Below are positions 1 to 47,371 of a stretch of 47,371 bases of DNA, piece after piece; positions within the stretch are counted from its first letter, which is position 1, and every line of letters starts with the position of its first letter. Position numbers and translations under genes: made by a program. Source of the DNA: Fodinibius salsisoli (GTDB lineage: Bacteria > Bacteroidota > Rhodothermia > Balneolales > Balneolaceae); the NCBI RefSeq assembly GCF_026229185.1, contig NZ_JAGGJA010000021.1, forward strand, positions 1 to 47,371, in the 5' to 3' direction. The notes beneath the pieces are model-generated. The model saw only the letters and a list, made by a program, of their open reading frames with translations. It was not told the DNA's origin and searched no databases.

Positions 1-53
1 TGTTGGATCACGTCCAATTTAAATTCTTTGCTGTAGGTTCGTCTTTTACTCAT
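1..53 (-). CDS. IS3-family transposase OrfA, N-terminus (partial)
   Basis: The start codon is the complement of 51-53. The visible 17 residues, MSKRRTYSKEFKLDVIQ, are typical of the N-terminus of IS3-family OrfA, a helix-turn-helix DNA-binding protein made ahead of the DDE transposase OrfB. The gene continues off the left edge. Too little is present to assign an IS group. Confidence 0.7.
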   Translation of the reverse strand, partial: MSKRRTYSKEFKLDVIQ

Positions 54-120
54 AATAGGTATTGGTCATAAATTGCGGCGACAATCTATGGCTTAACTGG
101 GTGTCCACCAAAATGTAGCA
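1..120 (-). mobile_element. IS3-family insertion sequence, left end (partial)
   Basis: Read on the minus strand from position 120, the sequence starts TGCTACATTTTGGTGGACAC, which looks like an IS3-group terminal inverted repeat. About 65 bases later an orfA-like start codon follows. The element leaves the window at position 1, so the second end, orfB and any target duplication are not visible. It lies 3 bases beyond the stop codon of the truncated E1/ThiF reading frame, so it is the likely cause of that truncation. The IS3 assignment comes from recognising the end and the OrfA N-terminus by eye. Confidence 0.7.
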
Positions 121-123
121 AGT

Positions 124-330
124 TCACTCTTCCACAATAATTGATATCTTACGGTGTACTCTACTTAGCTGATTTACAAGAGTTAGAGCCAACAGTTGTC
201 CCGTATGATTATGACAAGCTTCCTTAGATATGACAACACCGATTCTCTTATTCAAATGATCAGTATCATTAATAAATCTGATTGTCCTCTTATCCCTTTC
301 CTTATAAAACTCCTCACTTTTAGAATTCAT
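124..330 (-). pseudogene. E1-like ThiF-family activating enzyme, N-terminal stump
   Basis: Only 68 residues remain. The C-terminal half (about residues 28-68: RIGVVISKEA, then GQLLALTLVNQLSRVHRK) resembles the segment preceding the nucleotide-binding core of bacterial E1/ThiF-type enzymes, which adenylate a ubiquitin-like C-terminus. A complete E1 is several hundred residues long, and the Rossmann GxGxxG motif and catalytic cysteine are absent. The frame ends 3 bases before the IS3-family end, so it is probably interrupted. Its start overlaps the JAB gene stop by 11 bases, consistent with the last gene of a four-gene operon. The identification relies partly on the neighbouring Ubl, E2 and JAB genes. 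Confidence 0.55.
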
Positions 331-877
331 TTTTCACCTCACGCAAGTCAATAAGATCTGGTAATATGTGCAAATTTTGCTTTACTGAATCCTCGCTACA
401 AACAAACCAAGAACCATCCTTGAATTGGTGGATTGTAGACTCGGATAAATCGGTAAAACCTATACCATAGTTAGGGACCACAATTGATAGCATTCCTTCA
501 AAAGGCATAATAATGAGATGGTCATCACCATCAGAATGTATGGTGTCACTACTTGGATGAGAATGTACTTGACAAAGAATAGTAAGGCGGCTGGATCTTG
601 CCTCCCTACTACATTTCCCAAACTCTTTCTCATCGACCATAACACGGTGTGCTCCATGCTCTGTATTTGGAGCTATCACGGATGTAAATATGGTAAGATT
701 ACCAAGGTCTCTGCCACCCCAAAACACCAACCCCTCATGACCTTGGACTCCTTCTTTTGAATAATCCGTTAAAATACTTGCTGTTTGCGAGATAACAGTT
801 TCGGTAGCAGCATATTCTCCTTTAATTGGTCCTATTTTTATTGGATTAGTTCTATAATATGGTTGAAGGTCTTTCAT
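320..877 (-). CDS. JAB/MPN metalloprotease, deubiquitinase-like
   Basis: A 185-residue protein with a complete JAMM zinc-peptidase signature: Glu48 (HEGLVFWGG), His105-Ser-His107-Pro, then Ser115 and Asp118 at the expected spacing. JAB proteases cleave after the C-terminal Gly of ubiquitin-like proteins, either to mature the precursor or to remove conjugates. Its start overlaps the E2 stop by 4 bases (ATGA-type coupling) and its end overlaps the E1 stump, so it is translated within the Ubl operon. It probably trims the Ubl, whose glycine run is followed by four extra residues. A stand-alone metalloprotease role is less likely given the neighbours. Confidence 0.85.
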   Translation of the reverse strand: MKDLQPYYRTNPIKIGPIKGEYAATETVISQTASILTDYSKEGVQGHEGLVFWGGRDLGNLTIFTSVIAPNTEHGAHRVMVDEKEFGKCSREARSSRLTILCQVHSHPSSDTIHSDGDDHLIIMPFEGMLSIVVPNYGIGFTDLSESTIHQFKDGSWFVCSEDSVKQNLHILPDLIDLREVKNEF

Positions 878-1371
878 GATAAATGTGTTTTGGTATATCT
901 AAAATCGCGATAAATTGCACTCAACATATCTCCCATCGTATCCGCAACAACTTTATCTCTTGCTGCATTAAGCCATTGGGCTGGTGACCCCCAATCAGAA
1001 TGCGGACCATCATAAACCTTATATGCTAAACGATTAAATGGAGCGCAAATAACCCCGTTAGGATGGAACATGGACGAACCAAATGGAGTACTTTCACCTT
1101 TAGGAAAATTCTGTTTCTTTATCTCATCACTCCAATTGGAATCTGTAAATATCCATTTGGGTGGCATCTCTTTATAGTCATCGAATACACCTTTTAGATA
1201 GTATAGATCTTTTGATTCCGGTTGTGTTAATACAACCTGTAATTCAAGACGATCCTCAATCCACTTAAAAGGGATTTGATGCCGCTCAGCCCATGCCTCT
1301 GCAGCACCAAGTTCCTCCTCAATTTCAAGCTTCGTTACTTCAGTTGGAACTGACACCACCGCCACCTCCAA
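874..1371 (-). CDS. E2-like ubiquitin-conjugating protein
   Basis: A 165-residue protein that I read as a bacterial E2-family protein. The key segment is His103-Pro-Asn-Gly-Val-Ile-Cys109, with Cys109 the probable thioester cysteine. It is followed by Asn113, His124 and a Trp-rich helix (SDWGSPAQWL), the usual layout of prokaryotic E2 folds next to JAB and ThiF genes. E2 proteins accept the activated Ubl from E1 and pass it to a target. The start codon lies inside the Ubl gene in another frame (32-base overlap), and the end is coupled to the JAB gene. The assignment combines motif and operon evidence. Confidence 0.75.
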   Translation of the reverse strand: MEVAVVSVPTEVTKLEIEEELGAAEAWAERHQIPFKWIEDRLELQVVLTQPESKDLYYLKGVFDDYKEMPPKWIFTDSNWSDEIKKQNFPKGESTPFGSSMFHPNGVICAPFNRLAYKVYDGPHSDWGSPAQWLNAARDKVVADTMGDMLSAIYRDFRYTKTHLS

Positions 1372-1639
1372 CTAATTCAAGCTCATCTCCTTCTCTGACT
1401 CCTTCGGATACCAGATTTTTAGTGTTATCCAATATATCGTCATCCTTTTGGAGTCTAGGTGGTTTTTCCGGTTCATAGCCGAAAGCATCCGCTGCTTCTT
1501 TTGCAGCATCACCTACGTTTCTATTCTTCTTCCATGTAAACTCCTTGGAATCAAGACTTCGGGGAGCATATACCTGAACTGTAATTTTATCCTTAGAGTC
1601 TTTCTTGGAGTTCTGAGGTTTCTTCTTCTGAGTCTTCAT
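1340..1639 (-). CDS. Ubiquitin-like modifier with poly-glycine near C-terminus
   Basis: A 99-residue protein with a Lys-rich N-terminal extension (residues 1-18), then a beta-grasp-like domain (from about 19, KITVQVYAPRS) ending in GDELELVGGGGGVSSN. The run Gly91-Gly95 followed by VSSN resembles an unprocessed ubiquitin-like precursor that the JAB protease would cut to expose a terminal Gly for E1/E2 transfer. It is the first gene of the minus-strand operon. The upstream 240 bases, shared divergently with the restriction gene, are AT-rich and probably hold its promoter. The fold is inferred from sequence pattern and neighbours. Confidence 0.75.
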   Translation of the reverse strand: MKTQKKKPQNSKKDSKDKITVQVYAPRSLDSKEFTWKKNRNVGDAAKEAADAFGYEPEKPPRLQKDDDILDNTKNLVSEGVREGDELELVGGGGGVSSN

Positions 1640-1878
1640 AATAATTAATGTTCATTTCTAATTCTGATTTATAAAAATATAAATGAATATTTATAAAAAT
1701 ACCAAATAAAAAGATAATGAGGTTGTTTTCTATTCATAAAATTTATAATTATCGGTTTACTAAAATCTTAAGTTCGATCTGAATAGTTTAAAACCCATTA
1801 TTTTAACCTTTTTTGCTCTTTCCCCTCCCAGTCCTTAGAATGAGGTCAAACAAAAAGTTGGTTTATTAACAATTACTG

Positions 1879-4800
1879 ATGCAGATAGAGACCATATCCC
1901 CAAGACGAGCTGTTGACAATGCGTTCTTACAAGAGTCGATTACCGAGACCGAGTTCGAAACCTTTCGCCAGCGACTGTTAAAACTATTGAGCCAGGCTGA
2001 TGATGCTGTAGAAGAAGGCGAATCTGAAGAACATCTTAAAAACCTGATCAAGCCCTTCTTCAGCAATACCAATTTTGAAGAAGATCACTACATCAACACC
2101 AAGGAGCGACAGGACCTTGCCATCCATAATGGCAAAACCCGAAAGTCGAATGTCGGTGTCATCATAGAAGCCAAGCGGCCATCCAACAGTTCGGAGATGA
2201 TTACCGCGGATGAGCTGAACCGTAAGGCCTTTCACGAATCCATCCTCTACTATCTTCGGGAACGCATCGATAACGGCAACGAAGATATCAAACATATCAT
2301 CATTACTGATGTGTACAATTGGTACATCTTCGATGCCCAGGATTTCGAACGTCATTTCTACGACTCCAAAAAACTAACCGGCTGGTATAAAGAATGGAAG
2401 CAGGGACAAAAAGTAAGTTCCCGCACCCAGTTTGTCTATGACCACCTAGCGGAATTTGTGGAAGAGCTGGATGCAAATATTACAGCAGCCGAATTAGATC
2501 TGAGCAAGTACCGAAAGCTGCTGGAAAAAGATGAGCTGAGCCGCGACGAGCAGAAAAAGCTGGTGCCGATCTTTAAGCTATTTACGCCTACCCACCTGCT
2601 CAAACAACCCTTTGCCAGCGACAGCAATGAGCTCAACAAGGCCTTTTACCGTGAGCTGCTTTATATCATGGGGCTGAAAGAATACAAGGAAAAAGGCACT
2701 CACTATATAACCCGGCTGGATGAAGATAACCGCCAGCATGCTTCCCTGATTGAAAACACTATCACACAGCTTAAAAGTCTAAACGTAATTTCGCGGCTTC
2801 CCAACCGGTCAGAGTTTGGCGAAGATGAAGACGAACAACTGTTCAATGTAGCCATTCAGCTATTGATCACCTGGATCAACCGTATCCTGTTTCTGAAGTT
2901 GCTCGAATCCCAGCTCTTTAAATACCATCGGGAAGATGATCGTTTTCGGTTTTTAAGTCATCGTGACATTGACGAATATGATGGACTCAATAAACTCTTC
3001 TTCCAGGTATTGGCCGTCCCTCAGGAGGATCGCTCCGAGCGTATCAACAAACACTTCGGACATATTCCCTACCTGAACAGCTCACTGTTTGATGTGGCTG
3101 ATATCGAGCAAGATACGATTCGCATATCGGAGCTGGAGGACGGACTCCAAATGCCGGTGTACAGTCGCAGTAAAATTCGCAACCGGGACAGGGAGCGCCT
3201 CAAAGGAGAAAAACTGTCGGCTCTTGAATACCTGCTCCGTTTTCTGGATGCCTATAACTTTAACACGGAAGGTACGGCCGAGGTCCAGAAAGAAGCCAAA
3301 ACGCTTATTAACGCTTCGGTGCTGGGACGCATCTTTGAAAAGATCAACGGCTATAAAGACGGTTCGTTCTTTACGCCCGGCTATATCACCGAATACATGT
3401 GCCGGGAGACCATTCGCCGGGCGGTGGTCCAAAAATTTAATGAAACCTACGAGAACTGGGACTGTGAGGACATTGACGATGTCGCCGCCAAGATATCCCG
3501 CCACGAAATTCCGTATGATAAAGCCAACGATGTTGTTAACAGCATCACGATTTGTGATCCGGCCGTAGGGTCCGGACACTTTTTGGTTTCAGCCCTGAAT
3601 GAACTCATAGCTATTAAAAGCGACCTTCGTATCTTTGTGGATGAGGATAACCACCGCATCCGGGATGTGGAGATCAGCGTGGACAATGATGAGCTCAGCA
3701 TTGCGGTGGGACAAGATCCATTTTTCGAATACCGGGTACATTCGGAATGGAAAGAAAATGGCACCGTTGAGCGAACGGTCGGGCCTGACACCCAGCGCCT
3801 GCAGAAAGCCCTATTCCGCGAAAAGAATATCCTTATTGAAAACTGCCTGTTCGGGGTGGATATCAATCCGAATTCGGTCAACATCTGTCGGCTTCGCCTA
3901 TGGATTGAGCTGCTTAAACATGCCTATTACAAGGAAAGTACGGACTTCCAGCAGCTCGAAGTACTACCCAACATTGATATTAACATCAAACAAGGCAACT
4001 CACTGGTAAGCCGATTTGACCTGGATGCAGACCTCTCGCAGATACTGGCCAATAATAACGATTTAACGATTGAGGAATACAAACAGGCCGTCCGAAGCTA
4101 CAAAGAAACTGGCGACCGGGAGGACAAACGAGCGCTGAAAAAGCAGATCAGCTCTATTAAAGAAAGTTTTTCTGTGGGACTCAAAGAACTACACCCCGTC
4201 CGTCAGAAACTAAAGAAACAGCGCGAAATTCTGATTAAGGAAGAAGCCAAACTGGACCTGTTTGAGGGCGATAAGAAGAGCAAGAAAGAGCAGAAGAAGA
4301 TTACTAAGACCCAAAAGAAAATTGGCAAGCTGGAAGAGGAGTTGGAAGAACTTGAAAACGCCAGCTTTTACGACCAGGCCTTTGAATGGCGATTTGAGTT
4401 TCCTGAAGTACTCGACGAGGATGGTAACTTTACCGGCTTTGATGCAGTGATTGGGAATCCGCCTTATGTGAGGCAGGAGTTGCTAAAAGATATCAAACCG
4501 TATTTAAAAGGAAGTTATGAAGTTTATCATGGTACAGCTGACCTTTACCAGTATTTTGTACAGTTAGGTCTCGAAATTTTAAAGGATAAAAATTATCTCC
4601 ATTACATTGTTTCTAATAAATGGATGCGCACCAATTATGGGAAACCTTTACGCGAATGGTTAATGAATTACCAGATTGAATCGATGATTGATTTCGGAGA
4701 CCTTCAAGTATTTGGAGAAGCTACAACCTATCCGTGTTTAATACAGATAAGAAGAAAAAATATTCAAAAAGATTTTAAAGCTGTTGAGGTTGATAGCTTG

Positions 4801-5715
4801 GAAATAGAGAGTATTTCAAAGTATTTAAAAGAAAATAGTTTTAAGGTCGAACAACAGAAGCTTCATTTAGACGGATGGTCATTAATAAATAAGCGTTCGC
4901 AACTGTTGTTTGAAAAAATGAAAGAGAAAGGCACACCTCTAATTGAATATGTTAACGGCAATATTTTTTATGGAATAAAAACTGGATTAAATGAAGCATT
5001 TCTCATAGATAAACAAACTAAAAATAATTTAGTTGAACAGAATGCTAGCAGCCTTGAACTAATTGAACCTTATTTAGCAGGTAGGGATCTTAATAGATAT
5101 GAATTGCCTCAACATGATAAATATATCATTATGATCCCTCATGGATGGACTAATTCTCAAACTAATGAGGAAAATAAATGGGAATGGTTTGAAAAATCGT
5201 ATCCAGCAATTGCTTCTTACTTGGCACAGTATGAGAAAAAGGCAAGGGATAGATATGATCAAGGGCAATACTGGTGGGAATTAAGAGCTTGTGATTACTA
5301 TGATGAATTCAAGAAGAACAAAATTATATATCAACGATTTCAGGTAAAACCAAAATTTGTTTATGATGATAAAGGATCATTTGTAAATGATGCAATTTAC
5401 TTTATTAGAAAAGATGATTTATTGCTTTATGCCATTCTCAACTCAAAACTTGGCTGGTATTTGATTTCATTAGTTTGTACTCAAATTAGAAATGGATATC
5501 AGCTATTAACAAAATACATTGAGAAAATACCTATTATATCAAATTCTGAATACCAGCCAAAGGTTGAGACTTTAATAGATCAAATCCTCTCAACCAAAAA
5601 AGACAATCCCGATGCAGATACACGCGAACTGGAGGAGGAAATAGACCAGCTTGTGTATGAGCTTTATGGTTTAAGTGAGGAAGAGATTGGGATTGTGGAA
5701 GAGAGTGTGGGATAA
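1879..5715 (+). CDS. Type IIG restriction-modification protein (nuclease + N6-adenine methylase)
   Basis: A 1278-residue single-chain restriction-modification protein. The N-terminus carries a PD-(D/E)XK-like nuclease motif (Asp79, then Glu97-Ala-Lys99 in GVIIEAKRP). The middle holds AdoMet motif I (DPAVGSGHF, near residue 560), and the adenine-methylase motif NPPYV follows near 859. The segment before motif I (LGRIFEKINGYKDGSFFTP) is typical of Eco57I-type enzymes. The C-terminal 400 residues should hold target recognition. They are conspicuously more AT-rich (from about 4480 to 5580) than the flanks, and composition recovers over the last 40 codons. It is expected to cut unmodified foreign DNA and methylate the host. 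Confidence 0.85.
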   Translation: MQIETISPRRAVDNAFLQESITETEFETFRQRLLKLLSQADDAVEEGESEEHLKNLIKPFFSNTNFEEDHYINTKERQDLAIHNGKTRKSNVGVIIEAKRPSNSSEMITADELNRKAFHESILYYLRERIDNGNEDIKHIIITDVYNWYIFDAQDFERHFYDSKKLTGWYKEWKQGQKVSSRTQFVYDHLAEFVEELDANITAAELDLSKYRKLLEKDELSRDEQKKLVPIFKLFTPTHLLKQPFASDSNELNKAFYRELLYIMGLKEYKEKGTHYITRLDEDNRQHASLIENTITQLKSLNVISRLPNRSEFGEDEDEQLFNVAIQLLITWINRILFLKLLESQLFKYHREDDRFRFLSHRDIDEYDGLNKLFFQVLAVPQEDRSERINKHFGHIPYLNSSLFDVADIEQDTIRISELEDGLQMPVYSRSKIRNRDRERLKGEKLSALEYLLRFLDAYNFNTEGTAEVQKEAKTLINASVLGRIFEKINGYKDGSFFTPGYITEYMCRETIRRAVVQKFNETYENWDCEDIDDVAAKISRHEIPYDKANDVVNSITICDPAVGSGHFLVSALNELIAIKSDLRIFVDEDNHRIRDVEISVDNDELSIAVGQDPFFEYRVHSEWKENGTVERTVGPDTQRLQKALFREKNILIENCLFGVDINPNSVNICRLRLWIELLKHAYYKESTDFQQLEVLPNIDINIKQGNSLVSRFDLDADLSQILANNNDLTIEEYKQAVRSYKETGDREDKRALKKQISSIKESFSVGLKELHPVRQKLKKQREILIKEEAKLDLFEGDKKSKKEQKKITKTQKKIGKLEEELEELENASFYDQAFEWRFEFPEVLDEDGNFTGFDAVIGNPPYVRQELLKDIKPYLKGSYEVYHGTADLYQYFVQLGLEILKDKNYLHYIVSNKWMRTNYGKPLREWLMNYQIESMIDFGDLQVFGEATTYPCLIQIRRKNIQKDFKAVEVDSLEIESISKYLKENSFKVEQQKLHLDGWSLINKRSQLLFEKMKEKGTPLIEYVNGNIFYGIKTGLNEAFLIDKQTKNNLVEQNASSLELIEPYLAGRDLNRYELPQHDKYIIMIPHGWTNSQTNEENKWEWFEKSYPAIASYLAQYEKKARDRYDQGQYWWELRACDYYDEFKKNKIIYQRFQVKPKFVYDDKGSFVNDAIYFIRKDDLLLYAILNSKLGWYLISLVCTQIRNGYQLLTKYIEKIPIISNSEYQPKVETLIDQILSTKKDNPDADTRELEEEIDQLVYELYGLSEEEIGIVEESVG

Positions 5716-5729
5716 ATAGAATAATAAAA

Positions 5730-6695
5730 ATGGGAAAAAGTCCTGGACATATAAGAAGAGAGAAAATTTACGATATCTTCTCCAAGAACTTAGAATTACT
5801 GAAAAAACATCCAAAGTTTGACTTAAAAGGAGAAAAAACATCCGGATATATTTGTCCCCTGTGCAATAAGATTTTTGATAAAAATGGACTATCAAAAGAA
5901 TATGATGATCACCTAACTCTGGAAGATGTACCTCCTAAAACCTTGGGAGGAAATGTAAGGCTTTTAACCTGTAAAATTTGTAATAATGAGCAGGGAAGTT
6001 CTCTTGACAAGCATTTAAAAGAACAATTGCTCACAAAAGATTTTTTCTCAGGAACATCTAATATCAAGCGAAAAGCAAGATTTGAGGTAGATAACAAATG
6101 GAATATTGGTGGAACTATTCACCATACTGAAGAAGGTGGAATTAAACTTCTTGCTATTGAAGGCAGTTCCCATGAGAAACACTATCACCGTTTATTTAAA
6201 AAAGGTGATGCGGAAATGGAAAATATCAGGGTTACAATTTTTGGTGAGCATAAGAAAAGTCGTGCAAGGCTTGCAAAACTAAGAATAGCCTATCTTTGGT
6301 TAATAAGTGAATTCGGGTATGCCAGTTTAATCAATCCTTATATGCACGTTATAAGAGAGCAAATTCAAAATTATAACGACTTAAAGTATCCAGGGTTTGG
6401 GATTGCAGATGTAGATTTTCCATCAAAATTTGAAGGAATAAATTTAATTACTAAGCCTGAAAGCCTAAAATCATTTGCTGTTGCATTTACTTTAAAAACC
6501 GACCAAAGAGAAAGAAAATTTATAGTTTTGTTACCGGGGCCATCTGATCCGGGATTAAATATTTATGACAATCTTAATGAATTGGGGCAAGATGGCAATA
6601 GGATTAACATTGATCTTAGAAATTTAGACTTACAAAATGTTTTAAATAATCCTGATAGAGTTTATGATTACTTCCGTTATTGGGAAGAACTATAG
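5730..6695 (+). CDS. HNH-type nuclease-like protein with two CxxC zinc pairs
   Basis: A 321-residue protein. Cys42-Pro-Leu-Cys45 and Cys81-Lys-Ile-Cys84 bracket LTLEDVPPKTLGG, the usual layout of an HNH-like nuclease in which LEDVPP replaces the canonical DH. NNEQGSSLDKH, directly after the second pair, completes the motif. The remaining two thirds is an unassigned alpha/beta region. The gene starts 15 bases after the restriction gene stops, suggesting co-transcription. Its own 3' flank contains a degraded duplicate of the restriction gene terminus, so the HNH gene looks like an inserted cassette. Probable role: DNA cleavage in defence. The target is unknown. Confidence 0.65.
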   Translation: MGKSPGHIRREKIYDIFSKNLELLKKHPKFDLKGEKTSGYICPLCNKIFDKNGLSKEYDDHLTLEDVPPKTLGGNVRLLTCKICNNEQGSSLDKHLKEQLLTKDFFSGTSNIKRKARFEVDNKWNIGGTIHHTEEGGIKLLAIEGSSHEKHYHRLFKKGDAEMENIRVTIFGEHKKSRARLAKLRIAYLWLISEFGYASLINPYMHVIREQIQNYNDLKYPGFGIADVDFPSKFEGINLITKPESLKSFAVAFTLKTDQRERKFIVLLPGPSDPGLNIYDNLNELGQDGNRINIDLRNLDLQNVLNNPDRVYDYFRYWEEL

Positions 6696-6699
6696 AATT

Positions 6700-6795
6700 A
6701 GTAAAACTGAAGATAGATAAGCTTTAATTATTCTTTATGAATTCATTAAGGTAGAGATTGGGATAGTGGGAAAGAGCGTAGAGATTTAAAATCTA
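6700..6795 (+). pseudogene. Degraded duplicate of a restriction-methylase 3' end
   Basis: The stretch 6712-6790 aligns by eye with the last codons of the restriction gene (about 5636-5715). Both contain AGAGATTGGGAT, a following GTGG, then a GAGxGT segment. Read in frame it gives VEIGIVGKSVEI, against EEIGIVEESVG in the intact protein, with an upstream stop codon. It looks like a relic left when the HNH cassette entered or when a second methylase gene was lost. There is no intact coding potential. Confidence 0.5.
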
Positions 6796-6811
6796 AATAG
6801 TTCTTGAAGAG

Positions 6812-8461
6812 ATGACTTTTGAAAAAGTAATTATCAAAAACTTTAAATGTTTTAGTGGCACTTTTAAGATTGATTTGCAAGAAGGGCTAAATATTATTGT
6901 TGGGGACAATGAGGCTGGTAAGTCCACAATTTTAGATGCGATTCATTTAGCATTAACTGGTTGGATAAATGGAAGACACATCTCGAGTGAATTATCAGAA
7001 TACCTTTTTAATAAAAAACAGGTCAGGAAGTATTTAACAAGTTTACGAAAAGATCCTATTGAACCTCCAAATATCTTGATTGAGGTTTATTTTGATTCAG
7101 ATGATGCAGCAGAGTTTATAGGAAATGGTAACCGCTTGAAAAGTAATAAGGCATGTGGTTTTTCTTTCAACATTGAGTTTGATGAAAACTATAAGGATGA
7201 GTATGAACATTTAGTTCAACAGGATGATATCAAATCTTTACCTATAGAATATTATAAATACTATTGGAAGTCCTTTGCCAGAGATTCGTCTATTACACCT
7301 CGAAGTTTACCTGTAAAATCAGCTTTAATAGATTCTTCAAACTCTAGGTATAAAAGTGGATCTGATATTTATATATCTCGTATTATTAGGAATTTGTTGG
7401 AGTCAAAAGAAATAGTTGATATTTCTCAAGCTCATAGAAAAATGAAAGATGTATTTCGGGATGAAGAAGCCATTCAAGCAATTAATAAAAAAATCAAAGA
7501 GTCATCGGATATTTCAGATAAAGAAGTAGAACTGTCTGTTGAACTTTCTTCAAGAGATGCATGGAAAAATACTTTGATGACTTATCTAGATGAAATCCCA
7601 TTTCAACATATTGGGAAAGGAGAACAATGTGTCATTAAAACTAAATTGGCTTTGAGTCATAAAAAAACTAAAGAAGCAAATTTGATACTGCTTGAAGAAC
7701 CAGAGAATCATTTATCTCATACTAAACTTAACCAACTTATTTATGACATTGAGGCTGGAAGTGAGGACAAACAAATACTCATTTCAACGCATAGTAGTTT
7801 TGTCGCGAACAAACTCGGCTTAGAAAACTTACTTCTTTTACATGAGTTATCGATTACACAGCTAAGTGATCTTGAAGAATCTACACAGACTTTCTTCAAG
7901 AAACTTTCAGGATATGATACACTAAGACTGATCTTATGTGATAAAGCTATTCTCGTTGAAGGGGATTCCGATGAACTTATTGTCCAAAGAGCCTATCTAG
8001 ATGAAAATGATAAACTTCCAATACAGGATGGAATCGATATAATATCAGTTGGTACCTCGTTTAAAAGATTTTTAGAAATTGCTGACAAATTAAAGAAAGA
8101 AGTATCTGTTGTGACTGATAATGATGGCGATATTGAAGCTTTAAAGAAAAAATACAAGAAATATCTAGATAAAGATTCTAAAAACTACATCAATATTTGC
8201 TTTGACAATGAAATTGATGATGGGGATCTGACGATCAGTAATAAAGAGTTTAATTACAATACACTTGAACCAAAAATATTAAAAGAGAATGACGTAAAAA
8301 CTTTAAATAAAGTCTTTAACACTGATTATGATGAGGATGGAATTCTAAAATATATGTACAATAACAAAACTGATTGTGCCTTAAAGATTTTCAATTCTGA
8401 TCAAGAAATAAGCTTCCCTCAGTATATACTTAACTCTTTTAAGTTCGAAGGAGATGAGTAG
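6812..8461 (+). CDS. gajA: Gabija-like protein A: ABC-type ATPase with TOPRIM nuclease domain
   Basis: A 549-residue OLD-family protein. Walker A is GDNEAGKST (residues 31-39), and the ABC/SMC-type Walker B LILLEEPENHLS lies near 290-300. A TOPRIM domain starts near 380 with ILVEGDSDELIV, whose Glu and Asp residues are the metal-binding set. This is the GajA architecture of the Gabija system, in which nucleotide-regulated GajA nicks phage DNA and works with the helicase-like GajB. Length is close to known GajA. The last codons overlap the next gene by 8 bases, so the two are translationally coupled. A stand-alone OLD nuclease is the alternative, but the UvrD-like partner favours Gabija. Confidence 0.8.
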   Translation: MTFEKVIIKNFKCFSGTFKIDLQEGLNIIVGDNEAGKSTILDAIHLALTGWINGRHISSELSEYLFNKKQVRKYLTSLRKDPIEPPNILIEVYFDSDDAAEFIGNGNRLKSNKACGFSFNIEFDENYKDEYEHLVQQDDIKSLPIEYYKYYWKSFARDSSITPRSLPVKSALIDSSNSRYKSGSDIYISRIIRNLLESKEIVDISQAHRKMKDVFRDEEAIQAINKKIKESSDISDKEVELSVELSSRDAWKNTLMTYLDEIPFQHIGKGEQCVIKTKLALSHKKTKEANLILLEEPENHLSHTKLNQLIYDIEAGSEDKQILISTHSSFVANKLGLENLLLLHELSITQLSDLEESTQTFFKKLSGYDTLRLILCDKAILVEGDSDELIVQRAYLDENDKLPIQDGIDIISVGTSFKRFLEIADKLKKEVSVVTDNDGDIEALKKKYKKYLDKDSKNYINICFDNEIDDGDLTISNKEFNYNTLEPKILKENDVKTLNKVFNTDYDEDGILKYMYNNKTDCALKIFNSDQEISFPQYILNSFKFEGDE

Positions 8462-9584
8462 AAACAAACTATTGATTGCAGCTGCAGGAGCGGGTAAGAC
8501 TACTCATATAGTAAAAAAAGCGCTATCAATCGAAGAAGGTAATAGTTTAATCACTACTTATACTCAAGTAAATGAAGAAGAAATAAGGAAAAAGTTTATA
8601 GAACTAAATGGTTTTATCCCTGGAGATATTACCATTCAAACTTGGTTTTCTTTTTTAATACAACATGGTGTAAAGCCATTTCAGAGCTTCTTGTTCGAGG
8701 AAAAAGTAAAAGGGCTTACATTTGTTAATAAACAATCAGGAATAAAATACTACTACAAAGGGAATCCAATTCCTTTTAAAGAATCAAAAAATTTTAAAAG
8801 ACACTATTTTTCAAAAGGAAATAAGATTTATTCTGACAAGCTTTCGAAATTTGTGTATAAGTGTAACCTTGAAAGTAATGGATTAGTAATAGATCGCATA
8901 TCAAAGATATATCAGAATATCTTTATTGATGAAGCACAAGATTTAGCTGGTTATGACCTTTCTTTTTTGAAACAAATATTTAGTAGCGATTCATCTTTAA
9001 CTCTCGTGGGGGATCCGAGGCAAGTTACATACTTGACCCACTGGGAGAAGAAGTACAAAAAATATCAGAGTGGAAAAATTGCGGATTTTATTAACGATGA
9101 ATGTGCCGATAAGAATGTTGAAATAGATAGAACAACACTATCAAATTCGCACCGAAATAATCCTGAAATATGTAACTTTGCAAATAGACTTTATCCAGAT
9201 TTTGAACCTGCCAAATCAGCAAATAATGAAGAGACTGAACATGATGGAATATTTCTTGTTAAGAGTAAAGATCGGTTTAAATATTTAGATAAGTATGATC
9301 CTATTCAACTTCGTTGGAGTAGTAAGAACAAGAAAGTATTAGAAAAGTATCCCGTTTTAAATTTTGGAGAATCTAAAGGGCAAACTTATGATAGAGTTTT
9401 GATTTACCCTACAAAAAGCATGTTGAATTGGATAAAGGATCCTGAAACAAACTTAAAGGATCAAACGAAAGCAAAATTTTATGTTGCAATCACAAGAGCC
9501 AGATTTAGTGTTGGAATAGTATGTGGTAATAATTTAAAAGAGTTAAACAAAAATAAACTAGTATCAACTTTTACTTGTGAATAA
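8454..9584 (+). CDS. gajB: Gabija-like protein B: UvrD/Rep-type helicase, short form
   Basis: A 376-residue superfamily 1 helicase-like protein. Motifs in order: Walker A AAAGAGKTT (9-17), DEAQD (about 159-163), GDPRQVTYLTHW (motif III), SNSHRNNPEICNFANRL (motif IV) and VAITRARFS (motif VI, about 343-351). It overlaps the gajA-like gene by 8 bases, the usual Gabija arrangement. It is clearly shorter than the best-studied GajB proteins (near 490 residues), so the 1B/2B subdomains are reduced. That may leave a nucleotide-sensing ATPase rather than a processive helicase. Confidence 0.75.
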   Translation: MSRNKLLIAAAGAGKTTHIVKKALSIEEGNSLITTYTQVNEEEIRKKFIELNGFIPGDITIQTWFSFLIQHGVKPFQSFLFEEKVKGLTFVNKQSGIKYYYKGNPIPFKESKNFKRHYFSKGNKIYSDKLSKFVYKCNLESNGLVIDRISKIYQNIFIDEAQDLAGYDLSFLKQIFSSDSSLTLVGDPRQVTYLTHWEKKYKKYQSGKIADFINDECADKNVEIDRTTLSNSHRNNPEICNFANRLYPDFEPAKSANNEETEHDGIFLVKSKDRFKYLDKYDPIQLRWSSKNKKVLEKYPVLNFGESKGQTYDRVLIYPTKSMLNWIKDPETNLKDQTKAKFYVAITRARFSVGIVCGNNLKELNKNKLVSTFTCE

Positions 9585-9782
9585 CAAATCCCTCTAAAAC
9601 ACATCAGTAACTACCAAAAGGAAAAAATAAGCCAATCCTCTTCAGTTCCAGGAAAAATATAGCGATTTATTAGTAGCCTGCACTTATACAAGCATTAGAT
9701 TTTCTACTCAGCACATTCCATAACTAATTCAAAGATTTCTTTCCCAATACATGCCTAAACATGTGAATATGATAAATTGATG

Positions 9783-9836
9783 TGTCAAGTAAATAACGTA
9801 AAAAACTTGACATACCTAACGATTAAATGCTATATT
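9783..9836 (+). promoter_or_regulatory. AbiE promoter with overlapping inverted repeat operator
   Basis: TGTCAAGT (9783-9790) and ACTTGACA (9805-9812) form a perfect 8-base inverted repeat with a 14-base spacer. The right arm contains the -35-like TTGACA (9807-9812), followed after 18 bases by TATATT (9831-9836). AbiEi antitoxins of this family are known to repress their own promoter by binding inverted repeats, so this is the probable autoregulatory operator. The position also argues that translation starts at 9878 rather than at the earlier ATG (9827), which would lie upstream of the transcript start. Confidence 0.6.
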
Positions 9837-9877
9837 TATACAAGCTGTTAAAAGCCATTACCATAACACCTAGCATT

Positions 9878-10603
9878 ATGAGTACTGCAAAAAGAATAAA
9901 AGACAAAGTTTCTTCCTTTGACGAAGGAACGACATTTAAATATGACCAGCTTGGCATAGATAACAGCGAGTACGGGGCTGCTACCAAAGCCATCGAGCGG
10001 TTGATATCCAACGATGTCGTAAAAAGAATTTCCAAAGGCCTGTTTTACAAGCCCAAGAAGTCACTGTTTGGCGATTTAAAGCCGAATGAAGAGCAGCTGC
10101 TTAAACCCTATTTGTACAAAGGTGATAATCGTATTGCCTATATAACCGGCTTGTCCCTGTACAATCGGATGGGACTTACGACCCAAGTTCCCAAAACGGT
10201 TACCCTGGCCTGCAATAAAAAAAGGATCAACACAGAGATCGATAACCTGAAGGTAAAATCGGTCAAAAGTTACGTGGATCCCACTGACGATAACATTCGC
10301 TTCCTGGAGATCTTGGATGCCATAAAGGATTTCAAGAAAATTCCGGACCTGGACATCGATAATGCTATCAGCCAACTGCAAGTCCGCATACGTGATTTGA
10401 ATGATGCCGACAGAAACAAGCTGATTACCTTTGCCCTACAATATCCTCCACGCGTACGAGCGCTGCTGGGAGCCTTGCTTACCGATCAGGAATTCAACAG
10501 CGCTTTCCCGAAATTGAAGAATAGCCTGAATCCCTTGTCGAGCTATGAATTCGGTAGTCTAAGCAGTAGCTTGCCTACAGCTCAAAACTGGAATATTGTT
10601 TAG
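9878..10603 (+). CDS. abiEi: AbiEi-like antitoxin / autorepressor (DUF6088 type)
   Basis: A 241-residue protein from the preferred ATG at 9878 (N-terminus MSTAKRIKDKVSSFDEGTTF); an upstream in-frame ATG at 9827 would add 17 unlikely residues. The first 80 residues look like a winged-helix DNA-binding domain ending in VVKRISKGLFYKPKKS. The rest is the alpha/beta domain of AbiEi-type antitoxins (AYITGLSLYNRMGLTTQVP). It is directly followed, with no gap, by the nucleotidyltransferase gene. Expected role: represses the operon and counteracts the AbiEii toxin. The inverted repeat upstream supports self-regulation. Confidence 0.8.
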   Translation: MSTAKRIKDKVSSFDEGTTFKYDQLGIDNSEYGAATKAIERLISNDVVKRISKGLFYKPKKSLFGDLKPNEEQLLKPYLYKGDNRIAYITGLSLYNRMGLTTQVPKTVTLACNKKRINTEIDNLKVKSVKSYVDPTDDNIRFLEILDAIKDFKKIPDLDIDNAISQLQVRIRDLNDADRNKLITFALQYPPRVRALLGALLTDQEFNSAFPKLKNSLNPLSSYEFGSLSSSLPTAQNWNIV

Positions 10604-11584
10604 ATGAATCTACACGAAGATACCGAAATCTTTCGGGATGCTATAAGGGCTACCGCCGATCGTAAGAATATTCGGGAAATCTATATCGAGAAAGACTACT
10701 GGGTAACCTATGCCCTTCATGCGATCTTTCATTCCGATATGAAAGACGTTGCCGTATTTAAGGGCGGTACGTCGCTTTCCAAATGTTACCAGGCGATCAA
10801 CCGATTTTCGGAGGATATAGATCTTGTGGTGTTTGAGGATCCCGACCTATCCAACAACCAAATGGACAATAGAGTCAGGGACGTCAGCAAAGTAGTTGAC
10901 GATACTGATTTGGAGGAAGTAGAATTATCCGGGATTACCATGAAACGTGGTAAAAACAGGAAAGTAGCCTACGAGTATTCCAAACATGGATATGACCAAG
11001 CTTTTGGCCAGGTTCGGGATAAAATCATTGTAGAAGTATCAAGGTTGGGACATTTCGAGCCTCATGAAGAAGTAGAGGTCCATTCGTTTATTGCCGATAT
11101 GATGAAAGCAAGAGGCCAGGAAGAGCTCATTGAAGAATATGGGTTAGCTGCCTTCCCCTTGAAAGTACTAACTATAGAACGGACCTTTTGCGAAAAAATA
11201 ATGTCTCTGGTCCGCTTCTCACATGCCGAAAATCCCTATGAGGATCTCGGCAATAAAGTCCGCCATACCTATGACATTCACATGCTGCTAAAGCAACCCG
11301 CGATTCAAGACTTCTTTGAAAGCAAAAAGCTAGATGAGATGCTGCTTCAAGTGGGAGCCGATGATATCGAAAGTTATGGCGACCAGTACGATTGGCTATA
11401 TGAGCATCCTGTCTCGGCACTGCTTTTTGACAAACCCAAAGCAACCTGGGATAAGATAAAGTCTGTTTATAACGGCACTTTCAAGGAATTGGTCATTGGG
11501 GATCTCCCGAAAGATGATGCGGTGTTTAAGGCTATTAAAAGAGTGGCTGAAAGACTGAAAGGTATTGATTGGGATCTTGGATAG
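10604..11584 (+). CDS. abiEii: AbiEii-like nucleotidyltransferase toxin
   Basis: A 326-residue member of the AbiEii nucleotidyltransferase family. KGGTSLSKC (residues 53-61) and SEDIDLVV (69-76) form the polymerase-beta-type motif with its two metal-binding aspartates. EKDYWV (29-34) and the later EYLLKVLTIERTFCEK-like segment are family hallmarks. AbiEii proteins are growth-inhibiting NTases (related MenT toxins modify tRNA) that block phage spread by abortive infection. The start codon abuts the antitoxin stop. The gene pair is more GC-rich than the flanking genes, which suggests separate acquisition. Confidence 0.85.
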   Translation: MNLHEDTEIFRDAIRATADRKNIREIYIEKDYWVTYALHAIFHSDMKDVAVFKGGTSLSKCYQAINRFSEDIDLVVFEDPDLSNNQMDNRVRDVSKVVDDTDLEEVELSGITMKRGKNRKVAYEYSKHGYDQAFGQVRDKIIVEVSRLGHFEPHEEVEVHSFIADMMKARGQEELIEEYGLAAFPLKVLTIERTFCEKIMSLVRFSHAENPYEDLGNKVRHTYDIHMLLKQPAIQDFFESKKLDEMLLQVGADDIESYGDQYDWLYEHPVSALLFDKPKATWDKIKSVYNGTFKELVIGDLPKDDAVFKAIKRVAERLKGIDWDLG

Positions 11585-11596
11585 GACTACTTCACT

Positions 11597-11980
11597 TTAA
11601 TCTTCCGCAAGCTTTCTACCCAATAAAGCTTCAAATCTATTTATAAGCATTGATTTAAGTTCGGTAATGTTACTGTATACCGGTACATTATGAATGGCTA
11701 AATCAAAATGTATTTCGGTTCCTTTATTTCGATATAAAATCGGTTTTTTATCCATTGCATGAGCATAGCCAATTTCGTAGTAAACATTAGGCCTTGAGCC
11801 AGACAAATCCGCGATCAAGTATTCAGACTTCCTAATATATTTTAAGATTATATCGGTAATCCGATCTTGATGCTCAATATCATCTGCTCTGATTGCCTTT
11901 AGTCCAAATTTATCACAGACTTCTTTAATAGTATTTTTTACATCTTCCAGTCCAGGAATGTCTTCATTCATATGCATCAT
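11597..11980 (-). CDS. C-terminal nucleotide-binding (deoxyribosyltransferase/TIR-like) domain, frameshifted from upstream half
   Basis: The 127 residues from MMHMNEDIPG include ILKYIRKSEYLIADLSGSR and NVYYEIGYAHAMDKKPILY, the signature of nucleoside 2-deoxyribosyltransferase-like and TIR-like nucleotide-binding proteins. The frame stays open upstream to 12136 (…EGIYKNTVFIMMHMNED), supplying the first beta-strand such domains need, but with no start codon there. The upstream gene ends at 12105 in the other frame. Together the halves make a 332-residue protein if one base is skipped. Either the gene is disrupted by a one-base insertion or it uses a +1 shift. Likely role: a nucleotide- or NAD-processing effector in defence. 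Confidence 0.6.
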   Translation of the reverse strand: MMHMNEDIPGLEDVKNTIKEVCDKFGLKAIRADDIEHQDRITDIILKYIRKSEYLIADLSGSRPNVYYEIGYAHAMDKKPILYRNKGTEIHFDLAIHNVPVYSNITELKSMLINRFEALLGRKLAED

Positions 11981-12104
11981 AATAAAAACGGTATTTTTGT
12001 AAATACCCTCTTTTTCCTCTTCTTGCTTCTCAGTAGTAGGAGAAAATTCATTTCTATTCCTGTTACTGCGTTTCTCTAGTTTCTTATTGATTTGATCCTT
12101 TATA

Positions 12105-12596
12105 TCAGAATAATTGAGATACTCTGTTATAACACCTTATTTTTGAGTGCCCCTCTACATCTTTTTCACTGGACGCTCCCGACCAAAAGTTTCCGAGGTC
12201 CCTCATATAGTCAAAGATCTTCCTGACCCTTTCCTCTTGGATACTTAGACTTTCAGCAATTCTTGCAGAACTAACTTCCTCTAACTGGGGATTCTCAACT
12301 AGTAGCCTTCTAACTTCTTTGATTACCGCATCAGTGTCCTTTATTAATTGATTATCTGGATCAACTAGAAAGACACCCATTAAAGTTAGTTCTTGATATC
12401 TCTCGTTTCTCGTATCACTCACATAAAAATTTGAATTGACATTCGTTGGATGAAAGTCATCAGATAAATCATCCCAAAGTTCTACTAATAATTCTCGGAA
12501 ATTTGCTTTTCCTTCCCCATTCGTCTGTTCATAAACACTCTCTATCCATAAAACTTCATCTTGTGATAACTCGTTTTTCTCTTCTTTTAAAGTCAT
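12105..12596 (-). CDS. Helical/winged-helix N-terminal half of a frameshifted defence protein
   Basis: A 163-residue frame that I do not recognise as a named family. Residues 1-110 are mostly helical and acidic. Residues 110-155 (RIAESLSIQEERVRKIFDY, then GNFWSGAS) look like a winged-helix module. It ends abruptly after NRVSQLF at a TGA. The neighbouring frame then runs in without a start codon, through a Lys/Glu linker, into the nucleotide-binding domain at 11597-11980. It is therefore best read as the N-terminal part of that protein. It lies on the same strand as the SIR2/GIY-YIG cluster, about 80 bases downstream. Confidence 0.5.
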   Translation of the reverse strand: MTLKEEKNELSQDEVLWIESVYEQTNGEGKANFRELLVELWDDLSDDFHPTNVNSNFYVSDTRNERYQELTLMGVFLVDPDNQLIKDTDAVIKEVRRLLVENPQLEEVSSARIAESLSIQEERVRKIFDYMRDLGNFWSGASSEKDVEGHSKIRCYNRVSQLF

Positions 12597-12675
12597 TTTT
12601 TCAATTATATTAATTAAACTCTGAGAATAATAAGGGCTTAAAACTGATCCGAATTAAGACTAGGACTCTTCCCAA

Positions 12676-13284
12676 TTAGTCGTACTGTTCTCGTACAGAA
12701 TCATGTACTAGGTCATTATCTAGCATAAATTTGATACCAATACTAGTAATTTTCCAAATACTTGGCTGCCGCCGCTTCTGCTTGAACTTTTTAATTAATC
12801 CTTCTCTTTCTAATTCAAGCAATTTGTATTCTAATTCAAGTGCATTAGCCCAATGCCCATTTTTTCTCATTGCTTCAATTGATAAGCCTCGACTCTTAAA
12901 TGGTTTTTCTATTAATAGCCTTAAAGCAAAAGTCTGATCTTCATCAAAACTTGGGGCTTTTGTATATCCCTCAATTACTGCACCATCAATACCATCCGGA
13001 ATAAATTCCAATATAATATCAATCGATAATTTTAATGCTTTGCTTGGTTCAAGTCTAAAAAATTCACGTTGATTATTAATTCTGTATTCTTTTAATAGTG
13101 CATGTATTTCTTTTTCACATACTTCAGGATTTTTAACATTGAAAGAAGCAATTGGCATAAATGGTTCAGGTACCCCTGTAGAATATAACTCATCTAATCT
13201 GTGTAAGGGATTCTTCTTAGAAAAACCAATCTTAATAAGATTGGGCATCGAATTGTTTATCGCTATGTATATAAATCCTGACAT
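12676..13284 (-). CDS. GIY-YIG nuclease-like protein (T5orf172/MUG113 type)
   Basis: A 202-residue protein from the preferred start at 13284 (MSGFIYIAIN); an upstream in-frame ATG at 13317 would add 11 unlikely residues. GFIYIAIN, then LIKIGFSKKNPLHRLDEL and KEIHALLKEYR, match the T5orf172 branch of the GIY-YIG fold, including the Arg of the central helix and the downstream REFF element. The C-terminal half looks like a winged helix (LEREGLIKKFKQKRRQ). It lies about 40 bases after the SIR2/long-repeat gene on the same strand, so it probably belongs to that operon. Expected activity is DNA nicking. Confidence 0.7.
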   Translation of the reverse strand: MSGFIYIAINNSMPNLIKIGFSKKNPLHRLDELYSTGVPEPFMPIASFNVKNPEVCEKEIHALLKEYRINNQREFFRLEPSKALKLSIDIILEFIPDGIDGAVIEGYTKAPSFDEDQTFALRLLIEKPFKSRGLSIEAMRKNGHWANALELEYKLLELEREGLIKKFKQKRRQPSIWKITSIGIKFMLDNDLVHDSVREQYD

Positions 13285-13327
13285 TAATCTGAATATTAAT
13301 GGGCATGCTTGAAGCATATTTTAATAT

Positions 13328-16300
13328 TTAATCAAATCGGTCCAAGTTATTCTCAATTATTATTTTCTGAAGTCGTTTAAATTCTTCGCTATCCCTTAAC
13401 TTCTCATCAGCCTCTTCTATTCTATGTAGAACTTTGTGGATTGGGGCAAACCATTGTGGAGGATTTTCCGGAGTGGACTTATTAATAAATATCAAAGATG
13501 CCTCAGGAAATCTTTCAATCAGATCTGACTCCAACAATTCGTGAGGATGATAAAAATGTTCACTTCGTGATACCAAGAATGGTTTACAGGCCTTTACTGC
13601 TTCTGGAAAAACGTCTTCACTTTTTAAAAGTACTGTTGCAATTTTATTAGATACTGTTTCTGATTTATACTTTTTTTCCTTAGGCCATGTATTATTGAAA
13701 AGGGGGATTAATACCTGCCGCCAAACTTTAGCTTTTTCATCTTCCTTATCGGTATTATCTAAATACAATTCAAACCATCTAAAAAATTCTGCTCTATCCT
13801 CATTTGTTAATTTCTTGAGAGACTTTCTTATTACCTTTGGGCTTATATCATATTCATCCATTGTATTAACTAGGGCCAAAATTTGAGCCAGGTTTTTACT
13901 TCCTCCCTCTAATTTATCTAGATAATCAAATGTTTTGATAAAATATGGCTTAATGTATTCCCATAACTCTATATTAATTGAGGGATTCCATAGGTATCCT
14001 TGCCAAAGATTAATCGACTGCTCTTGATCTGATAAGTCGAAAAGTGGTATAAGCTCATTCTGGCTCCATTTAGGATCAATACTATTTAAAAAGGGTAAAT
14101 AACGACCTAAAATGACCTGACCCAAATTATCTGATCCCTGTTCTGATGAAATAACTTGCATCAGCCTCTCTTTTATTTCTACAGGAAATCCATCACCTTT
14201 TTTAAGATTATATTGGTTGGTTACCATTATTAAGGCAAATACTAAATAACCGGCGGGATGGTTAATAGCTTGATTAATTCTATCCGAATCACTTAATGAA
14301 GATGAACCCTTGACAGCAAATGGATACAGCCTATCCCAGAGAGTATAAAATTTATCTGTTGGAACTACATCATATTCCTCTGAAATAGATTGAAGAAGCT
14401 TAGAAGATGAGCGGATAATTAATGATGATTGCTCACGACTTAAACTTAATAGAAGGTCTAAAATGTCACTGCTACTTATAACATCTAAATTAAGTCCGTG
14501 AAAAGCTGTCGAGAAAACATCCTCATCAAATCTTTTCTTTCTTATTATAAAATTTAATGTTTCAATTGCTTCAGTTGGATATTTCGAGCAAAATGTCCGC
14601 CAGTTCTCAATTAAACCTCGTCTATGTTCTTCATGGTCAAGTAGCGTGTCAACTCTTTCATTCAATGATTGTGATTTCAAATCATCAATTGAGTAATCTG
14701 TTTGGTACGATCTGCTTCCAGATTCAGACCAAAAAAGAAAATCCTCTCTTTCTGTTCCTCTATAACTAAAATTGGGTCTTCGCCCTTCAATTTGATCTAA
14801 CAGACTTTTCTGTTTTTTATTTAAACCGGTTTCGGAATGATAATTAATCCGCACTAATAGATTCCATACATTCCGATCAACCGCCTCTTCAAGTTCTTCA
14901 TCCTCTAAACCATCGATAAAAAGCTCCCTCGAAGGCCCTTTCCTAATAACATCAAATAAGTTGGATCTTTCTATAAAATTTATCTCATCCCACAGGTTAG
15001 GCAGGTATTCATAGATCTCTTTCCTTACACTATATCGCCAGAGCCACGCATCAGGTTGATCTAATATGAGATCATAAACTTTATAATATGCATTAATCTT
15101 ATTAACAGCGTACAAAGATATTCGCTTAAAAATAGGATAAGGGTGTGAAAGTAATACTTCTATAATTGACTTAACCTTATTAACATCCTCCTCATGCTGA
15201 TCAATAGCATCCCTAATAAGTTCAATTAAAAATGTTTGGTCCTGGAAGTGATTATTTTGCTCGTGTGGTTCAATTGAAGGCTGATGTATGTGACTTTGGT
15301 CATATTCTTCAGTTACCACACCAGCTATTTCAAGTAAATCATAGGCTTCTCGGAGATACTGAATAACAGTAAAAACTATATCAGAAAGGACAGTACTCCA
15401 ATCATCTCTTTGACCTAAATCATCAAATACAGATTTGGCTGTATTACCGATTTTTAAAGATATTTCAGCTCTTATAAGTTCTTTAGTACTTTCGATTTCA
15501 TCAGATGTCTCTTTCTTTTCACCAACACCCCAATTAATATATTTTCTTACACTTATTTGAGGCTTTAAAAATTCGAGCAACTTTAACCGGGTTGCTTTGG
15601 ACCATTCTAATTTTTTTAAGTGATATGGATTTACAAATTGATTTTGGCTAGAAAATAAATAGCCACTTGTCAAAGTACTCCAAGCCTTTTTATAAGGTTC
15701 TTTTATTTCACTGTTATCACTCTGAAGTCTTCTTCTAATGTAATCCTCAAATTGGGGATGAAGATTACCTCCTTGTTCAATTACCCAGTCTATAAGTTTC
15801 TTATTCTCTAAATGTTGAGAAAGCCACCGCCCTATAGCAATTTCTTTATCATTTAAACTTGGTGGAGATTTGGTTCGAGAATAATATCCTGCCAGACTAA
15901 AATTTTGTTCAGGACTCACCAAATCTTTCAAAAGATCTCGTTTCTCAAAAGTATTTAGCCAACTTATTGGAGGTGTTGGTTTGATATCTGCAAACTGTCT
16001 AGCATAAGAAGGAGTATCAGACTGAAAAATTGCCCAACATAGTTGATCTACCTGCTCAATTGATAAACTGTCAGGTTCATTAGGGGCTACTTTTTTTACT
16101 ATCTCTCTTTTTGAGGTAGCCCCACCCTCAAAAATCTTTGACCACCTTATTAATGATTCGTGAAGTTTTTTATGTTGATTATCATCATTATGATAAAGGA
16201 TTGGTATTATATTTTTTGCTTTCCACTCTTCCCTTATTGAATCCCTATTTTCCTTACTCTTGTACTCTACAAGCGCATATGCTTTTTTAATACGTTGATC

Positions 16301-16984
16301 AATACTTCTCTCAATTGAAAGCGCATCAACCAAATATCGCATTACTGGATCATTAAGGCCATAACCAATAAAGAGTACTGTATAATGATTGAATAACTCT
16401 GAAATAAAAACACTTGCCCATCGCTCAAGTAGATAAGCCGTTCCAAAATCACTTGAAGTTAAGACCAAATGCTTGCATAAAGGATCATGCTTATCAAACT
16501 TCCCATGGAGATGTACTAAGCTATTCCACTTTTTAGGTTTTGGAGGTGGCAAAGTAGGTGCAGAAGCCACCTTAAGATTGTTATCTACCTTTTCAAATAA
16601 TAAATCGAAATTTGTAGTAATTAATCTCTTAGAGCCATCTGATAAAGTAGATAATTTTAATATTGCATCATGGGTTGACAAGTCTGGATTTGATGGTGTA
16701 TCTAGTACCTCTCTCACATATTTCCTTACAATTTTAGCACCAAAACGCTCTTCACGTTCAAGGAGGCCTATAACTCGATCGTAATTCTTTTTATCAAATT
16801 CTTGTTTCTCTATTGAATCAAAACTTGCGCCCAACTTTTTTTTCAACTGACAAACCAATCCCTTGAAGTTTGGAAGTCCTGCCTTCATTGACACACCAGC
16901 TCCACAAAAAATAACAAGCCGCTCTTCTTCTAATGCTTGAATTAATTCTACAGGTATATCAGGACCATTTTTGATAAAACGCAT
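13328..16984 (-). CDS. Long SIR2-domain defence protein (defence-associated sirtuin type)
   Basis: A 1218-residue protein. The N-terminal 230 residues are a SIR2-like NAD-binding domain: GAGVSMKAGLP (28-38), catalytic Asn125 (TTNFD), His160 (HLHGKFD) and GYGLNDP (207-213). The remaining 1000 residues are alpha-helical and probably form a sensor/scaffold of the kind found in defence-associated sirtuins such as DSR1/DSR2. Those deplete cellular NAD+ when a phage protein binds. It starts 7 bases after the shorter SIR2 gene stops, so the two are co-translated. Which DSR type it is cannot be settled by eye; the length suggests a DSR1/DUF4020-like form. Confidence 0.8.
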   Translation of the reverse strand: MRFIKNGPDIPVELIQALEEERLVIFCGAGVSMKAGLPNFKGLVCQLKKKLGASFDSIEKQEFDKKNYDRVIGLLEREERFGAKIVRKYVREVLDTPSNPDLSTHDAILKLSTLSDGSKRLITTNFDLLFEKVDNNLKVASAPTLPPPKPKKWNSLVHLHGKFDKHDPLCKHLVLTSSDFGTAYLLERWASVFISELFNHYTVLFIGYGLNDPVMRYLVDALSIERSIDQRIKKAYALVEYKSKENRDSIREEWKAKNIIPILYHNDDNQHKKLHESLIRWSKIFEGGATSKREIVKKVAPNEPDSLSIEQVDQLCWAIFQSDTPSYARQFADIKPTPPISWLNTFEKRDLLKDLVSPEQNFSLAGYYSRTKSPPSLNDKEIAIGRWLSQHLENKKLIDWVIEQGGNLHPQFEDYIRRRLQSDNSEIKEPYKKAWSTLTSGYLFSSQNQFVNPYHLKKLEWSKATRLKLLEFLKPQISVRKYINWGVGEKKETSDEIESTKELIRAEISLKIGNTAKSVFDDLGQRDDWSTVLSDIVFTVIQYLREAYDLLEIAGVVTEEYDQSHIHQPSIEPHEQNNHFQDQTFLIELIRDAIDQHEEDVNKVKSIIEVLLSHPYPIFKRISLYAVNKINAYYKVYDLILDQPDAWLWRYSVRKEIYEYLPNLWDEINFIERSNLFDVIRKGPSRELFIDGLEDEELEEAVDRNVWNLLVRINYHSETGLNKKQKSLLDQIEGRRPNFSYRGTEREDFLFWSESGSRSYQTDYSIDDLKSQSLNERVDTLLDHEEHRRGLIENWRTFCSKYPTEAIETLNFIIRKKRFDEDVFSTAFHGLNLDVISSSDILDLLLSLSREQSSLIIRSSSKLLQSISEEYDVVPTDKFYTLWDRLYPFAVKGSSSLSDSDRINQAINHPAGYLVFALIMVTNQYNLKKGDGFPVEIKERLMQVISSEQGSDNLGQVILGRYLPFLNSIDPKWSQNELIPLFDLSDQEQSINLWQGYLWNPSINIELWEYIKPYFIKTFDYLDKLEGGSKNLAQILALVNTMDEYDISPKVIRKSLKKLTNEDRAEFFRWFELYLDNTDKEDEKAKVWRQVLIPLFNNTWPKEKKYKSETVSNKIATVLLKSEDVFPEAVKACKPFLVSRSEHFYHPHELLESDLIERFPEASLIFINKSTPENPPQWFAPIHKVLHRIEEADEKLRDSEEFKRLQKIIIENNLDRFD

Positions 16985-16991
16985 ATAACTA

Positions 16992-18014
16992 CTATGCTCT
17001 TTCGACTTTAAATAATGGCTCGTACCAATCCCATAACTCTTCTAGAGTATCTACATCTTGAGGTACTGGAAAAGGTTCTTGAAATGCCTCTGCTGGAGTA
17101 GTGGGAAGGAATTGATGCATGTATCTCTCTCCTGTTCTACGAGGAAATTTAGCTAAAATTGAATCAAAGAAACTTTTCCCGTAATCAAAATGATGTGTGT
17201 GAATGAAGTCATCCCAAGTCTCTCTTAGTTCTTCTCTTTCACGTATATCAAGTAATTCGAATTGCTCCATATTCCTTTCATCAGATCCTCCCCAAGCCTC
17301 TCTCATTATATCAATGGCTTCCACATCTGTATCAGGAGCTCCATAGCCAAAAATAGTTACTCTTTTAGTCCCGTCACTTTCTAGTCTTGTTCTAAAACTA
17401 TTCCATTCTCTAGATATAAATTGATTACTGTTATAATTTTTCTCAGCAACTGGATACAATAATTGGGTAGGTTTAAACTGATTTCCAGTTCTTTTAGAAT
17501 ACATACCTGAAGGGCCAGTTTTGTCATCTGCTTTACTATATCCTATGGCCACATTACCGTGAAGGAAACAAATATGAGGCATAGGTGCTTTATCTACATT
17601 TCTACAAAATGCCTGATACAAAAAGGGGTCCCAATTAAAAGTTGCAATAAAATCTTTGGGTCTTAGTGATAAAATTAAATAATCATAGATAGTAGGCTCT
17701 TCTGGAAGTTCCATATCAGAAAAATAATCCCGAACTCTTCTCTGAATTTCTAATATCTCCTCTGATTCTGGGTTTTGACCATGCAAATTACTGTAAAGTT
17801 TTTCAAAATTGTCATCTTGTACTTCATCTGGTAATGTTTCAATAATATCATCCAGACCAACCACATCAATAAAGTTATTCATAGATGGTAATTCCTTACC
17901 GCTTTTCTCTGGATTTCTTATAGTTGTTGCGATACTAGCCCCAGCACCGAGTATTACAACATGAGATACACCTGGGTAGGTTTTCTTAATGCCCTCTTCT
18001 CTTGTCATTCGCAT
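16992..18014 (-). CDS. Short SIR2-like protein, first gene of the sirtuin operon
   Basis: A 340-residue protein with a diverged SIR2 fold: GAGAS (23-27), Asn127-Trp-Asp (ATFNWDPFL), His152 (CFLHGNV) and FGYGAPDTDVEA (about 222-233). All positions expected for NAD handling are present, so NADase activity is plausible. The C-terminal 100 residues are acidic and Trp-rich with no recognised domain. It precedes the 1218-residue sirtuin by 7 bases and is the promoter-proximal gene of the minus-strand cluster. Two sirtuin folds in tandem are unusual; one may act as effector and the other as regulator or partner. Confidence 0.7.
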   Translation of the reverse strand: MRMTREEGIKKTYPGVSHVVILGAGASIATTIRNPEKSGKELPSMNNFIDVVGLDDIIETLPDEVQDDNFEKLYSNLHGQNPESEEILEIQRRVRDYFSDMELPEEPTIYDYLILSLRPKDFIATFNWDPFLYQAFCRNVDKAPMPHICFLHGNVAIGYSKADDKTGPSGMYSKRTGNQFKPTQLLYPVAEKNYNSNQFISREWNSFRTRLESDGTKRVTIFGYGAPDTDVEAIDIMREAWGGSDERNMEQFELLDIREREELRETWDDFIHTHHFDYGKSFFDSILAKFPRRTGERYMHQFLPTTPAEAFQEPFPVPQDVDTLEELWDWYEPLFKVERA

Positions 18015-18212
18015 AATCCTGAAAATTTATTTATAGCTAAAATCTTGCGCATAAGGTGCCTTAATGCCAACGTTTATTTAAAACAAAATGTACTTTAGAA
18101 ATTGGCTAACCCAAAATCGGCAGGAAAAAGCGAAGTATCTCCACTCAATAGGCTAGGTTAGGAATCCACTATTATTTTTTGGAAGTAAAGTTTAGGAATT
18201 ATAGGTTAATAT

Positions 18213-18283
18213 GTCTGAATAGCTCAGAAGTAGAGCGCCCATACTACATGTGGGAGGACGGGGGTGCAAGTCCCCCTTCATTA
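18213..18283 (+). tRNA. tRNA-like sequence, probably degenerate (anticodon would read TAC)
   Basis: A tRNA-shaped sequence. D stem GCTC/GAGC (18222-18225, 18233-18236), anticodon stem CCCAT/GTGGG (18238-18242, 18250-18254) with loop ACTACAT, and T stem GGGGG/CCCCC (18260-18264, 18272-18276). Odd points: the D loop lacks the GG pair, position 33 is C not T, the T loop reads TGCAAGT rather than TTCRANY, and only four acceptor pairs form (GAA/TTC plus T-A). It is probably a pseudo-tRNA or relic integration site. It ends at the stop codon of the next minus-strand gene. Confidence 0.35.
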
Positions 18284-19114
18284 TTGTAGGGGTGGTTGAA
18301 CTTGAGCGTCTTCAATCAATTCCAACTTGTCTCCCTTTATTCTCTGAAATGATTCATCTCTCCACTGAAAGCTATCAAGATTAATTGGTGTATTTATTTC
18401 AGATCCTAGCAGATATCTTTTTGATTTAAATACTGTACCAATAATTTTAGGCATACCACCATTATAAACAGCAACAATTTGTGGGGCCCCACCACATCTT
18501 TCCTCTAAATTATCTTGTGTTAATGCATCCGAGAAAGACGTGGCTGCACCTCTACTAAAATTATGTAGTTCACTATCGTAATATTTATTGTTATAAAACT
18601 TTTTAAAATATTCTCTTCCTGAGCCTAGAATGATAGAACTATCAAATATAGCATCGGTATCTTCATCAACATATTTTTCTTTCCAGGAATCTCGTTGCCA
18701 AGAAAGAATAAACCTTCTAAAAACATGATTATCAATTTTACGTCCAGCTATTAGGATAGTAAATCCTTGTTTTACAAGATCAGGATAATCGTCTAATTGT
18801 TTCTTAATAAAACTTTTAATGACTTCAACTCTATCTTCAAAATCATAACCTTTTTTATAAAATTGGCCGCTATCTAATATATCCACAGCTTTTGAAATAA
18901 CTTGGGTAGGGAATAGGACATCACCACAATACCCAATTATGTCTGGATAGTTTTTAAAGGCAAAAATTTTCCTTCCGTAATCCCAATTGCTTTCAATCTT
19001 TTCTGATTTTCCCTCTTCCATCTTAATATCCCATGATATTCTTGAATCAGTCATAATATAAGTTGAGGAGGGCTTGCGACTATCTTCAGCTATCCATGAT
19101 AAAACTAAAGTCAT
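18281..19114 (-). CDS. Ntn-hydrolase/proteasome-beta-like protein
   Basis: A 277-residue protein. After Met removal the N-terminus would be Thr-Leu-Val-Leu-Ser, followed by YIMTDSRISWD (19-29), GRKIFAF and DIIGYCGDV. This run resembles proteasome-beta/HslV-type Ntn hydrolases, in which the N-terminal Thr is the nucleophile and the Asp of TDSR assists. The fold assignment is an inference from that pattern. Its acidic C-terminus overlaps the tRNA-like sequence. No ATPase partner is adjacent, so if active it would act alone or with the neighbouring nuclease-like gene. Confidence 0.45.
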   Translation of the reverse strand: MTLVLSWIAEDSRKPSSTYIMTDSRISWDIKMEEGKSEKIESNWDYGRKIFAFKNYPDIIGYCGDVLFPTQVISKAVDILDSGQFYKKGYDFEDRVEVIKSFIKKQLDDYPDLVKQGFTILIAGRKIDNHVFRRFILSWQRDSWKEKYVDEDTDAIFDSSIILGSGREYFKKFYNNKYYDSELHNFSRGAATSFSDALTQDNLEERCGGAPQIVAVYNGGMPKIIGTVFKSKRYLLGSEINTPINLDSFQWRDESFQRIKGDKLELIEDAQVQPPLQ

Positions 19115-19232
19115 AAAATTGTTCTTTGATCAGTTTTAATATTTACCTAACGAGTCATATAAGAATATTCAATATTGAATTGAATAAATAACGAAGGGTA
19201 AATCAAAAAGCCAACAGAGATGCCCCAATTGA

Positions 19233-20321
19233 TTAGGCGGTCACGAATTTAAAATCTTTAAAGTAATCATTTCTCTGTGACTCAATCTCTTTTATACAAT
19301 TGTTTGACTCCTCATAATATCGAATATGAAATGCGTCGAATATATTTTTGAGTTGTGGATTAGCTTTTTGATGCAGATATAAAGTTGGAACTTCTACCTC
19401 TTTACAACCAACCTCATGAAACGCTAAAATTGCTTGATAGGTAGGGCTTTCATTATCACTTATAAATAGTCCATTTGGATTAAAACCCTTTTCAATAACT
19501 TCCATATCTCGATTCATTCTTGTGAAAGTTTGACCAAATAAAACTTGATCAAAGTCATTTAAATCAGTGCCAGTATTAGATCCTTGAATTGCTAAAATTA
19601 CTGGTTTTTCAATTTCTCTTATTTGGGTTCTTTTCTCATCAATAATGTGTTCTATGCGGTATTTAGAATTTTCAGCATAGCCAATAGAAGGATAAAAACC
19701 GATTGGATTAGAACGATCTAGTCTATATATAAGAGAAAGTTTAAGTTTTCCTTGCGGAAAATTCTCTGTGATTTTTATCTCATCCTTTGAACCAATAGCT
19801 GGTATATTATCGAATTCTCTTTTGATAAATGCTTTGAATGGTTTTTTGGAATCATTAAATCCAATGTCAGGTAAATTATTGATATTTATAATCCAATTTT
19901 CTGGTGCATTTTCCTTTAAGATTTTGATCAGTGGGTTTACTTTTTTATAAAAATCACCTACTTCAGAATTGATAATTGGAGAAGTCGCCTCAATTACAAT
20001 TTCACCCACCGAAGTTTCTATTAAGAAGTCAGGGTTACTGCCACCAGCTAAAGTTACTTCATATTTAAATTCATATCCGATTTCTTGAAGTATTCGACCG
20101 ACTATAAGTTCAAAGAAAGCGGACTTCCAATGATCTCTTAAATCATTTTTCAGCTTGTCTGCAAAAGATGAAGGTAATTGGGAGAGATTATGATTCAGAA
20201 ATAATCTCATTTGTCTAGCTCGGGGAAGTGTAGATCTCGATAACCAATCCAATGTATGTTCTCCAATTTGAGCCCAACTTTCGTCACTCTCTGTTGGCTC
20301 TTCTAACCAAATTTCATTCAT
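19233..20321 (-). CDS. PD-(D/E)XK nuclease-like protein of unknown specificity
   Basis: A 362-residue protein. SAFFELIVGRILQEIGYEF (68-86), then NPDFLIE (96-102) and GEIVIEATSP (106-115), have the order and spacing of a PD-(D/E)XK core, with Glu71, Asp98 and Glu111. The usual Lys is replaced (EAT), so cleavage is uncertain. The C-terminal half is unassigned. The upstream region holds a perfect inverted repeat (20354-20368). The gene is the last of the defence block before the GC-rich element begins. It may form a unit with the Ntn-hydrolase-like gene 118 bases downstream. Confidence 0.5.
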   Translation of the reverse strand: MNEIWLEEPTESDESWAQIGEHTLDWLSRSTLPRARQMRLFLNHNLSQLPSSFADKLKNDLRDHWKSAFFELIVGRILQEIGYEFKYEVTLAGGSNPDFLIETSVGEIVIEATSPIINSEVGDFYKKVNPLIKILKENAPENWIININNLPDIGFNDSKKPFKAFIKREFDNIPAIGSKDEIKITENFPQGKLKLSLIYRLDRSNPIGFYPSIGYAENSKYRIEHIIDEKRTQIREIEKPVILAIQGSNTGTDLNDFDQVLFGQTFTRMNRDMEVIEKGFNPNGLFISDNESPTYQAILAFHEVGCKEVEVPTLYLHQKANPQLKNIFDAFHIRYYEESNNCIKEIESQRNDYFKDFKFVTA

Positions 20322-20353
20322 GTGAAAAAATCGAATTACTTCAGCTCGGTTTG

Positions 20354-20368
20354 TTACATCAAATGTAA
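20354..20368. promoter_or_regulatory. Inverted repeat upstream of nuclease-like gene
   Basis: TTACAT-CAA-ATGTAA is a perfect 6-base-arm palindrome about 33 bases upstream of the start codon at 20321. It is probably a repressor operator in the promoter of the minus-strand gene; the regulator is unknown. Confidence 0.35.
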
Positions 20369-20532
20369 TGAATCAATGTTTGAGTTTGATAAATAAACCA
20401 CAAAGACTCAAATAATTCGTCACAGCCTATTATCATTTACTGATGTCTCATCTTTTCCCAATCTGTCCCATTCTTTAACAGTTCATTACACCCTGTTCCA
20501 GCCCATCCCGAGGTATTTTTCCTGATTTAAAT

Positions 20533-20596
20533 TAGTGTTACGTTAGCATCAGTTACTGATCACAGTGATGCTATTGCATTACGCTAACCAACACTA
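20533..20596. repeat. Nested inverted repeats at left edge of the virus-like element
   Basis: Several dyads share one centre. Outer arms TAGTGTTACGTTAGC (20533-20547) and GCTAACCAACACTA (20583-20596) match with one mismatch/gap. Inner arms TAGCATCA (20544-20551) and TGATGCTA (20566-20573) are perfect. ATCAGT-T-ACTGAT (20548-20560) and TGATCA (20557-20562) sit in the core. The block ends 5 bases before the start codon of the first gene. It could be an operator for the lead promoter, an element end, or a recombination/replication site. Confidence 0.55.
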
Positions 20597-20601
20597 CCCC
20601 G

Positions 20602-21609
20602 ATGCCTGAAACGCTGGAAAAGTTGCCGAACGAACCCCAAGAGCGGGATTATGCCACTTGCCTGCAAGAGCTGGAGCAGGGGCTGCCCATCTTTGGACGC
20701 ATCACCGGTACCACCGATGGGCTCCAGCAAGTAGAGAAGGAACTCCCCTTTAATTTCCGGCAACCTTTCAATGTAGTAAAAGCGATTTTCAAATTAGAGC
20801 CCGGCCTGTATTCCCTTCACACCGGCATCGACGAAGATATTGTTATCGGGTTTCGCATTGACGGACCAGAAGAGCAGCCAAATAATCAGGCTAACGGACT
20901 GAACCCCAGCAGAACCGCTCCCGAAAACTACTACCAGCAAAGGGCCCTCCGCCTGGAAGGCGAGCTACATGACGCCGACCGCAAGATCCGCCAGCTCGTT
21001 GACGAGATCATGGGCCTCAAGCGTCAGCTCTCCGAAGACAAAACGGCCACGCTGCTCACACACCAGAAAGAGCTAGGCGACCTCAAGGAATCCCATCGCA
21101 ACGAAATTGACCGCCTCAAAGAAATTCAACGTAGTAACCTCAAAGCCCTCGAAAAAGAGCTTGGAGAATTAGAAAAGGTAAAATTCCGCATGGAGATGGA
21201 ACAGCGGGCTGGTGGCCGCGATGCGGGCAGTCGCATGCTGGATATGCTCGAAGAAAATGCCCCAATGTTTTTTACGGTAATCTCGCAGCTGTTTGCTGGC
21301 CAAGCAAGGAATCAACAACTGAATCCTCCGGCCACTCCTGATATTAGCGAAGAGGAGGCCAAATCGATGGCCGAATCGCTTAAAAGACAACTGCAACCTA
21401 CTCTTGGCTCGCTATCCCAACAACCCCATAGCCTCTCTACCGACGAGGCGAGCCAACCCAAAGGTGCCGGGGAGCCAGCTCCTCGGCACCTTCCCTCCGA
21501 CAACAACACGGAAACCGAGCCCAACGAATTTGAAACGCCTGCTACCCTGAACGGCATGTTCGAACCACCCCAAACCAACGGCCACGCCGAACCAACCATC
21601 AGCCTGTAA
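20602..21609 (+). CDS. Coiled-coil structural-like protein of the element
   Basis: A 335-residue protein of unknown family. Residues 1-90 form a small beta-rich domain (GLPIFGRITGTTDGLQQ, then PGLYSLHTGIDEDIVIGF). Residues 115-200 are a long heptad-rich coiled coil. The C-terminal 120 residues are Pro/Glu/Thr-rich and probably disordered. It is the first gene of the element, immediately after the nested inverted repeats. The extended coiled coil suggests an oligomeric virion or assembly component. It has no membrane segment, unlike most neighbours. Confidence 0.6.
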   Translation: MPETLEKLPNEPQERDYATCLQELEQGLPIFGRITGTTDGLQQVEKELPFNFRQPFNVVKAIFKLEPGLYSLHTGIDEDIVIGFRIDGPEEQPNNQANGLNPSRTAPENYYQQRALRLEGELHDADRKIRQLVDEIMGLKRQLSEDKTATLLTHQKELGDLKESHRNEIDRLKEIQRSNLKALEKELGELEKVKFRMEMEQRAGGRDAGSRMLDMLEENAPMFFTVISQLFAGQARNQQLNPPATPDISEEEAKSMAESLKRQLQPTLGSLSQQPHSLSTDEASQPKGAGEPAPRHLPSDNNTETEPNEFETPATLNGMFEPPQTNGHAEPTISL

Positions 21610-21617
21610 GGATACCA

Positions 21618-22013
21618 ATGAAACCCGGACAGCTCACCCTTTTGAAAATGGCCTTGGAATACCTGGCGGGTCAACCCTGCGGCTACGCCTGCTATGCCAA
21701 ACGTATAAAGTCGCAGCTGGCCTTAATGCAGGCTGGCGGGCAACCGATCACCGCAGCCGACTGGGTACGGATGGCAAAGATACTTTCTGTTGAAGCGATA
21801 AGCAGGGATATAGGAGCCGAACGCATTGCAAAAACGATATATCCCCTTGTGGATGGATTAGGGCAACACGCTAATACGCTCTGCTATATCCCTGCCCCTT
21901 TCGCTTGTAATCAATTATTGAGTTTCACCGGCACCAACGTCAGCCCGCAAGTCCGGCGACTGCTCACTGATGTCATCGCCGAGCTGCAAAAGCTTGTCAA
22001 AGCTGGCCGGTAA
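21618..22013 (+). CDS. Small helical protein of unknown function
   Basis: A 131-residue protein that I do not recognise. It begins after an AAGGA ribosome site 8 bases behind the previous stop. It is mostly helical with three Cys residues near residues 18-21 and 94-103 (GYACYAKRI, LCYIPAPFACNQLL), possibly a metal or disulfide site. There is no clear membrane helix. Its position between the coiled-coil and transglutaminase-like genes implies a role in particle structure or assembly. Confidence 0.5.
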   Translation: MKPGQLTLLKMALEYLAGQPCGYACYAKRIKSQLALMQAGGQPITAADWVRMAKILSVEAISRDIGAERIAKTIYPLVDGLGQHANTLCYIPAPFACNQLLSFTGTNVSPQVRRLLTDVIAELQKLVKAGR

Positions 22014-22044
22014 TCATATCCCACAAATTTAAGCGAAACACTTA

Positions 22045-23070
22045 TTGAGTAGCCACTATCCCATACCAACTTCCCGCAACGCAGTCACGACCCATGGTTC
22101 AGTGATGAGCAGCAAGGCGGCAGCAAGCTCCCCCCAAGGAGATGTTGCCGCCTCTATTATTGCTAGTCGCAGGCAATACCCTGGAATCGACGGCGTCCTG
22201 GAACTGGCTTCGAAGCTGGTTACCAACTATACCGGACGCGAAGACATCCGCGGACTAGCGCTAAAAATTACTCGCAAGGTTCCCAGGAATATCAATACCG
22301 GCCTGCCTGACCTGCGAAATATAGACCAGATTGCGGGTGCCATCTACAAATGGATAACCCGCAACATCAACTACGTACGCGACCCGTGGAATATCGAGCG
22401 GATCCAGTCCCCGGACGTAACCATTCGGCAAAAAGCCGGAGATTGCGACGACCACGCGATCCTGTCGGCGGCCCTGCTGCAAAGCCTGGGCATCCAAACC
22501 GGCTTTCGTATTGTCAGCCGAACGGGGCGAACCTACGATCACATCTATACGGTCTTTCGGTCGCCACAAGGATGGAAATCTTTTGATACAACCGTTGCCA
22601 AATATCCCGGTTTCGAATTTGACGAGCGGCTGATCAAAAAGTCCAGGCACCTGCCCAACCGTATGCCAGAAGGCCTAGGCATTGACCCGATTACCCTGAC
22701 GGCAGCTGCCACGACGGCCCTGAAAACGGGAGCCGCTATGAAACCGCTGTTTTCCAAATGGTTTGGCGCCAAAGATAAGGGCGAACGCACCCAGCGCGGA
22801 CAATGGCGGGACTACCTGATGGCCCGAGGGGTTCGCTCGGACGTGATTTCGTTTTCCCAAAAGGATAATGCCATCCTCCAGCAGTATGCTATGGTTATCC
22901 AAGAGCACGGGCAACCGGCCGTTGATTACTTGAACAAATTTGGAAGCCTGGATAACAACTTTCTGGCTAGCCAACAACAATCCCGAAACAAAAAATGGCT
23001 CCTGTACGGCGGACTCTCAGCCGGGCTTGCCGCGCTCGGCGGAATCAGCTACTGGGCCTTCAACCATTAA
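22045..23070 (+). CDS. Transglutaminase-like cysteine protease-fold protein with C-terminal membrane anchor
   Basis: A 341-residue protein from a TTG start; an ATG at 22105 is an alternative. The core is a transglutaminase-like fold: Cys near residue 134 (KAGDCDDHAILSAALLQSLG), His near 166 (YDHIYTVF) and Asp near 181 (KSFDTTV), giving a complete Cys-His-Asp triad. The last 25 residues are a membrane segment (WLLYGGLSAGLAALGGISYW). Such folds act as peptidases or cross-linking enzymes. Here it could process or cross-link capsid proteins, or attack cell-wall peptides during entry. It fits the element's pattern of membrane-anchored proteins. Confidence 0.7.
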   Translation: MSSHYPIPTSRNAVTTHGSVMSSKAAASSPQGDVAASIIASRRQYPGIDGVLELASKLVTNYTGREDIRGLALKITRKVPRNINTGLPDLRNIDQIAGAIYKWITRNINYVRDPWNIERIQSPDVTIRQKAGDCDDHAILSAALLQSLGIQTGFRIVSRTGRTYDHIYTVFRSPQGWKSFDTTVAKYPGFEFDERLIKKSRHLPNRMPEGLGIDPITLTAAATTALKTGAAMKPLFSKWFGAKDKGERTQRGQWRDYLMARGVRSDVISFSQKDNAILQQYAMVIQEHGQPAVDYLNKFGSLDNNFLASQQQSRNKKWLLYGGLSAGLAALGGISYWAFNH

Positions 23071-23079
23071 CAACTGTTT

Positions 23080-23493
23080 ATGAGTAGTTCCTATCTCCAA
23101 CCCGTTGCTATACAGCCCGAAAATGACCGGTTAATTATATCCAGCCAACTTCCTGGCGGTGGATTGGAAGGTTGGGAAGAAGATGATCCCTGCCGGTATG
23201 CCAACCAAAGCTGCAAAGGCAAAATGTTTGGCAAACTCAAAAGCTGCCGCCGTCAGCGCGAAAAATCCCAAGCCCTCTGCAAAGCTCACGAGCGCAAACT
23301 GGCCGAAAAGAAGAAAATAGAACAGGAAAAACAGCAGCTCATGACGGCCCTACAGCATAACGTAACCAATACGGCTGCAAAGCAAGAGACTGCAAGTACG
23401 GCCATGATTGCGGGGGCCGCCGTGGGCGGAGTTGCCATCCTGGGAGCCGCCATCATGTTTATCGCCAAAAAGAAGAAATCTAAATCCCAATAA
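23080..23493 (+). CDS. Small tail-anchored protein, basic C-terminus
   Basis: A 137-residue protein of unknown family. The middle is strongly basic with four Cys (DDPCRYANQSCKGKMFGKL, then RRQREKSQALCKAHERK), possibly nucleic-acid or metal binding. A Gln/Lys-rich helix follows. A single membrane helix lies at about 109-128 (MIAGAAVGGVAILGAAIMFI) and the tail is AKKKKSKSQ. The architecture, with soluble domain first and membrane helix plus positive tail last, recurs in the next genes. It would sit in a membrane with its C-terminus on the positively charged inside. Confidence 0.55.
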   Translation: MSSSYLQPVAIQPENDRLIISSQLPGGGLEGWEEDDPCRYANQSCKGKMFGKLKSCRRQREKSQALCKAHERKLAEKKKIEQEKQQLMTALQHNVTNTAAKQETASTAMIAGAAVGGVAILGAAIMFIAKKKKSKSQ

Positions 23494-23509
23494 ACATATC
23501 CCAATCCCT

Positions 23510-23875
23510 ATGAACAGCAGCTCCTACGATCAGTTAGACTTTCTGCAGACGACCCGACCGTTTAACTACGGGGTAACAAATCCCTTGCTTCCACCGGTGC
23601 AATCATCTACCGCCTCGAAGAAGACCAAATTTGGCAGTGTACTTGATGACCTGTCCAGTTTCCTGACGACCGCGGCCGATACCGCCGTAACTGTTGACGG
23701 GATTATCAATGGCGGAAAACCCCAATCGGGGGGCGCTCGGCTCACGCCCGAGCAACAGATGGCGCTCATGCAATCCCAGAAGTCGGGTGGGAATATGACT
23801 TCCCTACTGCTGATTGGCGGCGTGGTCGTCGTTGGCGGGGGTATCATGTACACCCTGTTAAAAAAGAAGTCCTGA
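23510..23875 (+). CDS. Small tail-anchored protein
   Basis: A 121-residue protein from ATG 23510 (MNSSSYDQLDFLQTTRP); an in-frame ATG at 23408 lies inside the preceding gene and is unlikely. The N-terminal 90 residues are polar with a short helix and the segment GGKPQSGGARLTPEQQ. A membrane helix covers about 98-116 (SLLLIGGVVVVGGGIMYTLL), ending KKKS. No family is recognised. It shares its architecture with its neighbours and probably occupies the same membrane. Confidence 0.55.
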   Translation: MNSSSYDQLDFLQTTRPFNYGVTNPLLPPVQSSTASKKTKFGSVLDDLSSFLTTAADTAVTVDGIINGGKPQSGGARLTPEQQMALMQSQKSGGNMTSLLLIGGVVVVGGGIMYTLLKKKS

Positions 23876-23876
23876 T

Positions 23877-24188
23877 ATGACACAAGCCATTGAACCTACA
23901 GACCATCCCGTTGGGATTTCTCACTTTATCGATGGTCATATTCCCAACGGGCGGTATCCTAATCCAACGGCCTCGCAAGAGACCGTGTACCTGCAACCCA
24001 CCGTGCAACTGCAAGAAATAGCGAAGGGAGCAGAAGTAACTGGCGAAACTAAACAAACCTTATGTGAGCGCCTGACTGAAGATGATCCCACCAAAGGAAT
24101 TCGCTCGTGGTTTGACCGCAACAAAGCTACGCTGGGATGGATTGCGGGTGGATACCTGGCCCTGCGAATCATAACCCGAAGGAGGTAA
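23877..24188 (+). CDS. Small protein with C-terminal hydrophobic anchor
   Basis: A 103-residue protein starting one base after the preceding stop. The N-terminal 75 residues are polar. The C-terminal segment ATLGWIAGGYLALRIITRRR is a short hydrophobic helix with an Arg-rich end, the same anchor pattern as the surrounding genes. The stop codon is embedded in GGAGGTAA, which also serves as ribosome site for the next gene, so translation is coupled. Function is unknown. Confidence 0.5.
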   Translation: MTQAIEPTDHPVGISHFIDGHIPNGRYPNPTASQETVYLQPTVQLQEIAKGAEVTGETKQTLCERLTEDDPTKGIRSWFDRNKATLGWIAGGYLALRIITRRR

Positions 24189-24191
24189 CCG

Positions 24192-24872
24192 GTGACCCAT
24201 TCTAACTATAGTGATAACAGCTTAGGATCGGCGGCCATATCGGGCAACATCATAAGCTCGGAAGCCGGAGAACTTCGTATCATCGGACGTCACCCCGAGC
24301 GCGGGCTGCCAAAATCCGGCGTGCCATTTTCTGTGGATGTAGAAGTCGATATCTACCGCACCTTTTGGAACTCGTTTCTTTTTGTGGTTTGTCCGGATGT
24401 GGTGGTCGCGGCTCTGGATCCCCAGTCCAGACAAGTATTAGCCATCTCCCGCATCGTCACCAGCATGTGGGACGGCTGTCGCGGACAGGCCCGACTGGTT
24501 TTCGGCCGCTCGTTCCGGCCCGACAGAAATCACCCCGTCATATTTGAGCTTCACTACAGCAATGTTACTGGGGCAAACATTTCCGAGGCCAAGCCACTGG
24601 CAACCTCTAAGGTGATGACCCTTGATCTGGATATCGAAGAAGGTCAACAAAGCGGAGTGTATGCCCAGCCCACCGAGTCCTGGTACGACATCAACCTGCC
24701 GGACCCCCAAAGCGCATTTAGTGGCGTCAATAGCACGCTCACCAAAGCCCTGTGGATGATTGGTCTTGGCGCGGGCGCGTATTTCCTGGCTCCCCTCATG
24801 CCCGGACTGCGAGACAGCGTAAAACAGATGGCCGGGCGCAACAAGAAACAGGAGGAGAAATCTGATGCATGA
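24192..24872 (+). CDS. Beta-rich tail-anchored protein
   Basis: A 226-residue protein from a GTG start preceded by a strong GGAGGT site at 24181-24186. Residues 30-150 are beta-rich, including VPFSVDVEVDIYRTFWNS and VIFELHYSNVTGA, and look like an immunoglobulin- or jelly-roll-like fold. A hydrophobic helix at about 185-202 (KALWMIGLGAGAYFLAPL) is followed by a Lys/Arg-rich tail. It may be a membrane-anchored spike base or minor capsid protein. Homology is not recognised. It overlaps the next gene by 8 bases. Confidence 0.5.
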   Translation: MTHSNYSDNSLGSAAISGNIISSEAGELRIIGRHPERGLPKSGVPFSVDVEVDIYRTFWNSFLFVVCPDVVVAALDPQSRQVLAISRIVTSMWDGCRGQARLVFGRSFRPDRNHPVIFELHYSNVTGANISEAKPLATSKVMTLDLDIEEGQQSGVYAQPTESWYDINLPDPQSAFSGVNSTLTKALWMIGLGAGAYFLAPLMPGLRDSVKQMAGRNKKQEEKSDA

Positions 24873-25275
24873 GTTAATCGAAGGCCGGGACTACCAGATC
24901 GTTGATGACGGGATGGGTGATCTCAGCAGTTACCTGCGTCATACCAGTCGAAATGCTTTTAAAAAAGCCATCGGTCTGGCCGACCGTGCCCTGAGCGGGC
25001 GAAAAGGACAAGCCGCTACCACGGCCCTTGTCCTGGCCGGTCTCACTAAAGACAGGCGCTCCTTCCAAGGAGTGTTCAACCGCAATGCCGACGTCATCAA
25101 CCAGTATTTCGAGCATGTCGATCTGCAGGCGGTCAGCGATATGATTGGCCTGCAGGAAACCGTCGCCAAAAGCAAGCCAGTGGCTATAATCAAGCACGTA
25201 GGTATTTTCTCGGCCGGTATTGCCATTGGTGTGGCCGTCCTCTCCTTATATAACCGAAAACGATCTTCAACATGA
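24865..25275 (+). CDS. Small tail-anchored protein
   Basis: A 136-residue helical protein of unknown family. The N-terminal 105 residues contain several amphipathic helices. A membrane helix lies at about 110-127 (VGIFSAGIAIGVAVLSLY), followed by NRKRSST. Both ends overlap neighbouring genes (8 bases upstream, 4 bases downstream), so expression is coupled. It continues the run of membrane-anchored small proteins. Confidence 0.55.
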   Translation: MHELIEGRDYQIVDDGMGDLSSYLRHTSRNAFKKAIGLADRALSGRKGQAATTALVLAGLTKDRRSFQGVFNRNADVINQYFEHVDLQAVSDMIGLQETVAKSKPVAIIKHVGIFSAGIAIGVAVLSLYNRKRSST

Positions 25276-25595
25276 CTCTTAGCATAGGCGATAAAGGCCC
25301 GCAGGTGATGCACCTGCAATCGGCACTGAAAGCCCTCGGTATCGGGCTTCCTAAATATGGGGTTGACGGCATATTTGGCCCCGAAACGCAGGCAGCTGTC
25401 AAGCAGGTCCAGCAACAATTGGGACTATCACCGAGTGGAACAGCTGACGAGGTATTACTAAGCAGGCTTGGTATTAACCAGCAATCTCTTCGGGGAACTC
25501 TGAAAAGAACTGTGCCAAAAACAGCACTCCTGGCCATAGGGACCATCGCCATCATTGGAATTGGAATCGCAATTAAACGAACTAAACGAGATTAA
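25272..25595 (+). CDS. Peptidoglycan-binding domain protein with C-terminal membrane anchor
   Basis: A 107-residue protein. Residues 1-66 are a canonical PG_binding_1 three-helix domain (GDKGPQVMHLQSALKALG, then YGVDGIFGPETQAAVKQ). A membrane helix follows at about 84-100 (ALLAIGTIAIIGIGIAI), then KRTKRD. Such domains bind the cell wall. A membrane-tethered version is expected in a virion that attaches to or penetrates peptidoglycan, or in a lysis apparatus. It overlaps the previous gene by 4 bases. Confidence 0.75.
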   Translation: MTLSIGDKGPQVMHLQSALKALGIGLPKYGVDGIFGPETQAAVKQVQQQLGLSPSGTADEVLLSRLGINQQSLRGTLKRTVPKTALLAIGTIAIIGIGIAIKRTKRD

Positions 25596-25596
25596 T

Positions 25597-26856
25597 ATGG
25601 AATCGATGACTGCCCAGCAGCTTGCAAAACTCAACATCAAAGGCATCAAAATAGCCCAACCTTACGGGCGGCTCCTTGGCGAACCCGAGAAGAATGCCGT
25701 CATTTTTATCTGGGGCGAAAAAGGGGCCGGCAAATCCACGATGAGCCTGGGACTCGCTGACGCCCTGGCCGAGCATGGTCGTATCGAATACATCCCCGCC
25801 GAAGAGCATTTTGGCAAAACACTGGTCGACCGCGTCAAACGACTCGGTGCCACCCACCGGAACCTGAATTTTACCAAGTGGAAATCCATTCAGGCCCTCA
25901 AAGAAATATTGCTCAAGAACCGGTCGTTCGCCTGCATCCTGGATTCCATTTCGGTGATTGATGCCAACGCGAAGGAAACGGTCGAGCTGGCCCAATGGTG
26001 CCGCGAGAACGGGATCATGTTCGTCATGGTCTCCCACGCGACCAAAGACGGGCAGTACAAAGGCAACACCAGCATTGCCCACGAATGTGATATTGAGATC
26101 AAAGTCACCAAAGAAGGCGGGGCGGAAACCGAGAAAAACCGCTACCGCGAACTCACTGCTATTGCCGTGCCCTTTTCAGCGAAAGACCGTGAAGTTAAAC
26201 CGGCTACCCCAGTGACCAAAGAAAACGACCCCAAATCACGCGAGAATCCGGTGGATACCCCTTTTAAGATTACCCTAAAAGAAATCGACACCCTCCACAA
26301 AATTCGCTCCTGGAAGCGGATCAACTCCATGTTTGGCAGCAAGATGCCGTGCTACGCGCCCAAGCATTCCGGGGAATCTGAAAACGCCCACCTGTCGATT
26401 CGGTACACGGCCGACTATCCCAAGAAGCGGTATATCATGGATCTGCTTCTGGACGGCCACCTCGAATACCAGGCCTGCACGGAAGGCAAAGCGGGCGGTT
26501 TAAAAGCGTGTTGGGAAAAGCTGGTCAGCAAATATGGCGATCTGGAAGTGCGCATCTTCAAACAAGATCACGCCAAAGTGGTATTGGGCGCCAAAGAGTA
26601 TAAACGGCAGGAACGTGCGCTGGGTAAAAAGGAAAAATCTACTGCGACCGACTCACCTGCCCCGAAGACCAAGAAGAAAGCAGCTTCTAAACCCAAACCC
26701 ATTTCAACCAAGCAACAAGTAAAAACTCCGTCAAAAGAAAAGCCAAGGACGAAGGATAAATCATCTGAGGAAAAACCCCAGCAGCAGGTAGACATTGAAG
26801 CGGCCAAAGCAAGCCAGGCCAAACTGGACGCCTTCCTAACCAACGTATTAGGCTAA
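25597..26856 (+). CDS. RadA/RecA-like P-loop ATPase with extra C-terminal domain
   Basis: A 419-residue protein from ATG 25597 (MESMTAQQLAK); an upstream in-frame ATG at 25555 lies inside the previous gene. Walker A is GEKGAGKST (about 40-48) and Walker B CILDSISVID (about 112-121). Further features are MVSHATKDG (motif like RadA) and a helicase-style arrangement over residues 1-200. Residues 230-345 form an unassigned alpha/beta domain (HKIRSWKRINSMFGSKMP), and the last 70 are Lys/Pro-rich. RadA-type ATPases move on DNA during recombination. In this context it could serve replication or genome packaging. Confidence 0.65.
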   Translation: MESMTAQQLAKLNIKGIKIAQPYGRLLGEPEKNAVIFIWGEKGAGKSTMSLGLADALAEHGRIEYIPAEEHFGKTLVDRVKRLGATHRNLNFTKWKSIQALKEILLKNRSFACILDSISVIDANAKETVELAQWCRENGIMFVMVSHATKDGQYKGNTSIAHECDIEIKVTKEGGAETEKNRYRELTAIAVPFSAKDREVKPATPVTKENDPKSRENPVDTPFKITLKEIDTLHKIRSWKRINSMFGSKMPCYAPKHSGESENAHLSIRYTADYPKKRYIMDLLLDGHLEYQACTEGKAGGLKACWEKLVSKYGDLEVRIFKQDHAKVVLGAKEYKRQERALGKKEKSTATDSPAPKTKKKAASKPKPISTKQQVKTPSKEKPRTKDKSSEEKPQQQVDIEAAKASQAKLDAFLTNVLG

Positions 26857-26863
26857 TAATCGT

Positions 26864-29800
26864 ATGCGAGACAATCCCACTGTGACCCCTTTTGAAGACA
26901 TTACAACTGAGGACTATCCCGGCATTTTTGGGGACTTTGATGGGGACGGGATCCCCAACGCCGATGATCCCAATCCACAGTTGGCTGGCGACACCGAAAC
27001 CGTCGAAGAGACCCAGCTCACCGAAGAAATCAAGCAGCTGATCGACCTGCGAGGCGACTATCAGCAGGCCTTAGACGAGGTAATCGCAAAACTTAAAGCC
27101 CTGCAACCCAAAGCTACCGTGAAGGGGCGCGTCAAATCGCCCTACTCGGTCATCAACAAACTGCGTCGCAAACGCATTAAAGGCGATATAAAACAGGCTG
27201 ATACAAACGAGCTCTACACCCAAGGCCTGACCGATATGGCCGGCTGTATGATCGTGCTATCTGGTCAAGCCGAACTGGATCAGATAGTCAAACAGATTAG
27301 CTTAGGTACGGTTGGTAAAGTTTTCGAACATGAAGATAAATATGCCGAGCCCGTCGGTGGCTACCGGGCGCATCACTTTATCGTGATGGCGGGGGAGACC
27401 GAAGATATTCCGGTCGAGATTCAGGTAAAAACCCGGCGGATGGCACAAATAGCCAGTGCCGCTCACACGCCATACAAGAACGGACAACTTAACACTAATC
27501 GAATGCACCAGCTCACTGACTTGGCCTGGCAAGCGGACCAAGGGGATGAAGTTGCTGCCAATCAAATTGATGCTCTTCTTGATGACCCAGAAAAATTGAC
27601 GGGGCAGTTGACAACCCGCGAAAATCCTTCGAGTGACCTACAACAGCTCCAAAATTCATTCACTCTGGCCGTAAAGAAACTAGCCCTGGCTTTTTCCCTC
27701 GATAAATTTCCCACAGAGCACCGAGAGCAGGCCTTGGAACTGTTTCGCCAGCACGGAAATATTATTGGCGTTGATTTTGAAGAAGTATTTTCTGCCGCCC
27801 AAAAGAAAACCGAAACTCCAAAAAAAGAAGACGATCCATCATACCAACCCTCCGAAGATCGGCCGGGAGAAGCGGGATTTGGAAGCCATTTTTCCGGCCT
27901 CCAACTGAAAAATTTTGCCCCAATTAAACTCTCGAAGTCCGAGCGACGAAAAGCCAACGAGGCGGCCCTGGCCGTCTTGGAAAAAGAAGATCGTTCGATT
28001 ACCGAATCGGATCTGGACCTACTCCGACAATACACCGGTGCTGGCGGGCTCGGGTATGGGGAGGATGCCACAGGAACCGAACGCGGCCTACTTAACGAGC
28101 ACTACACCTCCTACCAACTGGCCAGCCTGATCTGGGATAAACTCGGAGCCATGGGCGTGGACGGTGGTAACATCTTAGAACCCGGGGCAGGGGTAGGTAA
28201 CTTTGCAGGCTTCATGCCAACCAGCGGAGCCTTTCGCATGCTGATGGTCGAGCGGTCGGCGGTAAGCTCACGCATCGCGGGGCTTCTATACCCTAACCAG
28301 TTAGTTAAACACGAAAACTTTGCTCAGACTGACCTATCGCCCTATAACCTGACCGGCGTGGTCGGTAATGTTCCTTTTGGGGATATTAAAATTCACACCC
28401 AGCGAGACCCATTGGCTCCCCTCAATCCAAGGATCCACGACTACTTTATCCTGAAGTCCCTGGACGCTCTGCAACCCGGCGGCTTCCTGGCGGTGATCAC
28501 CTCAGTCGGTACCATGGACAAGAAGGATCCAGCCATTCGACAGGCTATGGTTCAACGCGCCCGGTTTGTGGGTGCTTACCGGCTCCCCTCGACTGTTTTT
28601 AAAGACAATGCCGATACACTGGTTACCACGGACCTTATTTTGTTTCAGAAGTACCCGGATGTGGACGGGGAAACCCACCCGGACGTAAGCAGCGAATTAA
28701 ACCAGCTGTTTGCTTACCAAGAGCTGGCTGTCAGTATCACTGAACACAAAGGAGAATCTTACGGGGCCTATTATAATCCATATTACCAGAAATATCCCGA
28801 GCAGGTATTAGGCGAGCACATCCAAGGCCACGACATGCAGTTTCTGACTCGCATGGGCGTCAAAGGTCAGGTTGATGAGGCTCTGGCCGGCCAGGTTCTC
28901 GGAGATGATCTTCGCTTCCCGTACCCGCTTCCGAGGACCTTGCCGTTCTACCGGATCCCCGATGAGGGCGTGCGGCTGGAGACGACCCGCGATTATCACG
29001 CCGGGAATATTGTCTACCATGATGAGAAATTCTACGAAAAACAGCGCCACTATTTTAAACCTATTGCTGTAGGCAGCAAGGACAATGCGGGTGACGGCCT
29101 TCGCGCCAAGATAAGCTCGGCTTGCCAAATGCTGGACAAATACGATGATTTCGTCACGGCGCTGGCTCAAGACAGCCAGCAAAAAGAGCCGCTTCGCGGA
29201 GAGTTTAAGAAGCTGCTCGAAAGCCACATCAATAGCTACGGTATTCCAGACGAAGACGAGGATATCCGCGAGATATTCCGCTTCGATAACCGCCTGTATA
29301 AACTCACAACTTTTGTGAAACGGGATCCCATCAGTAGAGACCTGGTCTATGCCGATATTATCGACGCCGATTCCCTATTTAACCGCAACTACGTACCGGC
29401 GGTATCCGACTCCGATGATCTGGCCGAAATTGCCATGTATGGCCGCTCCATTGGTGAAGAACTGACGCTAGATTTCTACGGGTCCACCTATAAGGGCGGG
29501 ACCGCCAGTCGGGCCGAGCTCACTGGAGCCATCCAAGAGCACCCGGATTTCTTCTATAATCCCGCGTCCAATACTTACGAGTTTCGGTATCAATACTTGG
29601 CCGGTAACGTCCGCCGGAAGCTGGAGCTGGCCGAAGACAACCAGCTGGAAAAAAACATCCAGGCCTTGAAGGCGGTCCTGCCTGAATGGATTGATGCCTA
29701 TTCGATCACCGTGGATCCGCGACACATTTTCACCTACTTGCCGGCCAAAGTGCTAGTAGAATGGATAAAAGATGAGCTGGGCTATCGGGATGTCCATATT

Positions 29801-32800
29801 GGCCTGGTCAAAGATAAAGCCGAGCTGGGCAACCGCTTCTATATGAAACTCCGCAAAGGCGGACGGTATATAAAAAATGGCGAAGAAACTGCCGACGATT
29901 GGAACCAGGGGTGGGGCGAGACGCCATTTAGCAAAATTATTAACAACTATATCCAGGATTCCAGTTTCCCGCTGGTCTTCTATGATGAGAACGACAACGT
30001 CCTGCCAAATATGACGCTGAAACGAGCCGAGCAAACCGGCCAGCAGGCGCTCATTGAACGAGCGCGCGCTAAACAGCGCACTCATAACGATCAGATGTTG
30101 ACGCGCGTGCCCCAAAAGTTCAACCAGTGGGTACGCACCAAGGCCTCCACGGAAATTCGCGAACTCATCGAGGGAGCCTATAACCACGAGTATAACGCTC
30201 ATATCAACCCGCAATTCGATGGGAGTACCCTCCGCGTGCGCGGCATGTCGGATACCTTCTATGGAGTCAAAGATTTTGCGGTGTATAAACACAACCGCGC
30301 GGTGGCCGAAAAACTAGTATGGAACGGGCGCGGCGCCAACTGCCACGACGTCGGCGCCGGAAAAACGCTCTCTTCGATTATCACTTCGCAAGTCCTTCTG
30401 CAGCAGGGCGCCTGCCACAAGCCCATGTTTGTGGTACCCGGCAAAGTGCAGGAAAAGTGGGTCGAGGAATACGCGATGCTGTTCCCGGAGGCCAAGATCC
30501 TCAACATGAAAATGGCCGGCCCCGAGCGCCACAAAGAACTCACCATGGCCCAACTCTACAACTGGGACGCGATCTTTATCGCCGACCATGCCTTCAAGAG
30601 TCTGCCACTGTCACCGGCCGTCCAGCAGCAAATGTATTCGGAGCGCGTGGAATACTTCGATCAGATGATTGACAATTTTGACGAGCTTATCGAAGAGGAC
30701 GACGCGCTAAGCTCCACGGCTAAAAAGTCGATGGTCACGCGCTTGGAGAAGATGAAAGAAGAGTGGGAGGCCAAGCTCCGCAACGTAGCCAGTGCCAAGC
30801 GCCTGGATACCGATATCTTTTTTGATGAGCTCGGCGTGGATGCCCTGTTCTTTGACGAAGCCCACTTCTACAAAAATGCGTTGGGCAGCGCCAAAGCCGC
30901 CAAGCTGGGCATTGCCGCGAATAAGCCTTCCCAGCGAGCTGAAGATGCGCTCCAGAAAACCAAATGGCTGTTTTCCAAGATAGGATATAAGAACGTGTTT
31001 GTCCTAACGGCCACGCCGGTCGTCAACTCTCCGGTGGAGGTCTGGCATATGCTCAACCTCTGCGCCCCAGATCTGCTGGACAAATACCAGATTGCCAATC
31101 TCGACAACTTCATCAACCAGTTTGTCCGTGAGGAAGAAAAGATCGTCAAAAAGACCAACGGTGAATACCGCACCGAACGCGTAGTGGCCGGCTATTACAA
31201 CCTGCCGGAAATGCGGTCTATCATCGACGAGGTCATGGACATCAAAAGCTATGATCAGCTGGTGGGATTCTACGAGAAATTTCCGGACTACCTCAGAGAT
31301 AAATCTGGCGTAATTGTAACCGATAACCAGGGCAATCCCCAAGCGCTCAAACCGAAATTCAAGCGCCCCGAAGCCGAAACCAAACAGCAGGTTATCGAGC
31401 CCAGCGAAATTCACAAATTGTTATTTGACGACATTATTCTCCGGGCCGATAATATTCTGGACTGCATGCGCCAGCGCGGATGCCAGACCAAGGACAACTT
31501 CCTGGTCATTACCGGCGATGGTAGCAAGATAGCTACGGATCTTCGTGTCTATGACCACAGCTTCGAAGGCGTAGATGGCAAGTTTCTCAAATTGGGAGCC
31601 CTAGTGGACAACGTAGCCGAAAGTTACGCCTTCCGCGAAAACCCCGCCCCAAGCAGAGTACCGGAAAGCATCTATGGCGACTTCTTTTCAAAAGTACCGC
31701 CGGCCAGAGAAAACCCGAACCCCTACGCGGGCCAGTCGCGTCACAAACTTATTCAAGAGCTCAAATCCCTGGGGCACTTCGAAGAGGTAGCCGGTGAAGT
31801 TGAAGCCACCGAAGGCGACCTCCACGCCGTACCCGTTGGCAAACAGTTCTTGCTCAATAAAATCGAAAAACAGCGTGAGAAACACTCCGACGGCTCCGAT
31901 GCCATGGAAGAAACCTTTGACCGGGCGATGATGATTGTTGAGGTCTTGTATGGCGGCCGCGAAAACCCAGCGTTCCCAACCTTCCGTAACCAGATCATCT
32001 TCTGCGACTGGATCTCTGTGGAAGGCCAGAAAGGCGGCAGTTACCACCAGTTGATCAAGGAGGAACTCACAAAGGCAGGCATCCCGGCTAACGAAGTTGC
32101 CATTATTAATGGCTCCATCATTGGAACCGATAAGAAGGGCAACGACTATTTCGTCTCCTCGGCCGATGACAAGGAAGCCCTCAAAAAGCAGGTGCAAGAT
32201 GATTTTAATATCGGAAAGTACCGCGTGTTGATCGGCAATCAGTCCATTGCTGAAGGCATGAACCTGCAGAAATGGACCACCGACCTACATCACATGGACG
32301 TGCCCTATACGCCCTCGCAGATCCAGCAGCGCAACGGGCGCGGGCTCCGGCAGGGCAACCAACATGGAAAAGTGAACATCCATTTTTATCTGATGAAGGA
32401 TTCTTTTGATCAGTACCGCCTGGAGCTGGTCAGCAAGAAACAAAGCTGGATTGATGAACTCTTCTTCGGGGACGGCCGAGAAACCTCCGCCGATTCCGAG
32501 GGCGAATCCTTGGAATACGAGCAGATGGTGGCCGCCACCAACTCTGATCCGCGAGTTAAAGAATTTTTTGGCTCCAAAGCACAAACCAAGGTGCTGAAAG
32601 CCCGCATCGATTCCCTGCTTAGCGAAACCCAGCGGCTGGAGTCCTCCCTGTCCCAAGCAAGCCAAGATGTTGCCAAGAAAAGTGAACGCATGGAATCAGC
32701 GATCCAGCGAGAGCAATCCCTGATTGATTCAGAGCTTCCGACCTCGGGGGCCGAGGCCTTAAATCAAGGACTTATTCGGGTAGACTGGCTGGATCACAGC

Positions 32801-34114
32801 GGGGAGGTTGGGACCATCGAAAACAACCTGTCTTCAGACGGCAAACGCATTCCCCGGTTCCGCCACGAGCTTACCCTGGAAGTCCCAAAAAATAACGCCA
32901 ACGGGCGGGTGCTGTTTAATCTTATCCCTGACCCGAATGCTCCAAACCGAAGTTTCTACAACAAGATTAAGTGGAGCTCGATCAAACAGATGGCCAGCGA
33001 CCAGCTAAATCAGCAATTTGGCTGGAGTATGGACGAGCCGGTCCAATGGGGCCGAAGCCTGGCCGGCAACAAAGGCAATATTATTGCCGATGAGTCCGAC
33101 TTTTACAGCCACTACGATGTAGATATCGAGGCCGAAAAACAGAAAACAGGCCCCGACGGAACCGAAGTAACTTTCGATCAGATTAAGCAACAGCTGGGCA
33201 TGTACAAAACGGAGCGCTGGCTGCCAATCATAAAACAAAAACTGGCCGGACTCTTCCTAGCCCTGGAACAAGGCTGGCAGCAATCGGCCGAAGGACGCAT
33301 TCAGCAGATTACCTCGGAGCTGGAACGATCCAAAAAGACATTGCGAGAACTGGAGAGTACCCACCAGCAAACGCAAAAAGAGTTGGAGCAGGCCCAGTCC
33401 GACCTTACCACCAACCAAGACACTGTAACCAAATTGCAAGATGTGGTCAACGAGTTGGTCAAAACCAAATTTTCTGACCGGTCGGAGCTCTACGAAGAGC
33501 TCAACCGCATTGCCCCCACCTACGGCGTGAAGGGTACCGTCCGCGTCCGTGAAGTGGGTATTTACCGGGATAGCCCAACGGGCGAAAACATTCGCCCAAA
33601 CCGGTCCGAGAAAGAATCACCCTTAAAAGCTCTCCCTATGCCCTTGAAGACACTCTTTGGCCAGCCGCTGGTATATGCTGGCACCGTTGGGGAACTGGAG
33701 TTTATCGACACTAAAGGATTCATGCAGCGCATCGTCTCGGAAAGCGAAGACTTGGCGATGATTATCGACGCCGAGGGAACCACGCTGTTTGCCTTCCCGA
33801 CCCAGCGCATGAAGCTCCTAAAAGGAGCCTTTGACAACGGAGATGCCGAACAGATGTATGAGGAGTTCCACCATTTCCCGGCCGACGGCTACGATTACGA
33901 ACTGTTTCCACCGGCCGGCGCCGAGCTGGTTTCCATTGGTCACGCCGAACGGATCATGTACTCCAGCGACAAGGTGATCTACTCCGGCGACCAGAAAGGA
34001 GACGACCATCACTACTACCACTATTTCGACGATGGCAAACGTCCCGTCTTCTCCTACGGGGACGTGTACATCATCACAAACCTGAATATTGACGGCCGAG
34101 GCATCCTTAACTAA
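26864..34114 (+). CDS. Giant polyvalent protein: RelA/SpoT-like domain + N6-adenine methylase + SNF2 helicase
   Basis: A 2416-residue protein. Residues 24-35 (DFDGDGIPNADD) are a thrombospondin-3/EF-hand-like calcium motif. Residues 85-205 look like a RelA/SpoT synthetase: KGRVKSPYSV, DMAGCMIVL, GGYRAHH (about 164), VEIQVKT (about 184) and AHTPYK. A DarB-type methylase follows (LEPGAGVGNF near 438, GNVPFG near 500). The SNF2-type helicase has VGAGKT near 1163, DEAH near 1331, TATP near 1381 and RNGRGLRQG near 1821. Coiled coils lie near 1905-1945 and 2142-2195. Phage P1 DarB-like proteins are packaged and protect injected DNA from restriction. Confidence 0.8.
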   Translation: MRDNPTVTPFEDITTEDYPGIFGDFDGDGIPNADDPNPQLAGDTETVEETQLTEEIKQLIDLRGDYQQALDEVIAKLKALQPKATVKGRVKSPYSVINKLRRKRIKGDIKQADTNELYTQGLTDMAGCMIVLSGQAELDQIVKQISLGTVGKVFEHEDKYAEPVGGYRAHHFIVMAGETEDIPVEIQVKTRRMAQIASAAHTPYKNGQLNTNRMHQLTDLAWQADQGDEVAANQIDALLDDPEKLTGQLTTRENPSSDLQQLQNSFTLAVKKLALAFSLDKFPTEHREQALELFRQHGNIIGVDFEEVFSAAQKKTETPKKEDDPSYQPSEDRPGEAGFGSHFSGLQLKNFAPIKLSKSERRKANEAALAVLEKEDRSITESDLDLLRQYTGAGGLGYGEDATGTERGLLNEHYTSYQLASLIWDKLGAMGVDGGNILEPGAGVGNFAGFMPTSGAFRMLMVERSAVSSRIAGLLYPNQLVKHENFAQTDLSPYNLTGVVGNVPFGDIKIHTQRDPLAPLNPRIHDYFILKSLDALQPGGFLAVITSVGTMDKKDPAIRQAMVQRARFVGAYRLPSTVFKDNADTLVTTDLILFQKYPDVDGETHPDVSSELNQLFAYQELAVSITEHKGESYGAYYNPYYQKYPEQVLGEHIQGHDMQFLTRMGVKGQVDEALAGQVLGDDLRFPYPLPRTLPFYRIPDEGVRLETTRDYHAGNIVYHDEKFYEKQRHYFKPIAVGSKDNAGDGLRAKISSACQMLDKYDDFVTALAQDSQQKEPLRGEFKKLLESHINSYGIPDEDEDIREIFRFDNRLYKLTTFVKRDPISRDLVYADIIDADSLFNRNYVPAVSDSDDLAEIAMYGRSIGEELTLDFYGSTYKGGTASRAELTGAIQEHPDFFYNPASNTYEFRYQYLAGNVRRKLELAEDNQLEKNIQALKAVLPEWIDAYSITVDPRHIFTYLPAKVLVEWIKDELGYRDVHIGLVKDKAELGNRFYMKLRKGGRYIKNGEETADDWNQGWGETPFSKIINNYIQDSSFPLVFYDENDNVLPNMTLKRAEQTGQQALIERARAKQRTHNDQMLTRVPQKFNQWVRTKASTEIRELIEGAYNHEYNAHINPQFDGSTLRVRGMSDTFYGVKDFAVYKHNRAVAEKLVWNGRGANCHDVGAGKTLSSIITSQVLLQQGACHKPMFVVPGKVQEKWVEEYAMLFPEAKILNMKMAGPERHKELTMAQLYNWDAIFIADHAFKSLPLSPAVQQQMYSERVEYFDQMIDNFDELIEEDDALSSTAKKSMVTRLEKMKEEWEAKLRNVASAKRLDTDIFFDELGVDALFFDEAHFYKNALGSAKAAKLGIAANKPSQRAEDALQKTKWLFSKIGYKNVFVLTATPVVNSPVEVWHMLNLCAPDLLDKYQIANLDNFINQFVREEEKIVKKTNGEYRTERVVAGYYNLPEMRSIIDEVMDIKSYDQLVGFYEKFPDYLRDKSGVIVTDNQGNPQALKPKFKRPEAETKQQVIEPSEIHKLLFDDIILRADNILDCMRQRGCQTKDNFLVITGDGSKIATDLRVYDHSFEGVDGKFLKLGALVDNVAESYAFRENPAPSRVPESIYGDFFSKVPPARENPNPYAGQSRHKLIQELKSLGHFEEVAGEVEATEGDLHAVPVGKQFLLNKIEKQREKHSDGSDAMEETFDRAMMIVEVLYGGRENPAFPTFRNQIIFCDWISVEGQKGGSYHQLIKEELTKAGIPANEVAIINGSIIGTDKKGNDYFVSSADDKEALKKQVQDDFNIGKYRVLIGNQSIAEGMNLQKWTTDLHHMDVPYTPSQIQQRNGRGLRQGNQHGKVNIHFYLMKDSFDQYRLELVSKKQSWIDELFFGDGRETSADSEGESLEYEQMVAATNSDPRVKEFFGSKAQTKVLKARIDSLLSETQRLESSLSQASQDVAKKSERMESAIQREQSLIDSELPTSGAEALNQGLIRVDWLDHSGEVGTIENNLSSDGKRIPRFRHELTLEVPKNNANGRVLFNLIPDPNAPNRSFYNKIKWSSIKQMASDQLNQQFGWSMDEPVQWGRSLAGNKGNIIADESDFYSHYDVDIEAEKQKTGPDGTEVTFDQIKQQLGMYKTERWLPIIKQKLAGLFLALEQGWQQSAEGRIQQITSELERSKKTLRELESTHQQTQKELEQAQSDLTTNQDTVTKLQDVVNELVKTKFSDRSELYEELNRIAPTYGVKGTVRVREVGIYRDSPTGENIRPNRSEKESPLKALPMPLKTLFGQPLVYAGTVGELEFIDTKGFMQRIVSESEDLAMIIDAEGTTLFAFPTQRMKLLKGAFDNGDAEQMYEEFHHFPADGYDYELFPPAGAELVSIGHAERIMYSSDKVIYSGDQKGDDHHYYHYFDDGKRPVFSYGDVYIITNLNIDGRGILN

Positions 34115-34132
34115 CCTTTACCGAACCGACCT

Positions 34133-34654
34133 ATGACCCAACGAATATTTGCAAAAAATCCAACACACTTGGATGTAATTGAAAACCCAACAACCCCAAA
34201 ACCTGCAACTATGGCAAAACAACTAACAACCGAAAAAGCTGTCAGCGAATTTAAGCAGCAGCTTATCACTGCCGGATATATTGTGGGCGGCCAGGCAATT
34301 GGTGCGCAGCTTAATGGGCTGGCCGTACCCGCTATTCTTGGCGGAAGCTCAGCGACCGTCCAGCAAGCGGCCCGCGTTGGCCTCCCGCTCACCCTTGGCA
34401 TGGCCTTTACCATGTTCACCAAAAACAAACACCTTCGCGGTCTGGCCATGGGGCTCGGCGTGCAAGGTGTGATGGAACTGATCAAGTTCGTCATGCCCGA
34501 CTGGACTCCTTCCCAGGGCCTGATGGAAGGCAGCGAATACCTGTGGGATGAGCAAAATATCGCTCCACAACCCACGCCACCAGCGCAGCTCCCCATCGAA
34601 ACCGGCCATGTCTCTCAAATCGAAACCGTATTTGAAGATACCGTGGAGGTGTAA
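34133..34654 (+). CDS. Hydrophobic protein of unknown function, possible virion membrane protein
   Basis: A 173-residue protein. The middle contains two or three hydrophobic stretches (GYIVGGQAIGAQLNGLAVP, VGLPLTLGMAFTMF, GLAMGLGVQGVMELIKFV) interrupted by basic residues (TKNKHLRG). The tail is acidic and Pro-rich. No family is recognised. It follows the giant protein by 18 bases and precedes the leader of the candidate capsid gene, so it may be a membrane protein of the particle. Confidence 0.5.
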   Translation: MTQRIFAKNPTHLDVIENPTTPKPATMAKQLTTEKAVSEFKQQLITAGYIVGGQAIGAQLNGLAVPAILGGSSATVQQAARVGLPLTLGMAFTMFTKNKHLRGLAMGLGVQGVMELIKFVMPDWTPSQGLMEGSEYLWDEQNIAPQPTPPAQLPIETGHVSQIETVFEDTVEV

Positions 34655-34763
34655 TCGGCTACCATTTTTTCTCATAGCTCCTGCTGAATAAGGGACTGCC
34701 TGCGGGAACAAGCAGTAGGCCAGAGCGGCCTCAACCTAAAACCCTTTTAACTAACAACGAACT
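34655..34763 (+). promoter_or_regulatory. Leader with hairpin before candidate major capsid gene
   Basis: A 109-base gap, the longest inside the element. It holds a small perfect hairpin (AGGCC 34717-34721, GGCCT 34727-34731) and then an AC-rich stretch before the ATG. With the intrinsic terminator after the gene, it suggests separate high-level transcription of the 206-residue protein. No confident -35/-10 pair is visible. Confidence 0.35.
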
Positions 34764-35384
34764 ATGAGTAACCAAATTTCTAAAAAAGCTATTGTCCCCG
34801 CCAGCGCGCGCATCAAAACCTATTTTGATACCCAGCAAGTCACCCAAAACGGCGCTGTCGTTAACTTCTTTCCTCCTAACTCGACGCGGAAGATTACCCG
34901 GAACAATTACGTGGGCAATCCCTTCCCGGGGGAACTCAAGCGACGCATCCTTGCCCTTTCCTTCGAAGTGACCAAGCAGTTCATCGAGGACGATGAGGCC
35001 AACGGCATCGATGCCCGCGGAATCGTTAATTCCCTAAAAGATGCCGGCGTCATTTTGCAGGCCGATAATGACAACAAAGAGTTTCTGCGCGTGCCCATCT
35101 CCAAGCATTCCAACTTCTCCGGCACTGATGTGCAGTTGGTGGCCGGCACGGCGAATACCGTAGATGCTCCGGTGGTTTTCAAACGTATCGCTGCCCTTCG
35201 TTCAGCGGACGAATACCGCTTGGCCGATCCCTTCGATCTGGCTGTCAATCAGACCTTGTCCCTCTCGGTTCATTTCGAGGATTCCTCGGTGTTCCCAAGT
35301 GACGAGAACTGGACCACGTCCGGCCAAGGCCTGCTCTACCTGCGCGCCAGCATTGTCGTGGCTGAAATGAAGCCCGAAAAATAA
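34764..35384 (+). CDS. Candidate major capsid protein (small)
   Basis: A 206-residue protein of about 23 kDa. No membrane segment. It alternates predicted beta strands with short helices; FPGELKRRILALSFEVTKQF is one helical/strand pair, and ADPFDLAVNQTLSLSVHFED resembles the closing strands of viral jelly-roll proteins. It has its own leader and is followed by a strong intrinsic terminator, the arrangement expected of an abundant structural protein. Size and adjacency to a 259-residue partner recall the two single-jelly-roll capsid proteins of P23-77-like and halosphaeroviruses. The homology is inferred, not demonstrated. Confidence 0.45.
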   Translation: MSNQISKKAIVPASARIKTYFDTQQVTQNGAVVNFFPPNSTRKITRNNYVGNPFPGELKRRILALSFEVTKQFIEDDEANGIDARGIVNSLKDAGVILQADNDNKEFLRVPISKHSNFSGTDVQLVAGTANTVDAPVVFKRIAALRSADEYRLADPFDLAVNQTLSLSVHFEDSSVFPSDENWTTSGQGLLYLRASIVVAEMKPEK

Positions 35385-35393
35385 CCCCTCTAT

Positions 35394-35428
35394 CCGGCAA
35401 CGGCCATCGGGTCGTTGCCGGCTTTTTT
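35394..35428 (+). terminator. Intrinsic terminator after candidate capsid gene
   Basis: CCGGCAACG (35394-35402) and CGTTGCCGG (35413-35421) form a perfect 9-base stem with a 10-base loop, followed by CTTTTTT. It starts 10 bases after the stop codon. Partial readthrough would make the 206-residue protein far more abundant than the genes after it. Confidence 0.85.
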
Positions 35429-35454
35429 ATTGCCCTAACTCCTAGCTGACCATA

Positions 35455-36234
35455 ATGAAAATTGTTAAGAATTTTATTCCACCAACCGAGTCTACGCCCT
35501 TTAATCCAGCCAAAGCTGTCCAGCTGCAAGCTGGGGCTAGCGGACATATTATGATGAATGGCATGGGCGGGGAAAGTTTTGGCGTCCGAAAGATATTGCC
35601 CTATGCCTTGGATATGAATAAGGTATTTGTTTCCGCTCGACTTAATGAAGATTTGTACCTGTTTCGCGACCTGCAACTTTCTGTAGTACACCGGTTGTTC
35701 CGCCACATTGACGGCCTGCTGGCCCCGTTCATTATTCAAAAAAGCAACAGCTTGGTCTTCGAGCTGACTAACACCCACAACGCAGTTCAGACCGTAAATA
35801 TCCAGCTCGTTGGCTACGATCATTACAGCCTTACCAAGCTGATAAACATCTACTCCGAAATTGGCAGTCCGATGCCCCAGCCGCGCTTCCTCTACGGACA
35901 AGCCACGCTGGTCCCGGGCGCGGTCAATATTGATATGGGCGTGAAAGCCAAAAGCATCGATGTAGAAGCCCGACGCCTGGCAATGAGTAGCGACCGGCCG
36001 GGCGATATCACTGCCAGCCTGAAAGTCTATAATACGACTATCCGCAACGAGGTTTATTTGGAGCAGATTAACGACGAATTCGGCCAGTTCTATGCTAACG
36101 TCCCTTTTATCATTGGCTCCAATATGCCCTTTCAAGTGTACGCTTCTAACAAAGGAGCGCAACAGGCTGGTGTAAGTTTCCTCTGTGAATCCTACGTGGT
36201 GCAGAAGTCCGATGCCAACCCGCTGGAGGTATAA
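35455..36234 (+). CDS. Candidate second capsid/structural protein
   Basis: A 259-residue, largely beta-stranded protein with no membrane segment. NSLVFELTNTHNAVQTVNIQ (about 102-121) and GDITASLKVYN (about 181-191) look like strands of jelly-roll or immunoglobulin-like viral structural domains. FYANVPFIIGSNMPFQVYAS is typical of the last strands. It follows the 206-residue protein across a terminator, so it is probably made at lower level. I infer a capsid role from size, strand pattern and position. A vertex or minor capsid protein is equally possible. Confidence 0.45.
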   Translation: MKIVKNFIPPTESTPFNPAKAVQLQAGASGHIMMNGMGGESFGVRKILPYALDMNKVFVSARLNEDLYLFRDLQLSVVHRLFRHIDGLLAPFIIQKSNSLVFELTNTHNAVQTVNIQLVGYDHYSLTKLINIYSEIGSPMPQPRFLYGQATLVPGAVNIDMGVKAKSIDVEARRLAMSSDRPGDITASLKVYNTTIRNEVYLEQINDEFGQFYANVPFIIGSNMPFQVYASNKGAQQAGVSFLCESYVVQKSDANPLEV

Positions 36235-36237
36235 TCG

Positions 36238-36657
36238 ATGTGGAACAGCCTCATTCAGTCACTTTGCGAACTCACCCAGAAAATGGATGTCCTTCTAGAT
36301 CAACTCCGAGTGAATGCCCCATCCATAGGGATCGGACCCGCCGGACGTATCGGGACCTCTATTTCCCCGGTACTCAAGCAGGGGACCCAGCCGGTAAAAC
36401 TAGTCAATGGCAACCCTATGCGGCTGGGCGTCATAATCCAGAATAGTAGCGATGGAGAATTCATGATCGCCCTGGACGAAAATCGCATCGATGAGCGCTA
36501 CTACACCTTTCGGCTGAAGCCCGGCGAAACCCTGCACATGGATGAACGACAATTCAAGGAGCTGTACAAAGGCGGCATGATGGGTTTGTGGGATGAAGAC
36601 ACCGGGGCTTTAGAGACCTCAAAAGCCCTCGTAACTGAAATCTTTTGGACCACCTAG
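36238..36657 (+). CDS. Small beta-rich virion-like protein
   Basis: A 139-residue protein. Residues 1-20 form a helix; the rest is beta-rich with RLGVIIQNSSDGEFMIALD, then YTFRLKPGETLHMDER and YKGGMMGLWDEDTG. This layout (strand, asparagine turn, gel-like strand, LxPGE turn) is common in small head-fibre or decoration proteins of diverse phages. It begins 3 bases after the preceding stop and ends 1 base before the next start. It may be a decoration or fibre-base protein. No precise family is recognised. Confidence 0.5.
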   Translation: MWNSLIQSLCELTQKMDVLLDQLRVNAPSIGIGPAGRIGTSISPVLKQGTQPVKLVNGNPMRLGVIIQNSSDGEFMIALDENRIDERYYTFRLKPGETLHMDERQFKELYKGGMMGLWDEDTGALETSKALVTEIFWTT

Positions 36658-36658
36658 C

Positions 36659-37210
36659 ATGAGTGAAATCACCGGCAAAGAGTTTTCTGAAGGGTTTAAA
36701 ATGCGGGTCGTCAGCGGCATGCTGGTCGACGGCTCCATCCAGGTCTCATGGGCCACCGGTAAAAAAGCCTCGTCCCAGATGGATTGGGGCTTGGATCCGG
36801 AAAATTTGGCCACGACCCCTGAATATCATCGCGAACCTGCGGAGATGGTTCGCTACCACACGCTTTATTTTCCCATCACCTACCTGGACGCCCGGCACTA
36901 CTTCCGGGTTCGATCCAAGACCGTAGGGGGCCAAGTCGGTCAATCACGCATTTACTCGGTCATTACCCCCGATGATGTCCAGCGGACGACCCATTCACCG
37001 ACCAGCCAGGTTATCCTAGAGCTGCAACCTATTGATGAACAAGAAGGATATCTGGCCTGCACCCCAGCGACAGATATCCGCTCGGATCACCAACCGGAAG
37101 CGAGCTCCCAACCCATAATCAGTGGTCTATCAACAAATGCAAACCTGTCGGAGCTGACGGGCGCCACCAGCAGCAATGCCACCACCAACCCCATTACCAT
37201 TATTAGCTGA
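36659..37210 (+). CDS. Fibronectin III-like virion protein
   Basis: A 183-residue protein. Residues 10-105 resemble an FN3/purple-acid-phosphatase N-terminal-like beta sandwich (IQVSWATGKKASSQMDWG, then HYFRVRSKTVGGQVGQS). The C-terminal 75 residues are Ser/Thr/Asn-rich and probably disordered. FN3-type domains are frequent in phage fibres and bind surface polysaccharide. It ends 4 bases before the fibre-like gene. Confidence 0.5.
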   Translation: MSEITGKEFSEGFKMRVVSGMLVDGSIQVSWATGKKASSQMDWGLDPENLATTPEYHREPAEMVRYHTLYFPITYLDARHYFRVRSKTVGGQVGQSRIYSVITPDDVQRTTHSPTSQVILELQPIDEQEGYLACTPATDIRSDHQPEASSQPIISGLSTNANLSELTGATSSNATTNPITIIS

Positions 37211-37214
37211 CTCT

Positions 37215-38666
37215 ATGAATACCATCAATCAAACTCTCTCTATTGGCACACCTAAATCAGGGATGGACCTGTTTTGCAACGTCAGCATCGACGGGAAGCA
37301 CCTGTTTCGGATGCACTGCGAGTCCTTCGTGGGTAACCTGTTGCGCGACGTCCATGGGATGATGCACGGCGGCAAAACGGATCGGCTGATTAGCCCCGGT
37401 GACGATTACGTGCAGGACGGCAAAATAACGTCCCTACACATTGTCGATGGGGCCCTGGAAATCTACAGCCAGTACTATCTGGAATATATATTCAGCGGTA
37501 TGCACGGGGTGAATCCCAACGGCGAGGAGCCCGTCTGGGTACACATCTGGGGGTGCAGCTCGATCCCACAGATCAACGGCACCTGGGAAGTTGAAAGCAC
37601 CTACGGCGACTATTATATCCGACTGAAAGACGCCCCCACGAATTTTGATCCAGCAACCTACGTGGCCGACCAGGCGCAGGTTATTGCCAAGCACTACCAT
37701 CCTATTACGACCACCGAAAGCTACTGCCCACCTTTTCGCGTCATTTTGCCCACCATCGGGCAAGGCAGCCGCCCGGTAAGCATCTCCGATGTGGGCCTGC
37801 ACAACCCCATTGACGCGCTGTTGGCTCGGGGCGCGCGGTCGGTTTCCGGCGTGATTACCGACCAGCAAAAAAGCGTCTTTACCGTATCGGCTCCGTTTAC
37901 CAACGGCTCCGGAGGTGACCTGGCCATTACCGAAATGGGGCTGATGACGCATATCAATGTCAACCGCCATGAAATCAACACCATTGCTACTCTCTATGCA
38001 CGCGACGTGCTACCGGCAGCCCTCAACCTGCCCAATGGCAAGACGCTGACCTTGGATTACGAGTGCCGGTTTGAGCTCGAAAACTTCAACCAAGATACCG
38101 ACCTCAACGGTTCCAACGGCGGGTTTACCGCTGAATTTGTGGGCGCCCTCCGGCGACAAGCGGTCGAAAACACCAATACCAACTGGCGGGATCTGATGTG
38201 TATCGCCGGTGGGGGCACCTCGATGACCTCTCTGCAGCGCCGGGCGTCAGAAATCAATAAGGGGTGGCACCTGGGACTCCGGCTCGGCCAAAGCAACAAG
38301 TTCGTCTCCATGACCGACACCGACCTGTCTCCGGATGCTACCCAAGAGACGCCCTATAACATCGGAGGCATCATGCATGGCAGCGGAGACGGCCAGCTGA
38401 TCCATCACGGGATGATCATCGACGACCAGGTAACCATTGATGAAGCCAACAATGAAGCGTACTTCAACTTAGCTCGCGTATTTGAAAACAGGGGCACTAC
38501 CGACATCACCATAAAGGAGGTAGGTATTTACGCCAACCGTGGGGATGACTATGACGAATGGGTCCCCAAACTCGTAGCCCGAAAAGCACTTGCCCCCGCC
38601 GATCAGTTTACCATCATGGCCGGTCAAATGCGCAAGGTTAACTACAAGATTAAGATGGTGGTGTAA
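37215..38666 (+). CDS. Fibre/spike-like protein with internal duplication
   Basis: A 483-residue protein from ATG 37215; the upstream in-frame start at 37176 lies in the preceding gene. It is beta-rich. Residues about 218-285 and 414-483 look like two copies of one module. Each has a polar segment, then ITEMGLMTHINVNR or IKEVGIYANRGDDY, then LYARDVLPAALNLPNGKT or VARKALAPADQFTIMAGQ. This motif is frequent in phage receptor-binding or baseplate-like proteins. It probably forms the element's host-binding spike. Its stop overlaps the transglycosylase start by one base. Confidence 0.55.
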   Translation: MNTINQTLSIGTPKSGMDLFCNVSIDGKHLFRMHCESFVGNLLRDVHGMMHGGKTDRLISPGDDYVQDGKITSLHIVDGALEIYSQYYLEYIFSGMHGVNPNGEEPVWVHIWGCSSIPQINGTWEVESTYGDYYIRLKDAPTNFDPATYVADQAQVIAKHYHPITTTESYCPPFRVILPTIGQGSRPVSISDVGLHNPIDALLARGARSVSGVITDQQKSVFTVSAPFTNGSGGDLAITEMGLMTHINVNRHEINTIATLYARDVLPAALNLPNGKTLTLDYECRFELENFNQDTDLNGSNGGFTAEFVGALRRQAVENTNTNWRDLMCIAGGGTSMTSLQRRASEINKGWHLGLRLGQSNKFVSMTDTDLSPDATQETPYNIGGIMHGSGDGQLIHHGMIIDDQVTIDEANNEAYFNLARVFENRGTTDITIKEVGIYANRGDDYDEWVPKLVARKALAPADQFTIMAGQMRKVNYKIKMVV

Positions 38667-39226
38667 TGACCAACTCTTTTTCGATATCGGCCGAGCTTAC
38701 CTACGCCCGAATTCGTGGCCTGATGGGATATTTCGCTGATGCCTCCAGGCGATATGGCGTACCCTTGACACTGCTGCTGGCAGTAGCTTCCCGGGAAAGC
38801 CGAATGGGACTTGCCCTTGCTCCCGATGGCACCGGCGACCATGGCAACGGCATCGGCATTATGCAGATCGACAAGCGGCATCATCCCAACTTTACCGACC
38901 GCCATAGCCACTTTGACCATCAAGCCAATATTGATTATGGAGCCCAGTACTTGGCAAAACTGCTCCAACAGTTCAACGGAAATACCACCCGGGCCGTTGC
39001 CGCCTATAACGCCGGGCCTAATAAAGTACGAACTGCCATTTACGCGGGCTTGCCACCGGATTCGGTCACCACTGGCAAGGATTACAGCCAGGATGTGCTG
39101 GAGCGAAAACAGCTCATCGTCCAGCTGCTCGGCCTCTCCAAAGCAACCAGCTTATCCATATATGTCCTTCCGATGGCCGCTATCGCTTTTGCAACTTATA
39201 ACTATATGACCACCCAACACCCATGA
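38666..39226 (+). CDS. Lytic transglycosylase (SLT/goose-lysozyme type) with C-terminal membrane anchor
   Basis: A 186-residue enzyme. The catalytic Glu44 lies in AVASRESRMG; GIGIMQIDK (63-71) and AVAAYNAGPNK (110-120) complete the SLT motifs. It should cleave the glycan strands of peptidoglycan. The C-terminus (SIYVLPMAAIAFATYNYM) is a membrane helix, so the enzyme is anchored. In tectivirus PRD1 the virion transglycosylase P7 is also membrane-associated and opens the wall during entry. A lysis role is the alternative. It overlaps the next gene by 4 bases. Confidence 0.85.
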   Translation: MTNSFSISAELTYARIRGLMGYFADASRRYGVPLTLLLAVASRESRMGLALAPDGTGDHGNGIGIMQIDKRHHPNFTDRHSHFDHQANIDYGAQYLAKLLQQFNGNTTRAVAAYNAGPNKVRTAIYAGLPPDSVTTGKDYSQDVLERKQLIVQLLGLSKATSLSIYVLPMAAIAFATYNYMTTQHP

Positions 39227-39672
39227 ATACCGAATCACGTTATATCTACGAAGAACCTACGGAAACCCAAGGATTGGGACGAATGCCGACGCGACCGACT
39301 ATGCTTCGCCCGGTACTGGATGAACCTATGCCGCGCAATAGAGACCGGGAAACTAGACCACGAATACGGCCACGACCTATCCCAAAACCAAAGCCTGTTC
39401 TTTTCCCTCAGCCGGTTATTGACAAAAATCCGGTACCTGCTCCTCCAAAACTGAAAATCAACACAGTTAAGAAAACCTCTACTCAAAAGTCACAGCCGAC
39501 CACTAAATCCAAAACCACAAACAAATCTGCCAGCAAGCAGCAGCCTAATTCCCACAAGGATATCCTAGTGGGCACTTTTAGTATTGGCGGCATGCAGGTA
39601 AAGAAAACCCATGCGGCAATGGCAGGTGGCGGAATTGCAGGCAGCCTGCTTCTTTGGAAAATCCTCTTTTAA
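39223..39672 (+). CDS. Proline/lysine-rich tail-anchored protein
   Basis: A 149-residue protein. About residues 20-80 are Pro/Arg-rich (RDRETRPRIRPRPIPKPKP) and 85-120 Lys/Ser/Thr-rich, so it is probably extended. The end AMAGGGIAGSLLLWKILF is a membrane segment. An extended Pro-rich arm attached to a membrane could span a wall or capsid gap, as TonB-like linkers do. It overlaps the transglycosylase gene by 4 bases. Confidence 0.5.
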   Translation: MNTESRYIYEEPTETQGLGRMPTRPTMLRPVLDEPMPRNRDRETRPRIRPRPIPKPKPVLFPQPVIDKNPVPAPPKLKINTVKKTSTQKSQPTTKSKTTNKSASKQQPNSHKDILVGTFSIGGMQVKKTHAAMAGGGIAGSLLLWKILF

Positions 39673-39699
39673 AAACTCAAAACATTCAGGTGAAATACT

Positions 39700-39942
39700 A
39701 TGGAAACCTCTTTTGTAAATGAACAATCCTGTGGATGCGCTGGAAGCGGTCTTGCTGGTAATACCTCCCAATCCGGATGCGGTTGCACCGGAGGACTGGG
39801 AGAAGACAAAGCCCCAGAAACGCAAAAAGATCTTATCAGTGAAGCCAAAAAATACATTAACGGCGAAATACCGACCAGCTATAAGATTGCTGGTGGAGTA
39901 GCACTGATTTTCCTTCTCACCTTAGCCACGAGAGGAAACTAA
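39700..39942 (+). CDS. Small Cys/Gly-rich tail-anchored protein
   Basis: An 80-residue protein. The N-terminal 32 residues contain two CGC motifs separated by Gly/Ser (QSCGCAGSG, then SGCGCTGG), an unusual redox- or metal-binding-like pattern. The rest is a short helix followed by a membrane segment (KIAGGVALIFLLTLATRGN). Function is unknown. It begins 27 bases after the preceding stop and ends one base before the M15 peptidase-like gene. Confidence 0.5.
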   Translation: METSFVNEQSCGCAGSGLAGNTSQSGCGCTGGLGEDKAPETQKDLISEAKKYINGEIPTSYKIAGGVALIFLLTLATRGN

Positions 39943-39943
39943 T

Positions 39944-40477
39944 ATGAACAGAAATGATTACTTGGCCCTCCTCGACAGTTACGGCAATCATTTTTCGATC
40001 TCCGAATTCGAAGTCCAAGGTCCCGGCACTATTGGTCGCATGGACATAGGCTTTTTACGGTCTTTTCTAGCTTGGCGCCAGTGGCACGGCATCTCCACCC
40101 TTATTTCCTCGGCTTGGCGCAAAGGAGATCCGAAGTCCCACGGCCAAGGCCTGGCTTTTGATGTCCTACTGTTTGACCAGTGGCTGGTCAGTCAACCGTC
40201 CGCGCTCCAGCATTGGCTGCTCGCAACCACCTGGGGATTTAACGGCGTAGGCTTGTACTTTGATTGGAGCTACACCAACAAAGAAGGTAACAAAGTACCA
40301 GCTATCGGTTTGCACGTGGACGATTGGGCAGGGAACGGCTATTCTCAGCGCCCGCTCCGTTGGCTCCGAATCGACGGCCAGTACTATTACCAATCGCTAA
40401 CTCGTGGCGATTTTTACTGCAAAACCAATCGGCAAACCATTACGCTGGATGAGGCAATTAGGAGGTACGGGCCATGA
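39944..40477 (+). CDS. M15-family D-Ala-D-Ala peptidase-like enzyme
   Basis: A 177-residue protein. His66 and Asp73 in SHGQGLAFD and His124 in GLHVDDW are the zinc ligands of the M15 (VanY/peptidase_M15_4-like) family. The enzyme should cut peptide cross-links of peptidoglycan. There is no signal peptide, so export or virion delivery is implied. It follows the transglycosylase, giving the element both a glycan- and a peptide-cleaving enzyme. The 4-base overlap with the next gene suggests coupled lysis functions. Confidence 0.7.
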   Translation: MNRNDYLALLDSYGNHFSISEFEVQGPGTIGRMDIGFLRSFLAWRQWHGISTLISSAWRKGDPKSHGQGLAFDVLLFDQWLVSQPSALQHWLLATTWGFNGVGLYFDWSYTNKEGNKVPAIGLHVDDWAGNGYSQRPLRWLRIDGQYYYQSLTRGDFYCKTNRQTITLDEAIRRYGP

Positions 40478-40833
40478 GCAACTCCCAACCCAATGGCTTT
40501 TTCCAAAAATACAAGGAGCTGATTGTTACCACGATTATCTGCCTATTTCTGACCGGTATCTACGATTCCATCAATAATCAGACGGCCGAGATTAAAAAGT
40601 GGTATGAGCTGATGATTGGCATCAATGAAAAAGTAAAAGTACAGGCTGACAACCTAAGCAAATTGGAAAAGAGCCTGGAAACCCATGTTCAGCGTACCGA
40701 CGAGATTTTCGACGATCATAACCAGAGAATTCGATCTATCGAATTTGAAATCATTCCCCGTCGAATCCACCAACATAAACCTCCAATCGAAGGAGACACT
40801 ACTGATGCTAAAGATACTATCGCCGATTATTAA
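40474..40833 (+). CDS. Membrane-anchored coiled-coil protein, holin/spannin-like
   Basis: A 119-residue protein. One membrane helix near the N-terminus (ELIVTTIICLFLTGIYD, about 16-32) is followed by a coiled coil (about 50-90) and a charged tail. This resembles the inner-membrane component of spannins or a small holin. It overlaps the M15 gene by 4 bases and the next gene by 29 bases. It is probably part of the lysis module. Confidence 0.5.
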   Translation: MSNSQPNGFFQKYKELIVTTIICLFLTGIYDSINNQTAEIKKWYELMIGINEKVKVQADNLSKLEKSLETHVQRTDEIFDDHNQRIRSIEFEIIPRRIHQHKPPIEGDTTDAKDTIADY

Positions 40834-41269
40834 AGCAGTCCCTACCTTAATTGGTCTATTCAAATCCAGAACCCCTAAAAAAGGCCGGGGAATCGTCAAA
40901 AGCGGCATCGCTAGCCTTACCATTTCTGGACTTTTGTCAACCGGCAGGCTCTCTGCATCTGGAATTGATACGACCCTTCTGCTTATTCTTTCCATCCTGG
41001 AAATGATTGGCTACCTATACGGAATGATCGCGATCTCATCGGGGTCCTCGCAGACCAATCCTGTACATGATCTTCTCCAAGGAAAAGGTGAAGGCTTATC
41101 AGATCAGCAGGCTAAATTTTTAGGACGAGAATGGCTTAAGCAAATACAGAAGAATCAGGAGTACCGGATTCCTGGCAACTCCTTATTTGATGATGACTAC
41201 TCTGATCTCAACATCCGCGCCGAAGATATTTTCCAATACAAACCCCATAAATCAAAGAAAAAACGATGA
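40805..41269 (+). CDS. Holin-like membrane protein
   Basis: A 154-residue protein from ATG 40805 (MLKILSPIIKAVPTLIGLF), preceded by GGAG. An in-frame ATG at 40685 lies within the previous gene. Two hydrophobic segments occur (about 1-18 and about 58-76, TTLLLILSILEMIGYLYGM), followed by a charged tail ending KPHKSKKKR. The layout suits a holin or membrane structural protein. It overlaps the next gene by 4 bases. Confidence 0.45.
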   Translation: MLKILSPIIKAVPTLIGLFKSRTPKKGRGIVKSGIASLTISGLLSTGRLSASGIDTTLLLILSILEMIGYLYGMIAISSGSSQTNPVHDLLQGKGEGLSDQQAKFLGREWLKQIQKNQEYRIPGNSLFDDDYSDLNIRAEDIFQYKPHKSKKKR

Positions 41270-41616
41270 CTACATTTCTATCCTTCATTTTCACAACCCT
41301 CTTAGTTTTCTTAAGCACTGATTGGCTATCAGGCCTACTGGCTCCAAATAACTTGGCCGAAATTGGTGTGGTAATTTTGGGGGTGATTGCCCTGTCGGCC
41401 TCAGTTCAAATTCGCGGGTTATTTGAGAAAGCCCAAGGAATCCTTCGCTTGTATGCCCAATACACCAACCCCAATAGTGAAGAAGGCAAAAAGCTCTCTC
41501 CACAGGAAAAGGAGCGACTGCTAGATCTGTTTCTTAACGAACTGCGAATTGTAATTGATCAGTTCGGGAGTAAAATATTGATTAGAATAGGAGGCGTAAT
41601 CCGAAAACTATTTTAG
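41266..41616 (+). CDS. Small membrane protein, last gene of the element
   Basis: A 116-residue protein. Two hydrophobic segments near the N-terminus (FLSFIFTTLLVFLSTDWL, then IGVVILGVIALSASV) are followed by an amphipathic helical tail. No family is recognised. It is the last gene before the terminator at 41650-41690 and overlaps its predecessor by 4 bases. It may belong to the lysis group. Confidence 0.45.
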   Translation: MTTFLSFIFTTLLVFLSTDWLSGLLAPNNLAEIGVVILGVIALSASVQIRGLFEKAQGILRLYAQYTNPNSEEGKKLSPQEKERLLDLFLNELRIVIDQFGSKILIRIGGVIRKLF

Positions 41617-41649
41617 GATTCAAATAGAGATTAATTCCACGCACTATCT

Positions 41650-41690
41650 AAAAGGCAGATTTAATAAAAAAAGCTGCCTTTTTTTATTAA
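41650..41690. terminator. Strong bidirectional terminator at right edge of the element
   Basis: Two overlapping stems. AAAAGGCAG (41650-41658) pairs with CTGCCTTTT (41674-41682). A perfect 13-base palindrome, TTAATAAAAAAAG (41661-41673) and CTTTTTTTATTAA (41678-41690), has a 4-base loop. Either gives a stem ending in T runs on both strands. It insulates the element from the copper operon. Confidence 0.75.
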
Positions 41691-41720
41691 ATAAATATCA
41701 ATCTGGAAAAACCACTGATT

Positions 41721-41754
41721 TTTAAGCTTAATTTAAGCCTCTTCTTCCTATAAT
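41721..41754 (+). promoter_or_regulatory. Copper-region promoter 1 with TTTAAG direct repeat
   Basis: TTTAAG at 41721-41726 and 41732-41737 (11-base period), then 11 bases, then TATAAT (41749-41754). The same layout occurs at 44249 and 47079. It is consistent with an OmpR/PhoB-family (CusR/CopR-like) response regulator binding over the -35 region. Confidence 0.65.
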
Positions 41755-41815
41755 ACCTGAAAACCAAGGCCCATAATCTATGGGTTACCACAATAAATAG
41801 CTTAAGGATGGTATT

Positions 41816-43882
41816 ATGGAACATTCTCACCAAGACATGAAGCACGATCATAATCACAGTGGCAATCAGCATCACGACCATGAACATAACCACGAAAATC
41901 ATAGAGAACACAAGCACTCCGGTGGGCATGCTGAACACCACGCCCACATGGCCGAGGATTTTCTGAAGCGTTTTTGGATATCCATTGCCCTAACCATTCC
42001 TATCCTGATTCTTTCTCACATGATTCAGGGGTTCTTGGGATTAGGAGATACACTCCAGTTTACCGGTGATACCTATATCTCATTCATCCTTTCTAGCATC
42101 GTGTTCTTTTATGGTGGGTGGCCATTTTTGAAGGGCCTCTACGACGAGGTAAGTGATCGCCAGCCCGGAATGATGACCCTGATCGGTGTTGCCATTACGG
42201 CCGCTTACGTATATAGCACTCTCGTAGTCTTTGCGGTAGAAGGACAGGTTTTCTTCTGGGAGCTAGCCACCTTGGTGGATATTATGCTGATCGGCCATTA
42301 TATCGAGATGAAGTCGGTGATGAGCGCCTCTCGTGCGTTAGAAGAGCTGGCCAAACTCATGCCTTCGGAGGCTCACGTTGTCCAAGATGATGGTTCCACA
42401 AAGGATGTCCCTCTGGAAGAGTTGCAAAAAGGATTTAAAGTGCTTGTCAAACCCGGAGAAAAGATTCCGGCCGATGGAGTGGTCGTAGACGGGAAAAGTT
42501 CGGTTAATGAATCGCTAATGACCGGAGAATCTAAACCGGTATCCAAAAAGCACGGCGATGAAGTCATCGGGGGATCTATCAATGGAGAAGGATCTCTTAC
42601 GATTGAAGTTAACCGGACGGGTGAGGACTCCTTTCTCTCCCAGGTCATTGACCTTGTACGGCAGGCACAAGAAAGCAAATCTCGAACACAGGACTTGGCT
42701 AACCGTGCAGCATTTTGGCTAACAATCATTGCGTTAGGTGCCGGTGCGCTCACCTTTTTTGCGTGGACCTTCTTTACAACCCAAAGCTTTGTATTCGCCC
42801 TGGAACGTACCGTTACAGTGATGGTGATTGCCTGTCCGCATGCGCTGGGACTGGCCGTACCACTGGTCGTAGCCGTTTCCACCAGCCTGGCCGCCCAGAA
42901 TGGATTCCTGATCCGCAACCGTACCGCCTTTGAAGAAGCCCGTAATCTCGGAGCTATCATCTTCGATAAAACGGGGACACTGACCCATGGTGAGTTTGGC
43001 GTAACGGATGTCCTGACATTCAATGGCTTCGAAGATAAGGAACAACTCTTGAGCCTGGCCGGCTCGCTGGAGCAAAACTCTGAACATCCCATTGCCCGCG
43101 GCATCGTAAAAGCTACCGACGGATTGATGAAAGTAGAGGAGTTCAACTCTATCACAGGAAAAGGAATTGAAGGTCGCGTGGATGGCAAACAGGTCAAAGT
43201 AGTGAGCCCCGGCTATCTGCGTGAAAATAATATTGAACTCCCGACAGAACAGTATGAGCAGCTTTCTGAGCAGGGGAAAACCGTGGTTTTCGTCATTATT
43301 GACGATCAACTTCAGGGGGCGATCGCCCTTGGCGACAGTATCCGGGAAGATTCCCGCGAGGCTATTCAAAGCCTCCACGACATGGGTATCCAGTGTATTA
43401 TGCTCACCGGCGACAACCGGCAAACAGCCGCCTATGTGGCCAACGAGCTCGGACTGGATGATTTCTTTGCCGAGGTATTGCCCGAAGAAAAAGCAGCTAA
43501 AATTAAAGAAGTACAACAGCGCGGACTCAAAGTGGCCATGACCGGCGACGGTGTGAATGACGCTCCCGCCCTGGCGCAGGCCGATGTGGGTATTGCTATC
43601 GGGGCTGGTTCGGATGTTGCAGTAGAGACCGGTGATATCATTCTTACCCAGAGCAATCCCAAAGATGTAGCGTCATTAATCGCGCTTGCAAAAGCGACCT
43701 ACAAGAAAATGGTGCAGAACTTGTGGTGGGCTACGGGATACAACGCCTTTGCGATACCGTTGGCTGCAGGTGTGTTATACACTTATGGCATTATTCTGAG
43801 CCCCGCCCTTGGCGCTGTGCTCATGTCACTCAGTACCGTAATCGTGGCTATTAATGCACGGTTCCTTAAAATAGAACGCTAA
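41816..43882 (+). CDS. copB: Copper-exporting P1B-type ATPase, CopB subfamily
   Basis: A 688-residue inner-membrane pump. The N-terminus is His-rich (residues 1-45), a metal-binding tail replacing the usual CxxC domain. It has the actuator motif TGES, a CPH metal site (IACPHALGLAVP), the phosphorylation motif DKTGTLT (Asp about 384) and the hinge GDGVNDAPAL near the end. CPH pumps of this subfamily export Cu(II)/Cu(I) or silver to the periplasm. It is driven by the TTTAAG promoter at 41721-41754 and followed by a PII-like gene after 10 bases. Confidence 0.9.
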   Translation: MEHSHQDMKHDHNHSGNQHHDHEHNHENHREHKHSGGHAEHHAHMAEDFLKRFWISIALTIPILILSHMIQGFLGLGDTLQFTGDTYISFILSSIVFFYGGWPFLKGLYDEVSDRQPGMMTLIGVAITAAYVYSTLVVFAVEGQVFFWELATLVDIMLIGHYIEMKSVMSASRALEELAKLMPSEAHVVQDDGSTKDVPLEELQKGFKVLVKPGEKIPADGVVVDGKSSVNESLMTGESKPVSKKHGDEVIGGSINGEGSLTIEVNRTGEDSFLSQVIDLVRQAQESKSRTQDLANRAAFWLTIIALGAGALTFFAWTFFTTQSFVFALERTVTVMVIACPHALGLAVPLVVAVSTSLAAQNGFLIRNRTAFEEARNLGAIIFDKTGTLTHGEFGVTDVLTFNGFEDKEQLLSLAGSLEQNSEHPIARGIVKATDGLMKVEEFNSITGKGIEGRVDGKQVKVVSPGYLRENNIELPTEQYEQLSEQGKTVVFVIIDDQLQGAIALGDSIREDSREAIQSLHDMGIQCIMLTGDNRQTAAYVANELGLDDFFAEVLPEEKAAKIKEVQQRGLKVAMTGDGVNDAPALAQADVGIAIGAGSDVAVETGDIILTQSNPKDVASLIALAKATYKKMVQNLWWATGYNAFAIPLAAGVLYTYGIILSPALGAVLMSLSTVIVAINARFLKIER

Positions 43883-43892
43883 ATCCGAGGTT

Positions 43893-44237
43893 ATGATGAA
43901 ATTAGTCAAAGCATACATCCGACCCATGCTACTGGAAGATGTTTACACAGCACTCCGCAAAGAAGGGCATTGCTGCATGACTGTTTTCGAAGGTGAAGGC
44001 ACAGGTCGTTTCAGCGACCCCAATGATCAGCATGGATCTCTAAACTTCCCGGCCATGCATACGCATGTGGCAAAGATTGAAATTGCAGTGGAATCAGACG
44101 ATGTAGCTACAGTTATCGATATTATTAAAAAGCATGGAAAAACGGGTCACAAAGGAGACGGCATCGTCTTTGTCTGCCCCATAGAGAGAGTAACAAGAAT
44201 TCGTGACGGTAAAGAGGGTGCAACAGTTCTTAATTAA
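43893..44237 (+). CDS. PII-like signalling protein of the metal operon
   Basis: A 114-residue protein (N-terminus MMKLVKAYIRPMLLEDVYTA; the second Met is an equally good start). The ferredoxin-like fold and the segment GIVFVCPIERVTRIRDGKEG match PII/P-II-like regulators. The T-loop is altered (EGEGTGRFSDPNDQHG) and His-rich, so it may sense metal rather than 2-oxoglutarate. It lies 10 bases downstream of the pump gene, so it probably regulates or assists copper export. Confidence 0.8.
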   Translation: MMKLVKAYIRPMLLEDVYTALRKEGHCCMTVFEGEGTGRFSDPNDQHGSLNFPAMHTHVAKIEIAVESDDVATVIDIIKKHGKTGHKGDGIVFVCPIERVTRIRDGKEGATVLN

Positions 44238-44248
44238 CTCTTGCGCAC

Positions 44249-44282
44249 TTTAAGGTTGCTTTAAGGGAGGTTGTTGTATGTT
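44249..44282 (+). promoter_or_regulatory. Copper-region promoter 2 with TTTAAG direct repeat
   Basis: TTTAAG at 44249-44254 and 44260-44265, an 11-base gap, then TATGTT (44277-44282). Spacing is identical to the promoter at 41721. It drives the DUF302/Met-rich gene group. Confidence 0.65.
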
Positions 44283-44329
44283 ACAGTAGAACATCAAAAC
44301 CTATTGAATCTTAAAAGACCAAAAACACT

Positions 44330-44716
44330 ATGGAATATTTCACATCACAGAAAGTCGATCTCTCCTATGATCAGACCATAGAAAAAGTAACTGGCCTACT
44401 GAAAGAAGAAGGCTTTGGCGTGTTGACGGAAATCGACGTCAAGGATACCCTGAAAAAGAAACTGGATGTAGATTTTAAAAAGTATCAAATCCTGGGAGCC
44501 TGCAATCCAAACTTTGCCCACAAGGCGCTGCAGGCGGAAGACAAAATTGGCGTAATGCTCCCCTGTAATGTCATTGTGGAGGAAAATGAAGATGGTACGG
44601 TAGAAGTTTCGGCCGTCAACCCGGTGGCTTCGATGCAGGCCGTTTCCAATGACCGGCTTCAGCCTATTGCCGACGAGGTCCGAAAGAGATTAGAAAAGGT
44701 AATCAGCAACCTATAA
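44330..44716 (+). CDS. DUF302-family protein
   Basis: A 128-residue protein, entirely a DUF302 domain (YDQTIEKVTGLLKEEGFGVL, then LGACNPNFAHKALQAE and VMLPCNVIVEE). DUF302 proteins are widespread near heavy-metal and sulfur genes. The conserved CNP and PCN cysteines suggest metal or redox binding. There is no signal peptide. It is the first gene under the second TTTAAG promoter, followed by a Met-rich secreted protein. Confidence 0.8.
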   Translation: MEYFTSQKVDLSYDQTIEKVTGLLKEEGFGVLTEIDVKDTLKKKLDVDFKKYQILGACNPNFAHKALQAEDKIGVMLPCNVIVEENEDGTVEVSAVNPVASMQAVSNDRLQPIADEVRKRLEKVISNL

Positions 44717-44760
44717 CAAGAAATAAAACTGGAATTAAATCCAAATAAAAGGTGACTACT

Positions 44761-45246
44761 ATGAAACGCTTAACAATGATTCTATCCTTCATGCTACTCT
44801 TTACAACTATGGGTATGGCTCAGCAGAAGCAGGGAGACATGACACAAAAAAGGCAGCAAATGATGGAGATGATGCAAGACTCCACCATGCGGGCCATGAT
44901 GATGGAACATATGACCCAGAACCCCCAGATGCGCCAACAAATGATGCAAAAAATGATGGGTGATATGAAGATGGACAGTACCATGATGATGGGCAATATG
45001 CAGAAGATGATGGATAATCCTCAGATGAAGGAGCGCATGCAGAAACACATGAACATGATGCAGTCTATGATGCAGGATGGAGAAATGGACCACTCTAAAA
45101 TGATGAAGATGATGGGTGACTCTTCCATGATGAAGATGCATATGATGTGTATGCAGATGATGCAGGGAGACATGATGGACGGAAAAGGAATGATGAACAA
45201 AAAAGACGGCATGAACGGCAACAGCCACCAACAACATCACAACTAA
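44761..45246 (+). CDS. Secreted, extremely Met-rich copper-binding-like protein
   Basis: A 161-residue protein from ATG 44761; the GTG at 44752 overlaps the AGGTGA ribosome site and is rejected. Residues 1-20 are a signal peptide (LTMILSFMLLFTTMGMA). The mature part has about 50 Met, mostly as MM or MxxM pairs, plus His and one Cys. Such proteins bind Cu(I) or Ag(I) in the periplasm. The C-terminus ends in His residues. It probably buffers copper for the CopB pump. The family is not recognised beyond composition. Confidence 0.75.
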   Translation: MKRLTMILSFMLLFTTMGMAQQKQGDMTQKRQQMMEMMQDSTMRAMMMEHMTQNPQMRQQMMQKMMGDMKMDSTMMMGNMQKMMDNPQMKERMQKHMNMMQSMMQDGEMDHSKMMKMMGDSSMMKMHMMCMQMMQGDMMDGKGMMNKKDGMNGNSHQQHHN

Positions 45247-45248
45247 TC

Positions 45249-45464
45249 ATGGACTGGCTAAACGCTCTAAATACGCATTGGGCCCCGGTACTATGGATTT
45301 TATTAGCCGGGGTTTTTCTTCTAATCTGGTATCTGGCCTTACGTGGCAAGCACCGGCTTGAAATCAGAAATGCAGCCGTCGAAGTTCACCGTAGACGATT
45401 TCAAACCGGTGAGATATCGAAAGAAGAGTTCAACAGGCTCAAAAGTTCACTTACCAACAACTAA
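45249..45464 (+). CDS. Small membrane protein with SHOCT domain
   Basis: A 71-residue protein from ATG 45249, two bases after the Met-rich gene. A membrane helix (VLWILLAGVFLLIWYLAL, about 14-31) is followed by a SHOCT domain (VHRRRFQTGEISKEEFNRLK). SHOCT tails mediate oligomerisation. Frequent beside copper and heavy-metal genes; probably a small regulatory or scaffold subunit. Confidence 0.8.
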   Translation: MDWLNALNTHWAPVLWILLAGVFLLIWYLALRGKHRLEIRNAAVEVHRRRFQTGEISKEEFNRLKSSLTNN

Positions 45465-45479
45465 CCATATCACATAAAA

Positions 45480-45668
45480 ATGAGCAAGCATACCCTTTGG
45501 ATGATTATTGGTTGTGGTGTTCCACTTCTACTTCTGTTTTTCGCCCCAATGCTGGGGCTGAGCAGTAACATAACCATCTTTCTATTTGTCGTAGCAATGT
45601 TTGCCTGCCACATCCTGATGATTGGGCACCACCGAAAAGGATCCAAACATCAAGATCATCAACATTAA
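45480..45668 (+). CDS. Small membrane protein, His-rich C-terminus (DUF2933-like)
   Basis: A 62-residue protein with two membrane helices (MIIGCGVPLLLLFFAPMLGL and ITIFLFVVAMFACHILMIG) and a His-rich tail (HHRKGSKHQDHQH). Similar two-helix proteins accompany copper operons. A metal-handling role is inferred from the His tail and neighbours. Confidence 0.65.
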   Translation: MSKHTLWMIIGCGVPLLLLFFAPMLGLSSNITIFLFVVAMFACHILMIGHHRKGSKHQDHQH

Positions 45669-45682
45669 ATACGGAGGTCACT

Positions 45683-45982
45683 ATGAAAACGCTAAGCATT
45701 AAAAAATTGGGAATGGCCGTTGGCACTACTGGCGCTGTTCTATATATCGGCTGTATTATCCTGATGGTTTCAGTTGGAAGAGAAGGAACCATCTTCTTCT
45801 TTAATAGCCTATTGCACGGGCTTGATGTAGAACCCATAATTCGCATGAGTGTACCGCCATTGGATGCACTGTTTGGCCTCATACAAACCTTTATTCTGGG
45901 TTGGCTGGTCGGTGCATTGATCGCGGCTATATATAATATTGGCATTGATCAGGATACCCAAGAGGAAAGCAGACCATCATGA
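45683..45982 (+). CDS. DUF5676-type membrane protein
   Basis: A 99-residue protein with two membrane segments (MAVGTTGAVLYIGCIILMVS and FGLIQTFILGWLVGALIAAI). The layout matches DUF5676 membrane proteins found in copper/silver resistance loci. Its stop overlaps the start of the site-2 protease gene by 4 bases, so it belongs to the same operon. Confidence 0.75.
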   Translation: MKTLSIKKLGMAVGTTGAVLYIGCIILMVSVGREGTIFFFNSLLHGLDVEPIIRMSVPPLDALFGLIQTFILGWLVGALIAAIYNIGIDQDTQEESRPS

Positions 45983-46275
45983 AGTGGTCCCTCTACCTCG
46001 GTAAACCAGCAGGCATCAAAGTTTTTATTCATTGGACCTTTATCCTGTTGGTTATATGGCTCTCCTGGATGCACCTGCAACAGGGACACGGACTTTTTGA
46101 AATTATAATGGGCCTGTTCTTTCTGGCCTTACTGTTTGCTTGTGTGACGCTACACGAATTTGGACATGCCTTGGCAGCTCGCAGGTATGGTATCGATACA
46201 CAGGATATCAACTTATTACCCATTGGTGGAGTAGCAAGACTTGAGCGAATGCCTGAGGACCCAAGCAAGAATTAG
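45979..46275 (+). pseudogene. Site-2 protease (M50) with CBS domains, N-terminal fragment before frameshift
   Basis: 98 residues ending early. HEFGH (His59-His63) is the zinc-binding motif of M50 intramembrane proteases, between membrane helices (HWTFILLVIWLSWMHLQ and FFLALLFACVTL). After MPEDP the frame runs into a stop. The continuation [18 protein letters not shown] is present in another frame, so one base is missing near 46258-46266. Restoring it would give a 361-residue protein. This is a disrupted gene or a sequencing error. Confidence 0.75.
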
Positions 46276-46304
46276 TTGTTGCGGCTGCCGGTCCTGCAGT
46301 AAAT

Positions 46305-47063
46305 GTGGCTATTGCCGGTGTACTATTCTTGTTGATACTGGTTACCGGACAGAGCCAACTCGATATTAGCCATCATGTAACGGGGAGTAATTTCCTGTCT
46401 GATTTGCTTGTAATTAATATCATCTTAGTCGTTTTCAACTTAATACCAGCATTTCCAATGGACGGAGGTCGCGTGCTCCGAGCCTTGCTGGCTTTTAAAA
46501 TGAAACGTGCCAAAGCCACCCAAGTTGCTGCCTCGATAGGACAACTACTGGCCATAGGCTTTATACTATTCGGACTTTTTTACAATCCATTCCTACTGTT
46601 TATTGGGATTTTTGTATTTCTTGGCGCTGGGGCTGAAGCCCGACAGGTCTCCATGGCTGAATCTATGAAGGTGATAACAGCAAAAGATATCATGACCAGT
46701 AATTACCAGAGTATCTCCCTGAGTGCTTCTGTAGCACAGGCCGCTTCTCTCATGCTTGAAAACCGATCCTCTGAACTTGTTGTTAAAAACGGGGACCAAT
46801 TTGTAGGAATCGTGTCTTATAGATCCGTTATTCAGGCACTTCAGGGTGGTAAATCAGAACGCCCAATAATTGATCTTATTCAGGATGATGTAAAAACTCT
46901 TGAGCCCAATTTATTATTGGCGGATGTCGTTGATGTCCTTCAAATGGAGGATCAATCCATGTATCCTGTTATTGGCAACAACAAGATTTGGGGCATAGTT
47001 ACAAAGTCTGATCTCAATAAGATTCTTCTTGAACAACAGATAACTGCACAAGCTGAAGAATAA
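46305..47063 (+). pseudogene. Site-2 protease (M50) with CBS domains, C-terminal fragment after frameshift
   Basis: 252 residues from a GTG in the second frame; the coding frame really extends back to about 46266. It carries [20 protein letters not shown], with the Asp of the second zinc motif (DG), membrane helices, and then two CBS domains (about residues 125-245). This completes the site-2 protease of 45979-46275. CBS domains likely bind a nucleotide that gates proteolysis. As written the gene cannot make the full enzyme without correction. Confidence 0.75.
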
Positions 47064-47078
47064 ATAATCCCCGCCCAA

Positions 47079-47112
47079 TTTAAGCTTGTTTTAAGGCGTC
47101 CGTTCCTATCTT
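47079..47112 (+). promoter_or_regulatory. Copper-region promoter 3 with TTTAAG direct repeat
   Basis: TTTAAG at 47079-47084 and 47090-47095, an 11-base gap, then TATCTT (47107-47112). It has the same architecture as the promoters at 41721 and 44249 and drives the SHOCT gene at the right edge. Confidence 0.65.
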
Positions 47113-47174
47113 ACTATAAGTTTCAATACAGTCCTTACTGTATTTACCAACCGTTAATTAAAAAAATAAGGATT

Positions 47175-47371
47175 ATGTTTTACGATCATCACTTTATAGG
47201 CATGCATTGGATATGGTGGCTCATTGTGGTTGGTATTATCCTATTGGTTGTTTTCAATGTCATCCCCTATCGCCCCAAAACAGAACTGGAAGAGAATGCC
47301 ATGGAAATATTAAAGAAAAGATTTGCCCGCGGAGAAATTGAACGGGAAGAGTTCGAGGAACGGAAAAAAAT
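47175..47371 (+). CDS. Small membrane SHOCT-domain protein (partial)
   Basis: 65 residues to the window edge. A membrane helix (WIWWLIVVGIILLVVFNVI, about 12-30) is followed by a SHOCT domain (ILKKRFARGEIEREEFEER). It starts after AAGGATT, 62 bases downstream of the third TTTAAG promoter. It resembles the SHOCT protein at 45249-45464 and probably begins another copper-responsive operon. Confidence 0.75.
   Translation, partial: MFYDHHFIGMHWIWWLIVVGIILLVVFNVIPYRPKTELEENAMEILKKRFARGEIEREEFEERKK

Follow-up and report, generated by a model that had tools for sequence, protein, structure and literature searches.

The window (the whole stretch of DNA analysed, 47,371 nucleotides from Fodinibius salsisoli) contains a gene for a giant protein with a RelA/SpoT-type domain, a DarB-type methylase-helicase, and a C-terminal tag domain. 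The main features of this gene are as follows.

26864..34114, + strand: RelA-DarB polyvalent protein gene, 2416 aa (ORF call, Pfam, PHROGs)
26933..26977, + strand: Ca-loop-like motif DFDGDGIPNADDPNP, aa 24-38 (D24, D26, D28, and D34 invariant in 20/20 copies)
27041..27493, + strand: RelA/SpoT-type pyrophosphokinase domain, aa 60-210, with D124, Y167, and E185 (Pfam, PDB profile search, fold match, invariance)
27944..28783, + strand: DarB-like N6-methylase domain, aa ~361-640, with NVPFG at 502 (phrog and P1 DarB matches)
30116..32698, + strand: SNF2-type helicase, aa ~1085-1945 (Pfam, PHROGs, P1 DarB profile match)
33554..34111, + strand: C-terminal tag domain, aa 2231-2416, terminus RGILN (common to SSIP-1 gp43 and differently loaded proteins)

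Several conflict-type domains are combined here in one mobile-element protein, which is how a polyvalent protein is defined (Iyer et al. 2017).

A sequence-only reading of this gene had proposed an N-terminal RelA/SpoT-like domain followed by a methylase and an SNF2 helicase. The first was borne out by the Pfam RelA_SpoT profile, which matches residues 88-207 with 51.8 bits (cut-off 27). The methylase and the helicase were both confirmed, in that order, by Pfam, PHROGs, and the P1 DarB profile match. P1 DarB matches the 14-copy profile with 250 bits (E=1.3e-78, one-sequence database); the PHROGs matches include a DNA-methyltransferase family (E 1e-168) and the DarB-like phrog_10089 (E 4.7e-163). 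The Pfam SNF2-rel_dom and Helicase_C matches are above their cut-offs; the Pfam methyltransferase match, taken alone, is below its own. The giant protein contains the collinear methylase and helicase core of the DarB-type antirestriction proteins. The helicase motifs (DVGAGKT at 1162, DEAH at 1331, TATP at 1382, and QQRNGRG at 1821) are intact in 20/20 copies, and a variable insert is located at about residues 1571-1706. The same reading had also described an EF-hand-like DxDxD motif. The motif DFDGDGIPNADDPNP is real, but the EF-hand label is less apt, as the motif presumably resembles a thrombospondin-type-3 Ca loop more closely. No Pfam calcium-binding family was found in the giant protein at E<=1.

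The giant gene lies in a block of 22 other ORFs, which is related to SSIP-1 (Salisaeta icosahedral phage 1).

20444..41613, + strand: SSIP-1-like provirus, late/structural block (the giant gene and 22 further ORFs at 20602-41616; block homologous in all 10 of the loci examined)
22045..23070, + strand: transglutaminase-like protein, SSIP-1 gp34 homologue, annotated structural (Pfam Transglut_core 5e-10; gp34 1e-35)
25555..26856, + strand: RecA/KaiC-like ATPase, SSIP-1 gp40 homologue, annotated structural (blastp 35%, 1e-30; phrog_6891 2e-28)
34133..34654, + strand: SSIP-1 gp44 homologue, annotated structural (2e-10)
34764..35384, + strand: small putative capsid-type protein, SSIP-1 gp45/gp46 homologue, annotated structural (2e-18, 4e-7)
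35455..36234, + strand: large putative capsid-type protein, SSIP-1 gp47 homologue, annotated structural (2e-6)
38666..39226, + strand: lytic transglycosylase, SSIP-1 gp54 homologue (Pfam SLT 3e-18; gp54 5e-36)

Further SSIP-1 matches were found for the ORFs at 21618 (gp33, 5e-7), 24192 (gp35, 0.001), 24865 (gp36, 2e-8), and 36238 (gp48, 0.002). Altogether, 10 of the 22 other ORFs match SSIP-1 in the same gene order (blastp E<=0.002; 28 of SSIP-1's 57 proteins were in the comparison). The gp40, gp43, gp44, gp45, gp46, gp47, and gp48 proteins of SSIP-1 are annotated as structural; a capsid-type nature of the small and large proteins listed above is our inference. The giant gene occupies the place of gp43 in the SSIP-1 order (ATPase, giant gene, capsid-type genes). 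The gp43 gene itself is annotated in GenBank as "DNA methyltransferase, structural protein" and lies between the ATPase and capsid-type genes. It matches the window protein at the C-terminus (aa 2307-2416, 31%, 4e-12) and weakly in the methylase (0.004), with little else. SSIP-1 is grouped with the tailless internal-membrane viruses, as described in PMC5332951 and PMC6260650. The giant protein almost certainly belongs to an SSIP-1-like provirus.

DNA similarity among the loci starts near 20444 and stops near 41613. The GC content is mostly 50-53% inside the block versus 31-47% in the left flank. No integrase was recognised among the ORFs scanned in the 21-kb block (20444-41613), and no att repeat could be named. 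As for the integrase and early genes of SSIP-1, which do not strictly define such a virus, of gp1-gp33 only gp33 was matched by tblastn in the 24 stretches with limited flanks (gp1-gp32 gave none). By tblastn, all 22 other element ORFs are present in seven of the eight Fodinibius-group loci, and 21 in the eighth, which is at a contig end; 19 were found in genome G056 and 20 in G014 (this table covers 10 of the 14 loci known at that point). The small capsid-type protein is 99-100% identical in 5 of the 10 loci. The carriers in the genome_contigs set include Aliifodinibius/Fodinibius, Rhodohalobacter halophilus, Gracilimonas amylolytica, Balneola, and Bacteroidetes MAGs, and three genomes have two RelA-bearing copies each. 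Examples of cultured carriers are salipaludis WN023 (L044) and Fodinibius sediminis DSM 21194 (L046). In one further record, the RelA part of the element is located on a low-coverage contig of 11.5 kb that is filed under a Pleurocapsales cyanobacterium, which could be either contamination or a true jump.

The 6-kb flanks were compared for nine loci. The left flank of the window's copy is shared with G003, and its right flank with none; G003, G007, and one G009 copy have right-flank sequence in common, and two further pairs have 160-180 bases in common. The provirus copies adjoin different flanks, although no integrase was recognised among the ORFs scanned in the block. Beside the provirus there are also defence genes: a type IIG restriction enzyme (1879-5715), Gabija (6812-9584), AbiE (9827-11584), and Dsr1 (13328-16984).

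The N-terminal query found no RelA-DarB relative in viral_contigs. With the whole protein, tblastn matched 115 phage and 2093 plasmid records, none covering 80% of the query; the best 40 of the 115 phage matches and the best 40 of the 2093 plasmid matches all start at residue 279 or later. With the RelA domain (E<=0.1), 14 phage and 23 plasmid records were matched at no more than 34% identity (all 14, and the best 20 of the 23). Of three of these records (H107, H97, and H93), one has a 209-aa frame and two have Rel-type frames of 730-783 aa. Over 394 genomes of the phylum, the RelA profile scored at least 525 bits only in frames of 2410-2525 aa, and the next match was 38 bits, both among the matches listed. 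There are two RelA_SpoT (PF04607) matches in the bacterium's own genome: the giant protein, and a 753-aa frame on another contig (C43), which is the housekeeping Rel by length and score.

The giant protein is under purifying selection, including its RelA domain (dN/dS about 0.1). Among ten Fodinibius-group copies, the median dN/dS is 0.099 for the RelA domain and 0.080 for the C-terminal domain, with lower values for the methylase (0.043) and the two halves of the helicase (0.031 and 0.036); these medians exclude pairs with dS undefined or <=0.05, which leaves 36/45 pairs for RelA. Compared with the methylase, the RelA domain evolves at about double the rate, and compared with the helicase, at about three times the rate. 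Its distances correlate with those of the methylase and helicase (r=0.97 for 14 copies; 0.94 for the ten Fodinibius-group copies), and the fusion therefore looks old and inherited as a unit. The C-terminal domain tracks the rest less well in the Fodinibius group (r 0.58 and 0.61).

The RelA-type domain matches solved small alarmone synthetases by phmmer and by the 14-copy profile (best 6ewz, 1.7e-9, among PDB sequences). Structural modelling had been suggested as a check on the sequence-only reading, and the predicted model has a RelA-type fold. The AlphaFold2 model covers residues 1-329 and was built from 15 sequences (mean pLDDT 74; loop 100-123 below 50; block 121-130 mean 70). The closest folds are RelP (6fgj; Z 16.8, rmsd 2.6, 168 residues aligned) and RelQ (Z 16.4), followed by CapRel (14.2), Tas1 (11.9), and FaRel2 (8.7). 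This match refers to the fold as a whole; the catalytic residues were paired by sequence alignment. The Tyr, Glu, and Asp positions that had been pointed out are recovered in these alignments, as Tyr167, Glu185, and Asp124 align with the corresponding Y, E, and D in YwaC, RelP, and YjbM. In 20 distinct full-length copies, R89, K91, S95, K99, D124, K159, Y167, H171, E185, Q187, and T190 never vary, so that the residue set of the RSH enzymes (catalytic D and E, stacking Y, and the R/K/S/K of the donor site) is invariant in 20/20. We take D124 and E185 to be the predicted metal ligands, the Tyr to stack the base, and R/K/S/K to form the donor site. A RelA domain by chance or misannotation was rejected, given the score over the cut-off and the residues conserved in 20/20.

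Other positions differ from the known synthetases. The Arg of the D-[IL]-x-[AG]-x-R motif is retained by the bacterium's own Rel and three other synthetases aligned; in the giant protein it is Met129 (20/20 copies). Relative to PKxNGY, the acceptor loop is shorter by one residue and lacks the Lys in 14/14 aligned copies (PVGGY in ten), and the Asn is kept in 2/14. The SLH of other synthetases is replaced by AHH. About 13 extra residues precede D124 in the alignment with the host Rel, one stand-alone synthetase, and two Rel-type synthetases. The syn2/syn3/syn4 positions read GCM/AHH/VK in the window protein and G[CA]M, AHH, and [VI]K across the 14 copies. As given in PMC12226406, the RSH signature is AVR/SxH/IR and the Apk signature is RYT/GxN/YH. 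The giant protein has neither; of the RSH signature, the His alone is kept. Because of the Met and the altered acceptor loop, the product of the domain cannot be named, and the activity may be altered or lost. Catalysis looks possible, the acceptor is not predictable, and the domain is probably an active enzyme. No cognate hydrolase or antitoxin was recognised by Pfam in 20 of the 22 other element ORFs, many of which are without any family.

These features bear on two other roles for the domain. It might pyrophosphorylate the CCA ends of tRNA, in the manner of FaRel2 or CapRel, and block translation without any free alarmone. The acceptor loop and the syn2 Arg position are unlike those of the other synthetases compared, and CapRel is among the fold matches; however, RelP and RelQ are closer (Z 16-17) and FaRel2 is far behind, and the syn3 His is kept (H171, 20/20). 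A tRNA target seems unlikely. Alternatively, the domain might bind nucleotides without catalysis and serve as a sensor or regulator for the methylase-helicase, a role that would suit the Arg-to-Met change, the acceptor loop lacking its Lys and mostly its Asn, and the faster evolution of the RelA domain. The predicted metal ligands, the stacking Tyr, and the donor site are nevertheless invariant. Retention of the catalytic residues weakens the case for a sensor, in spite of the changed acceptor loop and the one changed Arg, and we regard this role as improbable.

The C-terminal domain is more widely distributed than the RelA-DarB fusion. Its profile matches 24 places in 19 of the 92 family genomes, as well as 15 of the 394 phylum genomes; in the genus, 8 of the 12 genomes carry it. 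In viral_contigs the profile matched one contig, which at 43,788 bases has the length of SSIP-1. The profile thus recovers SSIP-1, whereas a single-sequence tblastn of the domain had no matches at all, not in SSIP-1 either. There are 25 intact proteins with the domain, and one further place (G446) is cut at the contig start. The RelA-methylase-SNF2 architecture is present in 20 of the 25. The others carry different cargo: methylase-SNF2 without RelA (L060); ATPase, ArdcN, MPTase-PolyVal, and ddrB-ParB (L059 and L093); ATPase and ddrB-ParB (L058); and methylase and ParB_N (SSIP-1 gp43). Homologues of the two capsid-type genes adjoin L058, L059, L060, and L093. At L058:7085-10138, L059:6392-10594, and L093:8667-13034 (minus strand), a single chain comprises the ATPase, the cargo, and the tag. 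The model of the C-terminal domain is poor (mean pLDDT 46), and its best PDB profile match is Scone-E (2.5e-4, with no single stretch passing alone).

These data support the earlier suggestion that a DarB-like protein is packaged, since SSIP-1 gp43, a relative at the corresponding gene position, has a structural-protein annotation. In related proviruses, cargo already known from polyvalent proteins (ArdcN, MPTase-PolyVal, and ddrB-ParB) is joined to this C-terminal domain. Against packaging, only about 110-190 C-terminal residues and the weak methylase match (E 0.004) are common with gp43. On balance, the comparison with the relatives suggests that the giant protein is very probably packaged in the virion.

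The giant protein also contains a short repeated motif, RxNP.

26867..26878, + strand: RxNP motif 1, RDNP, aa 2-5 (motif scan)
27617..27628, + strand: RxNP motif 2, RENP, aa 252-255, past the RelA core (13/14 copies)
31634..31645, + strand: RxNP motif 3, RENP, aa 1591 (14/14 copies)
31706..31717, + strand: RxNP motif 4, RENP, aa 1615 (14/14 copies)
31958..31969, + strand: RxNP motif 5, RENP, aa 1699 (14/14 copies)

The motif was noticed before testing, and the following shuffle counts are thus post hoc. The window protein has 5 sites versus 0.25 expected from residue shuffles (0/2000 reached 5). An excess was also found in L059 (7 vs 0.70, 0/2000), L093 (5 vs 0.69, 0/2000), L058 (5 vs 0.73, 2/2000), and the 28 SSIP-1 proteins (4 vs 0.88, 21/2000); it is absent in L060 (2 vs 0.82, 387/2000) and in the other window ORFs (1 vs 0.60, 898/2000). 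The three sites in the helicase insert are kept in 14/14 copies, though conservation of the insert is among the lowest in the protein (26/136 columns invariant). The motif, mostly as RENP, is also present in the ATPase at 25555-26856 (aa 229); among relatives, it occurs in the gene that follows and in gp41 and gp43 of SSIP-1. The N-terminal RDNP of the window protein corresponds to an internal RKNP in L094 (8747-16321, minus strand), which has about 104 extra residues ahead of it. RxNP may be a cleavage site, a docking motif, or a relic of gene fusion.

The reading we prefer, with a probability of roughly 0.5 as a whole, is that the protein is virion cargo in which the DarB part guards the DNA and the RelA part acts on the new host. 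The giant protein would be late-expressed cargo of an SSIP-1-like tailless membrane virus, put into the particle by its C-terminal domain and perhaps by the RxNP motifs. At entry, the DarB-type methylase-helicase would ride on or modify the incoming DNA and shield it from restriction, as P1 DarB would lead one to expect. The N-terminal RelA-type domain would take pyrophosphate from ATP and attach it to an acceptor within the newly entered host, which might damp host growth and defence during establishment. The chances that the RelA domain acts on the host at entry are about even, and the role of an extra counter-host weapon, suggested from the sequence, is plausible. The DarB part would presumably work like P1 DarB; in our reading, the RelA part would act as small alarmone synthetases do, and delivery may resemble that proposed for other virion-carried polyvalent proteins.

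A further possibility, which we consider very unlikely, is that the protein acts while the provirus is resident, or at a late stage of infection (shut-off or exclusion of rival phages), and not in a new cell. In its favour, the gene lies between the ATPase and the capsid-type genes, which makes late bulk synthesis probable, the window copy adjoins Gabija, AbiE, Dsr1, and the type IIG system, and CapRel, a RelA-type enzyme, reportedly serves phage defence. Against it, RelA is here fused to an antirestriction-type module, and the annotation of the SSIP-1 counterpart is that of a virion protein.

Alarmone synthetases in polyvalent proteins are known already. Iyer et al. 2017 (PMC5512222) describe RelA/SpoT domains, in MuF fusions as well as in polyvalent proteins of phages, as "not very widespread", with cases in (pro)phages of Spirochaetes and epsilonproteobacteria; "Salisaeta" does not occur in its main text. 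The window protein shares with the proteins described there an alarmone-synthetase-type domain in a giant multi-domain, probably virion-delivered protein, and the idea of altering the host at entry is the same. It differs by its occurrence in Balneolaceae, its SSIP-1-like provirus, and the fixed N-terminal RelA on a DarB-type methylase-helicase. The Apk2 MuF polymorphic toxins are (p)ppApp synthetases according to PMC12226406; they likewise have a phage-borne pyrophosphokinase domain on a virion-type protein, and the syn2 Arg is absent in both signatures. However, the window protein lacks RYT/GxN/YH, and no iapK or aph1 neighbour was recognised.

P1 DarB (2255 aa) shares the collinear methylase and SNF2-type helicase core, but has no profile match to the RelA core or the C-terminal tag. 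SSIP-1 gp43 shares the gene slot, the C-terminal domain, the weak methylase match, and an RENP motif; it differs in its ParB_N domain, and no RelA or SNF2 match was found in it. RelP/SasA and RelQ/SasB are similar in fold and catalytic residues, whereas the RelA part here is embedded in a 2416-aa protein, with the Arg-to-Met change and the altered acceptor loop. Among the papers listed, at the level of titles and abstract openings, and with subscription journals mostly outside the search, neither a RelA-DarB fusion nor SSIP-1-like Balneolaceae proviruses were found described. Four features look new: the lineage of host and virus, the fixed RelA-DarB unit, the changed acceptor loop, and the tag-plus-cargo pattern.

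The 20 sequenced copies of the fusion, in one provirus lineage and some in named species, are open to experiment. If the giant protein is delivered in the virion, tailless membrane-containing viruses would join those with polyvalent effector delivery, and the C-terminal domain points to a loading domain that is portable. Given the altered acceptor loop, one can ask, and directly test, what the RelA enzyme pyrophosphorylates. More tentatively, the SSIP-1-like viruses might possess an effector platform, in which a C-terminal loading domain and RxNP joints are combined with swappable entry enzymes, some on the virion ATPase; in the window lineage, the enzyme would be of RelA type, with a new acceptor specificity, and delivered with the genome. 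In the same block, the transglutaminase-like protein (22045-23070) has a hydrophobic C-terminal end; as a pure guess, it is a candidate for RxNP processing.
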